DNA from: Archangium gephyra
Lineage (GTDB): Bacteria; Myxococcota; Myxococcia; Myxococcales; Myxococcaceae
Reading direction: 5' to 3'
Length of the DNA: 64,000 bases
Assembly (NCBI RefSeq): GCF_001027285.1
Contig: NZ_CP011509.1
Location: forward strand, 2,240,501 to 2,304,500
Part shown: in pieces, positions 1-64,000 of the stretch
Layout of the letters: every line of letters starts with the position of its first letter
Position numbering within the stretch: position 1 is the stretch's first letter
Program-made: the position numbers and the translations under genes
Notes under the pieces: generated by a model
Seen by the model: only the letters and a program-made list of their open reading frames with translations
Told to the model about the DNA's origin: nothing
Databases searched by the model: none

Positions 1-3000
1 CTCGTAGCCGGCGTCTCCCAGCTTCCGCGCCCGCTCCGCCGCCTCCTGCAGCGGCTCGCAGCACTCCTCCCACTGGCCGTTGCGGAACTGCGCGCGCCCC
101 AGGCCCAGCAGCAGCCGCACCTGCAAGAGCGGCGATTGCAGCTTCTTGTCGAAGACCATCTCCTGGGCCGCGTACACCCGCTCCTCCGAGCGCGCGTAGT
201 CGTTGATCCAGTCGTAGGCCATGGCCTCGTCCAGCAGCAGGTCCACCTCGTCCGTGACCGCCTCCAGCTGCTGGGCCAGCTCGCGCGCCGCGGCGAAGTC
301 CGCCAGCGAGTCCTCGTACCGTCCCACGCGGTAGCGCATGAGGCCCCGCCCCCGGAGCACCGTGAGGCGCCGGCGCCGGTCCTCGGTCTCCAGCAACTCG
401 AGCGCGCGCGTGTAGGTGGACTCGGCCTCGATATAGGCGTGGCGGCCCCGCGCGGACTCGGCCAGGTCGATGTAGAGGGCGGCGGCCTCGTCGCGCAGGC
501 CGGCGGCGGCGGCGTGCAGGGCGAGGCGGGGCAGGCGCTGGCGCTCGGCGGCTCCGGCCTTGCTCTGGTAGTAGCGGAACGCGGCGCGGTGGATGCGCGC
601 CCGGTCCGCCTCGGGCAGCGAGCGCTCCACCGTGGCGCGCAGCAACTCGTTGCGGAAGCTGAGGCCCTCCTGGCGGTGGCTCACCAGCAGGCCCAAATCC
701 AACAGCCGGCGCGTGGCATGGCGGGGATCCAACGGGAAGTCCGCCGCGCCGCCATCCTCCTCCAGCGCGTGCACCACGCCCTCGGCCTCGGCGGCGGTGA
801 AGTCCGGGCCGAGCAGCGCGCACAACCGCGCATGCGCCGCGAGCTCCACCGGCAGCGCGCCCAACTCGCGGTCCGCCAGCCAGTCCACCAGCCGCAGCTC
901 CGGCATCCGGTCCAGCTCGTCCGTGGCCAGGTACCAGCTGCCGCCATGGGCGCGCTGGCGCACGAGGCCCTGGCGCTTGAGGCCCCGCACCAACTCCACG
1001 AGGAAGAGGGGGACACGCTGGGCGCGCTCGGCGAGGTGCTCGAGCGCGGCGGCGGGGATGTTCTCCGCGGGGCGCAGCAGGGTGCGGCACAGCTCCACGG
1101 CGCTGGGCGGCGAGAGGGGGCCGAGCGGCAGCACGTGACGGCGGGCGGCGCGCGTACCCCAGGATGGACGCAGGCGCTCGAAGCCGGGGCGCGCCAGCAC
1201 GCACACCCAGAGGGGCAAGCGGGACTCGGCGAGGGCGGCGTACTCCAGCGCGTCCAGGGCCGTCTCCTCGGCGTACTGGGCGTCGTCGAGCAGCAGGCAC
1301 AGGGGTCGGCGGCGGGCCCGCGCGGCCAGCAACTCACCGGCGGCGCGCATGGCCAGGGAGCGCAAGGCACCCGGGGCCGCGGCCCAGTTCTGCAGTCCGG
1401 CGGCGCCCGGCGCCATCCACCCCAACGTGGAGGCCACGCCGGGCCACAGCTCGGTGGCCAGCTGGGGCCCCAGCAGCTCGAAGCAGGTGGCGCGGCCCTC
1501 GTGGTCGGAGCCCGTCAGCTCGGCGTCGCCGCGGAAGTCGTAGAGGGCGCCGCGCAGCAGCATGCGCAGGGTGCCCTCGGGATCTCCCTGCACCGGCTCG
1601 CGGGCGCGCCACGTGGCCACCCGTGCGTTGGGCAGGCCCACCTGCAACTGCTGGGCGAGCGCGGCGCTCAGGTGCGTCTTGCCGTGGCCCCGGTCCCCCA
1701 GCACGGTGACGAGCGTGGGCGCCCCTTCCACCAGCGCCAGGCCCGCGCTCTCCATCAGCTCGGCCAGCTCGCTGCCGCGGCCCACCAGCACGCCACTGCC
1801 ATGCTGGAGGATGGTGACGTCCTCGCGTCCCAGGTTCGCCGACGCGCGCCGGAAGACGCCGTCGCGGCCCGTCACCGGCTCGCACGGCAGGTCCGGCAGG
1901 GCCTCGGCCGCCGCGGTGGTGAGCAGCAGGGTGGAGGGATCGTCGTCGGTGGGGTAGCGATCCTTGCGCGCGAAGATGGGGCCGAGGTAGCGCGCGGGGC
2001 CACCGGGACGGCGCTGCACCGTCACCGTGGCCACGTCCACCAGCGCGGCGGGCGCGAGGTTCTGCGCGGCCAGGCCCTCGGCGGCCTGCCGGGCGCGCTG
2101 CACGGGATTCTCCCCCGCGTCCGGATCGAAAACACCGGCGAAGCGGGTGCCCTCGTGGGAGGCCATCTGCCCGCCGAAGCTGGCGAGCGCCTTCTGCACG
2201 GTGACGGGGTTGGCGCCCGAGCGGAAGAAGAGCACCGCCACCGAGCGCCGCACGGGGGCGGGCGGGGTGGGCGCGGCCTTCTCGTGTGCACGCGTCAGCG
2301 GGGTGGAGGGCTTCTCGGTGCTGGCCAGTGCCTCCTGGAGCGCGAGGCGCAGGGGGGCCAGGGAGTCATATCGGCGCTCGCGCTCCTTGGTGAGGCAGCG
2401 CAGCACCACCTGCTCGAGCGCCGCGGGCACGGGCACCAGCTCCGAGGGGCGAAGGGGCCGGCGTGCGAGGTGGGCGTGGATGACGTCGGACGGGGTGCCG
2501 AAGAAGGGCGGCCGGCCGGTGAGCATCTCGTAGAAGAGGATGCCCAGGGAGTAGATGTCCGAGCGGATGTCCAGGCTGGCCTGGCCGGAGCACTGCTCCG
2601 GGGACATGTACTCGACGGTGCCCGCGAAGGAATCACCGATGGGGGGCGTGGGCTCGTCGGCGGAGGAGAGGGCCGGTGTGCTCACGGAGCGCGCGAGGCC
2701 GAAGTCGAAGAAGCCGGCGGAGCGCGTGGCGTCATCGAGGAAGACGTTCTCCGGCTTGAGGTCGCCGTGGAGGTAGCCGTGGCCGTGCACCACCGAGAGC
2801 GCGTCCAGCAGGGCCAGCGTGCGCGAGGTGAGCTCGGCGAGCGGCATGGGGCCGGCGACCTGCGCCATGCGCTGCGCGAGCGTGGGCCAGGGGATGAACT
2901 GCATGACGAGGTACGGGGCGCCGTTGGAGAGGGTGCCCGTGTCATGCACGGCGGGGACGGTGGGAGGGCCGATGACGCGCAGCACCTCGGTCTCGCGGGC

Positions 3001-3258
3001 GAGCTGGGCGCGGGCGAGAGGGACTTCAGGGTGAGCCACCTTGATGGCCACGTGCAGGCCGTCGTGCTCGCGCCAGGCGGAGTAGAGGGTGCCGAAGCCG
3101 CCGCGGGCCACCTCCTCCTCCATCCGGTAGCCGGTGATGGCGAGCGACGGCGACAGCCGGCCACGCCCCGCGGAGGGGGCGTTGGTCGGGGTGGCTCCTC
3201 GGGGACAGTGCGCGTGGGTCCCCTCCCAACGCTGCCCGCATGTCACACAACGCGGCAC
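1..3258 (-). CDS. Ser/Thr protein kinase with AAA-type ATPase and TPR-like regions, 3' end cut by window
   Basis: Cytoplasmic signalling kinase, 1086 codons visible with no stop before the window edge. An in-frame TAG at 3268-3270 lies just upstream and the first usable start is GTG at 3258. The N-terminus has a small Cys motif (CVTC, then a third Cys in AHCP) resembling half a zinc ribbon. The kinase domain spans about residues 38-300, with a Gly-rich loop (RGGFGTLYSAW), an AIK lysine, HGDLKPEN near residue 163 in place of HRD, and DFG near 186. A less conserved region follows, then an ATPase with P-loop GDRGHGKT near 520 and Walker B LCLLLDDAQ. The C-terminal part is helical and TPR-like. 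The HRD-to-HGD change may alter or weaken phosphotransfer. Input and substrate are unknown. Confidence 0.85.
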   Translation of the reverse strand, partial: MPRCVTCGQRWEGTHAHCPRGATPTNAPSAGRGRLSPSLAITGYRMEEEVARGGFGTLYSAWREHDGLHVAIKVAHPEVPLARAQLARETEVLRVIGPPTVPAVHDTGTLSNGAPYLVMQFIPWPTLAQRMAQVAGPMPLAELTSRTLALLDALSVVHGHGYLHGDLKPENVFLDDATRSAGFFDFGLARSVSTPALSSADEPTPPIGDSFAGTVEYMSPEQCSGQASLDIRSDIYSLGILFYEMLTGRPPFFGTPSDVIHAHLARRPLRPSELVPVPAALEQVVLRCLTKERERRYDSLAPLRLALQEALASTEKPSTPLTRAHEKAAPTPPAPVRRSVAVLFFRSGANPVTVQKALASFGGQMASHEGTRFAGVFDPDAGENPVQRARQAAEGLAAQNLAPAALVDVATVTVQRRPGGPARYLGPIFARKDRYPTDDDPSTLLLTTAAAEALPDLPCEPVTGRDGVFRRASANLGREDVTILQHGSGVLVGRGSELAELMESAGLALVEGAPTLVTVLGDRGHGKTHLSAALAQQLQVGLPNARVATWRAREPVQGDPEGTLRMLLRGALYDFRGDAELTGSDHEGRATCFELLGPQLATELWPGVASTLGWMAPGAAGLQNWAAAPGALRSLAMRAAGELLAARARRRPLCLLLDDAQYAEETALDALEYAALAESRLPLWVCVLARPGFERLRPSWGTRAARRHVLPLGPLSPPSAVELCRTLLRPAENIPAAALEHLAERAQRVPLFLVELVRGLKRQGLVRQRAHGGSWYLATDELDRMPELRLVDWLADRELGALPVELAAHARLCALLGPDFTAAEAEGVVHALEEDGGAADFPLDPRHATRRLLDLGLLVSHRQEGLSFRNELLRATVERSLPEADRARIHRAAFRYYQSKAGAAERQRLPRLALHAAAAGLRDEAAALYIDLAESARGRHAYIEAESTYTRALELLETEDRRRRLTVLRGRGLMRYRVGRYEDSLADFAAARELAQQLEAVTDEVDLLLDEAMAYDWINDYARSEERVYAAQEMVFDKKLQSPLLQVRLLLGLGRAQFRNGQWEECCEPLQEAAERARKLGDAGYE

Positions 3259-3706
3259 GTCCCCAATCTACCGCAACATGGCCGGCTTTCGCCGCTTCCG
3301 GGCCAAAATCGGGGGCACCCCGGGCTGGAGGGAGCCAACCCGGCGGGGTGGCTTCACTCCCAGGAAAGCTCGTAGTCGCTATCCAGGGGGCCTGGAGCGC
3401 CCGGGAGCAGGGCTCGGACGGAGCCCGGACACGCGCTGCCCGGTGGGGATCAGCTTCTCGCCGGGTGGACGCGTGGCGCTCGACGAAACGCGCGAAGCGC
3501 TCGGTACCGTCTGGGGTTGTTGCTGGGGAGGCGAGCCCCTAGGCACGGGCCTTCCGGGGTGCAAGTGGACGAGGGAGGGGCGCTCCGACCGCTGCGCCGC
3601 GAGGGCGAGGGGCGTGACACCTTGCACCGGCGGGCGAGCGGCTCCACCTAGAAGGGGTCAGGGTCACGGGTGGAGGCTGGGGGAGCCACTCTGGGAGGTA
3701 TCTCCA
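3259..3706. other. Intergenic region between divergent genes, 448 bp
   Basis: Separates the kinase gene (leftward) from the small rightward ORF. It must hold the kinase promoter. I see no convincing -35/-10, sigma-54 box, hairpin or RNA gene. Open frames here lack ribosome sites and look like GC-rich chance ORFs. Confidence 0.4.
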
Positions 3707-4018
3707 GTGAAGCTCGATTTTTCCTCATTCCTGCTGGGGTGCGGGGTGGGTGCCGGTTCGATGTTGTTGGGCAAGCGGCTGCGCCCGGTGATGCTGGAGG
3801 TGGCCACGCTGCTCTTCCGCCTCCAGGAGCGAGCGATGGCCGCGACGCCCATGGGGCAGGAGGCCCTCGCGGAGCTGCTGGCCGAGGCCCGGGCTCGCGT
3901 GAGTCTCCCCGCCGGATTCGGAACGGGGCGCCACCCCGAGCCCACCCACCCCCGTACCGGCGCCCCCGCGACCCACCCCGTCAAGCACCCCTCGCCCTTC
4001 GGGAGAGGGACGGGGTGA
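3707..4018 (+). CDS. Small hypothetical protein, 103 aa
   Basis: Not a family I recognise. The GTG start is chosen because a clear ribosome site (GGGAGG) ends 8 nt upstream, and because the encoded start (MKLDFSSFLLGCGVGAGSML) looks like a short hydrophobic N-terminal segment, perhaps a membrane anchor. A helical charged stretch follows (residues 28-65). The last 30 or so residues are low complexity, Pro/His/Thr rich, and are partly encoded by the dispersed palindromic repeat at 3988-4022, so the repeat has probably replaced or extended the original C-terminus. It converges on the 4040-8551 gene. It could be a real small membrane-associated protein or a decayed gene. Confidence 0.45.
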   Translation: MKLDFSSFLLGCGVGAGSMLLGKRLRPVMLEVATLLFRLQERAMAATPMGQEALAELLAEARARVSLPAGFGTGRHPEPTHPRTGAPATHPVKHPSPFGRGTG

Positions 4019-4022
4019 GGGT
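3988..4022 (-). repeat. Dispersed palindromic repeat, copy 1
   Basis: Read on the minus strand this matches the consensus ACCCTCACCCCGTCCCTCTC followed by CCG-AGGGAGAGGGG, with a CCCTCTCCC/GGGAGAGGG-type hairpin (one mismatch here: GGGCGAGG). It lies just downstream of the stop of the 4040-8551 gene and overlaps the 3' end of the small ORF. Other copies are at 38006, 45567 and 47132. Confidence 0.8.
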
Positions 4023-4039
4023 CTCGGGAGCACCCGGGC

Positions 4040-7000
4040 CTATCGGGCTCCCGTGCCGAAGCGGGCGCGGAACATGGCCACCAGGTCCTCATCGAGCACG
4101 TAGTCCTCGATGTAGAGCCGTGCGGCCTCGAAGCGCAGCTCGCGCAGCTTGCGGTAGTGCAGATCCAGATCCCTCGGCGTCGGCGTGCCCACGAGGCACG
4201 GAGCATCCTCGAAGCGGGAGCTGAGGATGCTGGAGAAGACGCACCCCATGAGCGTGTCGTCGAGCGGGTGCAGCAGCTTGAGCGCGGCGCGAATCTTGTG
4301 ATCCCAGCCGGTGGCGAAGGAGAGCTCCCGGATCTCCCCCACGGGCCTGTGGCTGCGGATGGCGCCGGCCTCGGTGAAGAGCACATCCCGGCGCTCCTGG
4401 AAGCGGCGGATGGCGCGGCGCGGGTCGAAGCAGTGGGGCGCCGAGTCATCCACCACGAGCGTGCCCGGACGCAGCTTGTCCACGTCGAGCAGGTTGGCGG
4501 CGCTGGTGGCGCTGAGGAGCACGGAGGCCTCGTACACCTCGTCGGGCGCGGTGCCGCCGGAGATGCACGTCACCTCCACCTTCCCCTGGAAGCCCAGCTC
4601 CGTCACCAGCTCCTCGGTGAGGCGCAGCAGGTAGTCGCGCCGGGCGGGGACGTCACACAGCCGGAGCGAGCGCGGGTGCGGCAGCGTGCGCAGCAGCAGG
4701 CGCAGGATGGCGGTGCCGATGGAGCCCGCGCCGAGCAGCGTCACGTGCTCGTCCTCCAGCCGCCGTCCGCCGGCGCGCAGCACCTGCTCCACCATCATCA
4801 CGAAGCAGGCGGCGGTGGTGGCATGGCCGGTGGTGAGCCGGGGCAGCCCGGAGCGGCCAGCGGTGGCTTCCACGAGGGCGCGTCCGTAGTCCGTGGCCGA
4901 GGGCACCAGGCCCGTGAGGGACACGGTGTCGGCGCCCAGGCGCGCGGCCTCCTCGAGCCCCCGGACGACGGCGTCCACGGTGCGCTGCTTGTCCACGTAG
5001 AGGGCCGCGTCCTCCAGCGGCAGCACGATGAGCCCGATGCGGCCGAGGAATGTCTCGTACACGCTGACGAGCGAGGCCTCGCCGTGGAGGCAGTCGCGGA
5101 TGAACTCGCGGGGGGTGAGCCGCAGCTGCTCCAGGAAGGCGCGGGGCAGGGTGGCGAGCGCGGCCGCGTCCACGGAGAGCTTCGCGCTGTACTCCACCTT
5201 GCGCGCGGGCTTGCGCTCCTCGGAGCCGCCCACGTCGTTGTAGACGTCGGCGACGCCCAGCAGGTGCACGGCGCTCTCGGGCAGGGTGGGCCCGGCGTAG
5301 TAGAGCGAGAACAACACCTTCTCGAAGAGCACCGGGAAGGACAGCTGGGACGAGACGAGCTCCTCCAGCCTCGGGTCCAACGTGCCGCGCAGCTCCTGGC
5401 GCTGCTCGCGCAGGTGCACCTTGAGGCGCTCCCAGATGTGGAGCACCGAGAGCATCTCCAGGAAGTCCGGGCGCTGGAACTGGTGGGGGAAGGGACTCGG
5501 CAGCGTGGTGGTGCCGTTGCTCTCGGCGGTGAGGAAGACGCGGACGGTGTGCGCCAGCAGGTTCAGCATGGCGAGGAAGCTGGCGTAGAACTCCCGGTCA
5601 CTGCCCAGCTGGCGCATGGGGATGACGGAGTCCAGGTCCGCGAAGGTGCCATTGAGGAGCACGTTCTGCGGCTCGATGCACTGCCCGTTCTTGAAGTGCT
5701 GGATGTCGCTGGGGAAGTAGCCGAGCAGCAGCAGGCGCGCGGTGAGCCGCACCCAGGAGTCGACGACGGCCTCGGGGTCCAGGTTGTGCTTGAGGGTGGC
5801 GTAGACGAGGCGCGTATTGGCGAAGCCGCCCGAGCCGGTGCGCTGGCTCTCCTGGGCCAGGGTGCCGGCGAAGTGGCTCACGCGTGGGAAGGGCGCCTTG
5901 GGGAACCAGTAGACGTAGCAGGCCAGCCCGTCGCGCAGCTCGTTCTGGGCGATGGTGAGCGTGAAGCCGGACAGCAGCGGCAGCAGCCGCGAGCGGAAGC
6001 GCGCCACCACCTCCTCGGACCAGCGCACCACCAGCAGCGGCAGGGGCAGCCCGCCGGGCTCATGGTACTCCTCCAGGAAGCGGCCCTGCAGCTCGGCCGC
6101 GCGCTGCGCCTCGTTGAGCGCCTCGGGCAGTGTCACGGCGCCGGGCACCTTGCGCTCCTGGATGAGGAAGTACTCCAGCGTGTTCGTCACCGAGTGCTTC
6201 GCGAAGCGCTCGAACAGCCGCTGCTGCAGGAGCTGGAAGAAGCCGAGCTGATCCTCGCACCGCACCTCGGCGCCCTTGATGGCCAGCACGCTCTCGCCCG
6301 GGCCGCGCCGGTAGAAGGAGCGGAAGTGGCCCTGCGGGCGGAAGAAGCCCTCGGTGTCGAAGGTGCCATTGGTGGGCGGCACGGGGATGTCCCGCTTCAT
6401 CCGCTCCAGCTCCTCGGCCACCCAGGGCTCGGCCTCGCGCAGGTAGTGCCAGAGCGCTGGAGCGTCACGGGCCACGTCCCAGGCAATGGAGAACGGGCCC
6501 GACTCCGCGCGTGGTTTGCGCGTGCCCAGCTCCTCCAGCAGCTGCCCGAGCGGATGGCTCAGCAGCTTCTCCACCCGGAGCGTGAGCCCGTACCGGCCCT
6601 CCAGCAACTGCTGCAGCTCGAGCTGGCGCATCGAGTCCAGCCCGAGCTCCGCCAGGGTGCGCCTCGGATCCAACGCCTCGGGGGCGATGCCGATGAGGCG
6701 GGCGAGCTGCTCGCGCAGGAAGGCGGAGGGGCTCGCGTCGGTGGGCTCGGCGCGGGGGGGCGCGAGCCGGGCCGTGTGAAGAATCTCCAGCGTGCCCGCG
6801 AGGTAGTCCTGCTTGCAGGCGCCGCGTTGAATCTTGCCGCTGGACGTCTTGGGCATGGTGCCGTGGCGCACCAGCACCAGCGTGTCCAGGTGGATGCCGT
6901 GCGCGGCGGCCACGGACTGCCGCGCGGCGTGGGTGATGTCCTCGAGGCTGTCTCCCTCGCGCTCCCGGTAGACCTCCTGCACGACGACGAGCCGCTCCTC

Positions 7001-8551
7001 CTGCCCGGAGTCGACGGAGAAGGCGGCGCCACAGCCGGGACGCAGCGCGGGGTGGCTCTCCTCCACGGTGCGCTCGAGATCCTGCGGGTAGTGGTTCCGG
7101 CCGCGGATGATGATCAGATCCTTGATGCGGCCGGCGAAGAACAGCTCGCCCTCGTGGAGGAAGCCCAGGTCCCCGGTGCGCAGCCAGGGGCCGTCGCCGG
7201 TGTCGGCGCGCATGGCGAGGAAGGTGTGCCCGGTCTCCTCGGGGCGGTTCCAGTAGCCCTGGGCGACGCTCGGGCCCGACACCCAGATTTCACCCACCCG
7301 GTCCGAGGAGCAGCGCGTGCGCGTGACGGGGTCCACGATGACGACCTGCTCGTCCAGCCACGGGCGGCCCAGGCCCACCAGGCGCCGCGAGCCCGGCGTG
7401 CCCTCGGGCAGCTCGACGACCCACCAGGACTCCAGCGCCGCGCCGTCCACCGTGCGCACCGTGCGCCGCGTGCCCGCGAAGCCGCCCGTCACCATGAGCG
7501 TGGCCTCGGCCAGGCCGTAGAGCGGGCGCAGCGCGTCCGTGCGCAGGCCGGTGGAGGCGAAGGTCCGGGTGAAGCGCTCCAGCGTGTCGGCGCGCACGGG
7601 CTCGGCGGCGTTGAAGGCGTAGCTCCAGCTGCTCAGGTCCAGCCCCTCGCGCTGCTCCGCCGTCACCTTGCGCGCGCACAGGTCGAAGGCGAAGTTGGGC
7701 CCGCCACTGAGCGTGCCGCGGTAGCGCGAGATGGCTCGCAACCAGCGCACCGGCTTCTGCAGGAAGGACTCGGGCGGCAGCAGGACGATGGGGAAGCCGG
7801 CGTACACCGGCTGCAGCACGCAGCCGATGAGCCCCATGTCGTGGTACATCGGCAGCCAGCTCACGCCGACGGAGTCCTCCGTGGAGCCGAAGGCCCGCTG
7901 GATGATGGCGGAGTTGTGCAGCAGGTTGCCGTGGGTGAGCTGCACGCCCTTGGGCACGGCGGTGGAGCCCGAGGTGTACTGGATGAAAGCGGGCGTGCTG
8001 GCCGTCACCTCCGGAGGCCGCCACGCCTGCTCGATGCCCGGCTCCAGCGCGTCGGTGGCCACCCAGCGCAGCGCGGCGAGCTCCGGCGCGTGGCTGGTGA
8101 GCCCGTCCACCAGCTCGCGGATGGCGCGGGTGGTGAGCACCAGGGTGGCCTGGGCATCCTGGGCGATGGCGCGCAGCCGCGGCAGCGTGCGGTGCAGGCG
8201 CGAGGGCTCCGGCGGGTACACCGGCACGGCCACGACTCCGGCGTACAGCGCACCGAAGAAGGCGGCGGCGTAGTCCAGCCCGAAGGGGTAGAGGAGCAGG
8301 GCGCGCTCGCCGGCCGCGGCCGAGCGCTGGAGCGTGGCGGCGATAGCCCGGGCCCGCTGGTCCAGGCCCGCGAAGTCCAGCTGCTGGGTCTCCGTCTCTC
8401 CGTCTTCCAGGAGGGTGAAGACGCGGCGCGAGGGCTGCTCCAGTGCCCTCCGCCGCAGGATGTCCACAAAGGTCGAGCCGGGCTCGCGACGCACCACTGC
8501 CTGGGGCTTCATGTCTCTCGGCACCGCGGATGGGGGGAGCCGGATCTTCAT
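4040..8551 (-). CDS. Fatty acyl-AMP ligase / acyl carrier / acyl-ACP-reductase-like fusion, 1503 aa
   Basis: Predicted to activate a fatty acid, load it on its own carrier domain and reduce it to an aldehyde. Residues 20-600 are a fatty acyl-AMP ligase (FAAL): FIQYTSGSTAVPKGV, WLPMYHDMGLIG, and the GRIKDLIIIRGRNHYPQDLE hinge typical of FAALs rather than CoA ligases. Residues 615-690 are an acyl carrier domain with phosphopantetheine Ser640 in LGLDSM. Residues 700-1090 are a region I cannot assign. Residues 1100-1490 resemble cyanobacterial long-chain acyl-ACP reductase: RLTTGHATTAACFV, nucleotide motif LLGAGSIGTAI near 1272, and a Cys at 1437 in LMGCVFSSIL aligning with the catalytic Cys region. 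An alternative ATG lies at 8512. Neither start has a strong ribosome site. The final product could feed ether-lipid or alkane-type metabolism, which is inference. Confidence 0.82.
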   Translation of the reverse strand: MKIRLPPSAVPRDMKPQAVVRREPGSTFVDILRRRALEQPSRRVFTLLEDGETETQQLDFAGLDQRARAIAATLQRSAAAGERALLLYPFGLDYAAAFFGALYAGVVAVPVYPPEPSRLHRTLPRLRAIAQDAQATLVLTTRAIRELVDGLTSHAPELAALRWVATDALEPGIEQAWRPPEVTASTPAFIQYTSGSTAVPKGVQLTHGNLLHNSAIIQRAFGSTEDSVGVSWLPMYHDMGLIGCVLQPVYAGFPIVLLPPESFLQKPVRWLRAISRYRGTLSGGPNFAFDLCARKVTAEQREGLDLSSWSYAFNAAEPVRADTLERFTRTFASTGLRTDALRPLYGLAEATLMVTGGFAGTRRTVRTVDGAALESWWVVELPEGTPGSRRLVGLGRPWLDEQVVIVDPVTRTRCSSDRVGEIWVSGPSVAQGYWNRPEETGHTFLAMRADTGDGPWLRTGDLGFLHEGELFFAGRIKDLIIIRGRNHYPQDLERTVEESHPALRPGCGAAFSVDSGQEERLVVVQEVYREREGDSLEDITHAARQSVAAAHGIHLDTLVLVRHGTMPKTSSGKIQRGACKQDYLAGTLEILHTARLAPPRAEPTDASPSAFLREQLARLIGIAPEALDPRRTLAELGLDSMRQLELQQLLEGRYGLTLRVEKLLSHPLGQLLEELGTRKPRAESGPFSIAWDVARDAPALWHYLREAEPWVAEELERMKRDIPVPPTNGTFDTEGFFRPQGHFRSFYRRGPGESVLAIKGAEVRCEDQLGFFQLLQQRLFERFAKHSVTNTLEYFLIQERKVPGAVTLPEALNEAQRAAELQGRFLEEYHEPGGLPLPLLVVRWSEEVVARFRSRLLPLLSGFTLTIAQNELRDGLACYVYWFPKAPFPRVSHFAGTLAQESQRTGSGGFANTRLVYATLKHNLDPEAVVDSWVRLTARLLLLGYFPSDIQHFKNGQCIEPQNVLLNGTFADLDSVIPMRQLGSDREFYASFLAMLNLLAHTVRVFLTAESNGTTTLPSPFPHQFQRPDFLEMLSVLHIWERLKVHLREQRQELRGTLDPRLEELVSSQLSFPVLFEKVLFSLYYAGPTLPESAVHLLGVADVYNDVGGSEERKPARKVEYSAKLSVDAAALATLPRAFLEQLRLTPREFIRDCLHGEASLVSVYETFLGRIGLIVLPLEDAALYVDKQRTVDAVVRGLEEAARLGADTVSLTGLVPSATDYGRALVEATAGRSGLPRLTTGHATTAACFVMMVEQVLRAGGRRLEDEHVTLLGAGSIGTAILRLLLRTLPHPRSLRLCDVPARRDYLLRLTEELVTELGFQGKVEVTCISGGTAPDEVYEASVLLSATSAANLLDVDKLRPGTLVVDDSAPHCFDPRRAIRRFQERRDVLFTEAGAIRSHRPVGEIRELSFATGWDHKIRAALKLLHPLDDTLMGCVFSSILSSRFEDAPCLVGTPTPRDLDLHYRKLRELRFEAARLYIEDYVLDEDLVAMFRARFGTGAR

Positions 8552-8630
8552 CCGGCAGCCCCGTGGGCTTCAATGGCGGTGGGGAGCGCCCGGCTGCATC
8601 GGGTGGGGCAGGGTCACCCCACCTGGGTAC

Positions 8631-9671
8631 TCAGCGACGCCGGGGGCGCGAGCGCCGTGCGTAGGCGGGCGCGGTGGCCTTGCGCCGGCCCAGCAGTGCG
8701 GCCAGCGTCAGTCCGGCGGCGACGAGCAGGGGCATGCCACCAGTCGAGGAGGCGCCGCAGCTCGCGGGCGGCATCCCCGTGCCGGCCAGCGTCGCGTCCG
8801 CGGGGACGATGCCGCCCGTCCCGGGAATGGTGTCCGAGGGCTGCTGGGCGATGGGCGACGGCTGCTCGGGCGGAGGATCTCCCTCACCCGAGGAACCATC
8901 CTCCGGCGTGCTCTCCGGGGCCGGGGCCGGGGCCGGCTGGGGCTCCGGGGTGGCGACGACGGGCGCGGGCATCACGTCCTCCAGGCGTGTGGCCTGGACG
9001 AAGCCGTCGTGGAAGACCACGCCCTCGGGGGCGATGGACGCGTCGCGGTACAGGCCCATCTTGAGGTAGTTGCGCTGGCCCGAGTACTGGGTGGCCACCT
9101 TCATCAGCGGCAGGACGACCTTGCCGTTGTGGTACAGCTCGACGAAGCCGACCTTGGGATCCGGCGACCACTTCACGTGCAGCACGAAGTCGTTCCACTG
9201 CTCACGCAGGAGCGGGGAGCGCCAGACGATCTTCCCGGTGCTGCCGCCCACGCGCAGGCGCAGCTGATCATCCACCACGTAGAACTCGAGCGGCGGCGAG
9301 CCACCGCTGCCATCGTGGTGCCACTGGGTGAAGATCTGCCACTTGGAGGAGCGCGGGAAGCTCTTGGGGAAGAGGGTGCTCCACTTGTAGAAGAACTCGG
9401 AGCCGGGCGCTTCACGGTCCAGGTAGAGCAGCTCGTTGCGGTTGCCACTCGCGTTGATGGGATCATCGCCCTGGCGGACGGTGGTCTTCAGCGCGTAGCG
9501 GCCCTCTCGCACAGGCGAGCTGACCACCAGCAAGCGGCTCGAGGAGACGGTCTGCTCGCGGTCCCACTGCGAGAGGTTGCCGGTCTCGAAATTTCCCTCC
9601 CACACAGTGGAGGCGGTCGCCAGGGTCGGCAGCAGCAGCGCGATGGGGGCAAGTCTCAGCAATCGCTTCAA
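8631..9671 (-). CDS. Secreted polysaccharide-lyase-like protein with MYXO-CTERM-like tail, 346 aa
   Basis: Likely an exported carbohydrate-binding or lyase protein of the heparin lyase I-like jelly-roll type (PF14099-like). Evidence is the NELLYLDREAPGSEFFYKWS region, WQIFTQWHHDG, and a concanavalin-like strand pattern up to about residue 240. TTG at 9671 is preferred: AAAGGA sits 6 nt upstream and the first residues form a clean signal peptide (KRLLRLAPIALLLPTLATA). An upstream frame to 9848 lacks this context. A Pro/Glu-rich linker (about 245-300) leads to SCGASSTGG, a hydrophobic helix and Arg-rich end, the pattern of MYXO-CTERM surface sorting. Catalytic activity is not proven by sequence. 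Confidence 0.72.
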   Translation of the reverse strand: MKRLLRLAPIALLLPTLATASTVWEGNFETGNLSQWDREQTVSSSRLLVVSSPVREGRYALKTTVRQGDDPINASGNRNELLYLDREAPGSEFFYKWSTLFPKSFPRSSKWQIFTQWHHDGSGGSPPLEFYVVDDQLRLRVGGSTGKIVWRSPLLREQWNDFVLHVKWSPDPKVGFVELYHNGKVVLPLMKVATQYSGQRNYLKMGLYRDASIAPEGVVFHDGFVQATRLEDVMPAPVVATPEPQPAPAPAPESTPEDGSSGEGDPPPEQPSPIAQQPSDTIPGTGGIVPADATLAGTGMPPASCGASSTGGMPLLVAAGLTLAALLGRRKATAPAYARRSRPRRR

Positions 9672-9805
9672 GCTGGGTCCTTTCGTTCCGTTGGGTCCCC
9701 ACGGACAAACGGAACGTCTTCCCACTTCCCGGCGTGCTTCCCTGTCAGCCCTCCCTGGAGCAGGAGCCGCCCTGCTTCCTCGTACCTCGCCGGGACACAC
9801 GAGCC

Positions 9806-9831
9806 CCTCGCTGGAGGCTCGTCCAGCGAGG
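9806..9831 (-). terminator. Hairpin downstream of fghA
   Basis: A perfect 10-bp stem (CCTCGCTGGA / TCCAGCGAGG) with a 6-nt loop, 22 nt beyond the fghA stop. No T-run follows on the minus strand, so an intrinsic terminator is only a possibility. Confidence 0.45.
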
Positions 9832-9852
9832 AGGCTCAGGCCCTCCACGATT

Positions 9853-10704
9853 TCAGGCGGTTAGGGCCGTGGCGTGGTGGCGGAGGTGGTCCGCCATGAA
9901 GGTCGAGACGAAGTAGTAGCCGTGGTCGTACCCGTCCTGGGAACGGAGCGTCAGGGGCTGCCCCGCCTGGTCGCAGGCCTCTCGGAGGAGCTCGGGTTTG
10001 AGCTGGTCCCCGAGGAACTTGTCGCTTGTGCCCTGGTCCACCAGCAGGGGCGGAAGCCGCGTGCGCGCCGAGCGGATGAGCTCGGTGCTGTCCCACTGCT
10101 TCCAGGCCTCGGTGTCGGCCCCGAAGTAGGTGCGGAAGGCCTTCTGTCCCCAGGGCACGCGCATGGGCGCGCAGATGGGGGCGAAGGCGGACACGGAGCG
10201 GTAGCGGCCGGGCTGGCGCAGGGCGCACACGAGGGCGCCATGGCCTCCCATGGAGTGGCCGAAGATGCCCTCGCGGTCCATGCGGGCGGGGAAGTGCTTC
10301 CCGATGAGGCCGGGCAGCTCGCTGGTGACGTAGCTGAACATGTGGAAGCGCGAGGCCCAGGGCTGCTGGGTGGCATCCACATAGAAGCCGGCGGCGGTGC
10401 CCACCTCCCAGTCGGCGCTCTCATTGGGAATGCCGGTGTCGCGCGGGCTGGTGTCGGGGATGACGAGCATCAGCCCCAGCTCGGCGGCGAGCCGGTGCGC
10501 ACCGGCCTTGATCTGGAAGGTCTCCTCCGTGCAGGTGAGGCCCGAGAGGAAGTAGAGCACGGGCACCTTGCCCGTCCGCGCCTGCGGGGGCACGTAGACG
10601 GAGAAGCGCATCTCCCCGCCACACACCGCCGAGTCGTGGCGGTAGTAGGAGACGGTGCCTCCGAAGCAGCGGTGCTCGGAGGCGAGCCGGAGGGCCGCGT
10701 CCAT
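9853..10704 (-). CDS. fghA: S-formylglutathione hydrolase
   Basis: Hydrolyses S-formylglutathione to formate and glutathione, the second step of glutathione-dependent formaldehyde detoxification in the cytoplasm. It is a 283-aa alpha/beta hydrolase of the esterase D family: the nucleophile elbow GHSMGGHGA with Ser151, the oxyanion region YFLSGLTCTEETF, and the C-terminal DGYDHGYYFVSTFM that carries the catalytic His. The ATG at 10704 directly abuts the TAG of adhC, so the two are co-transcribed and probably translationally coupled. Length and motifs are normal for the family. Confidence 0.95.
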   Translation of the reverse strand: MDAALRLASEHRCFGGTVSYYRHDSAVCGGEMRFSVYVPPQARTGKVPVLYFLSGLTCTEETFQIKAGAHRLAAELGLMLVIPDTSPRDTGIPNESADWEVGTAAGFYVDATQQPWASRFHMFSYVTSELPGLIGKHFPARMDREGIFGHSMGGHGALVCALRQPGRYRSVSAFAPICAPMRVPWGQKAFRTYFGADTEAWKQWDSTELIRSARTRLPPLLVDQGTSDKFLGDQLKPELLREACDQAGQPLTLRSQDGYDHGYYFVSTFMADHLRHHATALTA

Positions 10705-11814
10705 CTAGTACCTCACCACGGCGCGGATGGACTCGCCCTTGTGCATCAGGTCGAAGCCCTCGTTGATGCGCTCCAGCGGCAGCGTGTGGGTGATGAGCGG
10801 GTCGATCTGAATCTTCCCGTCCATGTACCAGTCGACGATGCGGGGCACGTCGGTGCGGCCGCGGGCGCCGCCGAAGGCACTGCCCTTCCACACGCGCCCG
10901 GTGACGAGCTGGAAGGGACGGGTGCTGATCTCCTGTCCGGCCGCCGCCACGCCGATGATGATGCTCTCGCCCCAGCCGCGGTGGCAGCACTCGAGCGCCT
11001 GCCGCATGGTCTGCACGTTGCCGATGCACTCGAAGCTGTAGTCGGCGCCGCCCCCGGTGAGGTTGACGAGGTAGGGCACCAGGTCCGCGCCCACCTCCTT
11101 GGGGTTGACGAAGTGGGTGAGGCCGAACTTCTCGGCCATCTCGCGCCGGGCGGGGTTGAGGTCCACGCCGACGATCTGATCCGCGCCCACCATGCGGCAC
11201 GCCTGCACCACGTTGAGGCCGATGCCGCCCAGGCCGAAGACGACCACGCGGGCGCCCGCCTCCACCTTCGCGGTGTAGATGACGGCGCCAATGCCCGTGG
11301 TCACCCCGCAGCCGATGTAGCAGACCTTCTCGAAGGGCGCGTCCTCGCGAATCTTCGCCACGGCGATCTCCGGCAGCACCGTGTGCGTCGCGAAGGTGGA
11401 CGTGCCCATGTAGTGGTGGACGGGATCCTTGCCGATCCGGAAGCGGCTGGTGCCATCGGGCATGAGGCCCTTGCCCTGCGTGGCGCGGATGGCGGTACAG
11501 AGGTTCGTCTTCTGGGACAGGCACGACCTACACTGGCGGCACTCGGGCGTGTAGAGCGGGATGACGTGGTCACCCTTCTTCAGCGAGGTGACGCCGGGGC
11601 CCACGTCCACCACCACGCCCGCGCCCTCGTGGCCGAGGATGCTGGGGAAGAGGCCCTCCGGGTCCTTGCCCGAGAGCGTGTACGCGTCCGTGTGGCAGAT
11701 GCCCGTGGCCTTCAGCTCGATGAGGACCTCGCCGGCCTTGGGGCCTTCGAGGTGCACCGTCTCGATGCGCAGGGGCTTGCCGGGTTCGAATGCCACCGCT
11801 GCCTTGATGTCCAT
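10705..11814 (-). CDS. adhC: S-(hydroxymethyl)glutathione dehydrogenase / class III alcohol dehydrogenase
   Basis: Oxidises S-hydroxymethylglutathione to S-formylglutathione with NAD+; it may also act as a nitrosoglutathione reductase, as known for the family. 369 aa, the usual length. Visible features: catalytic zinc ligands in [12 protein letters not shown] and GHEGAG, the four-Cys structural zinc loop ([15 protein letters not shown]), and the nucleotide motif [13 protein letters not shown] at 11814 is chosen over a longer open frame because GGAGG sits 8 nt upstream and the protein then starts where family members start. First gene of the formaldehyde operon with fghA. Confidence 0.95.
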
Positions 11815-11968
11815 GCTCGCGTCCTCCAGGGATGTAGCGGGTTGCGTCGCACCGTAGCTAGCACGTGCGAGGGCCTGTGGCTCCACTGGCCGAAGAATTG
11901 CGCTTCCCGACAGTCGCGGTAACACATGGCCGGATTTGCTGGTCATCGAGTAGCACCGGACGAGGCGC

Positions 11969-13010
11969 ATGAGCGGCGTGGCCGACAGAGCGAGGGCAGT
12001 GGAGCGGCCCGGCGGGACGAGTGTCCTGCTGGTGGCGCTGCTGCTCGCCGTGTCGGCGTCCGGGTGCGGCCAGCTGGACGATTCCATTGATTCCCTCACC
12101 CTCCGGTTGGAGGAGTGGGACCGGCACCGGCACGACACCGCCGGGAAGTCCGGACAGGGCACGGCTCTCCCGCACCCCGCCTCGGTGCGTGAGTGGGAGC
12201 CGGAGCCCGTGCAGCGCTCCGCCCGCGTACGGGGAGCGCTCCTCGGGGGCCTCGCGGTCAGCCGCGCGGACACCCCACCCGCAGGGGCTCCCGGGCTTCA
12301 CCGGTCCCCGCCGGGCCAGGAGGCACCGCCTCCGAGGCTGGCCCGGAAGCACGAGTCCCCGCAGGTGAAGACGGGACTCGCACCCGGTGTCGGGTCCGCC
12401 CTGGCGCGGACACGGGTCTCCGCGCCCGAGGGAATGGCGCGGGGGTGGGCCTCCGGTTCGCGACCGGTGAAGGCCCTCCGCCAGGCAGTCAGCGTGAGCG
12501 CACCGCGGCTGCAGGGCGTCGTCCGTGGCAGGTGGGTGCACTCCACCGAGCCGGCGGACGTGGAGCGCCCGTTGCTGGGCGTGACGTCCCCTCCACCCCA
12601 ACTCCTCGCGCGCCTGGGAACGCCGGGGAGAGGCCCACCTGAAGCAGTGGGCCGTCCATCGAACCCAGAGGAGCCCCCACGACTCGCCATGGCCGGGAGC
12701 GCCGAGGGAGGACTCGCGCAACGTCCGCGCGCCGGGCCCCCGCACGCCTCCGCGAGGCGTGGACGTGTGGCACGTGTGCCTCCAGGAAGAGAGAGGGCTC
12801 TGGTGGACGTGCGTCCTGGGTGGGACGCCGGGCCGCCTCCCCGTGGGCGTGTCCAAGGTGGCCCGGAGCGACGCGCTCGGGGGAACCACCAGGCACATCG
12901 CGTCCGCACTCCGCGTGGAGCTCGCGCCGACTCAAGCGCCACACGGGCCTTTGCGGGCCCGTGGGGGGCCGCACCTGCCTGGCCGGGAGGACTACTCCTG
13001 GGCGGGGTAG
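11969..13010 (+). pseudogene. Probable lipoprotein gene with a frameshift
   Basis: The first frame starts at ATG 11969 and encodes an N-terminal export signal with a lipobox-like ASGC ([16 protein letters not shown]) and a charged helix, with coding-like GC3 to about 12590. From about 12585 to the TAG at 13008-13010 the +1 frame instead has coding-like third positions and plausible protein (HLKQWAVHRTQ, VDVWHVCLQEERGLWWTC). Together they would make a lipoprotein of roughly 345 aa. The first frame alone can read on to 13156, overlapping the CHRD gene. Either the gene is broken or the sequence has an indel near 12585-12610. I do not recognise the family. Confidence 0.4.
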
Positions 13011-13459
13011 AGCTGGCCGCGCATCTCTCCGTAATAGGTGTGCGCCTTGGTGTGGAGGTTGAAATAGAGCACGCCCTTCCTCGCCAGGTACTCGAGCCCG
13101 GCGAGCGTCTTCACCTGTCCCGGGAGTCCCAGCTCGGAGGGGCAGCCCTCGGGTAGCGAGGGCTTGAGGCCCGGCATATCCTTGACGAAGACGACGTTCT
13201 TGTTGGTGAGCTCCACGGAGAACTTGCCATCGGTGAACTTCTTCGCCGGGCCGCCGGACTCGCCGAAGTCCACGATGATGGGGCCGAGCACGCCCGGCGG
13301 GCCGCAGTGGATGTGGAACATGACGATGTCGGCGGGGTTCACCCCTTGGATCTCGACCTCGACATAGGCCTTGCTCAGGTCGCGGGCGAACCGCAGCTGC
13401 CCATGGCCCCGGGACTTCCGGCTCTCGCGAGGCGTCGAGGGGGCCGTGGGCGTGCGCAT
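12992..13459 (-). CDS. CHRD-domain protein, 155 aa
   Basis: A single CHRD domain (PF07452-like), a beta-sandwich found in chordin and in bacterial secreted or surface proteins. Key signs are ADIVMFHIHCGPPGVLGPI and the C-terminal YFNLHTKAHTYYGEMRGQLY. No signal peptide is visible; the first 20 residues are basic and polar. It is divergent from a LysR gene 127 bp away, so that regulator may control it. The 3' end overlaps the tail of the broken lipoprotein frame on the other strand. The biochemical role of bacterial CHRD proteins is not established. Confidence 0.8.
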   Translation of the reverse strand: MRTPTAPSTPRESRKSRGHGQLRFARDLSKAYVEVEIQGVNPADIVMFHIHCGPPGVLGPIIVDFGESGGPAKKFTDGKFSVELTNKNVVFVKDMPGLKPSLPEGCPSELGLPGQVKTLAGLEYLARKGVLYFNLHTKAHTYYGEMRGQLYPAQE

Positions 13460-13586
13460 GGTGCGTTCCTCCTGGGGCGTTGCGGCTTCCTTCGTAGCTC
13501 CCTCCGTGCGCGGCGGATGGCCGCGGACGGACAGGCGGTGGCCACTCCCTGGTCAGCACCGGGGCCCTGGACAGCGAGGCAACAGC

Positions 13587-14471
13587 ATGGATCTGGAAGA
13601 GTTGCGCGCCTTTCTCGACGTCGTGCAGACGGGCTCGTTCCTGGCCGCCGCGGAGTCCCTGGGGGTGTCGCGCACCACCTTGCGGCGCCGTGTCGAGGCG
13701 CTCGAGGCGCGGGCCGGCGTGCCGCTCCTCAAGAGCACGGCCCAGGGCATCATCCTGACGGAAGCCGGTGAGGTGCTCGCCCGGCGCGGACGCGTGATGA
13801 TGCAGGAGACGAGCGCGCTGCTGTCGTCCATCCGCGAGGTGGGCCAGGAGCCCTCGGGGGTGCTCCGGCTGGTGATGCCCGTGGGGCTGCCGCCGCATCT
13901 GCTCACACCGCTCTTCGGGCTGTTGCGCAGCGCCTATCCGCTGCTGCGCGTCCACGCCCGCTTCAGCGGAGCTCCCCTGGGCGAGCCGCTGGACGGCGTG
14001 GACATGGCCATCCACTTCGGGGAGGACCTGCCCCGGGGCCCCTGGCTCTCCCACGTGGTGCTGCGCGTGCGGGAGGGGCTGCTCGCCAGCGAGGAGTACC
14101 TGCGGCGGCGGGGCACCCCGGGCTCGCTCCAGGAGCTGCAGGGCCACGAGCTCTTCTCCTGGGAGGCTCCAGGAGACGATGCGCACACCTGGCCCACGCT
14201 CCGGGGCGCCACCTTCACCGTCTCTCCGGCGCTCGTTACGGCGGACATCCATCTGATCCGCTCCTGCTGCATCGCGGGGCTGGGGATCGGCCTGGTCCCC
14301 AGCGTCGAGCTGGAAGACCCCGGCAGCCTCGCGGACGTGTTGGTGCCCGTGCTGCCCGGGCTGGTGGGGCGGGAGCGCCCGCTGCGCATCAGCGTGCCCG
14401 AGGCGCTCGCCGAGATTCCGAAAATCCAACGGGTGCTCTCGCACATCCGGCGGTCCCTGGAGCCCCTATGA
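13587..14471 (+). CDS. LysR-family transcriptional regulator
   Basis: 294 aa. An N-terminal winged helix-turn-helix (residues 1-62; ELRAFLDVVQTGSFLAAAES and VSRTTLRRRVEALEARAGVP) is followed by a LysR effector-binding domain of the LTTR type (about 90-290). The helix-turn-helix has TTLRRRVE where most LysR proteins have SALSRRI-like residues, so DNA specificity may be unusual. ATG 13587 begins the canonical LEELRAF helix; a GAGG sits about 8 nt upstream. It diverges from the CHRD gene with the shared control region at 13460-13586. The inducer cannot be guessed. Confidence 0.88.
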   Translation: MDLEELRAFLDVVQTGSFLAAAESLGVSRTTLRRRVEALEARAGVPLLKSTAQGIILTEAGEVLARRGRVMMQETSALLSSIREVGQEPSGVLRLVMPVGLPPHLLTPLFGLLRSAYPLLRVHARFSGAPLGEPLDGVDMAIHFGEDLPRGPWLSHVVLRVREGLLASEEYLRRRGTPGSLQELQGHELFSWEAPGDDAHTWPTLRGATFTVSPALVTADIHLIRSCCIAGLGIGLVPSVELEDPGSLADVLVPVLPGLVGRERPLRISVPEALAEIPKIQRVLSHIRRSLEPL

Positions 14472-14532
14472 GGGGCGGCCGGGTGCGCCAGGGCCTCGGG
14501 GCGAGCCGCGAGAGCACCACCTCGGAGATGGT

Positions 14533-17500
14533 ATGGTGCCCCATGGCTCTCCGCCTCGGAGCAGAGCAGGGCCCCACCTCATGAGCATCACGTCTCTCCT
14601 CCTCTCCGGGTACAGGCTCCTGGGCCGCTTTCAGGAGACGGCAACGAGCGTCCTCTACCGCGCGGTCCGCGAGACGGACGGGCTGCCCGTCATCGTCAAG
14701 ACGCCCCGCTCCTGGCCCGTCAGCGCGCGCGAGCGTGCCCGCTACCAGCGCGAGTACGAGCTGCTGCGCCACCTGAAGGGCGTACCCGGAGTGCTCACCG
14801 CCCACGCACTCGAAGTGCTCCAGGAGCGGCCCGTCCTCGTGCTGGAGGACGTGGGGGGCAAGGCCGTCTCGGAGCAGGTGGGCCAGCCCCTCGAGCCCTC
14901 CCGCTTCTTCACCTGGGCCCTCTCCGTGGTGACCACCCTGGCCGAGGTCCACCGGCGCGGCGTCATCCACAAGGACATCAAACCCGCCAACATCCTCGTC
15001 TCCCCCTCGGGGAAGGCGTGGCTCATCGACTTCGGCATCGCCACCCTGCAGCGGGTGGAGCACGTGGAGGCGGTGCTCCAGCAGCCGCTCGCCGAGGGAA
15101 CGCCGGCCTACATGTCCCCGGAGCAGTCGGGGCGGATGAACCGCGCGGTGGACTACCGCACGGACTTCTACTCCCTGGGGGTGTCCTTCTACGAGGTGCT
15201 CACGGGGCGGCTGCCCTTCCGCGGGCAGGACATGCTGGAGTGGTTCCACGCCCACCTGGCCCAGGCCCCCGTGCCGCCACACCAGGTGGTGCCGTCGCTT
15301 CCCCCTGCGCTCTCGGCGGTGGTGATGAAGCTGCTGGCCAAGGTGGCCGAGGAGCGCTACCAGAGCGCCGAGGGGCTGCGGGCGGACCTGGAGCGCTGCC
15401 AGGAGGCGCTGCGGCTCGGGACGCTGGAGACCTTCCCCCTGGGCAGCCGGGACGTCCCCGCCCGCTTCCAGCTTCCCCAGCGGCTGTACGGCCGCGAGGC
15501 GGAGGTGGAATTCCTGATGAACGCCTTCGTGCGGGTGGCGCTCTCGGGACGCACCGAGTGGGTACTCGTGCGGGGCTACTCCGGCATCGGCAAGTCCGCC
15601 GCCGTCCGCGAGCTGCATCGCCCCGTGCTGCGGCGGCGTGGCTTCTTCCTCAGCGGCAAGTTCGATCAGCTCCAGCACGACGTCCCGTACTCCACCCTGG
15701 CGCGGGCCTTCCAGGAGCTGGTGCAGCAGCTGCTGGCCGGCAGCGACGAGGAGGTGGCGGTCTGGCGCCAGCGGCTGCTGGAGGCGTGGGAGGGCAACGG
15801 CCAGGTGCTGGTGGACCTGGTGCCCCAGCTGGAGCGGGTCGCTGGCAAGCAGCCCGCGCTCCCCGAGCTGCCCCTCTTCGAGGCGCGCAACCGCTTCAAC
15901 CGCGTCTTCCAGCGCTTCCTCGGCGTCTTCGCCAGCCCCGAACGCCCTCTCGTGCTCTTCCTGGATGACCTCCAGTGGGCGGACCCGGCCAGCCTGGAGC
16001 TGCTGCGCTACATCGCCACGCATCCGGACACGCCGCCCGTGCTGTTGATTGGTGCCTACCGGGACAACGAGGTGAGCCCCTCGCACCCGCTGGCGCGGAC
16101 CCTGGCGCAGGTGCGCGCGGAAGGAACGCGGGTGGGGGACCTCCACCTGGGCCCGCTCACCCTGGAGCAGACGCGGCGGCTGGTGGCCGATGCCTTCGCC
16201 GGCGCCGGGGACGAGCTGGTGGTGCCCCTGGCGGCGCTCGTCCAGGAGAAGACGGGTGGCAACCCCTTCTTCCTCCTCCAGTGGGTGCAGGCGCTCCACC
16301 AGGACGGCCTGGTGGTGCGGGCCCCGGAAGGCGGCTGGCGCTGGGACGCCGAGCGCGTGCGGGCCCGGGGGTACTCGGACAACGTCATCGACTTCATGGT
16401 GGGCCGGCTGCTGCAGTTGCCGGAGCAGACCCGGCAGATGCTCAGTCTGGCGGCGTGCATGGGCAATACCTTCGCCCTGCGCAAGCTGGCCTACCTCTCG
16501 CACCAGGACAGCTCCCAGGTGGAGCAGGACCTGGAGCCCGCGCTCCAGGAGGAGCTGCTGGTGCGGGCGGATGCCGAGCGGTACCGCTTCTCGCATGACC
16601 GCATCCAGCAGGCGGCCTATGCCCTCATCCCCGAGCGCGAGCGCACGGCCGTCCACCTGCGCGTGGGCCGCCTGTTGTTGGAGCGGCTGTCGCCCGAGGA
16701 GCTGCGCGAGCGCCTCTTCGAGGTGGTGAGCCACCTCAACATGGGCGTGGCGTTGATGCGGGATGACGTGGAGCGCTCCCACCTGGCGTACCTGAACGCC
16801 GAGGCCGGTTATAAGGCCAAGGGCTCCAGCGCCCACCGCTCGGCCGTGACGTGCTTCAACACGGCCTTCTCCCTGCTGCCCGGCAATCCCTGGGAGACGG
16901 ACAGGGCCATGGCCTTCAAGCTGCGCCTGGCCCAGGCGAGCAGCGAGGTGATGAGCGGCAACTCCGCCGAGGCGCGCCGCCTGGTGGACGGCGTGCTGCC
17001 CTGGGCCCGCACGCGCTCGGAGATGGCGAAGGCCTATCGCTTCAAGAGCGATCTGCTCGTCTCCTCCAGTGACGCGGAGGGCGCCGTCGACTGTCTGCTG
17101 GAGTGTCTGTCGAAGTTCGGCATGCCCCTGCCCCTGGAGCCCTCCTGGGAGGAGGTGGTGGCGGCCCACGAGGAGGCGTGGTCCCTGCTCCACGCGCGGT
17201 CCCTGGAGAGCCTCCTCGCGCTGCCGGCCCTGACGGATCCGGACATGAAGGCGGTGCTGAGCGTCCTCGCGGCCCTGTACGCGCCGGCCTTCTTCAGCCG
17301 GAGGAACCTGCACGTCCTCCACATCTGCCGCATGGTGACGCTCTGCATCCGGCACGGGCATGTGGATGCCTCCGCGCACGCCTACGCCTGGTTCGGCTTC
17401 CTGAGCAGCAACGTCTTCAAGCGCTACCACGAGGGGCTGGCCATCAGCGACTTCGCGTGCAGGCTCGCCGAGCGTCAGGGCAGCTCGACCTTCCAGGGAG

Positions 17501-19887
17501 AGGCGCTCCATGCCCGGTCGATGAACGGGGTGTGGGTGGGCCCGTTGTCTTCCTCGCGGGAGTTCATCCACAAGGCCATCCAGCAGTCGACCCAGGCGGG
17601 GGCCTTCCGCAATGCCAGCCTCTGCTTCAATCACAGCACGTTGATTCCCCTCATCATGGGGCGCGAGCTGGAGGACGTCCGGCGGGAAGCGCTGGTGGGG
17701 GTCGACTTCGCCTCGAAGGTGGAGTTCTGGGATGTCATCCAGATGATGCGCGTCTTCCTGCGCTACGTGGCGCAGCTGCAGGGACGCTCCGACTCCTTCT
17801 CCTCGTTGAACGGAGAGGGTTTCGACGAGGCGGCCTTCGAGGCGAGACTGGCCGCCGGGAGTCTGATGCCGCTGCGCTCCAGCTACGCCATCGTGAAGAT
17901 GATGTCGCGCTTCATGTGCGGCGCGCACGAGCAGGCGCGGCAGGCGGCCGAGAGCGTCAAGGAGCTGCTCTGGTCCAACCTCGGCCAGCTCTATTACTAC
18001 GTGTTCGTGCTGTACGAGGCGCTGACCCTGGCGGCGTGCTGCCGGGACGCTTCGCCAGCGCGGCGGCGCGAGTACCTCGAGGCCATCGCGCAGCACCACC
18101 GGCAGCTGGCGGAATGGGCGGGGAATTGTCCGGAGAACTTCCGCGCGGCCGAGCGGCTGGTGTCCGCGGAGCTGGCGCGCCTGTCGGGAGAACCGGAGAA
18201 GGCCCACCGCGCCTACGAGGAGGCGCTCCAGTCCGCCCGCGAGCAGGGCTCCCTGCAGAACGCGGCGCTGGTCTGTGAGCTGGCCGCGGGCTTCTGGAAG
18301 GAGCGGGGGATGTCCACCACCGCCCTGCTCTTCGCCCGGGAGGCCCGGGAGGCCTGGGCGCAGTGGGGCGCCTCGGGCAAGGTGCGGCACCTGGACGAGC
18401 AGTGGCCCTCCCTGGCCTCGCCCAAGGTGGGGCGCCAGGAGTCCAGCACCAGCTACGACACGGACTCCAACCACCTGGATGCGCTCACGGTGGTGAAGGC
18501 CCAGCAGGCCATCTCCAGTGAGATCGTCCTGGAGCGGCTGGTGGACACGCTCATGCGGGTGGCGTTGGAGACGGCCGGGGCCCAGCGCGGCGCGCTGCTG
18601 TTGCTGCGGCAGGACACGCTGGAGGTGGCGGCGCTCGTGGACTCCACCCCGGAGCGGGCCCCGCTCCCCGAGGAGCCCACCCGGCGGTTGCCCTGGACGC
18701 TGCTGACGTACGTGCGGCGCTCGGGCTCGCACGTGCTCCTCAACGACATCTCCAAGCCGCACGCCTTCTCCAACGATCCCTTCTTCGCCCACGGGGCGGC
18801 TCGCTGCCTGCTGTGCCTCCCCCTGGGCCGTGGGGAGGCGTTCGGCGGAGTGCTGTACCTGGAGAACGACCTGGCCACCGAGGCCTTCTCCCCGAGCCGC
18901 ATCGCCCTGCTCAAACACATCGCCTCCCAGGCGGCCGTCTCGGTGGAGAACGCGCGCCTGTACGAGGAGGTGCGGCGGGCCGAGACGGCGCTGCGCCAGT
19001 CCAATGACGAGCTGGAGCGGCGCGTGGAGGAGCGCACGCGCGAGCTGAAGCAGGCCCAGGCCCACCTGATGGAGACGGCGCGCGTGGTGGGCATGGAGGA
19101 GATCGCCTCCAACATCCTCCACGACGCGGGCAATGCCCTCACCAGCGTGGTGGTGGACTCGGATCTGCTGCGCAGGACGGTGGAGGACTCGCGCGTGGGC
19201 CGGGTGAAGCAGGTGGTGGAGATGATGGATGCGCGGCGCGAGGACCTGGCGGAGTTCCTCACGAGGGATCCGCGCGGCAGCATCCTGCCGGACTACCTCT
19301 CCGGCCTCGCCAACGAGCTGCTGGAGGAGCAGACGGTGTTGCGGCAGGGCCTGGAGGACCTGGATGGGCACGTGGAGCGGGTGCGGACCATCATCCAGAT
19401 GCAGCGCACCTACGCGAAGTCCACGCTGCTGGCGGACGAGTGCGACCTGGGCGGGCTGGTGGAGGAGGCGCTGCGCATCCACCAGGTGGCCTCGCGGCAA
19501 TCCCCGGTCTCGGTGACGAAGGAGCTCGCCGAGCTGCCGCCGGTGCGGGTGGACCGGCATCGGCTGCTGCAGATCCTCCTCAACCTGCTCAGCAACGCCC
19601 GCAGTGCGCTGGAGCCCGTCCCGGAGGCGCGGCGCTACCTGGGAGTTCGGATGACGGTGGAGGGGGGCTGGGTCCGCATCCAGGTGGTGGACAACGGCGA
19701 GGGCCTGGCGCCGGAGGTGCGCGAGCGGCTCTTCACGCAGGGCTTCAGCACGCGCAAGGATGGTTATGGCTACGGCCTGCACGCCAGCGCGCTGGCGGCC
19801 CGGCTCATGGGGGGACGGCTGACGTTGGAGAGCGAGGGACCCGGAAAGGGCGCCACCGCCACCTTGGAGCTTCCCTTCACGCGTTAG
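14533..19887 (+). CDS. HstK-like hybrid: Ser/Thr kinase, ATPase, GAF and histidine kinase, 1784 aa
   Basis: Large cytoplasmic hybrid kinase of the cyanobacterial/myxobacterial HstK type. Domains: Ser/Thr kinase (about 25-285) with H146-K147-D148 in HKDIKPANILV and DFGIATL; predicted ATPase (about 315-620) with P-loop GYSGIGKS at 348-355 and Walker B LVLFLDDLQWAD; long helical TPR-like region (620-1310); GAF domain (about 1330-1480); coiled coil (RQSNDELERRVEERTRELK); dimerisation helix with phospho-acceptor His1530 in NILHDAGNALTS; and HATPase (about 1660-1780) with NLLSNARSAL, DNGEGL and GYGYGLHAS. ATG 14533 has GGAG 5 nt upstream; an internal ATG at 14581 is possible. No receiver gene is adjacent, so its response regulator is elsewhere. 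Confidence 0.9.
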   Translation: MVPHGSPPRSRAGPHLMSITSLLLSGYRLLGRFQETATSVLYRAVRETDGLPVIVKTPRSWPVSARERARYQREYELLRHLKGVPGVLTAHALEVLQERPVLVLEDVGGKAVSEQVGQPLEPSRFFTWALSVVTTLAEVHRRGVIHKDIKPANILVSPSGKAWLIDFGIATLQRVEHVEAVLQQPLAEGTPAYMSPEQSGRMNRAVDYRTDFYSLGVSFYEVLTGRLPFRGQDMLEWFHAHLAQAPVPPHQVVPSLPPALSAVVMKLLAKVAEERYQSAEGLRADLERCQEALRLGTLETFPLGSRDVPARFQLPQRLYGREAEVEFLMNAFVRVALSGRTEWVLVRGYSGIGKSAAVRELHRPVLRRRGFFLSGKFDQLQHDVPYSTLARAFQELVQQLLAGSDEEVAVWRQRLLEAWEGNGQVLVDLVPQLERVAGKQPALPELPLFEARNRFNRVFQRFLGVFASPERPLVLFLDDLQWADPASLELLRYIATHPDTPPVLLIGAYRDNEVSPSHPLARTLAQVRAEGTRVGDLHLGPLTLEQTRRLVADAFAGAGDELVVPLAALVQEKTGGNPFFLLQWVQALHQDGLVVRAPEGGWRWDAERVRARGYSDNVIDFMVGRLLQLPEQTRQMLSLAACMGNTFALRKLAYLSHQDSSQVEQDLEPALQEELLVRADAERYRFSHDRIQQAAYALIPERERTAVHLRVGRLLLERLSPEELRERLFEVVSHLNMGVALMRDDVERSHLAYLNAEAGYKAKGSSAHRSAVTCFNTAFSLLPGNPWETDRAMAFKLRLAQASSEVMSGNSAEARRLVDGVLPWARTRSEMAKAYRFKSDLLVSSSDAEGAVDCLLECLSKFGMPLPLEPSWEEVVAAHEEAWSLLHARSLESLLALPALTDPDMKAVLSVLAALYAPAFFSRRNLHVLHICRMVTLCIRHGHVDASAHAYAWFGFLSSNVFKRYHEGLAISDFACRLAERQGSSTFQGEALHARSMNGVWVGPLSSSREFIHKAIQQSTQAGAFRNASLCFNHSTLIPLIMGRELEDVRREALVGVDFASKVEFWDVIQMMRVFLRYVAQLQGRSDSFSSLNGEGFDEAAFEARLAAGSLMPLRSSYAIVKMMSRFMCGAHEQARQAAESVKELLWSNLGQLYYYVFVLYEALTLAACCRDASPARRREYLEAIAQHHRQLAEWAGNCPENFRAAERLVSAELARLSGEPEKAHRAYEEALQSAREQGSLQNAALVCELAAGFWKERGMSTTALLFAREAREAWAQWGASGKVRHLDEQWPSLASPKVGRQESSTSYDTDSNHLDALTVVKAQQAISSEIVLERLVDTLMRVALETAGAQRGALLLLRQDTLEVAALVDSTPERAPLPEEPTRRLPWTLLTYVRRSGSHVLLNDISKPHAFSNDPFFAHGAARCLLCLPLGRGEAFGGVLYLENDLATEAFSPSRIALLKHIASQAAVSVENARLYEEVRRAETALRQSNDELERRVEERTRELKQAQAHLMETARVVGMEEIASNILHDAGNALTSVVVDSDLLRRTVEDSRVGRVKQVVEMMDARREDLAEFLTRDPRGSILPDYLSGLANELLEEQTVLRQGLEDLDGHVERVRTIIQMQRTYAKSTLLADECDLGGLVEEALRIHQVASRQSPVSVTKELAELPPVRVDRHRLLQILLNLLSNARSALEPVPEARRYLGVRMTVEGGWVRIQVVDNGEGLAPEVRERLFTQGFSTRKDGYGYGLHASALAARLMGGRLTLESEGPGKGATATLELPFTR

Positions 19888-19903
19888 GGTGGGGACTACG
19901 TCC

Positions 19904-20098
19904 ATGGTTCCAGGGGGTAGCGTGTCCTCACTCCTCGCCGTTATTCAGCTCGGTCGCTCCGTGGCTGGACGCTGGCTTTCCTTGATTCCGCTCTTGCTCC
20001 TCGTGTCGTGTGCCGCTCCCTCCGCGCTTTGGCCTGACCTCGTGCTCGAGGGCTTCGACGTCTCTCCTGGCCCGTCCAGCGGTGGTGTCCCGGCTTGA
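19904..20098 (+). CDS. Short lipoprotein or remnant, about 64 aa
   Basis: Encodes a hydrophobic export signal with a lipobox-like VSCA (LSLIPLLLLVSCAAPS) and then only about 30 residues before the stop. Possible starts are ATG 19904 or GTG 19961; no strong ribosome site marks either. It lies 16 nt after the hybrid kinase and just before a DUF3396-type immunity gene. Such immunity genes usually follow a toxin, so this may be the surviving 5' end of a deleted toxin lipoprotein. It could also be a chance ORF. Confidence 0.35.
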   Translation: MVPGGSVSSLLAVIQLGRSVAGRWLSLIPLLLLVSCAAPSALWPDLVLEGFDVSPGPSSGGVPA

Positions 20099-20156
20099 GC
20101 ATGGAATGCCAGCCTGCGGTTGTGACTCCTCAGCTGGGCGTGACTCGCCTGCCGCC

Positions 20157-21176
20157 ATGATGCACCGCTACCCCCGAATCCGTCCCGTGGGCGTTCCTCC
20201 CGTGGACGGCACGTGCGACGAGGAGTTGCTCGCCCGTGAGGTCGTCCGGCTCGCTTTCTATCTGCCGTATGATCATCCGGACATCGCCCCGGGCGTCAGC
20301 CTTGCCCTGGACAGCTACCTGCAGGCCGTGGGGGAAGGTTCCGCGACCCTCCATGAGTCTTTCGTCGACGACGATGAGGGGGCGCCACTTTCACCGGAAC
20401 GTTGGAAGGCGGTCCGCCAGCGTCTCCGGCCCGAGCGGCATTGGCGCTTCGCCGAGGACTACAGCGAGTCCTACGCGAATCGCGTGGAGAAGAGACGCTA
20501 TGAGACGCAGCTCTTCCTCGATGGCGGCAGCACTCGGAATGGCTACAGCTTCCGGTATCGCTCGCGCATCCCATGGCGGGAGCCTGCTTCGAACAAGGTG
20601 AGTCTGCTGACGGCGACCGTTCCCACCGAGTACCTGGTGGCCCATGGGCCCGCCCGCGTGGCCGGGCTCGCTCGCACGATGGCTTCCCAGCTTCGATTCG
20701 CCACGGGGCATGCGGGCCTCGCCCTTCAACTCTACTGGCCCTTGCGGTCCACGAATGACTCCCTTCGTGCCGCGGCTTTCCGGTATCCAGGCATCGATCT
20801 GCGCCCGGCCTGGCTTTGGGAAGAGGACGTGGGCCTCCACGTGGATGGCGTCCACTGGCTGAACTTCTTCGCTCCGCCCGTGCTCGAGACGCTGGGTGGA
20901 GCGCAGGGTCTCCGGGAACGGCTCCGTTCCGAAAGCACACGTGTGGAGACGCTCGCGGAGGACCGCGTGCTCGTCGCATTGGGGGAATGGCCCGAGTCGG
21001 GCGACCTGGCGCAAGGGCTGACCCTGCCGGCCTACCGGGAGCTCGCACACGTCCTCGGGCCACGGCTCGAACCCCTGGAGCGGTCATCTCCCAACACCTG
21101 GATGGCCGCCGGGAACTCCTTCATGGGCTTCACGGAGGACGAGGCCCTGCGCTGGTGGCGCCGCTTCCTCGACTGA
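20157..21176 (+). CDS. DUF3396-type (type VI) immunity family protein, 339 aa
   Basis: Resembles the DUF3396 family, called type VI immunity proteins and common in multiple copies in myxobacteria, where they are expected to neutralise a cognate effector. Visible family-like elements: REVVRLAFYLPYDHPDIAPG near the N-terminus, ALDSYLQAVG, LQLYWPLRSTNDSLRAAAFRY, and the C-terminal NSFMGFTEDEALRWWRRFLD. ATG 20157 is chosen as the likely start, but ATG 20106 in the same frame is equally possible and neither has a clear Shine-Dalgarno. No toxin gene of normal size sits next to it, so it looks orphaned. Soluble, no membrane segment. Confidence 0.65.
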   Translation: MMHRYPRIRPVGVPPVDGTCDEELLAREVVRLAFYLPYDHPDIAPGVSLALDSYLQAVGEGSATLHESFVDDDEGAPLSPERWKAVRQRLRPERHWRFAEDYSESYANRVEKRRYETQLFLDGGSTRNGYSFRYRSRIPWREPASNKVSLLTATVPTEYLVAHGPARVAGLARTMASQLRFATGHAGLALQLYWPLRSTNDSLRAAAFRYPGIDLRPAWLWEEDVGLHVDGVHWLNFFAPPVLETLGGAQGLRERLRSESTRVETLAEDRVLVALGEWPESGDLAQGLTLPAYRELAHVLGPRLEPLERSSPNTWMAAGNSFMGFTEDEALRWWRRFLD

Positions 21177-21183
21177 GCGCGAA

Positions 21184-21729
21184 TCAGGGCGAGGGCGGGC
21201 TCTCGGGTCTGCCCTCGCCGAGGAAGCGGGCCCGGAGGGTGCGCACCACTTCCGCGTCCCAGCGCGTGGAGAGCAGCTCCACCGCGGTGCGCCGGTAGCG
21301 CAGCGCGCACGCGAGGCACACCAGCGTGGCCGCCAGTCCGATGACGCTGTTCTGCCAGGAGGCCAGGTCCCACTGGCCGTCCCAGAACCACTCGCGCAGG
21401 CTGGTGGGCCAGAAGTACCAGATGGGCCAGCCCGGGCCGCTGCCCGCCAGGTCACACAGCAGGTGGAGGTGGAAGGCCAGCAGCGCCAGCAGCCCCACCT
21501 GGAGCCGCTGCCGGGCCAGCGCCACGCACACCCCCGCCGTCACCAGCGCTCCCACGTACCCGTGGAAGATGAGGTGGTGGTAGCGCGCGTACAGCTCGCC
21601 CCCGCCGAGAATCGTCAGCCCGTCCAGGTCCGGCGCCAGCCCCGCGCACACGACGAGCACCCGGTCCCTCCGCGCCTCCAGGCGCTGTGTCACCAACCAG
21701 GACAGCTCGGCGTGGACGATGGGATTCAT
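21184..21729 (-). CDS. YdjM-like membrane-bound metal-dependent hydrolase family protein, 181 aa
   Basis: Small integral membrane protein. The N-terminus has the polar residues typical of the family (MNPIVHAELSW, LAPDLDG, YHHLIFHGYVGAL), a possible metal-binding set of His and Asp. About four hydrophobic segments follow (roughly residues 58-75, 80-100, 125-145 and the one containing YHHLIFH). The charged C-terminus is probably cytoplasmic. Enzyme activity of this family is not firmly known. It is divergent from the acyl-CoA synthetase gene; the 84-bp gap 21730-21813 must serve both. No clear ribosome site. Confidence 0.65.
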   Translation of the reverse strand: MNPIVHAELSWLVTQRLEARRDRVLVVCAGLAPDLDGLTILGGGELYARYHHLIFHGYVGALVTAGVCVALARQRLQVGLLALLAFHLHLLCDLAGSGPGWPIWYFWPTSLREWFWDGQWDLASWQNSVIGLAATLVCLACALRYRRTAVELLSTRWDAEVVRTLRARFLGEGRPESPPSP

Positions 21730-21813
21730 TCGGACATTCTGGCGCCGCGAGCCCGTGATTTGCCAGCCCGGGCCGTGGCAGGCTCACCGCGTCCTTCACT
21801 CCAGGAGCGAGTC

Positions 21814-23466
21814 ATGTCCACACCCTCTCCGCGCAACATGACCGACTACGAGGCCACCCACCGGGCCTTCCAGTGGGAGCGCCCCGAGTACTTCAACTTC
21901 GCCACCGACTTCGTCGACCGCTGGGCCTCCGAGCGCCCCGATGCGCCCGCGCTGCAGTGGAGTGACGAGGCCGGACACGCGCAGCTCTTCACGTGGAAGG
22001 ACGTGAAGCAGCGCTCGCTGCACGCCGCCCAATTCCTCACCAGCCAGGGCCTGCACAAGGGCGACCGCGTCTTCGTGATGATGCCGCGCATCCCGGAGTG
22101 GTGGTTCCTCGTGCTGGGCTGCATCCGGGCGGGCATCGTCTTCATGCCCGGCACGCCCATGCTCACCGCCAAGGACATCCGCTACCGGCTGCTGGCCGCG
22201 GATGCCAACGGCGTCATCGCCGACTCGAGCTGTCTGGACAGGTTCCAGGGCATGGCGGGCACCGGCCGCGTGGAGACGTGGGTGGCCGTGGGCAACGCGC
22301 CCTCTCCCTGGGTGACCTACGCGCCGGGCTCCGCGGGCACGGGCCAGCACGGCGGAAGCTTCGAGCGCACGCGGGCGGACGACCCGATGCTCATCTATTT
22401 CACCTCGGGCACCACCGGCATGCCCAAGATGGTGCAGCACACGCAGGCCAGCTACGGCCTGGGGCATCAAATCACCGGCCGCTACTGGCTGGACCTGACA
22501 CCCGAGGACCGGCACCTGACGCTGTCGGACACCGGCTGGGCCAAGTGCGCGTGGGGCAAGCTGTTCGGCCCGTGGAGCCAGGGCGCGTGCAACGTGGTGT
22601 ACGACTTCCGGGGACGCTTCGACGCGGCACGCATCCTCCGGTTGCTCGAGCGGCAGCGGGTGACGACGTTCTGCGCGCCGCCCACGGCGTGGCGGGCCCT
22701 CGTGCTGCAGGACCTGTCGCAGTACGACCTGTCCTCCATCCGGCATGCGCTGAGCGCGGGCGAGCCGCTCAACCCCGAGGTCATCGACACGTGGAAGCAG
22801 GCCACCGGGCTGCACATCCGCGAGGGCTACGGGCAGACGGAGTCCGTGGTGCTGGTGGGCATGTTCCCCGCGCTGACGCCGAAGCCAGGCTCCATGGGCA
22901 AGCCGTCTCCGGGCTTCGACGTGTCCGTCATCGACGGCGAGGGCAAGGAAGTCCCCACGGGCCAGGAGGGAGACATCGCCGTGAGGGTGAAGCCGGTGCC
23001 GCCGGTGGGCCTCTTCACGGGCTACCTCAATGACGACTCGGCGAACCTGGCGGCCTTCCGGGGCGACTGGTACGTGACGGGAGACCGGGCGGTGAAGGAC
23101 GCGGACGGCTACCTCTGGTTCGTGGGGCGCAGTGACGACGTCATCAAGACGTCCGGCTACCGCGTGGGCCCCTTCGAGGTGGAGTCGGCGCTGCTGGAGC
23201 ATGCGGCGGTGGCGGAGTCCGCGGTGGTGGGCGTCCCGGACGAGCGCATCGGCCAGCGCATCAAGGCGTACGTGGTGCTGGCGCCGGGGTTCACCGGCTC
23301 GCAGAAGCTCGCCGAGGAGCTTCAGGAGTACGTGAAGAAGACGACGGCCCCGTACAAGTACCCGCGGGAGATCGAGTTCGTCACGGAGCTGCCCAAGACG
23401 GTGAGCGGGAAGATCCGCCGCACGGAGCTGCGGTCCATGGCGCAGCAGCCCACTCGGAAGGACTGA
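21814..23466 (+). CDS. Acyl-CoA synthetase, medium-chain (ACSM)-like, 550 aa
   Basis: Adenylate-forming ligase that activates a carboxylic acid to its CoA thioester via an acyl-AMP. Motifs: P-loop-like YFTSGTTGMPKMVQHTQ, EGYGQTES, YVTGDRAVKDADGYLWFVGR, RSDDVIKTSGYRVGPFEVE, and the C-terminal catalytic lysine motif PKTVSGKIRRTELR. The spacing and the LSDTGWAKCAWGKLFGPW segment fit the medium-chain/butyrate-type ACSM family, not the FAAL group. ATG 21814 follows AGGAG (8 nt upstream), so the longer upstream frame is discarded. Single gene, ended by a strong hairpin at 23489. Confidence 0.93.
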   Translation: MSTPSPRNMTDYEATHRAFQWERPEYFNFATDFVDRWASERPDAPALQWSDEAGHAQLFTWKDVKQRSLHAAQFLTSQGLHKGDRVFVMMPRIPEWWFLVLGCIRAGIVFMPGTPMLTAKDIRYRLLAADANGVIADSSCLDRFQGMAGTGRVETWVAVGNAPSPWVTYAPGSAGTGQHGGSFERTRADDPMLIYFTSGTTGMPKMVQHTQASYGLGHQITGRYWLDLTPEDRHLTLSDTGWAKCAWGKLFGPWSQGACNVVYDFRGRFDAARILRLLERQRVTTFCAPPTAWRALVLQDLSQYDLSSIRHALSAGEPLNPEVIDTWKQATGLHIREGYGQTESVVLVGMFPALTPKPGSMGKPSPGFDVSVIDGEGKEVPTGQEGDIAVRVKPVPPVGLFTGYLNDDSANLAAFRGDWYVTGDRAVKDADGYLWFVGRSDDVIKTSGYRVGPFEVESALLEHAAVAESAVVGVPDERIGQRIKAYVVLAPGFTGSQKLAEELQEYVKKTTAPYKYPREIEFVTELPKTVSGKIRRTELRSMAQQPTRKD

Positions 23467-23488
23467 GCCTCCTTCCGGACGCGTGCGG

Positions 23489-23519
23489 AGGCCCGCGGGC
23501 AGGGGATGCCCGCGGGCCT
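23489..23519 (+). terminator. Strong bidirectional hairpin between convergent genes
   Basis: Perfect 13-bp inverted repeat (AGGCCCGCGGGCA / TGCCCGCGGGCCT) with a 5-nt loop, 23 nt after the acyl-CoA synthetase stop and 16 nt from the stop of the convergent lipoprotein gene. Followed by CTTCG and no T-run; probably works for both directions. Confidence 0.75.
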
Positions 23520-23534
23520 TCGTGGCTTCAGGGG

Positions 23535-24422
23535 TTACTGGAACGTGCCGACGTGGGCGGCGATCGTCTTGGTCTGCTCGACGGCCGAGGAGAAGCCCAC
23601 GCCCACGAAGACGTTGGCGTCGTTGGTGTTGAGGTACGTGGCGTTGACGGAGCCGTAGGGGTTGACGCCCGCGTTGAGCTGATAGACCGGGCCCGTCATG
23701 CGCACGCCCGAGGCGGTCAGCTCGACGCGGCGGTAGTAGACGATGAGGGTGCGCAGGTCATGCGTGCCCTGCTGGCCGGCGGCCACGCCCACCACGGCGT
23801 ACCCATCCGGCACGGAGGCCCACGCCTCGAGCGTCCCGTAGGGGTTGCTGCCCGAGCGGGCGATGTAGCGCCCACCCAGCGTGCCGTCGGCGTTGGGCTG
23901 GCGGTACTCGACGTGCAGCGTCTCGTAGTTGCTGTCCGAGACGATGCGCGCGCCGATGCCCGTCACCACCTGGCGGTTGCAGCTGGTGCCCGCCAGCGAG
24001 TTCACCTCGAGCGACGCGGACGGCTCACGGCCCACGCGGACGGTGGTGGACGAGTTGATCGGCCCGGGCGCGCAGTAGCACCACGCCGCGGGGTTGGTCC
24101 GGTCGCACGGCTCGCAGCCCCAGTCATAGACGGGGTCGCAGACGGGCTCGTCGCAGTACGGGTAGCGCGGGTCGTCGATCGGGCAGTTGTCGACGGGCAC
24201 GCAGTACGGGTCGTCGATCGGGCACACCTTGACCACCGCGCTCTGTACCGAGCTCGACGGCTCGGCCACGTCCACGAACTTCGCGTCCGTGGGGTAGTTG
24301 ATCGCCACGGGCTCGCCGGTGGCGGAGTCGATGATGGACGTGGCCTCATCCGTCGCACCACAGGCGGCGAGCAGGGGGACCACGGCGGAGGCAACCACGA
24401 GCAGCATCTTCTTGAACGTCAT
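23535..24422 (-). CDS. Cys-rich lipoprotein, 295 aa, function unknown
   Basis: Exported lipoprotein: signal MTFKKMLLVVASAVVPLLAA followed by the lipobox cysteine (LAAC, residue 21). A Cys/Asp/Pro-rich segment at about 65-120 contains three related units (CPIDDPYC, CPIDDPRYPYC, CDPVYDWGCEPC) that may form disulfides. The C-terminal half (about 140-295) is a repeated beta-rich fold with paired motifs (GSNPYGTLEAW / GVNPYGSVNATY; VVTGIGARI / VFVGVGFSS), suggesting an internally duplicated beta-prism-like domain. GGAG lies 6 nt before the ATG. I do not recognise a named family. Confidence 0.75.
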   Translation of the reverse strand: MTFKKMLLVVASAVVPLLAACGATDEATSIIDSATGEPVAINYPTDAKFVDVAEPSSSVQSAVVKVCPIDDPYCVPVDNCPIDDPRYPYCDEPVCDPVYDWGCEPCDRTNPAAWCYCAPGPINSSTTVRVGREPSASLEVNSLAGTSCNRQVVTGIGARIVSDSNYETLHVEYRQPNADGTLGGRYIARSGSNPYGTLEAWASVPDGYAVVGVAAGQQGTHDLRTLIVYYRRVELTASGVRMTGPVYQLNAGVNPYGSVNATYLNTNDANVFVGVGFSSAVEQTKTIAAHVGTFQ

Positions 24423-24621
24423 CTCATTCTCCAGGCAAGAGGAGGCCCCTCGTCCGCCGGAGGGCGGAGCGCTGGGGGATTCCGACGGTGTGGGTGATTC
24501 AGCTGAGCGCCGTTGCCGCTTCGCTGCTGCCGGCCGGCCTCATCCTGGAAACGAAAAAGGCGGGAAAATGTCGCAAGGACCGGTGACGGATTTTCTCCGG
24601 CCCCTCGTCCCGGAAATGGGA

Positions 24622-24654
24622 ACGGGCTGGAGACCCCGAGGATCCCCAGCCCGT
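24622..24654 (-). terminator. Candidate terminator of the carbon-uptake operon
   Basis: Inverted repeat ACGGGCTGG / CCAGCCCGT (9 bp, 15-nt loop), 39 nt beyond the stop of the last operon gene. No T-run, so moderate support only. Confidence 0.35.
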
Positions 24655-24692
24655 CATGGTTGCTTCCTGGGCCCTCGCGGGAGGGCGCCTTC

Positions 24693-26213
24693 TCAGTGGG
24701 ACGCGATGGCCGGACCGTGAGCCCCGGCCTCGGCGTGCTCCGCGGCCGCCGGTCCCGCCAGGGCCGACACCTCGTGCTCCCGCAGGCGCATCAGCGGCCC
24801 GGGGAACAGCCCGCCCAGGAAGGCCAGCACGCAGAGGGCCAGCGCGGCGATCCGCTCGCGGGGGAGGAGATCCTCCACCGTGTCGAGCACGGACGCATGG
24901 CCGTGGGCCGGCGCTCCGAGGAAGGTGCGCTGGAAGGCGCGCAGGAAGGTGATGCCGTTGATGGCGGTGGTGAGCAGCAGCGGGAGCGCCACCAGCGGGT
25001 GGGTGCCGAGGATGCCGTGGAGCAGCAGGTCCTCGCCCACGAAGCTCAGCGTGCCCGGGAAGCCCAGGCTGGCGATGCCCAGCAGGAAGAAGAGGGCCGC
25101 CATCCTCGGGCCGCGGCGCACCAGGCCGCCCAGCCGCGTCATGTCCGTGGTGCCGGTGCGCACCTCGATGGCCCGCACCACCAGCATCAGCCCCGTGAGT
25201 GGCACCGCCGCGGCCACGCTCTGCAGCAGCGCCCCGGCGAGGCTCTCGGTGTTGCGCTCCGCGAGTCCCGCGAGCATCAGCCCCGACTGGCTCACCAGCA
25301 GGAAGCCCACCGTGCGGCGCAGGTCCACCTGGGACAGCGCCAGCACCGCGCCGTAGAAGGCGCAGAAGAGGCCCACGCCCTCGAGCAGCGGACTGAAGGC
25401 CGTCCACGCCTCCGGCAGCAGCGGCATCACCACCCGCACCAGCAGGTACAGCCCCGTGTGGGCGTTCACCATCAGCAGCCCCACGCCGAAGGGGCCCCGC
25501 GCCAGCAGCACGGGCAGCCACGAGTGGAAGGGCACCACCGCCATCCGGAAGGCCACCGCCAGCACCATCAGCGCCAGGATGGCCGTCTGCCGCGGAGCGG
25601 GAATGCCGCGCGCGAGCAGCTCGGACAGGCCCAGCGGGGCCTCGGCGCCGGACTGCCAGCCCGGCAGCCCCAGCAGCACCACCGCCGCCAGCAGCGGCAG
25701 CGAGCCCGCCAGCAGGTAGATGCGGAAGGTGCGCAGCGCCCGCGCTTCCCGCTGGGCCTTGGCCCGGCGGGAGATGAGCACCTCCGCCGGCAGCAGCATG
25801 GCCACCCAGAAGACGAGCATCAGCCCCACGTCCTGCACGCAGAAGAAGGCGAGCGCGGCGCTCTCGGTGAGCAGCAGGGCCCGGAGGGTCGCCAGGTCCA
25901 GCATCTGCCGCGGACCGGCCCCCACCTGCCCCAGGGTGAGCAGCGCGGTGAGCAGCAGCGCCACCACGCTCATCCCGTTCACCTCCAGCCGCAGGCTCAG
26001 CCCCAGCACCTGGCCCTCGGACGCCATCATCCGCGCCCCCGCGCTGTTCTGGACGAGCACCAGCACGCCCAACGCCAGCACCAGCGTCAGCGACGCCACC
26101 GTCACCGCCACCCGGCGGGCGCGCTCCGGCGACACCACCCGCCCGAGCCCCGCCGCGCCCAGCGCCGGCAGCAGCACCATCATCGAGAGAAGAAGAAGGA
26201 CACTCGCTTGCAT
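24693..26213 (-). CDS. Second proton-antiporter-like (NuoM/MnhD-type) subunit of the carbon-uptake operon, 506 aa
   Basis: Polytopic inner-membrane protein of the Proton_antipo_M superfamily with about 13-14 hydrophobic helices. It retains FRMAVVPFHSWLPVLLARGP, but the Lys of the usual GKSA motif of such subunits is an Arg-containing FRMA, and GPTP-S is GPFGVG, so the proton path is altered. ATG 26213 directly follows the upstream gene's stop (TGA, 26215-26217), with CAGGAG about 9 nt upstream; the longer frame to 26261 would overlap that gene. Its position behind dabB suggests it is a third subunit of the transporter, perhaps adding another proton channel. This role is inference from context. 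Confidence 0.8.
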   Translation of the reverse strand: MQASVLLLLSMMVLLPALGAAGLGRVVSPERARRVAVTVASLTLVLALGVLVLVQNSAGARMMASEGQVLGLSLRLEVNGMSVVALLLTALLTLGQVGAGPRQMLDLATLRALLLTESAALAFFCVQDVGLMLVFWVAMLLPAEVLISRRAKAQREARALRTFRIYLLAGSLPLLAAVVLLGLPGWQSGAEAPLGLSELLARGIPAPRQTAILALMVLAVAFRMAVVPFHSWLPVLLARGPFGVGLLMVNAHTGLYLLVRVVMPLLPEAWTAFSPLLEGVGLFCAFYGAVLALSQVDLRRTVGFLLVSQSGLMLAGLAERNTESLAGALLQSVAAAVPLTGLMLVVRAIEVRTGTTDMTRLGGLVRRGPRMAALFFLLGIASLGFPGTLSFVGEDLLLHGILGTHPLVALPLLLTTAINGITFLRAFQRTFLGAPAHGHASVLDTVEDLLPRERIAALALCVLAFLGGLFPGPLMRLREHEVSALAGPAAAEHAEAGAHGPAIASH

Positions 26214-26214
26214 C

Positions 26215-27633
26215 TCACACCGCTCCTGTCGACTTGCCGTCCGACGGCTCGGTGGCCGCACGGTGCTCGGACTCCACCGGCCGGGTCTCCGCCGAACGCG
26301 GAGCCCAGCCGCTCACGACTCCCACCCACATCCGCTCCACCTTGTCGATCCACGCGCCAATCCACAGCAGCGGGCGCAGCGCCCACTGCTCGTGCAGCAC
26401 GTCCAGCGCGAAGCGCTCGAGCGCCAACCGGTAGAAGCGCTGCCGCAGGCTCTCCGGCAGCACGTGGTGGGCCACCGCCACCGCCGGCGGCTTCACGCCC
26501 TGGCTGGCCGCGTGCCGGGCCTGCACCTCGCGCAGCGCGGACGGGGCACGCAGCAGCTGCAGGCAGCGCAGGCAGGCGTGGGCCACCAGGTGCACCAGCG
26601 CCAGCCGGTACCACCCCAGGCCCACCTCGGCGAACATCAGGCCCACCTGGGTGAGCACCGCGTACGCCAGCGCGCTCTTCACGTCCGTCTGCACGCGCCA
26701 CACCAGCGTGGCGTGCAGCGCCGTCAGCAGGCCCACCGCCACCAGCACCGCGGAGGCCAGGGGCGCGCGCTGCAGCAGCGGCTCGGCACGCAGCAGCAGG
26801 TACAGGCCCGCGTGCACCGAGAGCGCTCCATAGAAGAGCGCGCTCGAGGGCGTCGGGCCCTCCATGGCCCGTGGCAGCCAGCTGCTGAAGGGCAGCTGTG
26901 CCGACTTGCCCATGGCCGCCAGCACCAGGCACAGGCCCAGCACCGTCGCCGGCCCCACGCCCATCACCACCGCCGGGCCCGGCCACGCCCACTCGCCCAG
27001 CGCCTCCACCCACTCCGCGCTCCCGGCGTAGTGGTGCAGCAACACCACCGCCAGCAGCAGGCCAATGTCACACAGCCGGTAGATGGTGAAGGCCTTCAGC
27101 CCCGCCCGCACCGGCGTTGTCCGCTCGTGGAAGAAGCCAATCAGCAGCGCCGAGGTGAGGCCCACCAGCTCCCAGCCCACGAAGAGCAGGTCGATGCTGC
27201 CCGCCTCCACCAGCAGCATCATCCCCGTGGCGAACAGCGCCAGCAGCAGGAAGAAGCGCGTGAAGCCCGGCTCGCGGTGCAGGTAGTTCACCGAGAAGCG
27301 GCCGATGAGCAGGCTGATGGCGCTCGACAGCACCATCATCGTCACCGACAGCCGGTCCACCAGGAAGGAGAGCTCGAAGGTGTACGTCCCCGTGGAGAAC
27401 CACGGGCCCACGTCCACCATCAACACGTCCTGGTGGTGTGTCAGCATGAAGAGCGCCGTCGCCAGCGAGCCGATCAGCGACAGTGACAGCGACCACAACA
27501 CGCACCCCGCCACCGTCCGCTCGCGCGGCGTGCGGTGCACCAGCGTCACGAGCCCCAGCCCCACGAAGGCCAGCAGGGGCCAGAACGGAACGGTGGTGGC
27601 GATTCCTCCCACCACGACGTCACTGAGCTGCAT
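26215..27633 (-). CDS. dabB: Inorganic carbon transporter subunit DabB (NuoL-like), 472 aa
   Basis: Membrane subunit that in DAB systems is thought to couple proton flow to CO2 hydration by DabA. Proton_antipo_M features: VEAGSIDLLFVGWELVGLTS, MGKSAQLPFSSWLPRAMEGP with the conserved Lys, TPSSALFYGALSVHAG, and about 12-13 helices. The C-terminal 110 residues are hydrophilic with a final amphipathic region (LRPLLWIGAWIDKVERM). AGGGAG is 9 nt upstream of the ATG. It overlaps the 3' end of the operon gene encoded just after it in the coordinates (dabA stops at 27620), but by homology dabA is transcribed before dabB: dabA ends 14 nt inside dabB's start, giving translational coupling. Confidence 0.85.
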   Translation of the reverse strand: MQLSDVVVGGIATTVPFWPLLAFVGLGLVTLVHRTPRERTVAGCVLWSLSLSLIGSLATALFMLTHHQDVLMVDVGPWFSTGTYTFELSFLVDRLSVTMMVLSSAISLLIGRFSVNYLHREPGFTRFFLLLALFATGMMLLVEAGSIDLLFVGWELVGLTSALLIGFFHERTTPVRAGLKAFTIYRLCDIGLLLAVVLLHHYAGSAEWVEALGEWAWPGPAVVMGVGPATVLGLCLVLAAMGKSAQLPFSSWLPRAMEGPTPSSALFYGALSVHAGLYLLLRAEPLLQRAPLASAVLVAVGLLTALHATLVWRVQTDVKSALAYAVLTQVGLMFAEVGLGWYRLALVHLVAHACLRCLQLLRAPSALREVQARHAASQGVKPPAVAVAHHVLPESLRQRFYRLALERFALDVLHEQWALRPLLWIGAWIDKVERMWVGVVSGWAPRSAETRPVESEHRAATEPSDGKSTGAV

Positions 27634-30600
27634 GGATGGATTCTCCCTGAAGAGAGGGCATGGCGCCTCGGCCCACCACGGGGACCGTCGAGCCCGAAGG
27701 CCGCGCCAGCTGAATCAACGCCGGGGTCAGGAAGTCCCGATGCCCACGGTACCAATCGGTCGAGGTGGCCACCACCGGCAGCTTGCTCGAGGGCAGGGCC
27801 ACCGGACGGAAGCCCCCCTTGGGGGTGAAACGAGTCATGGCGCCCGTCTGGGGGTCCACGCTCACCAGCTGCACCCACTCATTGCCCACCAGCTCGCGGA
27901 TGGGCGCCTGGCGCTCGTAGATGGCCGAGAGCGTCGCGATGCTCGCCTCCACGATGAGCAGCAGGCGCATGGGCTCGTGGATTTCGATCATCTGCCGGGG
28001 CAGGCCGGTGCGCAGATCGCTCTCCACGCCGTCCATCACCCCGAGCAGGCCGGTGAGGTTGTGGGGCAGCTTGGTGCCGCAGCCGTAGCGGTCATTGTCG
28101 ACGCACGAGAAGTAGTACTCGAGGTTGATGCCGGCGCCCACCGGCCCCACCGCCAGCAGGATGCGCTCGAGGATGGAGCCGGTGGGGTCGTGAGACGGAT
28201 CGTACGAGACGAGGAAGGCGCGCCGGTCCAGGAAGAGGCCGCGGGAGAGGGCCCGGCGGCCCACGATGCAGGAGGCGTTGGTGACGTGGCCCAGCTCGGG
28301 GCGGGCCTGGCTGAGGTCCACCGCCCGCTCCTCCACGTGGCGCAGCGCGGCCTTGGGCGAGAGCCGGGCCGGAGCGGACTCGAAGCGCCGGCAGCGCTCG
28401 TGCGCGGAGAGGGCCCGCGCCTTGTCGAGCTCCCGCCACAGCGCGTCCAGCTCGCCGCGCAGGGCCTGGGGCATGTCCTCCGTGTCGTGGAGGACCACCT
28501 CGTCGGTGGTGGTGTTGTGCAGCCCGCCGAGGAACCAGGTGGTGGCGGGGATGTGGATGCCGCGCTCGCGCAGGCGCGCCCTCACCTCGGGCCGGTTGGC
28601 CATCTCCGCGAAGAGGCGCGCGTTGGCGCCGCCGTGGCGGCCACCGCAGGCGCCGCAGTCATAGGCGGACATGTGCGGGTTGTTGACGCTCACCGCGCCA
28701 TGCCCCAGCAGCACCACCAGCGGGGCGAAGTCCTTCACCAGCCCCACGTTGTCCAGCAGGGCGGCCACCCGGTCCGCCTTCTCGGCCACGGTGAAGCCCC
28801 GCGACTTGCCCACCTGGGGCGCGGGCAGCGACTCGTCCCGCAGGCTCGCCAGCCGCGTGCGCGGCGTGGGCACCAGCTTCGCCGCGAGCGCCCGGCGCAT
28901 CCGGTCCACCTGATGGGGGAAGAAGACGTGCAGCGGCAGCAGCAGCGCGGAGATCAACCCCACCAGCGGCGTCAGCAGCCAGCCGAGCTCCAGCGAGTGC
29001 GCCCCGCCGTGCAGCCAGTGGTCGAAGCGGGCCCACAGGGCGCGCGCCCGCGCGCGGGCCTGCGCCACGTGCTCGTGGTCCGGGTGCGGGTGCTCCACCA
29101 CCTCGTGCGCGGGCGTGACGACCACCGGGCAGAGCGAGGCATGGTTCGCGTCATCCAGGCCCCGGTAGTCCATGGCCACGCCGAAGAAGCCGGCCGCGGC
29201 GAACGTCTCGTGCACGGGGCTCAGCTCCTCGAAGTGCCGGCGGAAGGCCTCCTCGCGGTCATCGATGCAGAAGAACAGCTGGAAGCGCGCGTTGCGCACC
29301 GTGCGCAGCGACTCCGGGCGCTGCCGGTTCTGCTCCAGGCCGTGCAGCACCTCCGTGCGGTAGCGGTGCTCGTAGGCCTCCATCCACACCCGGCGGCGGG
29401 CCAGCTCGTCGAAGGACTCCAGCCACGTGAGCAGGGTGCGGCGCTGGGCCAGCGGAAGCGCGGCCACCTCCGGCGCGGAGAGGCCGGCGACCTGGGCGAG
29501 CTGGAAGAAGCGCCAGCTGCCCTCCTCCTCCGGGCGCTCCTGCAAGGAGTGCCGGGGCGGCAGGCTGCGGGCGTGCGCCAGCAAACCGGAGAGCGGGCCC
29601 GTGTACTCCAGGCGCCGCTTCGCCACGTCGCGCAGCGCATACAGCTCCAGCGTGAGGCGCACGGCGAGGAAGTCCACCAGCGCGGCCGGCGGCGCTCCGG
29701 GCGCGCGGTCCGCGGGGTTGTGCTCCAGGCGGCTCATCATGCCCGCCCAGCCGGGCAGGGCCTGCAGCACCCGGACGACGTACTCCTCCCACTGCGCCTG
29801 GGGCACGCCCAACGTGTCGAGCGCGGCCAGCACCGTGTCCTGGGCGGACAGGCCCCGGCGCTCGGACTCGGCGAGCTCCTCGTGCAGCCCCGCCAGCCAG
29901 TGGGGCAACACCCCGCTGCCCCGCAGCTTCAACGTGCGCCACGCGGAGAACAGCCCGCGCTCGCGCTCCGGCATGGGCCAGTGCGACACCCCCTCGTCGA
30001 GGAAGGCCGCGCAGGCGCGGATGAGGTGCGGGTTCACCAGGTCGGACGCATCCTCCCCGGTGGCGTCCCGCAGCACCTCGCGGTGGCTGCGCACCGCTTC
30101 CGGGGCCGGGGCCTCCGGGGTCTCCGGGGTGAGCAGCGGCGTCCGGCAGGCGGCCCACAGGGCACTCACCGCGAACACCTCCGGCTCCTTCGCCAGTCGC
30201 TCGCGCAGGGAGGGCAGGCTTCCATTGCCCCCGAAGACGGCCGCCAGCTCCCGGGCTACCGCGCCGAGCTCCGCCGACTTCCACGACGGCCCGAGCAGCG
30301 CCGCCGCGAGGTCGTTCATGCTCCAGTCCTTGCCCACCTTGTCCATCCAGCCGCGCAGGCCCTCGGTGGAGCGCTGCAGCAGCCGGGTCCTCACCGCCTC
30401 CGGCACATCCGGACGCAGCCGCCGCGAGGCGGACAGCTCCTCCTGCTTCCAGCGCAGCGAGGCCGCCGTCTCCACGGGGATGGGGTGGCGCAGCGCCAGC
30501 CGCTCCACCTCCAGCAGCGTGAGGGAGCCCGGAGCGAGCTCCACCACCGGCCTGCCCTCGTGACGCTCGGCCAGGACCGCCTCCAGGTCCCCGTCGGTGA

Positions 30601-30850
30601 TGCGGCCCCGCTGGTACAGCTCACGGTAGCGCGACTCCGGGTAGTAGCCCTCCGTGCCGAAGACGGCGCTGGCGGCCTCCACCGCCTCGTGGAAGGGCCG
30701 GTGCTGGAAGGCGTGCAGCGTGTTGTGGTGCACGAACACGCTGATGGGGCCCTGCGCCGGCAGCAGGTGGGCCGCGTGCTCCAGCACCTCGTGCAGGTGC
30801 TGGCGGCGATCCTCTGGAGTGCCGTGCGGGGCGGGGTGGGGGTGGCTCAT
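27620..30850 (-). CDS. dabA: Inorganic carbon transporter subunit DabA (DUF2309), 1076 aa
   Basis: Large peripheral subunit with a beta-carbonic-anhydrase-like zinc site, thought to trap CO2 as bicarbonate. Candidate metal ligands and catalytic residues are C528 and D530 (FFCIDDREE), H717 (LLGHGAV) and C732 (YDCGACGG). The spacings of 2 and 15 residues match those known for characterised DabA (C351/D353, H524/C539). Other signs: HHNTLHAFQ near the N-terminus and IYERQAPIRELVGNEWVQL near the C-terminus. AGGA lies 9 nt before the ATG. It follows the SulP gene by 42 bp and overlaps dabB by 14 nt. Confidence 0.92.
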   Translation of the reverse strand: MSHPHPAPHGTPEDRRQHLHEVLEHAAHLLPAQGPISVFVHHNTLHAFQHRPFHEAVEAASAVFGTEGYYPESRYRELYQRGRITDGDLEAVLAERHEGRPVVELAPGSLTLLEVERLALRHPIPVETAASLRWKQEELSASRRLRPDVPEAVRTRLLQRSTEGLRGWMDKVGKDWSMNDLAAALLGPSWKSAELGAVARELAAVFGGNGSLPSLRERLAKEPEVFAVSALWAACRTPLLTPETPEAPAPEAVRSHREVLRDATGEDASDLVNPHLIRACAAFLDEGVSHWPMPERERGLFSAWRTLKLRGSGVLPHWLAGLHEELAESERRGLSAQDTVLAALDTLGVPQAQWEEYVVRVLQALPGWAGMMSRLEHNPADRAPGAPPAALVDFLAVRLTLELYALRDVAKRRLEYTGPLSGLLAHARSLPPRHSLQERPEEEGSWRFFQLAQVAGLSAPEVAALPLAQRRTLLTWLESFDELARRRVWMEAYEHRYRTEVLHGLEQNRQRPESLRTVRNARFQLFFCIDDREEAFRRHFEELSPVHETFAAAGFFGVAMDYRGLDDANHASLCPVVVTPAHEVVEHPHPDHEHVAQARARARALWARFDHWLHGGAHSLELGWLLTPLVGLISALLLPLHVFFPHQVDRMRRALAAKLVPTPRTRLASLRDESLPAPQVGKSRGFTVAEKADRVAALLDNVGLVKDFAPLVVLLGHGAVSVNNPHMSAYDCGACGGRHGGANARLFAEMANRPEVRARLRERGIHIPATTWFLGGLHNTTTDEVVLHDTEDMPQALRGELDALWRELDKARALSAHERCRRFESAPARLSPKAALRHVEERAVDLSQARPELGHVTNASCIVGRRALSRGLFLDRRAFLVSYDPSHDPTGSILERILLAVGPVGAGINLEYYFSCVDNDRYGCGTKLPHNLTGLLGVMDGVESDLRTGLPRQMIEIHEPMRLLLIVEASIATLSAIYERQAPIRELVGNEWVQLVSVDPQTGAMTRFTPKGGFRPVALPSSKLPVVATSTDWYRGHRDFLTPALIQLARPSGSTVPVVGRGAMPSLQGESIHAAQ

Positions 30851-30892
30851 CTGGAGACGTCCTGGTTCAGGGGGACCGAAAGGGGGTTGCCA

Positions 30893-32539
30893 CTAAGCGC
30901 CGACAGGGGTGCCGTTGGACAGCTTCTTGCGCGCGGCGAGCGGGTGCGGCGACAGGCCGCGGTGCTGGTCGAGCCCGCGGATGCGCAGGTGGCGGCCCGA
31001 CCGGGAGAACTCATCCTCCAGCTCGTGCAGCCGCTCCATCACCGTGTGGTCCACCAGGCGCGCGTGCTCGAGGTCCAGCTCCACGTGCTTCGCCTGGGCG
31101 TGCTTGGAGATCTGCTTCTTGAGCTTGAGGTAGTTGCTGAAGACGGCCGCGTGCCGCACGCGCAGCACCACGCTGTCCCCGTTCTGATGCTCCTCGATGA
31201 CGGGCCGGAAGAGGCCGCCGATCGGCGCGCCGTTGAGCACGTGCACCACCAGCTTCAGCACGATGCCCGCGGCCACGCCCACCAGCAGATCCGTCGCCAG
31301 CGTCACCACCAGCGTGAAGCTGAAGATGGTGAGCTGCTCGAGGCCGATGCGGAACGTCTTCACGAACTCGCTCGGCGAGGCCAGGCGCACGCCGGTGAAG
31401 ATGAGCATCGCGGCGAGCGCGGCCAGCGGAATCCGGTGGATGAGCATGGGCGCGAAGGTCACGAAGAGCAGCAGGAAGAGGCCATGGAAGAAGTTGGACA
31501 GCCGGCTCTTCGCCCCGTAGCCGATGTTGGCCGAGCTGCGGACGATCTCGGAGATCATCGGCAGGCCGCCGATGAGGCCGGCGACGAGGTTGCCCACGCC
31601 CGTGGCCAGCAGGTCCTTGTCCAGATCCGAGCGGCGCTTCTGGGGATCCAGCATGTCCACCGCCTTGGCGCTCAGCAGCGACTCGATGCTGCCCACCAAG
31701 GAGAACATGACGATGTACTTGATGGAAGCACCCGAGGCGACGGCGGAGAAGTCCGGGAAGGTGACGGCCGACAGCAGGTTGCCCGGCAGGTTCACGAGGA
31801 AGTTGGGGCCCACCGAGTACAGGTGATCCGAGAAGGTGAAGGTGTGCTCGTGGTCCAGGTCGAAATACAGGCCCAGGGGCACCGCGACGACCAGCACCAG
31901 CAGCGGGGCCGGCACGCGCTTGAGGAGCGCCACCTTCTTGGACAGCGCCATGTGCCCGAAGAGCAGCACCAGGCTGATGACGCCAATCAGGGCGATCTCC
32001 GGGTTCATCCGCCCCACGCTCTGGGGAATCTCACCCAGCAGCGCCAGCGGCTCCTTGGCCTTGGGCGCCACGCCCAGCAGCGTGTGGATCTGCTTCGAGC
32101 AGATGATGACGCCGATGGCCGCCAGCATTCCGTGCACCACCGAGGAGGGGAAGAAGTCCCCGAGCGTCCCGGCGCGCAGCAGCGCGAAGACGATCTGCAC
32201 CGCCGCCGCCACCGCGAGGGTGGCCAGGGCCCGGCGGTAACCCAGGGCATTGTCACCCTGGCCCAACTCCTGCACCGCGCCGAGGGCGATGACGATGAGA
32301 CCTGCCGCTGGCCCCTTGATGGTCAGCCGGGCGCTTCCCAGCCATGACGCCAGGACGCCGCCCACCACCGCGGTGAGGATGCCGGAGACCGGCGGAAAGC
32401 CGCTCGCCATGGCGATGCCCAGGCAGAGGGGCAGCGCGATGAGGAAGACCAGGAAGCCAGAGACGAGATCGCTCTTCCAGGTCGACGCGTCCGCCTGCTC
32501 GGGACGGGGCGTGGAGGAAGGCGTGGACGGAGATTGCAT
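30893..32539 (-). CDS. SulP-family inorganic anion (bicarbonate/sulfate) transporter with STAS domain, 548 aa
   Basis: Inner-membrane transporter. Residues 20-440 are a SulP/SLC26 core: SGFLVFLIALPLCLGIAMAS, ASWLGSARLTIKGPAAGLIV, VVHGMLAAIGVIICSKQIH and IGGLPMISEIVRSSANI. Residues 455-530 are a STAS domain (HVELDLEHARLVDHTVMERL). ATG 32539 starts just before the first transporter motif, with GAGGAG 11 nt upstream; the longer frame to 32836 crosses the promoter region. Its place as first gene of the dabA-dabB operon favours bicarbonate as substrate, but sequence alone cannot exclude sulfate. Transcription probably starts near 32608. Confidence 0.88.
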   Translation of the reverse strand: MQSPSTPSSTPRPEQADASTWKSDLVSGFLVFLIALPLCLGIAMASGFPPVSGILTAVVGGVLASWLGSARLTIKGPAAGLIVIALGAVQELGQGDNALGYRRALATLAVAAAVQIVFALLRAGTLGDFFPSSVVHGMLAAIGVIICSKQIHTLLGVAPKAKEPLALLGEIPQSVGRMNPEIALIGVISLVLLFGHMALSKKVALLKRVPAPLLVLVVAVPLGLYFDLDHEHTFTFSDHLYSVGPNFLVNLPGNLLSAVTFPDFSAVASGASIKYIVMFSLVGSIESLLSAKAVDMLDPQKRRSDLDKDLLATGVGNLVAGLIGGLPMISEIVRSSANIGYGAKSRLSNFFHGLFLLLFVTFAPMLIHRIPLAALAAMLIFTGVRLASPSEFVKTFRIGLEQLTIFSFTLVVTLATDLLVGVAAGIVLKLVVHVLNGAPIGGLFRPVIEEHQNGDSVVLRVRHAAVFSNYLKLKKQISKHAQAKHVELDLEHARLVDHTVMERLHELEDEFSRSGRHLRIRGLDQHRGLSPHPLAARKKLSNGTPVGA

Positions 32540-32614
32540 GGGATTCAAGACTCCTCGTGCTCGCGGGCCGGCGGGGGGGTGCCATGGCGCCGGATGTCCG
32601 CATCGGACTTCCGG

Positions 32615-32642
32615 GGGATGGGACGAGCCGCTTTCCGGTTCC
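32615..32642 (-). promoter_or_regulatory. Candidate ECF-type promoter for the SulP-dab operon
   Basis: On the minus strand GGAACC (32642-32637), 16-nt spacer, then CATCCC (32620-32615), compared with CGTC-type -10 elements. The -35 is identical to that in front of the ECF gene; the -10 has a mismatch. A start near 32608 gives a 70-nt leader. Confidence 0.3.
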
Positions 32643-32751
32643 CGCGTTGGATTTTTTTCCCCGTTTCCCGCTTGTTCCCTCTCTGGGCATACGAGCGAGC
32701 AAGGCCTGTGGCGGCCGAGTCCCGGGCTCCACCCGAAAAACAAAATGAGTG

Positions 32752-32779
32752 GGAACCGGATGACGGTTCGTTCCGTCTG
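32752..32779 (+). promoter_or_regulatory. Candidate ECF-type promoter for the sigma factor gene
   Basis: GGAACC (-35), 16-nt spacer, CGTCTG (-10), which is close to the GGAAC...CGTC pattern used by many ECF sigma factors. It lies about 130 nt upstream of the sigma gene and would allow autoregulation. Confidence 0.45.
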
Positions 32780-32910
32780 GAGGGTGGATGTGATGAAGCG
32801 GCGAGGTGCGGGGGGGTGGAGCGCGGCGGCCCGCACACCTGACGAGCAGAGGCATGGGACGACAGGGCGCCAGGTGGTTGGAGGTGGAGGACGGGAGAGG
32901 CAGGCACCCC

Positions 32911-33489
32911 GTGTCCGGTAACGAGCGGGCCGAGTTCGAGGCCGAAGTCGAGACGCTCATGCCCCGGCTGCACCGGTTCTGTCTGACGCTGTGCAGGGAC
33001 CGGGCGGAGGCGGAGGATCTGCTCCAGGACTCACTGGTGCGCGCCTACCTCCACCGGGACAGCTACCAGGGGCACGGCTCGTTCCTGGGCTGGTTGTGCG
33101 GCATCGTCCGCAACCAGTTCATCGAGGGCCGGCGGTCCGCGGCCCGTCGCCGCTCGCTGCTGGACAGTGTGCTGGAGGGCGCCTCCTCGGTGCTCGGTTC
33201 TCTCTTCACGGGGGGGGTGGAGCAGCCGGATCCCGAGTCGCGGGCGTGCCAGTCCGAGCAGTCGGCCATGCTGCTGCGCGCCCTGCATGCCCTGCCGGAG
33301 AAGTACCGGTTGGTGGTGTTGCTGTGTGACGTGGAAGAGCTGGGCTACGAGGAGGTAGCCTCCATCCTGGGGATGCCCGTGGGCACGGTGAAGAGCCGTC
33401 ACTCCCGGGGCCGGGCCCAGTTGGGAACAGCCTTCCAGGCGGAGCTGGACCAGCAGGAGTGCGCGGTGCGCACAGGAGGAGGCTCGTGA
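32911..33489 (+). CDS. ECF-subfamily RNA polymerase sigma factor, 192 aa
   Basis: Sigma-70 family group IV regulator. Region 2 covers about residues 15-80 (LMPRLHRFCLTLCRDRAEAE, DLLQDSLVRAYLH, FLGWLCGIVRNQF). A linker rich in Ser/Gly follows (85-110). Region 4 covers about 125-175 (LPEKYRLVVLLCDVEELGYE, EVASILGMPVGTVKSR). GTG 32911 is preferred because GGAGAG lies about 11 nt upstream and the protein then starts just before region 2; an ATG at 32854 is possible. Its stop overlaps the GTG of the next gene by GTGA, so the two are translationally coupled and the partner is likely its anti-sigma factor. Confidence 0.92.
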   Translation: MSGNERAEFEAEVETLMPRLHRFCLTLCRDRAEAEDLLQDSLVRAYLHRDSYQGHGSFLGWLCGIVRNQFIEGRRSAARRRSLLDSVLEGASSVLGSLFTGGVEQPDPESRACQSEQSAMLLRALHALPEKYRLVVLLCDVEELGYEEVASILGMPVGTVKSRHSRGRAQLGTAFQAELDQQECAVRTGGGS

Positions 33490-34124
33490 GCAAGGACGAC
33501 GAGACGAAGCTACCGCCGTTGCCCGAGGAGGCGCGTGTGGCCCTCCAGGCCTTCCGCGCCGAGCGTCCCTCCCAGCAGGCCCGCTTCCGCATCCACACCG
33601 CGCTCCAGGCGGCCGAGGCCGGCAGGTCCGCGCCGCGCCCCCCGCCACCCCCGAAGCATGCCGAGTGGCGCTCCTCGGCGGGGTTCCGCGTGGCCATGGG
33701 CGCGGTGCTCACGGGGGCGCTCATGCTGGGGGTGACGGTCAACCTCGACGGCGACGACTCCCGGCTCATCTCGCATGAGTCCCTTCCCGCCCGGCACCTG
33801 TCCGTCCAGATTCCCCGCGAGGGCTTCGGCTGGGTGGAGCTCCCCTGGAGCATCGACGACCACCCCGAGGGCAAGGCCGTGGTGCACATGGAGACCCCGG
33901 CCGAGATGAACTTCCACGAGCACCACGCCGAGCACCTGCCCTCCCTGCAGCTGGTGAGCTGCGAGGCGGACCGCTGCCTGCACCAGTTCGAGGCCCCCAG
34001 CGGGCCGTCCGCCCAGCCGCTGCGCGTGCGCATCCACAAGCCGGGCCGCTACGAGTTCCGCGTCTCGCACGCCTCGGATGACCGGCAGATCAACGAGCGC
34101 TTCGTCGTGGAGGCGGAGCACTGA
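33486..34124 (+). CDS. Single-pass membrane protein, putative anti-sigma factor, 212 aa
   Basis: Starts at GTG 33486 inside the sigma gene stop, with AGGAGG 5-10 nt upstream. The cytoplasmic N-terminus (1-60) is charged and could bind the sigma factor, although I see no HxxxCxxC zinc anti-sigma motif. One membrane helix lies at about 67-86 (VAMGAVLTGALMLGVTV). The outer domain (about 90-212) is His-rich (MNFHEHHAEHL) with two Cys (SCEADRC) and may sense metal, redox state or a ligand. The anti-sigma role is inferred from gene order and topology only. Confidence 0.7.
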   Translation: MSKDDETKLPPLPEEARVALQAFRAERPSQQARFRIHTALQAAEAGRSAPRPPPPPKHAEWRSSAGFRVAMGAVLTGALMLGVTVNLDGDDSRLISHESLPARHLSVQIPREGFGWVELPWSIDDHPEGKAVVHMETPAEMNFHEHHAEHLPSLQLVSCEADRCLHQFEAPSGPSAQPLRVRIHKPGRYEFRVSHASDDRQINERFVVEAEH

Positions 34125-34153
34125 CGCACCGCGCTCCCGCTCCTGGCCTCAAC

Positions 34154-34186
34154 GGGGCATTGCGCCCCCACGGGGCAATCTGCCCC
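34154..34186. promoter_or_regulatory. Tandem 15-bp palindromes upstream of the two-component operon
   Basis: GGGGCATTGCGCCCC (34154-34168) and GGGGCAATCTGCCCC (34172-34186) are spaced 18 bp centre to centre, 54 bp before the histidine kinase start. Two similar inverted repeats on near-same helical faces look like a binding site for a dimeric regulator, most simply the adjacent NtrC-type protein. Confidence 0.45.
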
Positions 34187-34239
34187 GCGCGAGTGGACAG
34201 GTTGGACAGGGTGGGGCTGGCCGTGGTGTGGAAGGCGCC

Positions 34240-35699
34240 ATGACGCTCGCGAGGAAGCTCGTTTTCGCCCTGGTGCTGCTCGCCTTCTCGGTCATCGCCG
34301 GGCTGGAGACGGTGGAGGTGCGGCGGGAGCTGGAGCACTCGGCCCAGGACATGCAGCATGATCACCGGTTGCTCGGCCACGCGCTGAGCGGCTCCTTCGT
34401 CCGGGCCTGGGAGTTGGAGGGCGGGGAGCAGGCGCTGCTGCTGCTGGCGCAGGCCAACCGCTTCCAGTCGCAGGTGAAGCTGAGCTGGCTGTGGCTGGAC
34501 TCGCCGGAGGCGGCGGAGCTGTCGCCCACGCAGCGCGAGGAGCTGCTCGCGGGGAGCGATGTCTCCTTCGTGGACGAGCGGCGGGTTCCCGCGACGCTGC
34601 GCTCCTTCACCCCGGTGGAGATTGGCCCCCGCAAGGGCGTCATCGAGATCACCGAGCCCCTCACGGAGCAGCGTCTGCACGTGAGCCGGACGGTGCTGGG
34701 CACGGCGGTGGCCACCGGCGCCATCTTCCTGGCCTTCCTGGGGGTGGCCATGGCCATGGGCCGCCGGCTCGTGGGCCGCCCGGTGCAGCAGCTGGTGGAG
34801 TTGACGCATCGCATCGGCGAGGGAGACCTGGAGGCGCGCGTCCACCTGCGTCAGAAGGACGAGCTGGCCACGCTGGCGGACGCGATGAACCAGATGGCCA
34901 GTGGCCTGGCGGCCGCCCGCGCGCAGGTGGCGGCCGAGACGGCGGCGCGCCTGGCCACGCTCGAGCACCTGCGGCACGCGGACCGGTTGGGCACGGTGGG
35001 CAAGCTCGCCTCCGGCGTGGCCCATGAGCTGGGCACTCCGCTCAACGTGGTGCTCGGCCGGGCGAAGATGATCACCTCCGGGGAGGCCGAGGGGGACGAG
35101 ACGCGGGAGTGCGCCCTCATCATCACCCAGCAGGTGCAGCACATGACGGGCATCATCCGCCAGTTGCTGGACTTCGCCCGGCGGCGCACGCCCCAGCGGG
35201 CCCCGGAGGACCTGGCGGTGCTGGTGGCGCACACGCTGCGGCTGTTGCACCCGATGGCGACGCGGCGCGGCATCATCCTCGCCAGCGAGGCGGAGGGGCC
35301 GCTGCAGCTGGAGGTGGACGCGGGGCAGCTCCAGCAGGCGCTCACCAACCTGGTCGTCAACGGCATCCAGGCGATGAAGCGCCCGGGCACCCTGCGGGTG
35401 CGGCTGGGCCGGGCGCGCGCCCTGCCGCCGGTGGAGCTGGGCGGCCCCGAGGCGGAGTGGGTGCGGCTGGACGTGATGGACGAGGGGGAGGGCATCTCCG
35501 CGGAGACGCTCCCGCGCGTCTTCGAGCCCTTCTTCACCACCAAGGACGTGGGGGAGGGGACGGGCCTGGGGCTGTCCGTCTCCTATGGACTCATCCGGGA
35601 CCATGGGGGATGGATATCCGTGAGCAGCGAGCCCGGGCGCGGGAGTTGCTTCTCCATCTTCCTTCCACCCGAGGCCCGCGGGCCCCAGGAGGCCGAGGC

Positions 35700-35703
<4 letters not shown>
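34240..35703 (+). CDS. Membrane sensor histidine kinase (NtrB-like), 487 aa
   Basis: Senses an extracytoplasmic signal and phosphorylates the downstream NtrC-type regulator. Two membrane helices (about 7-26 and 152-175) bracket a 125-residue periplasmic domain. HAMP follows (about 176-230; [20 protein letters not shown]), then a dimerisation domain with His262 in [14 protein letters not shown], and HATPase with [36 protein letters not shown] 34240 begins at the first membrane helix. The stop overlaps the ATG of the regulator (ATGA), so they form one operon. Confidence 0.93.
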
Positions 35704-37088
<1,385 letters not shown>

Positions 37089-37106
37089 GCGGGGCTCCCG
37101 CTCCCT

Positions 37107-37122
37107 GGCACGCCGCGTGCTT
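37107..37122 (+). promoter_or_regulatory. Sigma-54 promoter (-24/-12)
   Basis: TGGCACG, 4-nt spacer, GTGCT, differing from the consensus TGGCACG-N4-TTGCW at one base, with the GG and GC in correct spacing. It lies 33 bp before the ATG of the outer-membrane protein and 19 bp after the NtrC-type gene, so it probably drives the outer-membrane gene under that regulator. Confidence 0.75.
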
Positions 37123-37154
37123 CCTCCGGGGCACCCCCTTGGAGGCAGGACCCG

Positions 37155-37970
37155 ATGCACCAGACGAAGCAGCAGAAGCAGGAGCGTGGTTTCCCCAGCA
37201 TGAGCGTGAGCCCGGTTCGCGGGGCGGCGCGCCTTCTCGCGGTGGGCGCGGGGCTGATGCTCGCGCCCGCGGCGCTTGCCCAGCAGGCGGACGCCACGGA
37301 GGAGAACCGCGCGAGCATGGATCGCTTCTTCCCGCTCTCGGAGAGCGCGGCGACGCCGCCCACGTACGTGCGCGCGGAGACGGCGGGCCAGGCGACGTCG
37401 AGCGACGCGACGCAGGGCTATGGCATCTCACAGCGGTTGGAGTTCGTGGTGGTGCGGGGCCTGTCGCTGCGCGTGGGCGCGGAGATGCGCAACACGACGT
37501 ATGGCTTCACGCCGAGCGCGCAGGCGAAGTACCAGTTCCTGCGGCAGGGTGAGCACGGGCTGAACGCGTCGGCGGGTCTGCGCTACAAGCAGCAGGGCTT
37601 CCAGTCGACGGGTGGCGAGGCGGAGGCGTTCGTGTCGGCGGGCAAGCGCTTCGGGCACGTGCTGGCCACGGCGAACTTCGTGGTGGGCCGCGAGCTGTCG
37701 AACCCCGAGGGAGACGTGGAGGGCCACCTGGGCCTGGGCTACCTGGTGATGGAGAACCTGGTGGTGGGCCTCAACACGCGCTACCAGCACGAGTTCGAGA
37801 CGGAGAAGGCGGGCCGTCACCCGGGCCGTGAGTTCGAGCTGATGACGGGCGGCATGGTGGGCTACGGCTTCGACATCGTGGAGCTGTCGTTGCTGGGCGG
37901 CTACTACATGCCGCGCGCCTCCAACAGCAGCGGGCCGATGGCGATGCTGAGGCTCGGCCTCAACTTCTGA
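37155..37970 (+). CDS. Outer-membrane beta-barrel-like protein, 271 aa
   Basis: Exported protein with a signal peptide (RLLAVGAGLMLAPAALAQQA) preceded by a polar lead. After residue 50 the chain is an alternating pattern of amphipathic strands (LEFVVVRGLSLRVGAEMR, NASAGLRYKQQGF, GHVLATANFVVGREL, NLVVGLNTRYQHEFE, VELSLLGGYYM), ending in MLRLGLNF with a terminal Phe as in many outer-membrane barrels. ATG 37155 has GGAGG 8-9 nt upstream; ATG 37200 is less likely. Transcription is probably from the sigma-54 promoter at 37107. I do not know its substrate or ligand. Confidence 0.8.
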   Translation: MHQTKQQKQERGFPSMSVSPVRGAARLLAVGAGLMLAPAALAQQADATEENRASMDRFFPLSESAATPPTYVRAETAGQATSSDATQGYGISQRLEFVVVRGLSLRVGAEMRNTTYGFTPSAQAKYQFLRQGEHGLNASAGLRYKQQGFQSTGGEAEAFVSAGKRFGHVLATANFVVGRELSNPEGDVEGHLGLGYLVMENLVVGLNTRYQHEFETEKAGRHPGREFELMTGGMVGYGFDIVELSLLGGYYMPRASNSSGPMAMLRLGLNF

Positions 37971-38005
37971 GCGGCGGCAATCCAACACACCCGCCCCGCC
38001 AACCA

Positions 38006-38040
38006 CCCCTCTCCCCCCGGGAGAGGGACGGGGTGAGGGT
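38006..38040 (-). repeat. Dispersed palindromic repeat, copy 2
   Basis: CCCCTCTCCCCCCGGGAGAG and the ACGGGGTGAGGGT that follows; the hairpin is CCTCTCCC / GGGAGAGG. It sits between the convergent stops of the outer-membrane gene (37970) and the NCS2 permease gene (38067), a position where it could end both transcripts. Confidence 0.8.
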
Positions 38041-38066
38041 ATCGGAGTTCCCGGGTCGAGCCCCCG

Positions 38067-39314
38067 TCACGAGCCGGACGGGGGTTCCCCGGAGGGATGC
38101 GCATCCAGTTCCTCGCGGTCGAGCGAAGCGGGCAGCAGCGCATTGGCGAGGATGCCCACGAGCGCCGCCAGTGCCATCCCGTGCAGCTCCAGGTGCACGT
38201 CGCCGAAGGCCACGGGAATCTTCGCGCCGCCGAGGCCGAGCACGAGGATGAGGCTGACGACGATGAGGTTGCGGCTGTGGGCGAAGTCGATGCGCGCCTC
38301 GGAGAGGGTGCGGATGCCCACGGAGGCGATCATCCCGAAGAGCAGGATGCTGACGCCGCCGAGCACGCCGGGCGGGAGGCTCTGGAAGAGGGCGGCCAGC
38401 TTGGGCGAGAGGCCGAAGAGCATGGCGAAGCCGGCGGCGATGCGCAGCACCGCGGGGTCGTAGACGCGGGTGACGGCGAGCACGCCGGTGTTCTCCGCGT
38501 AGGTGGTGGCGGCGGGGCCGCCGAGCACCGCGGAGGCCATGTTGGCGATGCCATCGGCGAAGAGGGTGCGCGGCAGGCCGGGACGCTCGAGGAAGTTCTT
38601 CCCCACCACGCGGCCGTTCACGATGACATCCCCGATGTGCTCGATGAAGGTGACGAGCGCCACGGGGGCGAGCACGAAGATGGCGCTCCACGAGAACGTG
38701 GGGCCGTGGAAGGGAGGCAGGCCCACCCAGGCGGCCTCGCGGATGGCGTCGAGCCGGGCGGGCTCCACGGCGCCGAGCACCAGCGCGGCGAGGTAGCCGG
38801 CGATGACGGCGATGAGGATGGGAATCATCTTGAAGAGGCCGCGGGCGAAGACGCTGGTGACGATGGCGGCCAGCAGCGTGACGAGCGCCAGGCCCCAGTG
38901 ACTCTGCGCCTGGTTGACGGCGACCCCGGCGAGGCTCAGCCCGATGACGATGATGACGGGCCCGGTGACGATGGGGGGGAACACCTGCTGGACGAGGCGG
39001 ATGCCGACGAGCCTCACCAGGGCGGAGAAGACGAGGTACATGGCGCCGGCGGCGAGGAGCCCACCGCCCACGGCGGCGGGGCCCTCGGCTTTCAGCACGG
39101 CGATGATGGGGGCGATGAAGGCGAAGCTGCTGCCCAGGAAGATGGGGACGCCCAGCCCGGTGAGGACGTGGAAGAGGAGGGTGGCGAGCCCCGCTCCGAA
39201 GAGGGCCACACTGGGATTGAGGCCGGTGAGCAGCGGCACCAGCACCGTGGCGCCGAACATGGCGATGGTGTGCTGGAGGCCCAGTACGAGCTTCTTCTGG
39301 AGCGGGAGGGGCAT
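38067..39314 (-). CDS. uraA: NCS2-family nucleobase:cation symporter, UraA-like, 415 aa
   Basis: Inner-membrane permease for uracil or a related base. Signature elements resemble Ura[23 protein letters not shown], the substrate-binding Glu in [12 protein letters not shown], the second substrate loop [20 protein letters not shown], and about 14 hydrophobic segments. It starts 9 nt after the stop of the molybdenum hydroxylase subunit gene, so it is co-transcribed with the oxidoreductase. That pairing suggests the base imported may be oxidised by the enzyme (xanthine or hypoxanthine type), but motif likeness favours uracil. The gene symbol is by similarity only. Confidence 0.85.
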
Positions 39315-39323
39315 GGCCCCGCC

Positions 39324-41486
39324 TTAGAGCTTCAGGGGCAGGGTCCGCAAGCGCTTCCCGGTGAGGGTGAAGAGGGCATTGGCCACGGCGGCGGCTACTG
39401 GACCCATGGGCGGCTCGCCCATGCCCAGCGGCTGGTCGCCGTCACCCACCAGCAGCGTGTCGATGTCCGGCGCGTCCTTCATCGTCAGCAGCGGGTAGTC
39501 GTAGAAGTTCTCCGCCTCCACCCGCCCGTCCTTGAGCGTAATCCGCTCGGACAGGGTGGAGCTCAGGGCCATCATGATGCCGCCCTCCACCTGGGCGGTG
39601 GCACCGTCCGGGTTGATGACGAGCCCGCAGTCCACGGCACAGGTGACGCGGTGCACGCGCGGCCGGCCGTCCTGCACGGAGACCTCGGCCACCTGGGCCA
39701 CCACCGTCTTGGCGTCCACGGAGCACGCGATGCCACGGGCCCGGCCCTCGGGAGCGGGCGTGCCCCAGCCCGCGTGCTTCGCCGCGGCCTCCAGCGCTCG
39801 GCGGAAGCGGCGGCTCAGCTCGTCGTCTCCCAGGTGCTTCAGCCGGAAGGCCAGCGGATCCTCCCCCGCGGCGTGGGCGAGCTCGTCCATGAAGCCCTCC
39901 AGCGCGAAGGTGTTGGCGAGCAGGCCCAGGCCCCGCCACGTGGCCGTGGGCACGGGCAGCCGCACGCGCTGGGCCCGCACCCGGCGGTGGGGCAGGGTGT
40001 AGCGGATGGTGGCCCCGCGCCAGGAGCCAGGGTCCGCTCCCAACACCACGCCCGCGGCCTCGGGAATCAGCGAGAAGAGCACGTCACCGCTGGCCTGCTG
40101 GTGCTCGAAGGCCAGCACCCGGCCGGACTCCTCCAGCGAGGCCTTCAGCACATGGTGCGTGGGCGGGCGGAAGAAGCCATGGCGGAACTCCTCGGCACGC
40201 GTCCACCCCACGTGCACCGGCCGGCCCGTGGCCCGGGAGAGCCGCGCGGCCTCGATGGCGGCCTGGGCGTCCAGGCGCCGGCCGAAGCCACCGCCCAGGT
40301 GCGTGGGCATGAGCTCGACGCTCTCCTCGTCCCGCTCCAGGGCCTTCGCCACCTGCTTGCGGATGCTCCCGGGAGACTGGGTGGACATCCACACGCGCAC
40401 CCGCTCCGGTTTCACCTCCACCAGCGCGGCCTGCGGCTCCAGGTGCGCGTGCGCCGCCAGCGGCGTGCGGTACTCGGCCGTCAGCTGCTTGCCGCGCCCG
40501 AGGTGCTCCGGCACGTCGCCCTCGTCCTGGACGATGACGCCCTCTCCGTCCTTCACCGTCGTCCGGGCATCGACGTCCGCCTGCTGGAGCGACTCGCCCC
40601 CGGTCCACTCCAGCTCCAGGTGCGCCAGGGCGGCGTGGGCCTGCTCGCGGGACTCGGCGGCCACGGAGGCGAAGTCATTCCCCATCACCACCTCCACCAC
40701 GCCGGGCTGCTGGCGCGCCTTGCCCTCACGCGCGGCGCGCAGCGTGCTCCCCAGCCGCGGCGGCCGGGCCGTGGCCCCATACAGCATGCCGGGCAGCCGC
40801 TGGTCATAGCCATACACGCCCTGGCCGGTGAGCTTGGCCTCCAGGTCCAGGCGCGGCACCGGCTTGCCGATGACCTGGAAGTCCTTCGCCGGCTTGAGCG
40901 CGGGGGGCTGCTCGGGCACTTCCCACGTGCCCGTGTGCTTCGCCACCACCTCGCCGTAGCGCAGCTTCTTCCCGGGCTGGTCCTTCACGCTCAGCGTCCC
41001 CCCGGCGGCCACGAGGGCGCTGGCCGGTACGCCCAGCTGACGGGCGGCCTCGGCACGCAGCATCTCCCGGAGCGTGGCGGCCGCTTCGCGCAGGGGCTGG
41101 TACAGGCCCACCACCGTCATGCTGCCCGAGGTGCCCCGGTTGTCCACCGGCCCATGCGTGGTGGTGGCGTGCACCGCCTCCATCCGCTCCCAGGGGACCT
41201 CCAGCTCCTCGGCCGCTATCTGCGCCAGCGCGGTGTGGATGCCCTGGCCCATCTCCACCTTGGGCAGGTGCAGGCGCACCCGGTCATCCGGAAGAACCTC
41301 GAACCAGACGGTGGGGTCCAGCGAGTCCGACGAGGGCGTGAGCCCCTTGTCGAAGGCGCGCGCGAGGCCCAGGCGCATGGCGGGCAGACCCAGGGCGAGC
41401 GCTCCCACGCCTCCCACGCCGAGGCCCAACAGGAACTGCCGGCGCGTCGGGCGCCAGCTCTTCTTCGGAGCCACCGCGTCACTCAT
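39324..41486 (-). CDS. Molybdopterin hydroxylase large subunit (IorB / aldehyde-xanthine dehydrogenase-like), 720 aa
   Basis: Catalytic molybdenum subunit of a two-subunit xanthine-oxidase-family enzyme, exported by the Tat pathway: the N-terminus has [19 protein letters not shown]. Molybdopterin-cytosine-dinucleotide binding motifs are present ([46 protein letters not shown]), and the conserved active-site Glu is in [12 protein letters not shown] near the C-terminus. The layout and length match isoquinoline 1-oxidoreductase beta subunits and related periplasmic aldehyde dehydrogenases. It overlaps the iron-sulfur subunit gene by ATGA. The true substrate is unknown; no cytochrome subunit is encoded next to it. 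Confidence 0.9.
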
Positions 41487-41971
41487 GGCTTCGTCTCCTG
41501 GGCGAGCTGCTGCGCCGCCGAGAGCACGGCCTTCTTGATGCGGCAGTAGGTGCCACAGCGGCAGTAGTTGTTCTGCATGGCCTCCACCACCTGGTCAGGC
41601 GTGGGGCTCGGGTTGCGCTCCAGCAGGGCGGCGGCGCTCATCATCTGCCCGCTCATGCACCAGCCGCACTGGGGCACCTGCCCATCGAGGAACGCCCGCT
41701 GCACGGGGTGCAGCTGGGGCTTGCCATCCGGCCCCGGGGTGGACAGGCCCTCCACGGTGCGGATGCGCGCGCCGGCCAGCGTGGACGCGGGGGTGAGGCA
41801 CGCCCGGGTGGCCACGCCATTCACATGGACGGTGCACGCTCCGCAGATGCCGGCACCGCAGCCGAAGCGGGTGCCAACCAGACCCAGCTCGTCCCGCAGA
41901 ACCCACAGCAGCACGCGGTGGGGGTTCTCGTCGGGGACCTCGTACTCCCGGTCGTTGATGGTGAGCTTCAT
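41483..41971 (-). CDS. (2Fe-2S) small subunit of the molybdenum hydroxylase (IorA-like), 162 aa
   Basis: Carries two [2Fe-2S] clusters that pass electrons from the molybdenum site. The N-terminal plant-ferredoxin-type cluster is in CGAGICGACTVHVNG; the second cluster is in CGWCMSGQ and CRCGTYCRI. ATG 41971 (MKLTINDREYEV) is the usual family start; a GTG at 42010 would add 13 residues without support. No signal peptide, so it probably exits the cell together with the Tat-targeted large subunit, as known for this family. First gene of the operon with the large subunit and the NCS2 permease. Confidence 0.92.
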   Translation of the reverse strand: MKLTINDREYEVPDENPHRVLLWVLRDELGLVGTRFGCGAGICGACTVHVNGVATRACLTPASTLAGARIRTVEGLSTPGPDGKPQLHPVQRAFLDGQVPQCGWCMSGQMMSAAALLERNPSPTPDQVVEAMQNNYCRCGTYCRIKKAVLSAAQQLAQETKP

Positions 41972-42162
41972 GTGTTTTTCGGGGGGAGGGTGGGGGTTCT
42001 GCTTCCTCACCTGGGGGGGAGCGCGAGGATAACGCAGCGGGAGAGCGGGCGCCCGGGGTTCGCGGCCCTCCGCCTGCCTCCATGCTCGCCATGACTCCGG
42101 GTGCGGATTCCGTGGAGTGTGCTTCTTTTGCGTGTTGATGAACGCCGCGGGAGTCCTTCAGC

Positions 42163-42675
42163 ATGACGCCCTCCATGAAGAGGACAGCCACCTCCGCTCG
42201 TGTCCTGACCAGGCTCCGCCAGGGAGCCGCGTGGCTGCCGTGTCTGGCCTTCCTGGTGATGTGGCCGTTCAGCTCCGGCTTCTACACCTCGTTCGGTCTC
42301 GACACGGACCGGGACGAGGAGGGCTCCGTGAAGCGGACGCATCATCGGCTCCGCTGGCCGGGGGACGGCTCCTTCTGGGTGGGGGCCGAGTCGTTCTGGC
42401 TGCCGGCCTCGGAGCCCGTGGATGCCTTCGACCTGGGAGGCACTTTCTTCCAGGCGGCGCGCAGGCCGCGACCGCGCTCCTCGTGGAACCGGGTGGGCTT
42501 CTGGTTCATCCACGAGGAGTCCCTGGCGCCTCCGGTTCCGCTGACGTCCACGGCGCACGCGGGAGCGTTCTGGGTGGGCGTTCCGAGCTGGCTGCCTCCG
42601 TTGCTCCTGGGCCTCTGGCCTCTTCGTCCGTGGCTCCGGGGACGGCGGGTCGCGAAATCCCCCGAGTCCCGGTGA
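42163..42675 (+). CDS. Small membrane protein, 170 aa, unknown
   Basis: Two hydrophobic segments, one near the N-terminus (AAWLPCLAFLVMWPFSSGFY, about residues 22-41) and one near the C-terminus (WLPPLLLGLWPLRPWL, about 142-158), bracket a Trp/Phe-rich soluble region (FWVGAESFWLPASEP). GGGAG lies about 9 nt before the ATG; a second ATG is at 42175. The pattern resembles small membrane proteins that are common and unnamed in myxobacteria. No neighbouring gene explains it. Confidence 0.6.
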   Translation: MTPSMKRTATSARVLTRLRQGAAWLPCLAFLVMWPFSSGFYTSFGLDTDRDEEGSVKRTHHRLRWPGDGSFWVGAESFWLPASEPVDAFDLGGTFFQAARRPRPRSSWNRVGFWFIHEESLAPPVPLTSTAHAGAFWVGVPSWLPPLLLGLWPLRPWLRGRRVAKSPESR

Positions 42676-42792
42676 ACGCGGGCCCAGTGGCATGAAACAC
42701 TTGCAACGTTGGAGAATGTGAGAGGCGCGTATGGAATATCCGCGCGCCTGCCGTTAGGCTTTGCATGACAATCTTTGGAAGGAGTTGCGTGC

Positions 42793-44094
42793 ATGCTGAG
42801 CCGGCGCGGTTTTCTCCTCACCAGTGCGCTCGCCGCGGGGGCGGGTGCTGTTCCCACCGGATTCGCCGCGGAGAAGTCGAAGGACTGGGGCACCGTGCGG
42901 CGGCAGTTCGAGTTGGATCCGAATTACATCCACCTCGGCCTCTTCTTCCTCGCCTCGCATCCCCGCCCGGTGCGCGAGGCCATCGCCCGCTACCGCCAGC
43001 AGCTCGAGTCCAATCCGCTCCAGACCGTGGAGCGTCTGGTGTTCGGCGGGCCGGAGGAGTACGTCCCCACGAAGGTGTGCAACGCGATTGCCTCGTACAT
43101 CGGCGGGAGTGCCGATGACATCGCGCTGACGCAGAACACCACCACCGGCCTCGCCGTCATCTACCAGGGCCTGCCCCTGAAGCCGGGGGAGGAGATTCTC
43201 ACCACCACGCATGACCACTTCGTGCACCACGAGGCCATCCGCCTCGCGGCCGAGCGCAGCGGTGCGACGTGGCGGAAGGTCCCGCTCTTCGACGCCTATG
43301 ACAGCATTTCCGCTGATGGCATGGTCGAGCGTCTGCGCAAGGCCATCCGCCCGGAGACGCGCGTGCTGGGCGTGACGTGGGTGCACTCGAGCAGCGGGCT
43401 CAAGCTGCCGCTGCGGAGCATCGCCGATGCCCTCGCGGTGGTGAACCGTGAGCGTACGCCCGAGCGCCGGGTCTTCTTCGTCGTCGATGGGGTCCATGGG
43501 CTCGGCGTGGAGTCCCCGGACATCGTGGCCATGGGGATGGATGCGTTCTCGGCGGGGACGCACAAGTGGATATTCGGCCCGCGTGGCACCGGCTTCGTCT
43601 GGGCCCGCCCCGAGGTGTGGTCCGTCATGCGGCCCCTCATGCCGAGCACCTCGTCCGCCGAGCTGTTCTTCGCCTGGGCCGGCGGGAAGCCTCCCGACAT
43701 GCCCGCCCGCGCCACCTGGTTCTCCCCCGGCGGCTTCCAGGCCTTCGAGCACTACTGGGCTGTGCCCACGGCGTTCGAGTTCCATCGGGCCATCGGTCCC
43801 GAGCGCATCACCGGGCGCATCCATGAGTTGAATGCGCAGATGCGCGAGGGTCTGGCGAAGATGCCGCACGTCACCCTGTACACGCCGCGCTCGAAGGAAC
43901 TCTCCTCCGGCATGGTCTGCTTCGACGTGAAGGGCATGACGGCGCAGCAGACCGTGCAGCGGCTCGCGGAGCGGAACAGGATTCTCGCCTCGACCACGCC
44001 CTACGCCGTGCCCTATGCGCGGGTGGCCTTCGGCATCCAGAACACCCCGGACGAGGTGGAGAAGACGCTCGCCGCCATCCGCTCGATGGCGTGA
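42793..44094 (+). CDS. Tat-exported class V aminotransferase-fold protein, 433 aa
   Basis: PLP-dependent enzyme of the class V (NifS/isopenicillin N epimerase-like) group. PLP-binding signs: TQNTTTGLAVIYQGL, VDGVHGLGVESPDIV with the Asp that contacts the ring nitrogen, and the Schiff-base Lys258 in AGTHKWIFGPRGTGF. The N-terminus is a twin-arginine signal (SRRGFLLTSALAAGAGA), so the enzyme appears to work in the periplasm, which is unusual for a PLP enzyme. ATG 42793 follows GGAAGGAG by 9 nt and places the RR motif correctly. The reaction (epimerase, lyase or transferase) cannot be told from sequence. Confidence 0.85.
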   Translation: MLSRRGFLLTSALAAGAGAVPTGFAAEKSKDWGTVRRQFELDPNYIHLGLFFLASHPRPVREAIARYRQQLESNPLQTVERLVFGGPEEYVPTKVCNAIASYIGGSADDIALTQNTTTGLAVIYQGLPLKPGEEILTTTHDHFVHHEAIRLAAERSGATWRKVPLFDAYDSISADGMVERLRKAIRPETRVLGVTWVHSSSGLKLPLRSIADALAVVNRERTPERRVFFVVDGVHGLGVESPDIVAMGMDAFSAGTHKWIFGPRGTGFVWARPEVWSVMRPLMPSTSSAELFFAWAGGKPPDMPARATWFSPGGFQAFEHYWAVPTAFEFHRAIGPERITGRIHELNAQMREGLAKMPHVTLYTPRSKELSSGMVCFDVKGMTAQQTVQRLAERNRILASTTPYAVPYARVAFGIQNTPDEVEKTLAAIRSMA

Positions 44095-44109
44095 GCGGAG
44101 GGGCGGGCG

Positions 44110-44535
44110 CTACTGCTCGAAGAAGATGCGTGGGTAGGCTCGGCGGAGTGCTTCCGCGTACTGGCCGAGCTGCGTGGGATCGAAGATGCCGAAGATGTGC
44201 TCCCCCTGGCCAGCCTGCTGGATGCGGAGCTCGCTCGCCGTCAGCACTACCCTCCGCAGTTCGATCCGCTGGAGGGTACTCAGGGGCATTCTCCACGCCC
44301 TCGCTGGGAGTCTGGCGCTGTCGACGGTACTCCACTCCTCGCGCGCCCTGGCCTGCTCCTGGCTGGCCACGGCATAGGCCCGGCCGGGCATGAGCAGACT
44401 GGTGAAGAGCATCATCTGGAGGATTGGCCAGAAGCGGTGGGGAACGCAGACGACCTCCTCCGGGAGGAAGAGCATCGTCCAGTTCTTGAGCCCGTAATGG
44501 GAGAACACCGGGCCGGCGATGAGGTGCGGAGTCAT
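44110..44535 (-). CDS. Hypothetical protein downstream of patatin-like gene, 141 aa
   Basis: I do not recognise a family. Starting at ATG 44535 the chain has a beta-rich N-terminus (IAGPVFSHYGLKNWTMLFLP), a hydrophobic stretch at about 38-58 (FWPILQMMLFTSLLMPGRAY) that could be a membrane helix, and a C-terminal domain with ELRRVVLTASELRIQQAGQG, reading like a PH-like or bacterial membrane-associated beta domain. The longer frame to 44757 runs back through the patatin gene, so it is rejected. The gap to that gene is 25 nt, suggesting co-transcription. Confidence 0.55.
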   Translation of the reverse strand: MTPHLIAGPVFSHYGLKNWTMLFLPEEVVCVPHRFWPILQMMLFTSLLMPGRAYAVASQEQARAREEWSTVDSARLPARAWRMPLSTLQRIELRRVVLTASELRIQQAGQGEHIFGIFDPTQLGQYAEALRRAYPRIFFEQ

Positions 44536-44560
44536 GGGGAGGCCGTGAGTAAGGGGCGCC

Positions 44561-45493
44561 TTACCTCGCTGGCTCCAAGAGGGCGGCCCCGGCTTCGACG
44601 GCCTCGACTCCCGCTTGATACACAATCTCGAACTCTTCACCGTAGCCGGCGAGCGCATCCGCTGACGGCTCGTACTCCAGTTCAACCCGGAGTTCGAGCA
44701 CCTCGCATGAAATATCTCGTGCGTAGAAGGCGGATCTGCCGGTGACATTGATGACAATGAGCCGTGAGTCAGGAAAGGCGTCGCATGCGTCTTGGACGGG
44801 GACGGCGGAAACGCGATCGGTTCCTGGATCCAAGCGCGGCGCGTCCCGGGGGTCGATGTCTGGGAAGATGAAGGGATTGCTGGTGCTGCCCATCACGGCC
44901 TCCGCGAGGTTCCCTTGTGAGACCTTCACCAACCTGAGTCCCTGTCCGTGCCGTTTTTGATGAAAGGTGACGAACGGTATGGGCACCTGTTCGACGTTGG
45001 CGTGGTGATAGAATGCGTCGAGCACTTGTTGAAGCCGCTCATGGCTGACCTCTTCCGTGCTGGACGCACCCAGTGCTCCTCCCAGCAATGCCAGCCATCC
45101 GAGGGGCCCTCCCAAGAGGAGCCCCGTTCCTATTCCGAGAGCAGCACCCGTCGCGCCCCGGTTCAATGCTTCATCCTTCGTTTGTTTCACGTAGGCCTTG
45201 AGGAGCTTCAAATACCGAAGCCTCGAGTTTGCCCCAGGGTCCGTCGCATACAGGCTGCCGACGAGCGCTCCCATGCTGTTGCCCACGACGCAGTCCGCGA
45301 TGACACCTTGCCGACGGAGCTCATCCAGAGCCCCAAGATGCGCCAGGCCCGCAGTACCTCCCACCGAGAGCACCACACACGTCCTGCGAGGTGGCAAGGG
45401 ATCCGCCTGGGGCGCCCGGGATGATGCATGGGTCGATGCGGTTGCGCAGGCCATTTGCGAGACAGCCAGCATCAAGCACAGGAGACGGACCAT
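44561..45493 (-). CDS. Patatin-like phospholipase lipoprotein, 310 aa
   Basis: Lipoprotein with signal MVRLLCLMLAVSQMAC (lipobox-like MAC, residue 16). The patatin fold is shown by the oxyanion region VLSVGGTAGLAHLGALDELR and the nucleophile motif GNSMGALVGSLY with Ser near residue 75. A Gly-rich hydrophobic loop follows (GAALGIGTGLLLGGPLGWLA) and may insert in membrane. The usual DGG/DGA catalytic Asp motif is not obvious; DRVSAVPVQDA occupies its place, so activity is uncertain. ATG 45493 is preferred to 45529 because it starts the signal peptide and follows a G-rich site. Confidence 0.8.
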   Translation of the reverse strand: MVRLLCLMLAVSQMACATASTHASSRAPQADPLPPRRTCVVLSVGGTAGLAHLGALDELRRQGVIADCVVGNSMGALVGSLYATDPGANSRLRYLKLLKAYVKQTKDEALNRGATGAALGIGTGLLLGGPLGWLALLGGALGASSTEEVSHERLQQVLDAFYHHANVEQVPIPFVTFHQKRHGQGLRLVKVSQGNLAEAVMGSTSNPFIFPDIDPRDAPRLDPGTDRVSAVPVQDACDAFPDSRLIVINVTGRSAFYARDISCEVLELRVELEYEPSADALAGYGEEFEIVYQAGVEAVEAGAALLEPAR

Positions 45494-45566
45494 GTGTGCC
45501 CCCCAATTGTGACTGATAGAGATGATCACCAGAAGCGTGGATACGGGCTCAACCCGAGACTTTCTA

Positions 45567-45602
45567 TACCCTCACCCCGTCCCTCTCCCGGAGGGAGAGG
45601 GG
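45567..45602 (+). repeat. Dispersed palindromic repeat, copy 3
   Basis: TACCCTCACCCCGTCCCTCT then CCCGGAGGGAGAGGGG. Perfect CCCTCTCCC / GGGAGAGGG-like hairpin. Lies 53 bp downstream of the gnd stop (minus strand) and upstream of the patatin gene. Confidence 0.8.
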
Positions 45603-45654
45603 AAGTGGGGGGATTTGGGGCGCTTGGGGCGCCTGGTGCACGGGGTTGTTTGCT

Positions 45655-47076
45655 TCAGCTCCAGTCCGAGTGGACGAAGCCGGCCTCGGGCTTGTCCCGG
45701 CGCTGGTAGGTGTGTGCGCCGAAGGCGTCGCGCTGCGCCTGCGTGAGGTTCTGCGGCAGCTCCGCGCTCCGGTAGCTGTCGAAGTACGCCAGGCTCGTGC
45801 TGAACACCGGCACCGGGATTCCCAGCCGCGTCGCCACCCCCACCGTGCGCCTCCACCCTGGCGCCATCTTCCCCAGCACCGGCGCCAGGCTGTCCGCCAA
45901 CATCAGGTTCGACAGGTCCGGCTTCTTCTCGAAGGCCTCGCGCAGCGGCGTGAGCAGCTTCGCCCGGATGATGCACCCCGCACGCCAGATGCGCGCCATC
46001 TCCGCCAGCGACACGTTCCACTTGTACTCGTTCGACGCCGCCTGGATGAGCCGCATCCCCTGCGCGTATGTCACCACCCTCGCCGCGTACAGCGCGTCAT
46101 GCACCCACGCCGCCAGGTTCGCCTTCTCGTCCGCCGACAGGTTCTCGCCCCCCGGGCCCTGCAACACGCGGCTCGCCGCCACGCGCTCGTCCTTCATCGA
46201 GGACAGGTTGCGCGCATCCAGCGCCCCGGCAATCGACGGCACCGGCACTCCCAGGTCCAGCGACACCTGCACCGTCCACTTCCCCGTGCCCTTCTGGCCC
46301 GCCTTGTCCAACACCATGTCCACCAGCGGCTTGCCCGTCTCCGCGTCCTTCTTGCGCAGCACCTTGACGGTTGTCTCCAGCAGGAAGGACTCGGCGATGC
46401 CCTCGTTCCATTTCGCGAAGAGGTCCGCCACCTGCTCCGCCGGCAGCCCGAGCCCCCGGCGCAGCAAGTCGTACGTCTCCGCCAGCAGCTGCATGTCCGC
46501 GTACTCGATGCCGTTGTGCACCATCTTCACGAAGTGCCCCGCTCCATCCGGGCCCACGTGCGTGACGCACATCCCCGCCTCGCTCTTCGCCGCGATCGCC
46601 TCCAGCACCGGGCGCACCAGCGCGTACGCCTCCGCCGGGCCTCCCGGCATGATCGACGGGCCGTACCGCGCTCCCTCCTCTCCGCCCGACACCCCCACCC
46701 CCATGAAGTGCAGCCCCTTCTGCTTCCACGCCTCCTCGCGCTTGCGCGTGTCCTGGAACCAGGAGTTGCCACAGTCCAGCATCACGTCCCCCGGCTGCAG
46801 CAGCGGCTCCAGCTTCTCCATCATCGAGTCCACCGCCGCTCCCGCCGTCACCATCAGCATGATGCGGCGCGGCCGCTCCAGCGCCGCCACGAAGTCCTCC
46901 AACCTCGCGTGGCCCTTCAGGCTCTCGGGCGCGCCCTTCTGGCGCATCTCGTCGAAGCGCTCGGGATGCCGGTCCCACACCGCCACCCGGTAGCCGTGAT
47001 CCGCCACGTTGAGCGCGAGGCTCTGCCCCATCACTCCCATCCCCGCCACTCCGAACTGCGCGTGTGCTGTGGTCAT
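45655..47076 (-). CDS. gnd: 6-phosphogluconate dehydrogenase (decarboxylating)
   Basis: Third enzyme of the oxidative pentose phosphate pathway: 6-phosphogluconate to ribulose 5-phosphate and CO2 with reduction of NADP+. 473 aa, the long-form length. Features: nucleotide motif GVAGMGVMGQSL, substrate and catalytic segment VGPDGAGHFVKMVHNGIEY with Lys and Asn, and the C-terminal helical domain with IRAKLLTPLREAF. AGGAG lies 8 nt before the ATG. It follows pgl by 114 bp that include repeat copy 4, so it may share the zwf promoter or have its own. Confidence 0.95.
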   Translation of the reverse strand: MTTAHAQFGVAGMGVMGQSLALNVADHGYRVAVWDRHPERFDEMRQKGAPESLKGHARLEDFVAALERPRRIMLMVTAGAAVDSMMEKLEPLLQPGDVMLDCGNSWFQDTRKREEAWKQKGLHFMGVGVSGGEEGARYGPSIMPGGPAEAYALVRPVLEAIAAKSEAGMCVTHVGPDGAGHFVKMVHNGIEYADMQLLAETYDLLRRGLGLPAEQVADLFAKWNEGIAESFLLETTVKVLRKKDAETGKPLVDMVLDKAGQKGTGKWTVQVSLDLGVPVPSIAGALDARNLSSMKDERVAASRVLQGPGGENLSADEKANLAAWVHDALYAARVVTYAQGMRLIQAASNEYKWNVSLAEMARIWRAGCIIRAKLLTPLREAFEKKPDLSNLMLADSLAPVLGKMAPGWRRTVGVATRLGIPVPVFSTSLAYFDSYRSAELPQNLTQAQRDAFGAHTYQRRDKPEAGFVHSDWS

Positions 47077-47131
47077 TGCGTTGACTCCTGTGCCCGCCGT
47101 GGGCTCACGGCGTCCAACCCTGGGTTCTCGA

Positions 47132-47167
47132 TACCCTCACCCCGTCCCTCTCCCGAAGGGAGAGGGG
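47132..47167 (+). repeat. Dispersed palindromic repeat, copy 4
   Basis: TACCCTCACCCCGTCCCTCT then CCCGAAGGGAGAGGGG, perfect hairpin arms. Located 24 bp beyond the pgl stop, in the gap before gnd on the minus strand, so it may reduce read-through or stabilise the upstream mRNA end. Confidence 0.8.
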
Positions 47168-47190
47168 TGCCTGGCGGGGGAGGGGACTTG

Positions 47191-47856
47191 TCACTGGCCC
47201 GCCGCGCCCGGGTCCATCATCCACTGCGCGTGCTCCACCTTCGCCGCCGGCAGGTCCTCGCCCGCCAGCACCCGGCGCACCATGTCCCGCTTGCCCGCCC
47301 CACTCACCAGCCCCAGCACCTTCCTCGCCGACCGCAGCACCGGCAGCGTCAGCGTCATCCTCCACGGCGGCGGCTTGGGACCCACCACCGCCAGCACCCG
47401 CTGCTGCTGCTCCTTCAGCGCCTCGTGGCCCGGGAAGAGCGACGCCGTGTGCCCGTCCTCCCCCATCCCCAGCACCACCACGTCCAGCACCGGCGGCAGG
47501 TGCCGCGCGTAGTCCCGCGCCGCCTGCTCCCGGTCCGCCCGCTCTCCCTGCATCCGGAAGATCTGCTGCGGTGGCACCCCCAGCGGCTTGAAGAGCGCCT
47601 CCTCCGCCAGCAGGTAGTTGCTCTCCGGGTGGTCCGGCGGCACGAAGCGCTCGTCCACGAAGTAGAAGTCCACCCGCGCCCACGGCACGTCCCGCTTCGC
47701 CAGCTCCCGGTACACGGGCCCCGGCGTGCTCCCGCCCGACAGCGCCAGGCTCGCCCGCTGGCCTCCCGCCACCGCCTCCACCAGCTGCCGCGCCACCCAG
47801 TCCGCCCCCGCCCGCCCCAGCTCCTCCTTCTCCACCACGATGGGCGCCGGCCTCAT
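47191..47856 (-). CDS. pgl: 6-phosphogluconolactonase
   Basis: Hydrolyses 6-phosphogluconolactone to 6-phosphogluconate. 221 aa, DevB/SOL-type: SLALSGGSTPGPVYREL, VDFYFVDERFVPPDHPESNY, LGMGEDGHTASLFPG with the conserved DGH, and the C-terminal VSGAGKRDMVRRVL. ATG 47856 overlaps the zwf stop (ATGA), so it is translationally coupled to zwf. A much longer open frame runs back across zwf in another frame and is a shadow. Confidence 0.95.
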   Translation of the reverse strand: MRPAPIVVEKEELGRAGADWVARQLVEAVAGGQRASLALSGGSTPGPVYRELAKRDVPWARVDFYFVDERFVPPDHPESNYLLAEEALFKPLGVPPQQIFRMQGERADREQAARDYARHLPPVLDVVVLGMGEDGHTASLFPGHEALKEQQQRVLAVVGPKPPPWRMTLTLPVLRSARKVLGLVSGAGKRDMVRRVLAGEDLPAAKVEHAQWMMDPGAAGQ

Positions 47857-49397
47857 CCCTTCAGCTCCATCCACCGCCGTCCGTCCCGCCCCAGCAGCGC
47901 CGCCGCCGCGTCCGGCCCCGCACTCCCCGGCTCGTACGTGTGCAGCTCGCCTCCCTTGCCCGAGTCCAACGACTCGATGATGGGCGTCACCCACCCCCAC
48001 GCCTGCTCCACGCTGTCCTGCCGCGCGAAGAGCGTCGTGTTGCCCCGCATGCAGTCCAACATCAGCCGCTCGTACGCCTCCGGCACCGGCTTGTGGAAGC
48101 TGTTGGCGTAGTCGAAGTCCATGGTGACTCCGGCGATGTTGATGTCCTCGCCCGGCACCTTCGACTCGAAGCTCAACGCGATTCCCTCGCGCGGCTGGAT
48201 GCGCAGCGTGAGCACGTTGGGCTGCAGCCGCTGACACGTGTCGCTCGTGTTGAAGAGGCAGTGCGGCACGGACTTGTAGTGGATGGACACCTCCGTCACC
48301 CGCTTGCTCAGGCTCTTGCCCGCGCGCACGTAGAAGGGCACCCCCTGCCAACGCCACGTGTCGATGTACGTCTTCAGGGCCACGTACGTGGGCGTCTTCG
48401 ACTCCTTGCCCACCCCCTGCTCCTCCCGGTAGCCCCGGTACTGCCCCTGCACCACGTACTTCTGCACCTCGCTGCCCACCATGGGCCGCAGCGCGCGGAA
48501 CACCTTGTTCTTCTCGTCCCGGATGTCCTCCGCCGCGAACGACACCGGCGGCTCCATCGCGCACAGCGCCAGCACCTGCAACAGGTGGTTCTGCACCATG
48601 TCCCGGATGACGCCCGTCTCGTCGTAGAAGCGCCCGCGCCCCTCCACCCCAATCTTCTCCGCCGCGGTGATCTCCACGTGGTCGATGTGCTGCCGGTTCC
48701 ACAGCGGCTCGAAGATGGCGTTGGCGAAGCGGAAGACGAGGATGTTCTGCACCGTCTCCTTCCCCAGGTAGTGGTCGATGCGGAAGATCTGCTTCTCGTC
48801 CAGCACCGCCGCCAGCGAGCGGTTGAGCTCCTTCGCCGTGGCCAGGTCCCTGCCGAAGGGCTTCTCGATGACGAGCCGCCGCCAGGGCCGCTTCTCCCCG
48901 GCGCTCTCCCGGTACAGCAGCCCGGAGCCGGACAGGCCCTCCAGCAGCGCGGGGAAGGTGGAGGCCGGCGTGGCCAGGTAGTAGAGCTGGTTGCCCTGGG
49001 TGCCGAAGCGCTCGGAGGTGCGGTCCAGGTGCTCGCGCAGGCGCTGGTAGGAGGCCGGGTCGTCGTAGGCCCCCGTCATCATCTCCAGCTTCGAGGAGAG
49101 CTGCTCCCACGTGGCCTCGTCCAGCGGCTGCGTGCGGGCGAACTTCTTCAGCCCCTCCCTCACCTGGGCACGGAACTGCTCCAGGTTGTGCTCCGAGCGG
49201 CTGAAGGCCACCACCGCGAAGTGCTCGGGCAGCTGCCCCTGCCGCGCCAGCTCGAAGAGCGCCGGGAAGAGCTTGCGCTGCGCCAGGTCTCCCGTGGCCC
49301 CGAAGAGGACCATGGTGCAGGGGTCCGGCCTGCCCGCACGCAGCAGTGGATCTCCCTCGCGGGGATGGGTCTCGATGTGCACGCCCTGCTCGTCCAT
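47853..49397 (-). CDS. zwf: Glucose-6-phosphate 1-dehydrogenase
   Basis: First enzyme of the oxidative pentose phosphate pathway. 514 aa from ATG 49397, chosen because GGAGGG sits 6 nt upstream; an in-frame ATG at 49430 lacks this. Features: NADP-binding MVLFGATGDLAQRKLFPAL, substrate motif RIDHYLGKETVQNILVFRF, and RRLVIEKPFGRDL. First gene of the zwf-pgl-gnd cluster, divergent from the HypA-like gene; the control region for both is 49398-49655. Confidence 0.96.
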   Translation of the reverse strand: MDEQGVHIETHPREGDPLLRAGRPDPCTMVLFGATGDLAQRKLFPALFELARQGQLPEHFAVVAFSRSEHNLEQFRAQVREGLKKFARTQPLDEATWEQLSSKLEMMTGAYDDPASYQRLREHLDRTSERFGTQGNQLYYLATPASTFPALLEGLSGSGLLYRESAGEKRPWRRLVIEKPFGRDLATAKELNRSLAAVLDEKQIFRIDHYLGKETVQNILVFRFANAIFEPLWNRQHIDHVEITAAEKIGVEGRGRFYDETGVIRDMVQNHLLQVLALCAMEPPVSFAAEDIRDEKNKVFRALRPMVGSEVQKYVVQGQYRGYREEQGVGKESKTPTYVALKTYIDTWRWQGVPFYVRAGKSLSKRVTEVSIHYKSVPHCLFNTSDTCQRLQPNVLTLRIQPREGIALSFESKVPGEDINIAGVTMDFDYANSFHKPVPEAYERLMLDCMRGNTTLFARQDSVEQAWGWVTPIIESLDSGKGGELHTYEPGSAGPDAAAALLGRDGRRWMELKG

Positions 49398-49655
49398 GTC
49401 ACCCTCCGGAACGCGGATGCGGGGGAACATATGCGCTCGGCTCCTCGCGGGCGCATCAATACGTCGTCACACGCCCCCTCCCACGAGGCCGAGCCCGCCG
49501 TCCGGTGCCGGATGTGGGAGGTGCAACCGTTGGCCGGATGACGGCCGGGCCACCCCCGCTCGGAGGGGGCCGGGGCGGGCGCGGGGGCTGGCACGGTACA
49601 TTTCCAGACCCTTCCCCCCCGGAGGCCACAGGACCTCCGCTCAGAGAGTGTCACC

Positions 49656-49997
49656 ATGTATGAGTCCGCGCTTGCCCGGCGGGTGCTCGAGACCGTCCTC
49701 CAGCAGGCCGTGTTCCACCGGGCCTCGCGCATCCGCGTGGTGCGTGGCTGGGTGGCGGAGACGGAGTCCCTGTCCCCGGAGCGGCTGTCCTCCCAGTTCG
49801 CCACCCACGCCCGCGGCACACGGGCCGAGGGGGCCCGGCTCCTGCTGAACCTCATCCACGTGGAGGCACGCTGCCGCACGTGCGGCCGCACCTACGCCCC
49901 CGAGCACCACCAGCTGCGCTGCCCCGTGTGTGGCAGCGGCGACGGCGAGCAGCTCGGACAGACGGGCCTGGCCGTCACCGCCATCGAGGTGGATTGA
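49656..49997 (+). CDS. HypA-like nickel-metallochaperone-family protein, 113 aa
   Basis: HypA delivers nickel to [NiFe] hydrogenase. This protein has the right length and the C-terminal zinc site (CRTC and CPVC in CRTCGRTY and LRCPVCGSGD). However, the N-terminus is MYESALARRV, while true HypA starts MHE, with His2 as an essential nickel ligand. Here His2 is Tyr. No other hyp or hydrogenase genes are near. It may be a paralogue that has lost nickel delivery and kept the zinc-stabilised fold, or it may act with another partner. AGAGAG lies about 9 nt upstream. The gap to zwf contains a TGGCACG with no -12 match. Confidence 0.75.
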   Translation: MYESALARRVLETVLQQAVFHRASRIRVVRGWVAETESLSPERLSSQFATHARGTRAEGARLLLNLIHVEARCRTCGRTYAPEHHQLRCPVCGSGDGEQLGQTGLAVTAIEVD

Positions 49998-50130
49998 GCT
50001 CCCCACCGGGCTTCCCTACCGGGCTTCCCCACCGGGCTTCTCAACGACGTCCTGTGAAACAGGCCCTACCCAGTGCGTCCGGGGCCGCCACCCACCGGTC
50101 GGGTAACCTCACCGGCAGAGGTGGGGATGG

Positions 50131-51816
50131 ATGCACGATGAGATGGACGGGGTGGGGAGCTGGCCCCCTCGGGAGTGGGTGACGGGCGGACGCGTGGCGG
50201 GCTTCACCCTCGAGGGGAAGATCGCCACGGGCAGCTTCGGCACCGTCTTCAAGGCCTCCCGGGACGGGCGTGCCTTCGCCGTGAAGCTGGTGCGCATGAG
50301 CCCCCGGAGCGAGCGCGAGGTGGATGCGCTGCGCCGGGCCCAGTTCCCCAATGTCGTCAGCTTCCTCGGCTACAGCCTCTGGCCGGAGGACGCGCCCCGC
50401 TTCCTCGTGCTGGCCCTGGAGCTGGTGGAGGGCCGCCCGCTGGACGTGTGGGTCCGCGAGGAGAACCCCTCCGCGCTCGAGCTGCTGGAGCGGGTGCTGC
50501 TGCCGCTGGCGGGCACCCTGGCGGATGTGCACGCCGCGGGCGTGGTGCACCGGGACGTGAAGGAAGCCAACATCGTCATGCGCGAGGCGGACGGGCAGCC
50601 GGTGCTGGTGGACTTCGGCGCCGCCGCCTACGAGGGCGCCCGGCGCCTGACGATGCAGCTGCCACCGGGCACTCCCGAGTACCGCAGCCCCGAGGCCCTG
50701 CGCTTCGCGAAGCAGTGGGAGGGCGAGCCCTATCCCTTCGGCCCGGCGGATGACCTGTGGGCGCTGGGGGTGATGCTCTACTGGCTCCTCACGCGCGAGC
50801 TGCCCTTCGGCGAGAGGAAGAACCCGGGCCTGGTGCGCGCCATCATCGAGGAGACGCCCCCGGCCCCGCGGGCGCTCAACCCGCGCGTGCCCCCGGCGCT
50901 GGGCGCGCTGTGCCTGCGCATGCTGGAGAAGGCGCCCGAGGCCCGCTACCCGGACGCCGTGGCGCTCGAGGAGGCGCTGGAGGCCGCGGCGGCGCTGGCG
51001 GATGACTCGTGGCGCGCGCCGCTGTTTCCCGCGCTGGAGAAGCGCTCCGCGCCAACTCCGGTACCGCGTGCCCGTCCGGTGCGGCGGTGGCCGTGGGGCG
51101 TGGGGCTCGGGCTCGGCGCGGCCGTGCTGGGGGGCGTCCTGTGGGGACTCTCCGAGCGCCGTCCAGAAGCCACCCAACGTACCGGGTCCACCACCCCTCT
51201 CCCGTCGCAGCAGGCTGTCCCACGCCAGGAAGTCGCGTCCGCTCACACGACGGGAGACGTTGGCCAGGGCGCGGCTTCCGAGGCGTCACCCACTCCCGCG
51301 CCCGCCGCTCATGCGGCGACGCGAAGCCAGGAACCCGCCATGAAGAAATCCCAGACGCCCCGCTCCCTGCTTGCCGCCGGCTGCCTCGCCGGCTCCGCCT
51401 GCGCGGGCGGACCGCATCAGCGCCCCCCTCCCGCGCCGGCCGAGTGCCCGCCCGGAGCCGCCGCCACCCGCGAGCGCTTCCAGATTCCCGCGGGAGAGGT
51501 GCAGCCCACCATCTTTCCCGCCTTCGAGAGCACCCGGATCGCCGTCATCCGCGAGGGCGAGGTCACCGTCGAGATGCTGGGCACCTGGGGAAGGCTGCCG
51601 GAGCACACCCGCTTCCGAGGCAAGGCCATCTTCGGGACGGGGCGGGTCTATGGCCGCTTCAGCGAGGCCCTCCTGCCCGGAGGGGAGAGCGTGCCCGTGT
51701 GCCTGGAATGGGTGTCTCCCGCGGGCGTTGGCTGGGAGATGCGGCCGGGGAGCACGGCGAAGGAAGCACGCATCTGGTGGGATCCCCGCATCATGTCCGT
51801 GTTCAGCTTCCGCTAG
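50131..51816 (+). CDS. Membrane Ser/Thr protein kinase with C-terminal extracytoplasmic domain, 561 aa
   Basis: Kinase domain (about 22-285) with a complete set of motifs: Gly loop ATGSFGTVFKAS, AVKLVRM lysine, HRDVKEANIVM, DFGAAAYE, GTPEYRSPEAL. A proline/basic juxtamembrane part leads to one membrane helix (about 325-343, WGVGLGLGAAVLGGVLWGL). An Ala/Pro/Thr-rich linker and then an external region (about 395-561) follow. This region contains a second signal-like stretch (SLLAAGCLAGSACAGG), as if an independent lipoprotein had been joined to the kinase, perhaps by loss of a stop. GAGG lies 9 nt before the ATG. The next gene, 24 nt later, is a DUF2381 protein, a pairing I recall as common in myxobacteria. 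Confidence 0.87.
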   Translation: MHDEMDGVGSWPPREWVTGGRVAGFTLEGKIATGSFGTVFKASRDGRAFAVKLVRMSPRSEREVDALRRAQFPNVVSFLGYSLWPEDAPRFLVLALELVEGRPLDVWVREENPSALELLERVLLPLAGTLADVHAAGVVHRDVKEANIVMREADGQPVLVDFGAAAYEGARRLTMQLPPGTPEYRSPEALRFAKQWEGEPYPFGPADDLWALGVMLYWLLTRELPFGERKNPGLVRAIIEETPPAPRALNPRVPPALGALCLRMLEKAPEARYPDAVALEEALEAAAALADDSWRAPLFPALEKRSAPTPVPRARPVRRWPWGVGLGLGAAVLGGVLWGLSERRPEATQRTGSTTPLPSQQAVPRQEVASAHTTGDVGQGAASEASPTPAPAAHAATRSQEPAMKKSQTPRSLLAAGCLAGSACAGGPHQRPPPAPAECPPGAAATRERFQIPAGEVQPTIFPAFESTRIAVIREGEVTVEMLGTWGRLPEHTRFRGKAIFGTGRVYGRFSEALLPGGESVPVCLEWVSPAGVGWEMRPGSTAKEARIWWDPRIMSVFSFR

Positions 51817-51840
51817 TCCCCGCGCTGGAGGCCGTCTTCC

Positions 51841-52737
51841 GTGCTCCCATCCCCGCCCTGGTCCCTCCTGGCACTCCTGTCCCTTCAAGGCGCCGTCGCG
51901 GAGCCACCTCCGGTGGCTCGCTGCGAGGACGTGCAGCGAATCGAACTGGCACTCGAGCCCTCCGCCGCGGCCCGGGAGATCTGTGTCAGTCCGGGGCTCA
52001 CGACGAGCCTGCGCTTCGACGCTCCCGTGAGCGTGGATCTTCAGGACGAGGTGCACTTCGAGGCGGTGGTCCGTGACCGCAAGCTGCTCACGGTGATGCC
52101 GCCCCCCGAGATGAGCGCGGGGGAACGGCTGCGGCTCACGGTTCACTTCGAGGGAGAACCGGCCTCGAGTGGTACCACGTTGATGCTGGTGGGCCATTCG
52201 GGGCAGGCGACACACCAGGTGGAGGTGTCGCGCGACGCGCGCACCCGGGAGTCGCTCCGGCAGGAATTGCTGCAAGAGCGTGCCAGGACGGCGCAACTGC
52301 GCGAGGCGCTGGCGCGAACCCAGGCCATGCTCGCGCAGTCAGGGGATTTGCGGAGCCTCATCGCCAGCAAGACGATGGGGCCCAGCGGAGTGCAGGCCCA
52401 GGCGATCTTCCTGGAATGGCCCGGGCAGCCGGAAGGGGGCCTCTCCTGGGTGAGTGGGATCAGCTACCGGGCCAACAAGAGCGTGGCGGCGGAGGTGTGG
52501 CTGCGCAACTCCGGGCCGGAGCCGTGGCGGGTGGCCGGAGGCTCGCTGGTGGACGCGCGGGGCGTGGAGATGAAGGGGTTGAAGTTCCGGCAGGACGAGG
52601 AGATCGCACCCGGCCAGCTCCAACCGGTCATCGTCGAGGTGGATGCGTCCTACGCGCAGGCTCGCGGCGAGTTGACGCTGACGCTGTGGGACGAGCGAGG
52701 CCGCACCATCACCCTTCCCAAGGTCACCTTCCCGTAG
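51841..52737 (+). CDS. DUF2381 (TIGR02268-type) family protein, 298 aa
   Basis: Exported protein of a myxobacterial paralogous family of unknown function. Signal peptide at residues 1-20 (WSLLALLSLQGAVAEPPP), then family-like segments: CVSPGLTTSLRFDAPVSVDL, TVMPPPEMSAGERLRLTVHF, a coiled coil (about 125-165, RESLRQELLQERARTAQLRE), and a C-terminal beta domain (AAEVWLRNSGPEPWRVAGGS to ITLPKVTFP). GTG 51841 has GGAGG 9 nt upstream. It sits between a membrane kinase and a toxin/immunity pair, so it may share the kinase operon. Confidence 0.78.
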   Translation: MLPSPPWSLLALLSLQGAVAEPPPVARCEDVQRIELALEPSAAAREICVSPGLTTSLRFDAPVSVDLQDEVHFEAVVRDRKLLTVMPPPEMSAGERLRLTVHFEGEPASSGTTLMLVGHSGQATHQVEVSRDARTRESLRQELLQERARTAQLREALARTQAMLAQSGDLRSLIASKTMGPSGVQAQAIFLEWPGQPEGGLSWVSGISYRANKSVAAEVWLRNSGPEPWRVAGGSLVDARGVEMKGLKFRQDEEIAPGQLQPVIVEVDASYAQARGELTLTLWDERGRTITLPKVTFP

Positions 52738-52758
52738 ACGGGGCTCCAGGGGGGCAGG

Positions 52759-53990
52759 GTAGGTTCCGGACGTCACCCCGGAGCCTTCACCCTCATGAAC
52801 CTCCTGCCGTTGATCCTGGTGCTCGTCACCACTCAGATTCCCTGTGGGCCCAGGGAGTTCTCGGACACCTGCAAGTGCAAGCAGGGCATGGCCACCGCCT
52901 GTGAGGCGTTGCGCCAGACGGACAAGAAGTTGGCGGATGCGCTGGAAGCGGCGGCCAGGCAGGAGGCGCGGAAGGTGGTGGAGGCCGCCCATGCGCAGCA
53001 AGGCGCCGAGGAGTCAGGCGCGTCGGAGTCCGAGGGAGAGGAAGCCGCGCAGGTGTCCTCGGATGCGCCCGAGCCTCCCGAGTGCACGGGCCAGGAGCAC
53101 CACGTCATCTCCAGGCGCATCGCCAGGGCGCTGAAACAACACCCCATTCTCAGAGGGCTCTACAAGGCTCGGGATAAGCGCTTCGTCGCCCAGGCCAAGG
53201 ACGAGGAATCCCACTGTGGGTACCAGCGATGGCACCGAGATGTGGATGATGAGGTGGTCGCATGGTTGCGCAAGACCGAAGATGCGACTCGCGAGCAGTT
53301 CGAAGCCTACCTGCGAGAGATCTATTCCCGGCCAGACATGCTCGCGAGATTTCCCAATGGATATGGCCCTCTCTAATTCCCCGCGCTTCTTCGTTCTGGA
53401 CAAGGAGAAGTGGGGGAGTCACGACACCGAGTTCTACAGAGTCGACGAAGACGACGACGTAGGCGAGGCGCCTCGATGTCCCCGGTGCGGAAGATTCATT
53501 GGAATGCTGCCATGGCTCCCCCCCTACCGTGTCGTGTTGGAGCTCTATGGCAAGGAGTTGGGCGACTTCGCGGAGGGATTTGCTAATTCGCTTGTCAGTG
53601 AGCGCTTCGCCGAGACCTTCCGTGCGGAGGGACTCAGGGGGTTGGAGGGCTTTCACCCCGTAGAGGTGCGGCGGGTGCGCAGGCAGCGCCGGGGCTCGAA
53701 GCCCTCCACCGTGCCTGGTTATTTCCTGGTCACGCCCATCTTCGGCAGTGCGGCGGTGGATGAGGCTCGCAGCCGTTTCCGGCGCTCCGCGCCCATCTCC
53801 TGTGATTGGTGCCGCTTGACCGGAGTGGATGGCATCTACGGATTTGCTCTCGAGCAGGGGAGTTGGAATGGCGATGACGTCTTCATCCCCCGTGGCCTGT
53901 CCGGCACCATCGTCGTCTCCGAGCGCTTCGCGGACTTCGTGGCCCGGCACGGCTTCACCAACATGAAGCTGACGCCCACGGAGGAGTACA
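52759..53990 (+). repeat. Long direct repeat, left copy (toxin/immunity unit 1)
   Basis: From GTAGGTTCCGGACGTCACCC through the toxin gene and most of the double-CXXCG gene, closely related to 62992-64000 at an offset of 10,233 bp. The noncoding leader and first half of the toxin are nearly identical; the end of the toxin and the immunity gene are more divergent. The right-hand boundary is approximate because the second copy runs off the window. Confidence 0.8.
52795..53376 (+). CDS. SitA-like polymorphic toxin candidate with AHH/HNH-like nuclease end, copy 1, 193 aa
   Basis: Exported N-terminus (MNLLPLILVLVTTQIPCGP); the Cys after QIP is not a canonical lipobox, so lipidation is uncertain. 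A conserved helical segment follows (CKCKQGMATACEAL), then an acidic Glu/Ala/Ser linker (about 58-98), and a C-terminal domain beginning GQEHHVISRRIARAL and holding ESHCGYQRWHRDVDDEVVAWL. Paired HH and later His/Asp residues resemble AHH/HNH nucleases used as toxin tips. The adjacent overlapping double-CXXCG gene is the expected immunity protein, as in SitA/SitI systems of Myxococcus. Toxicity is inferred. Confidence 0.68.
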   Translation: MNLLPLILVLVTTQIPCGPREFSDTCKCKQGMATACEALRQTDKKLADALEAAARQEARKVVEAAHAQQGAEESGASESEGEEAAQVSSDAPEPPECTGQEHHVISRRIARALKQHPILRGLYKARDKRFVAQAKDEESHCGYQRWHRDVDDEVVAWLRKTEDATREQFEAYLREIYSRPDMLARFPNGYGPL

Positions 53991-54079
53991 CGTGGGACCC
54001 CCTGCGGCGTGGCCCTCCGCCCTCGACTCCGGGCGGGCCGGCTTCTTCGGGGGGCGCGACGGGAGGTGCTGCGTGCTAG
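53357..54079 (+). CDS. Double-CXXCG motif protein, candidate immunity protein (SitI-like), copy 1, 240 aa
   Basis: Soluble protein with two zinc-type Cys pairs, CPRCGRF near residue 40 and CDWC near residue 152, typical of the myxobacterial double-CXXCG paralogous family. Other family segments: SPRFFVLDKEKWGSHD, GFHPVEVRRVRRQRRG, FLVTPIFGSAAVDEARSRF. The start at ATG 53357 is inside the toxin gene (20-nt overlap) and matches the start used by copy 2; ATG 53363 is possible. The Pro/Gly/Ser-rich tail (from about 215) is not in the usual core. The stop overlaps the ribosome site of the next gene, so it is linked to the NLR-like gene. Confidence 0.8.
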   Translation: MDMALSNSPRFFVLDKEKWGSHDTEFYRVDEDDDVGEAPRCPRCGRFIGMLPWLPPYRVVLELYGKELGDFAEGFANSLVSERFAETFRAEGLRGLEGFHPVEVRRVRRQRRGSKPSTVPGYFLVTPIFGSAAVDEARSRFRRSAPISCDWCRLTGVDGIYGFALEQGSWNGDDVFIPRGLSGTIVVSERFADFVARHGFTNMKLTPTEEYTWDPLRRGPPPSTPGGPASSGGATGGAAC

Positions 54080-54088
54080 GAGTACCTT

Positions 54089-57000
54089 GTGCTCCTAGCC
54101 CCCTCCTACACGCGGGTTGCCGTGGTGCAACTCGCCTACCACCCCGCCATCATCGCTGGGTTGCGCTCGCCTCTCGAGGATCCGCTCTACTCGCCCCGAC
54201 AGGGTGACTCCCTGCTGCCCTCGGGTGGGCAGGGGCCAATGTCCCCAGAGCTGAAGAAGCAGCTCGATGCCCTCCGCACGCGCGTGCGCGAGGCGTATGA
54301 CGCCCAGCTCCTGGCCAAGATCCGGGCCGTGCTAGATACGTGCCGGGCCTGGAAGGTCCGCCTCGTCGTCTTCCCCGAGTACAGCATTCCCTGGGAGATC
54401 CTCGGTGGCGTCGCTGACGCGGCCGGGGACATGGTGGTGGTCGCCGGCACGCATACTGTCGAGCGTGCCGCCCGCCGCAAGGGCATCTACGAGCGCCTCG
54501 TGGCGCCGGGACTTCCCTCCGTGGGCCAGTCCGTCTGCCCCGTCCTCCATCAGGGCCGGCTCCTCGCCCTCCAGCCCAAGCTGAACCCCGCCGTGCCTGA
54601 GCGGGACTCGATGAAGCCCGGCGAGGCTTGGAGCCCCGTGGCCCTGCCCGAGGGGCTCCCCGGACCCATGGGGGTGTTGATCTGCCTGGACTTCCTGTTC
54701 CGGGAGTCGGAGCGCTCCCGGGCCCTTGTCGCCGAGCAGCTCAGGCAGTGCCGCTTCCTCGCCATCCCCAGCCTCACTCCGCACTACACGCTGCCCGAGT
54801 TCGCCGGGAAGGCCTGGGAGGAGGCCCGGCGTTACGGACGGCCGGTGCTCTACTGCGACAGCGCGGATGGAGGCGGCACCTCGCTCTACGTGGACGAGGG
54901 CTCTCCCGCCGACTTGCGCCAGTTCCCCGAGCGCGCGGGCTACCTTGAGCCGGGCGACGAAGGCGTCATCGTGGCGGACGTGAACCTCGGCCATGAGCGC
55001 CCCGGTTCCTCCACACGCTATGACGCGCCGAGAGCCATCCTCCCCGTGGCCGAGGCGACGCTTGTCTACCAGGCCCAGCCCGCAGGCCAAGCCTATGCCG
55101 GGTGGCTCGCGCAGGCGGCTCCGTTGCTTGCACGTGAGGACGATGAAGCGCTCGAGGCACTCGTCGAGCACGTCGAGCAGGGGCGGGACATCCTCCTCAA
55201 CGCGGGGGCTCTGTCTGGGGCCAGGGCGCGGGACCGGCGTCTGCGGCGGCTGGCTGGCTCGCTCGACAAAGTGACGAGCCTCGAGGACTTGCGGCGCTTC
55301 ACGCGCGAGGTGGTGCTCCCTCCAGACGTGCTTCCGCTTGAGGCGCTGCGGGGGGCGATGGCGCGCGGGGCCGCCAACGTGGTGTTCGACTGGCTCGGAA
55401 ACCGGGAGGCTGGGGCGGCGGGGCTCGCCGAGGTCGAGGAGAAGCTGCGCAAGGCCGCCGAGGCGGGCAGGCGCGAGCACGCCTGGGCTACCGGAGTGTT
55501 GCCGGTGCTGGATGCAGTGGCCTCGGCGGTGCAGGGGGCGCCAGAAGTGAGGGAGTCACCGGCCATGGCACCGGTCCCGGAGGTGAGGGTGGTGCTGCCG
55601 AGTGGCATGGACCCCGCAGGGCTCGGGGTGCGGCGCCACGCCGGATGGGTGCTCTCGTTCAAGGCGAAGCCCGGGGACTTCCGCGTGTACGGAGATGCGT
55701 CACGGGAGAAGCTCCGCACGGGGGCTCGGCAGCTCCAGGGGGACGTCAAGGAGACGGAGGCGGGTCCTCGCTTCATCCAAGTGCGGCTCGACGCGGCCGA
55801 GGAACTCTACTCCCTGGCCATCGCCGAGGGCGCCGAGCGGGTGGCCGTCGTGGGGGTCTGGGAGGAGGAGACCCCGGACCTTGCCGCGCTCCTCATCGCC
55901 GTCGAGCGGGCCGGTGCGTGGACCCTCTGGTCCGATGGGGATGATGACTGGTGGGGGCCGGAGCGGGATCACCTCAAGAAGAACCTCCAGGCAGCTCTCC
56001 GTGAGAGTGGTCTGGAGGGCGCGGAACTGGTGTTGATCCCCTTCGAGGAGCTGTGGGAGCGCCTCCTCGCCCTGCTGGCACGATTCGAGAGTGCAGGTGC
56101 GCGCGCCAGGGTCGAGGCCCTGCGCGAAGGTCGCCTGCGCGAGGTCCAACAGCAATTCATCCAGCCAGACGCGCTTGTGGATGACGCAGTGCGAGTGCCT
56201 GTCTTGGAGGCACTCGATGCGTGGCTCGGCTCGGAGAAGTCGATCGCGCTCGTGCTCGGCGAGTTCGGCTCGGGCAAGTCCACGGCGCTCGCCGAGTGGG
56301 CCAGTGTCCACTGGGCGCAAGAGGGGGAGCGACCCCGCCTCCTCCTGGCCAGCCTCGCCGGGGCCTCGACCTCACAAGACGCGGAGGCGCTCCTGCTCGA
56401 GGCCGCCGCCTTGGAGGAGGCTCCCGCCCATCGCGCGGCACTGCGCGTGCTCGTGCGGCGGAGCCTTCTCGTGCCCTGCTTCGACGGCTTCGACGAGATG
56501 GCGACCCGCCTGGACGCCTCGGAGCTCGCCGGTCGGCTCTCGGAGCTGCTCTCGGTGGCCGGGAGATGGGGGAAGGTGCTCGTCTCCTCGCGCACCCACT
56601 ACTTCTCCAGCGAGGAGCAGCTCCGGACCGCGGTGACGGAGGCGCTCACGAGGACCCTGGGGCAATCCGCCGGGTTCCAGCGCATTGAGCTCCAGCCCCT
56701 CACCGGCGAGCAGGTCGAGCGGCTCGTGCGCAAGATTCTTCCCGAGCAGGGGCAGGCGGACCACGCGCTCGACCGCATCGCCAGGACCTATGATCTCCAG
56801 GATCTCGTGCATCGCCCGTTGCTGCTCGGGATGGTGCTGAAGACCCTGGACCAGCTCGCTCCGGGCTCCCGGGTGGGGCGGGCGGACCTGTACGAGGCCT
56901 ACCTCGCGCGCTGGCTCGAACAGACACGGTCCTCGGATCCGGATGTCTTCACGGACGAGCAGAAGATCGCCTTCGCCGAGTCGCTCGCCGAGGGGCTCTG

Positions 57001-60000
57001 GAGCTCCGGGCGGCCGGACTGCAGCTGGCAGGAGTTGCAGAAGTCGGTGAGGGCGAGGCTGGTGCAGCTCCTTCCTGATGCGATGCCCGTGGGAGCGGCA
57101 CACCTGGAGATTCAAGGGGGCGCCTTCTTCGTGCACGAGGGTGAGGACCGGTACCGTTTCGCGCACAAGTCCTTCCTTGAATATTTCCTGGCACGGGCCA
57201 TCGTGCACACGCTCCCGGAGCGGCCCCTGGATGCCCTGCGGACCAGACCCTTGACCCCGGAGGTGGCCGCATTCGTCGGGGAGATTCTGCGCCGCGAGGG
57301 CGAGCCTCGGAGCACGCAGGCGGTAAAGGCCGTCCATCGGTTCCTCACTGATGTCCGTCCCCTGGCACCGGACAAGGAGGCTGCGGCCAATGCGGTCCGG
57401 CTCCTGCTGGGGCTCGCCCGATGGGCGGGAGACGGCGAGGGATGGTTTCCGGCGCGAGCGGACCTGCGCGGCGTCGTGCTCGTGAAAGAGGATCTCCGCG
57501 GCGTCCGCTTCGTGGGGGCCAATCTCACGGGAGCCGAGCTGACAGCATCGGATCTCTCGGAGGCCGATCTCTCGGACGCCTGCCTCTACAAGGCCCGCCT
57601 TGCGGGTACGCGGCTCTTCAAGACGAGGCTCGAACGGGTGCAGGCACGTGAGGCGGACTTCACCCGAATCGAAGCGGACCAATCCCTTCTCACGGGAGCG
57701 GATCTCAGAGAGGCGCGTCTGCAGCAATCGACTTGGGCGCGTTGCCAGTGGCGGGAGGCCCGGCTCGATGGGGCAGAGATCACTGCTTGGGCGGCCCCAG
57801 CGTCCGAGCCCGCTTGGCCGCAGGCTCTATCAGTCACGAGGAACAGGCTTGAGGCTGCACTTGCGACAGGGCATCGGGATGCAGCCGTTGCTGTGGCATG
57901 GGACGGAGAGGGAAGGCGGCTGGTGTCTGGAGGGGGAGATGGAACGGTGCGGGTTTGGGAGGTGGGAAGCGGCAGCGAGTTAGCCCGAATGGAGGGGCAT
58001 GGCGATTGGGTGAGGTCTGTGGCGTGGGACGCAGAGGGACGGAGGCTGGCGTCCGGAGGGGAAGATGGAACGGTACGGGTGTGGGAGGCAGAGAGCGGTA
58101 GAGAGCTGACCCGCCTGGAGGAGTTTAGCGGGCCGGTGTTGTCCGTGGCGTGGGACGCAGAAGGCCGAAGGCTGGCGTCCGGAAGTGCCGATGGAACGGT
58201 GAGGGTTTGGGAGGTGGGAAGCGGTAGAGAGGTGGCCCGACTGGAGGGGCATAGCGGGGTGGTGTGGTCCGTAGCGTGGGACTCAGAGAGCCGAAGGCTG
58301 GCGTCCGGAAGTACCGATGGAACGGTGAGGGTTTGGGATGCGGGACGCGGCAGCGAGCTGGTCCGAATGGAGGGGCATGATGGGGCGGTGTGGTCCGTGG
58401 CGTGGGACTCAGAGAGCCGAAGGCTGGCATCCGGAGGGGACGATGGAACAGTGAGGGTGTGGGATGCGGAGAGTGGCAGCGAGCTGGTCCGCCTAGAGGT
58501 GCCTGGCGATTGGGTGAGGTCCGTGGCGTGGGACGTTGGGGGACAGAGGCTGGCGTCCGGAGGGGAAGATGGAACGGTGCGGGTGTGGGAGGTGCGGAGC
58601 GGCAGCGAACTGGTTCGCCTGGAGGGGCATGGTGAGGCGGTGTGGTCCGTGGCGTGGGACGCAGAGGGCCGGAGGTTGGCGTCCGCAGGGGACGATGGAA
58701 CGGTGTTGGTCTGGGATGCGAGGAGCGGTAGTGAGCTGACCCGCCTGGAGAGGCATGTCAGCAGGGCGGTGGGGTCCGTGGCATGGGATGCAGAGGGCCA
58801 GAGGCTGGCGTCCAGCGGGGAAGATGGAACGGTGAGGGTGTGGGATGCGGTGAGCGGCAGCGAGCTGGCCATCTTGGAATGGTATGGCCATTCAGTGTGG
58901 TCCATGGCGTGGGAGGCGAAGGGACCGAGGCTAGCGGTTGGAAATGGCGATGGATCAGTATGGGTATGGGAGGAGGGGAGCGGGAGCAAGCCGGTTCGGG
59001 TGGAAGGGCATGGTGGGACGGTTAGATCAGTGGCATGGGATGCAGAGGGACGGAGGCTGGCATCCGGAGGGGACGATGGCGCGGTGTGTGTATGGGACGT
59101 GGAGAGTGGCAGTGAGCTGGCTCGCCTGGAAGGGCATGGTGGGGCGGTTAGGTCAGTGGCATGGGACGCAGAGGGGCAGAGACTGGCGTCCGGAGGGGCA
59201 GATGGAGCGGTGAGGGTGTGGGATGCGGAGAGCGGCAGCGAGCTGGCCTGCCTGGAGGGGCATGGCGGGGCGGTGTGGTCCGTGGCGTGGGACGCAGAGA
59301 GCCGAAGGCTGGTGTCCGGAGGTGCGGATGGAACGGTGAGGGTGTGGGATGCGGGGAGCGGCAGCGAGCTGGCCCGACTGGAGGGGCATGGCGGAGCGGT
59401 GTGGTCCGTGACGTGGATTGCAGAGAGCCGCAGGCTGGCGTCCGGCGGGGAAGATGGAACGGTGAGGGTGTGGGATGCGGGGAGCGGCAGCGAACTGGCC
59501 CAACTGGAGGGGCATGATGGGGCGGTGTGGTCCGTGGCATGGGACGCAGAGGGCCGGAGGCTGGCGTCCGGAGGGGATGATGGAACGGTAAGGGTGTGGG
59601 GGAGGCCTCAATGGGCTCTTCTTGGAATTTTCCAAGTGGTTGGAGAATCGACCCTGGCCCGTACGCCCGAGGGATTCTGTGTTTTCGGCAATGCAGGAGC
59701 GGAACGCATTCATCTGACCCTTCACCCTCCCGGGGAAAACCCAGACAGCGAAATTTATCTACCCCTCTCCGGCCTGCGTGACGTCTTTCACAATCCAGGC
59801 AAAGTCGCCAACGCGCTCGCCGGAGAGGTGGGCGGTGACACCGTTTGGGATGAACTCGAGAAGCTGGGGTTTGGAGAAGGGACGAGTTGGACCGGCAATG
59901 TGGTGCGTATGCCGCCACAACCCGTGGTCGAGGGGCCTCATCCCGAGCCATCCACCTCGGAGCGGGCTCTTGCTCCCAATCCCTTCCATCCGGGGCCAGC

Positions 60001-60961
60001 ACTCACCGGTTCTTCCGGCGTCCCCGGCCGTGAGGCGGTCCTGTCGGATCTCAAGGCCCTTATCGAGAGCCATAGCCCTGCTCTCCTGCGTGGCCCCAGG
60101 CGCGCCGGCAAGACATCCATCCTGCACGCTCTCGCGCTCCAACTGGCATCCACTCACACCGTCCGCCATGTCTCGCTCGAGGCCCGGCGGCTCGTGACGG
60201 AGGATGATCTGGCTCGCACCCTGGAGCCCTCGCTTGCGGGCGAGCCCGCCCCGGCCTCCATCCTGCGCGCCCGGCTCCGGGCGGAGCCCGCTTCCGTGCT
60301 GCTCATCGATGAGATCGCCAACCTGCGAGCGGCGGATGCCTCGGTGTTCGCCTGGCTTCGCGCCGTTGGTCAGGAGAGCACCAGCATCGTCCTCGTGGGC
60401 TCGCACTGGGACTGGGTCGAGGTGGTCCGGCAGGCCGCATCGGCTCCGGGCTCGTCCTTCGGCAATGACGTCACCCCGGTCAACCTGGGGCCGCTGTCCG
60501 AGACGGATGCGCTCGACTTCCTTGTAAACACGGCCCCGTCGGATGTGCCACTGGCCCGCGATGGCACGGCTCGTTGGATCATCGAGCGCTGCGGTACCTG
60601 GCCCTTCTACCTCCAGGTGTTGGGCTATGCCGTGGTGCAGGCCGTGCGCACCGGCAGTCGGCAGTCGCTCGTCGAGCCCTCGGGGGTGACGGAGCTCTAC
60701 GAGAACCGCCTCCTGGTGGATCGCGACGTTGGCTTCTTCCGCACGCGGTGGGCGGAACTCCCCGCGAGAGCCCGTGCGGTGCTCTGGCGCGTGCGCTCCT
60801 CGCCGGACGCGAGCCTGCCTCAGGTGCGCACTCTTTCTCCTGAGGACCGGAAGATCCTCCGGGATACGGGGCTCTGTGATTCCCTGGGCCGCTGGCTGGA
60901 GGACAAACCCTTCTACGACTGGCTCCGGCGGATCGCTGACGAGGAGCTGGGGAGGAACTGA
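54089..60961 (+). CDS. NLR-like protein: nitrilase, NACHT, pentapeptide repeats, 14 WD40 repeats, STAND ATPase, 2290 aa
   Basis: GTG start at 54089, with AGGAG 6 nt upstream overlapping the previous stop. Domains: (1) nitrilase-like amidohydrolase, about 8-310, with Glu97 (VVFPEYS), Lys164 (LQPKLNP) and Cys199 (LICLDFLF), a complete catalytic set; (2) region 310-700, partly helical; (3) NACHT NTPase, about 710-1000, with P-loop GEFGSGKST at 724-732 and Walker B-like CFDGFDEM at 797-804; (4) pentapeptide-like repeats, about 1125-1240 (ANLTGAELTASDLSEADLSD); (5) 14 WD40 repeats, 1262-1837; (6) linker; (7) second STAND/AAA ATPase, about 1985-2290, with P-loop GPRRAGKTS at 2002-2010 and LLIDEIANL. 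The architecture is that of a sensor-switch-effector protein. The nitrilase may be the effector; what the WD40 sensor sees is unknown. Confidence 0.88.
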   Translation: MLLAPSYTRVAVVQLAYHPAIIAGLRSPLEDPLYSPRQGDSLLPSGGQGPMSPELKKQLDALRTRVREAYDAQLLAKIRAVLDTCRAWKVRLVVFPEYSIPWEILGGVADAAGDMVVVAGTHTVERAARRKGIYERLVAPGLPSVGQSVCPVLHQGRLLALQPKLNPAVPERDSMKPGEAWSPVALPEGLPGPMGVLICLDFLFRESERSRALVAEQLRQCRFLAIPSLTPHYTLPEFAGKAWEEARRYGRPVLYCDSADGGGTSLYVDEGSPADLRQFPERAGYLEPGDEGVIVADVNLGHERPGSSTRYDAPRAILPVAEATLVYQAQPAGQAYAGWLAQAAPLLAREDDEALEALVEHVEQGRDILLNAGALSGARARDRRLRRLAGSLDKVTSLEDLRRFTREVVLPPDVLPLEALRGAMARGAANVVFDWLGNREAGAAGLAEVEEKLRKAAEAGRREHAWATGVLPVLDAVASAVQGAPEVRESPAMAPVPEVRVVLPSGMDPAGLGVRRHAGWVLSFKAKPGDFRVYGDASREKLRTGARQLQGDVKETEAGPRFIQVRLDAAEELYSLAIAEGAERVAVVGVWEEETPDLAALLIAVERAGAWTLWSDGDDDWWGPERDHLKKNLQAALRESGLEGAELVLIPFEELWERLLALLARFESAGARARVEALREGRLREVQQQFIQPDALVDDAVRVPVLEALDAWLGSEKSIALVLGEFGSGKSTALAEWASVHWAQEGERPRLLLASLAGASTSQDAEALLLEAAALEEAPAHRAALRVLVRRSLLVPCFDGFDEMATRLDASELAGRLSELLSVAGRWGKVLVSSRTHYFSSEEQLRTAVTEALTRTLGQSAGFQRIELQPLTGEQVERLVRKILPEQGQADHALDRIARTYDLQDLVHRPLLLGMVLKTLDQLAPGSRVGRADLYEAYLARWLEQTRSSDPDVFTDEQKIAFAESLAEGLWSSGRPDCSWQELQKSVRARLVQLLPDAMPVGAAHLEIQGGAFFVHEGEDRYRFAHKSFLEYFLARAIVHTLPERPLDALRTRPLTPEVAAFVGEILRREGEPRSTQAVKAVHRFLTDVRPLAPDKEAAANAVRLLLGLARWAGDGEGWFPARADLRGVVLVKEDLRGVRFVGANLTGAELTASDLSEADLSDACLYKARLAGTRLFKTRLERVQAREADFTRIEADQSLLTGADLREARLQQSTWARCQWREARLDGAEITAWAAPASEPAWPQALSVTRNRLEAALATGHRDAAVAVAWDGEGRRLVSGGGDGTVRVWEVGSGSELARMEGHGDWVRSVAWDAEGRRLASGGEDGTVRVWEAESGRELTRLEEFSGPVLSVAWDAEGRRLASGSADGTVRVWEVGSGREVARLEGHSGVVWSVAWDSESRRLASGSTDGTVRVWDAGRGSELVRMEGHDGAVWSVAWDSESRRLASGGDDGTVRVWDAESGSELVRLEVPGDWVRSVAWDVGGQRLASGGEDGTVRVWEVRSGSELVRLEGHGEAVWSVAWDAEGRRLASAGDDGTVLVWDARSGSELTRLERHVSRAVGSVAWDAEGQRLASSGEDGTVRVWDAVSGSELAILEWYGHSVWSMAWEAKGPRLAVGNGDGSVWVWEEGSGSKPVRVEGHGGTVRSVAWDAEGRRLASGGDDGAVCVWDVESGSELARLEGHGGAVRSVAWDAEGQRLASGGADGAVRVWDAESGSELACLEGHGGAVWSVAWDAESRRLVSGGADGTVRVWDAGSGSELARLEGHGGAVWSVTWIAESRRLASGGEDGTVRVWDAGSGSELAQLEGHDGAVWSVAWDAEGRRLASGGDDGTVRVWGRPQWALLGIFQVVGESTLARTPEGFCVFGNAGAERIHLTLHPPGENPDSEIYLPLSGLRDVFHNPGKVANALAGEVGGDTVWDELEKLGFGEGTSWTGNVVRMPPQPVVEGPHPEPSTSERALAPNPFHPGPALTGSSGVPGREAVLSDLKALIESHSPALLRGPRRAGKTSILHALALQLASTHTVRHVSLEARRLVTEDDLARTLEPSLAGEPAPASILRARLRAEPASVLLIDEIANLRAADASVFAWLRAVGQESTSIVLVGSHWDWVEVVRQAASAPGSSFGNDVTPVNLGPLSETDALDFLVNTAPSDVPLARDGTARWIIERCGTWPFYLQVLGYAVVQAVRTGSRQSLVEPSGVTELYENRLLVDRDVGFFRTRWAELPARARAVLWRVRSSPDASLPQVRTLSPEDRKILRDTGLCDSLGRWLEDKPFYDWLRRIADEELGRN
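57872..59599 (+). repeat. Tandem array of 14 near-identical 126-bp WD40-coding repeats
   Basis: Each unit encodes 42 residues (one encodes 43) of the pattern H-GxV-SVAWDAEGRRLASGG-DGTVRVWD-SGSELARLEG. Fourteen units fit two seven-bladed propellers. Identity is visible at DNA level, with strong G-richness on the + strand, implying recent expansion or gene conversion. Differences cluster in the loops after the His and after LASG. Confidence 0.93.
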
Positions 60962-62910
60962 TGGCACCCGTATTCGATGCCCGTGCGGACTACGTCGCCG
61001 CGCGAGACGTGCGCGACCATGCGGAGCTGGTGGCCCTCCTCGGCGGCCTGCCGCAGAAAGGTGTCCTCTTCCCCCTGGTCGGGGCACGCCGTGCTGGCAA
61101 GACATGGGAGCTCAAGGCCCTGGAGCACACTCTCGCGGGCCCACGCGGCGGCGCGGTACGCTACGTGGATCTGCGGCGCTATGGGCCCGACTTCTCCAAG
61201 GTGCCGGAGGCGGAGTGCCTGCTCCTGGATGAGCCGGAACTCACTGGCACAGGAGCGCGAGTGCGACCGGCGGAGAACTTCCTGCGCTGGTGCGAGGAGC
61301 GGCACCGTGGGGGCACTACCCTGCTGCTCGCCATGAGCCCGGCGGAGTGGGTGGTCCTTCAGCGGGAAGGAGAGTCCCATGGGCTGGTCTCCGCGAAGGA
61401 TCTCCGCTTTCTCGCTCCCCTCCAGCCAACTCAGGCGGAACGTATGGCGACGCGGACGGAGCAGTCGCGGAAGTTGCTTCCCCGGCTCCCGGACATCTGG
61501 AAGCGCAGCCCGTTCCTGCTCGAACTGGCCTTCCAGGTGGCGGAGGAACTCGGTGCGCAGGCGGAGGATGACGTCTGGGAGTTGCTCAGGCTGATCCGCG
61601 AGCGCAGCGAGTATGCCGAGTTCCATTACTTCGAGGCCGTGTACCGCAACGGGCTCACAGAGGAGCAGCGCGCGGTCTTGAATGATGTGGCCCACGCCGA
61701 GTCAGCGGACAAGAAGGAACTCGACCTGCTCGTGCGCTGTGGTCTCGTGGGGAAGGAAGGCGCGCGTCATGTACTCGCGGATCCCATCCTCGCGGCGGAC
61801 CTGAGCCCCCTGCGCCTCCACCACATCTCCGATCTGCACTTTGGTCCCAAGTCGGCCGAGCGCGTCGATGTGAAGGACTCGGGAGCGCATGCGCGGCGGA
61901 TGGCCACGGGGTTGGGCCCGAAGCACGTGCGCGACGAATACCTGCGCCATGTCGCGAGCTTGAAGGCCATGGGCCGGGCGCCTCACGTGCTCATTGTTTC
62001 GGGAGACCTCGTCGAGTGGGGGGACGATGCGCAGTTCGAGGATGCGAGGGGCTGGCTTGAGAAGGTCCTCGAGCACCTGGAGGAGCACCCGCGCCTGAGG
62101 CCCGACGAGCCCCACCTGTTGCTCGCCGGGGGAAACCACGATGTGGACTGGCGGCAGACGGAGGGGGAGGCGGGGGCTCGCAAGCGGCACGTGCCCTTCG
62201 CGCGGGCCTTCGACTCGTTGTCCCGCTCGCTGCGCGTGCGGCTTGAGGAGGCTCCCGAGTCGAGGCAGCTCGCCATTGCCCGCTATCCGGAGCTCGGCCT
62301 GGAGATCCTCCTGCTGGGCTCGGCGGAGTTCGGAGGTGAGCAGGAGAAGGACCCGGCACGCGAGGGGCTGCTCGAGCTGGTGGAGCGGCTGCGCAAGGAG
62401 GCGATGGCGAAGCCGGAGCACGAGCGGGCGGCGGCGTTGCATCAGCAGGTGGCGAGGATCGATCCGGGGCTGGTGCACGGCGAGGACCTGGCGAGGGTTC
62501 GCCGGGAGCCCTGGTCCCAACCGGTGCGGTTGGCGGTGCTCCACCATCCGGTCTCGCCCCTGCCGATGACGGAACTCGGCCGTTATGTGGGGTTGATCAA
62601 CGCGGGAGAAGTGAAGGACCGGTTGATGGAGAAGGGGTTCTGCCTGGTGTTGCATGGGCATGCGCACACGGGCTGGTTTGGCAAGGAGGCGTGGCCCGGG
62701 CGGCATGGGGACCAGGTGCTGTGGATTGCCTCGGCGCCTTCGCTGGGAAGCCGCGAGGTGCAGGAGCACCATGGGTTCAACGAGATCGTACTCTCCCGCG
62801 AGCCCCATGGAAGCGAGACTACGTACTCGCTCACGGTGCTTCGCCACAGCCGGGAGGGCGGGAGTTGGGTGGAGCGCTCTCGGATGGACTGCCGGCCGGG
62901 TTCAGTCTGA
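60961..62910 (+). CDS. ATPase / metallophosphoesterase fusion protein, 649 aa
   Basis: Overlaps the NLR-like gene by one base (TGATG), so it is translationally coupled. The N-terminal part (about 10-275) is a STAND/AAA-like ATPase with P-loop GARRAGKT at 41-48 and Walker B CLLLDEPEL. The C-terminal part (about 285-640) is a calcineurin-like metallophosphoesterase with all metal-site motifs: D291 and H293 (HISDLHFG), D349 (SGDLVEW), N392-H393-D394 (GGNHD), HHP and G-H-A-H at 566-569. Calcineurin-like domains joined to NTPases are known as effectors in bacterial conflict systems. The target (nucleic acid, nucleotide or protein phosphate) is unknown. Confidence 0.88.
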   Translation: MAPVFDARADYVAARDVRDHAELVALLGGLPQKGVLFPLVGARRAGKTWELKALEHTLAGPRGGAVRYVDLRRYGPDFSKVPEAECLLLDEPELTGTGARVRPAENFLRWCEERHRGGTTLLLAMSPAEWVVLQREGESHGLVSAKDLRFLAPLQPTQAERMATRTEQSRKLLPRLPDIWKRSPFLLELAFQVAEELGAQAEDDVWELLRLIRERSEYAEFHYFEAVYRNGLTEEQRAVLNDVAHAESADKKELDLLVRCGLVGKEGARHVLADPILAADLSPLRLHHISDLHFGPKSAERVDVKDSGAHARRMATGLGPKHVRDEYLRHVASLKAMGRAPHVLIVSGDLVEWGDDAQFEDARGWLEKVLEHLEEHPRLRPDEPHLLLAGGNHDVDWRQTEGEAGARKRHVPFARAFDSLSRSLRVRLEEAPESRQLAIARYPELGLEILLLGSAEFGGEQEKDPAREGLLELVERLRKEAMAKPEHERAAALHQQVARIDPGLVHGEDLARVRREPWSQPVRLAVLHHPVSPLPMTELGRYVGLINAGEVKDRLMEKGFCLVLHGHAHTGWFGKEAWPGRHGDQVLWIASAPSLGSREVQEHHGFNEIVLSREPHGSETTYSLTVLRHSREGGSWVERSRMDCRPGSV

Positions 62911-63027
62911 GCGAGCCGTGCTGGCAGGCAAAGGTTTCGTGGCGAGCACCACCTGACAGGATTGCTCCAGGGCTGGGCAGGGCGCTGCATGGTAGGTTCC
63001 GGACGTCACCCCGGAGCCGTCACACTC

Positions 63028-63600
63028 ATGAATCTCCTGCCGTTGATCCTGGTACTCGTCACCACGCAGATCCCATGTGGACCCAGGGAACTCTCGGTCA
63101 CTTGCAAGTGCAAGCAGGGGATGGCCACCGCCTGTGAGGCGTTGCGCCAGACAGACAAGAAGCTGGCGGATGCGCTGGAAGCGGCGGCCAGGCAGGCGGT
63201 GAGGGAGGTGGTGCAGGCCGCCCATGCGCAGCAAGGCGCCGAGGAGTCAGGGGCGTCGGAGTCCGAGGGAGAGGAAGCCGCGCAGGCATCCTCCGATGCG
63301 CCAGAGCCTCCCGAGTGCACGGGCCAGGAGCACCACATCATCTCCAGGCGGATAGCCAGGGAGTTGGACAATCACCGCATACTTCGAGGTGCTTACAAAG
63401 CTCGGGACCGGCGATTCGTTGCGCAGGCCAAGGACGAAGAATCACACTGCGGATACCAACAATGGCATCGTGACGTGGACGATGAGGTTGTCGAGTGGCT
63501 CAAAACGAATAAAGCCGCGACCTCAAGAACGTTCGAGGATTTTCTGCGGGAGATCTACTCCCGGCCAGAGATGCTCGCGAGATTCCCCAATGGCTATTGA
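63028..63600 (+). CDS. SitA-like polymorphic toxin candidate, copy 2, 190 aa
   Basis: Very similar to the 52795 protein: same exported start (MNLLPLILVLVTTQIPCGP), same Glu/Ala/Ser linker, and GQEHHIISRRIARELDNHRI with ESHCGYQQWHRDVDDEVVEWL. Differences are concentrated in the nuclease-like end: ALKQHPILRGL becomes ELDNHRILRGA, and the helix after VVEWL is replaced (KTNKAATSRTF). It ends in FPNGY, 3 residues shorter than copy 1. ATG 63028 matches copy 1; a longer frame from 62962 is discarded. It overlaps its immunity gene by 11 nt. Confidence 0.68.
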   Translation: MNLLPLILVLVTTQIPCGPRELSVTCKCKQGMATACEALRQTDKKLADALEAAARQAVREVVQAAHAQQGAEESGASESEGEEAAQASSDAPEPPECTGQEHHIISRRIARELDNHRILRGAYKARDRRFVAQAKDEESHCGYQQWHRDVDDEVVEWLKTNKAATSRTFEDFLREIYSRPEMLARFPNGY

Positions 63601-64000
63601 ATCCTCCACATCCCCACGCTTCTTCGTTTTGAAGCATGAAAGAGGGGGGAGTCACGACGTCGATTTCACCAGCAGCGATAACAATGTAGGCGAAGCAGCG
63701 AGATGCCCGCAGTGTGGAGACTTCATTGGCTCGCTGCCGTGGTTGCCACCTCACCGAGGCACATTGGAACTTTACGGAAAGGACCCTGGCGATTTCGTCA
63801 GGGGGGTCGGTGATGAAGTCCTCATCAGCGAACGCCTGGTTGAGGCTTTCCGTGCGGAGGGCCTCACTGGCTTGATAGGCTTCCATCCCGTGGAAGTGCT
63901 GCGGGTGCGCAGGCAGCGCCGCGGCCCCAAGACACCCACGACGCCCAGATATTTCGTGGTCACTCCCGTGTTTGGCGGTGCGGCTGTAGACGAACACCGC
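63590..64000 (+). CDS. Double-CXXCG candidate immunity protein, copy 2, 5' part
   Basis: Open to the window end, 137 codons visible. Starts at ATG 63590 inside the toxin gene: MAIESSTSPRFFVLKHERGG. The first Cys pair is CPQCGDF; the second would lie beyond the window. Shared with copy 1: SLPWLPPHRG, GFHPVEVLRVRRQRRG, FVVTPVFGGAAVDEHR. The first 80 residues differ more than the toxin halves do, as expected if immunity has co-diverged with the toxin tip. Confidence 0.8.
   Translation, partial: MAIESSTSPRFFVLKHERGGSHDVDFTSSDNNVGEAARCPQCGDFIGSLPWLPPHRGTLELYGKDPGDFVRGVGDEVLISERLVEAFRAEGLTGLIGFHPVEVLRVRRQRRGPKTPTTPRYFVVTPVFGGAAVDEHR

Follow-up and report, generated by a model that had tools for sequence, protein, structure and literature searches.

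A pair of overlapping genes in the soil myxobacterium Archangium gephyra probably forms a single conflict unit of NLR-like type, with antiphage abortive infection as its most likely role, whose main output is predicted to be a metallophosphoesterase (MPE) relayed by paired STAND ATPases. The pair lies in a window of 64,000 nucleotides (contig NZ_CP011509.1, positions 2,240,501-2,304,500, forward strand); coordinates below are those of this window, and all features are on the + strand. An earlier note had described, at 54089..62910, a gene combining nitrilase, NACHT, pentapeptide, WD40 and ATPase modules followed by an ATPase–MPE gene. This observation was confirmed, with the folds modelled and the catalytic residues intact.

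Domain architecture of the receptor and its partner

The receptor gene (54089..60961) encodes 2290 amino acids from a GTG start that matches the N-termini of its homologues, and overlaps the 649-residue partner gene (60961..62910) by one base. It opens with a nitrilase domain (CN_hydrolase; aa 7-326, 54107..55066) bearing a complete Glu-Lys-Cys triad (E97, K164, C199). The structure model and a fold search place the cysteine in the alpha-beta-beta-alpha nitrilase fold, as the earlier note had supposed. When the nitrilase domain alone was searched by sequence against solved structures, matches were found only at E 0.58 and worse, none of them a nitrilase. Beyond it the structure model places an all-helical region (aa 331-486, 55079..55546), shared by 19 of 20 nitrilase homologues that lack a NACHT of the type in the window, and a poorly conserved alpha/beta domain (aa 505-690, 55601..56158; structure model and alignment). 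The latter has no Pfam match and no strongly conserved residues in an alignment of 97 sequences; its order of helices and strands may be reminiscent of PD-(D/E)XK nucleases. Fold searches with the receptor were taken up by the nitrilase.

The NACHT NTPase (aa 720-886, 56246..56746), identified by Pfam (PF05729, 35.5 bits against a cut-off of 26.7) and by genome search, has Walker A at aa 724 and Walker B at aa 797. Pentapeptide repeats (aa 1123-1234, 57455..57790; Pfam, 74.7 bits) lead into 14 WD40 repeats (aa 1257-1845, 57857..59623) with a mean amino acid identity of 66%, a number of repeats that would match two seven-blade propellers. An adaptor segment (aa 1846-1955, 59624..59953), recognisable in SIR2-ended homologues, precedes the C-terminal slot, which here holds a STAND-type ATPase, CTAAA (aa 1956-2290, 59954..60958; AAA_14/AAA_22 matches), with Walker A from aa 2001 and Walker B from aa 2070. 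The receptor thus unites a NACHT/STAND NTPase carrying Walker motifs with C-terminal superstructure-forming repeats, and the NLR-like composition proposed for it is borne out.

The partner starts with a STAND-like ATPase (aa 1-280, 60961..61800), recognised from invariant residues, the model and its similarity to CTAAA (27.7% identity over 166 columns, pairwise E 0.004). Its P-loop glycine G46 is R in 19/114 homologues, so ATP hydrolysis at this site is unlikely to be strictly required. The remainder (aa 281-649, 61801..62907) is the MPE domain, supported by Pfam, fold and residues. Calcineurin-like metallophosphoesterases bind metal through the motif DxH...GD...GNHD...H...GHxH, and the partner carries the full set (D291, H293, D349, N392, H393, H529, H567 and H569), which 119-120 of 120 homologues retain. 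The structure model confirmed the fold, whose nearest relatives are YydB, purple acid phosphatases, Lmo2642, GpdQ, Rv0805 and SMPDL3A; by sequence, the partner had no match among solved structures.

The pair as a unit with exchangeable parts

Two copies of a duplicated segment bracket the gene pair. Copy 1 (52754..54042) holds small genes, of which the second is Imm11-like and extends to 54079, and matches 62987-64272 at 81%; copy 2 (62987..64000) extends to about 64272, past the window end. The Imm11-like gene in copy 1 scores 21.9 bits against Pfam Imm11 (cut-off 22.1). The interval 54043-62986, the gap between the copies, is filled by the pair, and the syntenic site lacks both genes in 5/5 congeners: in the sister genome G063 a partial and a near-complete repeat copy stand side by side with no gene pair, and in G064 both flanks lie about 30 bases apart. 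Strong matches to receptor and partner fall in the same five of 195 Myxococcota genomes. Since the pair fills this gap, is absent from all five congeners and recurs in the same genomes, the genes behave as one unit. Consistent with this, the upstream gene ends in CTAAA at 21/21 near-full-length partner loci, and the claim of a coupled, conserved pair stands. In 22 receptor/partner pairs the two genes lie on contigs of identical length; 15 of these pairs are on contigs under 1 Mb and seven on whole chromosomes, which indicate the same genome only.

The distances between partners follow those between CTAAA domains when NACHT is controlled for (partial Mantel 0.80, p 0.0002), and do not follow NACHT given CTAAA (-0.04), with 23 of 25 receptor/partner pairs usable. 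In an initial comparison of matrices (25 pairs) the partner followed CTAAA and not the nitrilase or NACHT, pointing to a module border inside the receptor gene; this was dropped after a finer run. Partner distances track CTAAA (r 0.91-0.94), and as the post-nitrilase helical region tracks them equally well (r 0.94; 23 of 25 pairs), we claim no recombination border. The nitrilase half bearing C199 correlates poorly with partner distances (r 0.46), which would fit decay of the active site.

The nitrilase triad is present in 104 of 117 nitrilase homologues, the window's own entry counted. All 13 with a broken triad have CTAAA (13/76, against 0/41 without it; Fisher p 0.004, a test that ignores relatedness), and the five partners linked to such receptors keep all eight MPE residues. 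The nitrilase is best read as a second, dispensable enzyme whose triad was lost in some lineages while the rest was kept. Where CTAAA is missing the triad is kept in every receptor (41/41), so the nitrilase may well be the effector there. Of the enzyme roles proposed in the earlier note, the phosphoesterase as killing arm is favoured, whereas a signal made by the nitrilase is disfavoured, because the phosphoesterase is the better conserved.

Contrary to the picture in the earlier note, the partner also occurs without a nitrilase. Ahead of CTAAA and partner stands the nitrilase-NLR in myxobacteria and FtsK in 4/4 actinobacterial loci scanned, and no nitrilase match was found in the 13 actinobacterial genomes with CTAAA and the phosphoesterase gene that were searched. 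The idea that the nitrilase defines the system was therefore rejected. CTAAA also follows the immune-type front ends DUF4062-TPR-FtsK, MPE-NACHT-FGE, PNP-TPR, kinases and FtsK. The C-terminal slot varies too: six of 117 nitrilase homologues end in SIR2 by motif and precomputed Pfam matches, and a domain scan confirmed two of the six (90 bits). A reading of the SIR2 annotation that placed the domain between nitrilase and NACHT was rejected, as the sequence puts it at the C-terminus. In Polyangium fumosum a SIR2-ended receptor is present, and a CTAAA match and a full-length partner are both absent. SIR2-ended receptors share a same-size contig with a listed partner in 0/6 cases against 20/76 for CTAAA receptors, numbers too weak to test SIR2 against partner. 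With relatives joined to other partners in other bacteria, the parts of receptor and phosphoesterase appear interchangeable.

These data allow us to propose, tentatively and short of an even chance, a portable output relay: a C-terminal STAND ATPase and a separate STAND-phosphoesterase gene would serve several unrelated front ends of bacterial immunity (nitrilase-NLR, FtsK pump, DUF4062-TPR-FtsK, kinase-methylase, PNP-TPR and MPE-NACHT-FGE). Here it would serve a nitrilase-tipped NLR class of which the literature searched gave no description, and the receptor would command two killing enzymes independent of each other. The gene for the partner adjoins the nitrilase and FtsK types, is present on a same-size contig for MPE-NACHT-FGE, and is predicted alongside the remaining types. 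In animals, many receptors are similarly served by caspase recruitment.

Genomic context and likeness to known systems

Support for a defence-island setting is weak: no conserved island was seen, the neighbours differing between loci, but some neighbours are immunity-related (TIR-nSTAND1-WD40, TsiV, PDC-S48). The insertion adjoins the Imm11-like gene in the window and a TsiV immunity gene at locus L107. The partner was not found in the phage or plasmid records searched, nor the nitrilase part in the plasmid records searched; viral contigs gave one distant, MPE-only match to the partner. PADLOC (2023 library) gave only weak partial or WD40-repeat-driven matches, and a missing match in a library of that date rules out no system.

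In bacterial NACHT and Avs STAND antiphage proteins a NACHT/STAND switch sits in the middle, with an enzyme at the N-terminus and a sensor towards the C-terminus. Our unit shares this layout and adds a nitrilase tip, a second ATPase at the C-terminus and a separate ATPase-phosphoesterase gene, with no weighty PADLOC match. These NLR-like proteins are named in passages of PMC10907252. The DefensePredictor systems DS-8 and DS-9A need their metallophosphatase residues, and DS-8 also carries NACHT (PMC13092281, in part). By NCBIfam the partner scores 61.8 bits against DS-9A and 26.9 bits against DS-8, far below the equivalog cut-offs of 420 and 790, which rule out membership of either. DS-9 is also ruled out by the coupled gene, a HAD phosphatase according to the same passages and a nitrilase-NACHT-WD40 protein here; segment scans of the receptor, repeated outside the WD40 part, found no HAD family. 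The nitrilase of DRT1, an abortive effector, requires homo-oligomers for activity (PMC13275509, in part), and DRT1 and a related RT-nitrilase share with the receptor a nitrilase-superfamily domain in a defence protein, with activity tied to oligomerisation (parts of PMC13275509 and PMC9122126). In the window, however, the nitrilase forms the N-terminus of a NACHT receptor, and membership of DRT1 is ruled out by the missing reverse transcriptase domain, no such family appearing in segment scans with E values allowed up to 1.

STAND conflict systems of multicellular bacteria share exchangeable effectors around STAND NTPases, including calcineurin-like phosphoesterase and FtsK (passages of PMC7159879, PMC8195603 and PMC10907252), and an MPE-NACHT sensor is among them (PMC10907252, in part). 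The two-ATPase arrangement is not among the systems as described in these passages, and the word nitrilase is absent from the three main texts. The earlier note put the pair forward as a candidate new system, and the literature searched yielded no description of a nitrilase-NACHT system.

Fungal HNWD NLRs (HET-D, HET-E) share the NACHT and a WD40 array whose repeats are highly alike and vary at the same blade positions; their effector is a HET domain, and in the available parts of PMC12222747 and PMC4986451 neither a nitrilase nor a C-terminal ATPase nor a phosphoesterase partner is described. Seven blade positions classed as high dN/dS in these fungal proteins (PMC12222747, in part) are the most variable in 4/4 of our WD40 arrays, at one register of 42. 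There pN/pS is 0.79-1.77, against 0.32-0.51 elsewhere in the four arrays, and is clearly above 1 in only one of them. Highly repetitive WD40 proteins of prokaryotes are reported to vary at their interaction sites in general (PMC5587647, in part), which counts against the preferred model.

Proposed mechanism and alternatives

We propose that the 14-repeat array would recognise a proteinaceous trigger and that NACHT would then oligomerise the receptor, clustering the nitrilase tips; nitrilase activity depends on homo-oligomers according to passages of PMC13275509. Oligomerisation would also expose CTAAA, which could pair with its counterpart ATPase in the partner and switch on the phosphoesterase; this relay is inferred from the weak similarity of the two ATPases (E 0.004). 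Hydrolysis of a phosphodiester or phosphoester, with a nucleotide or nucleic acid as our guess at the substrate, would stop growth.

Several alternatives bear on this model. That the two are unrelated signalling genes with an accidental overlap draws only on the general density of bacterial genomes, and is refuted by the 21 loci and by joint presence across genomes and at the site. It is an unlikely but serious prospect that the nitrilase does most of the killing by hydrolysing an amide in an essential metabolite (NAD+ or glutamine, for example); the phosphoesterase would then act as a brake, either clearing a nucleotide signal or resetting the switch. The intact triads, including those of all receptors without CTAAA, and the DRT1 effector precedent (PMC13275509, in part) fit this; the 13 CTAAA-keeping receptors with broken triads, set against near-invariant MPE metal residues, and partners with FtsK front ends in genomes lacking a nitrilase match argue the other way. 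We give a similarly small chance to the phosphoesterase being an SbcD/Mre11-like nuclease that the paired ATPases load onto invading DNA or RNA. Somewhat less probable still is a role in allorecognition or as a self/non-self switch in development, which would make the unit the myxobacterial equivalent of incompatibility receptors of the fungal HET-E type. The NACHT-WD40 layout, internally similar blades and variable positions recall fungal HNWD, the insertions lie beside immunity-type genes, and the named hosts are mostly multicellular (Myxococcota, Streptomyces), yet the presence is patchy (5/195), no ligand gene was seen and repetitive WD40 proteins of prokaryotes commonly vary in this way (PMC5587647, in part).

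If the preferred model of a phosphoesterase-driven abortive unit is true, nitrilase would be an added enzyme class among NLR tips, and a fixed C-terminal slot would let bacterial NLRs exchange effectors either in cis, as with SIR2, or in trans, as with the phosphoesterase. The DS-8 and DS-9 metallophosphatases, a validated but unexplained type of defence enzyme, would be linked to a family from myxobacteria and streptomycetes. The pair would also be tractable, as single mutations could separate sensor diversification, relay and killing.

Conservation of the pair and variation of its surroundings

The receptor gene (54089..60961, forward strand) and the partner gene that follows it (60961..62910), encoding an ATPase joined to a calcineurin-like phosphoesterase, are one unit. 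Across 195 Myxococcota genomes, strong partner matches occurred in five, and the identical five matched the receptor's nitrilase part strongly; one weak match per search in another genome (G164, G153) was left uncounted. From genome contigs we fetched 78 partner loci, leaving out 57 that match mainly the phosphoesterase domain. The 21 others (L009-L029) cover about 500 or more of the partner's 649 residues, and at every one of them the gene immediately upstream, in the same orientation, closes with a relative of CTAAA, the receptor's C-terminal STAND-type ATPase; L029 seems to have disrupted reading frames. Of 129 partner homologues found, 120 were listed, and 22 of those listed lie on a contig of equal size to that of a receptor or CTAAA protein, seven of the 22 being whole chromosomes, which indicate the same genome only, and 15 being contigs below 1 Mb. 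Joint conservation of the genes, on which the earlier note made its model depend, is supported by the 21 loci and the shared five genomes. The defence-island context that it named as support is weak, as neighbourhoods vary between the loci compared and no conserved island was found around the pair.

Neighbours are nevertheless immunity- and mobility-flavoured. They comprise an Imm11-like gene in the window, a TIR-nSTAND1-WD40 receptor gene (880-5001) located some 4 kb ahead of the pair at L105, a TsiV-type immunity gene (7782-8723; PADLOC candidate PDC-M20B) that precedes the nitrilase receptor by about 20 bases at L107, PDC-S48 in Polyangium, a resolvase at L014, and a PDDEXK_2 transposase-like gene at L108.

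In the window, chromosome self-comparison revealed two copies of one segment, 81% identical, flanking the pair (52754-54042 and 62987-64272); the second gene of this segment is Imm11-like, just under the Pfam cut-off. The 8,944 bases between the copies hold both genes, the final 37 bases of an Imm11-like ORF and little else. The pair is absent from the syntenic site in all five congeners (G061-G065). At that site G063, 92% identical on the left side, carries a partial and a near-complete segment copy adjacent to each other without the pair, and has a diverged pair elsewhere in its genome. In G064, ~30 bases separate the flanks 52748 and 67132, and in G061 a different 2.2-kb stretch fills the gap from 52744 to 68262. 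The left flank stops at 49551 in G062 and at 49998 in G065, the right resuming at 64363 after ~110 and ~75 bases, respectively. The simplest reading is that the window's lineage gained the pair; the alternative, loss in the congeners, would likewise have taken out both genes at once. Across the six congeneric genomes that were compared, the site is variable from ~49551 to 68262. Within the window's own genome the nitrilase part matches at this locus only, and ten further NACHT-like matches are present.

Exchange of front ends and outputs

Actinobacteria contribute 14 of the 21 partner loci, with a front end that differs from the nitrilase receptor. At L016-L029, actinobacterial genes ending in a CTAAA-type ATPase are followed by the same phosphoesterase gene, and in the four loci scanned (L016, L020, L021, L024) the upstream gene encodes FtsK_SpoIIIE domains. 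L024 has a second FtsK-type gene downstream, as do L019 and L023, judged by gene starts. The nitrilase part was found in none of the 13 actinobacterial genomes searched that have the partner with a different front end. It is present in six of seven myxobacterial genomes with the partner, the seventh being a MAG whose contig starts within the WD40 part; G196, G197 and G199, among the seven, match at the same positions as G099, G063 and G100.

A search with CTAAA alone returned 106 proteins, including nitrilase receptors, FtsK proteins and other front ends. These include kinase-FHA-FtsK (P0268), MPE-NACHT-FGE (P0242; a contig of equal length carries a partner homologue), PNP-TPR (P0239), NACHT-WD40 (P0278), an odd restriction-like fusion of an Eco57I-type methylase and a protein kinase to CTAAA (P0241), and DUF4062-TPR-FtsK (P0257), DUF4062 being described as an NAD-consuming immune effector (PMC13174449). 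In 115 of 118 proteins, no more than 100 residues follow CTAAA before the C-terminus. SIR2, likewise an NAD-consuming immune effector, occupies the C-terminal end of at least six of the 117 nitrilase homologues listed, replacing CTAAA in four and lying behind it in two; a Pfam scan confirmed this ending in two of the six. In the genome of Polyangium fumosum, which has a SIR2-ended receptor, neither a CTAAA match nor a full-length partner was found. Beside that receptor (L155, about 6317-6838) is a second short nitrilase-like fragment with one stop inside the match.

One nitrilase homologue carries a TIR domain ahead of the nitrilase. In twenty, BLAST finds nothing that matches the window's NACHT, and 19 of these keep the helical region (aa 331-486); the three scanned have NACHT with TPR-PNP-EAD1 (P0200), HEAT (P0214) or FGE (P0219) parts instead. 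In the window, a poorly conserved alpha/beta domain (55601-56158) lies between the helical region and NACHT.

Sensor variability and a proposed mechanism

The 14 WD40 blades of the window have a mean identity of 66% at the protein level and 75% at the DNA level. In 72 proteins that have five repeats or more (the window enters two times, once directly and once as P0121), the blade positions that vary most in our register are 11, 9, 27 and 8. Repeats of the fungal NACHT-WD40 receptors HNWD are classified by seven positions of high dN/dS (10, 11, 12, 14, 30, 32, 39; PMC12222747). These map at offset 3 and coincide with the most variable blade positions: in all four arrays (window, L013, L014, L105) variability is highest there of 42 offsets. 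At these positions pN/pS is 0.79-1.77 versus 0.32-0.51 elsewhere, clearly above 1 in one array of four. Similar hot-spot diversity is described as general in highly repetitive prokaryotic WD40 proteins (PMC5587647), and the variability therefore supports a putative fast-changing binding surface rather than defence as such.

We anticipate that the WD40 array would bind a trigger and that NACHT would then oligomerise, clustering the nitrilase tips and C-terminal ATPases. The latter may recruit or activate the partner via its own ATPase, and the phosphoesterase would act on a cellular or phage phosphoester. The partner ATPase matches CTAAA weakly (27.7% over 166 columns, E 0.004). With NACHT controlled for, partner distances follow those of CTAAA (partial Mantel 0.80, p 0.0002); with CTAAA controlled for, they do not follow those of NACHT (-0.04, p 0.56). 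These matrices fit a CTAAA-partner contact, though the correlation between helical region and partner is equally strong. The P-loop residue G46 is R in 19 of 114 partner homologues listed, which counts against a strict ATPase cycle.

Precedents for a killing step exist with both enzymes. The nitrilase of DRT1 is reported as an abortive-infection enzyme switched on by oligomerisation, and the authors of that study describe nitrilases as uncommon in antiphage systems (PMC13275509). For DS-8 and DS-9A, metallophosphatase residues are reported as required for phage defence (PMC13092281), a precedent for the partner's proposed killing step. Membership of DS-9A was rejected, as the partner scored 61.8 bits, well below the model cut-off; it is therefore a relative in kind.

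Retention of the two enzymes

Nitrilase and phosphoesterase both look intact in the window. The lists of nitrilase homologues and of partners are both samples, each drawn from a candidate set capped at about 8,000. The Glu-Lys-Cys triad is kept in 104 of the 117 nitrilase homologues listed, a total that counts P0121 (the window's own protein), and broken in 13, the cysteine being replaced by Y, G, H, A or L. All 13 fall within the 76 receptors with CTAAA and none within the 41 without (Fisher p 0.004, ignoring shared ancestry), the latter being four SIR2-only, 17 window-type (some cut by contig ends) and 20 of other type. Of the 120 partners listed, 119-120 retain the metal residues of the phosphoesterase, including the five linked to broken-nitrilase receptors. 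We read this as nitrilase catalysis probably being dispensable where the CTAAA-phosphoesterase output exists, and kept where that output is absent.
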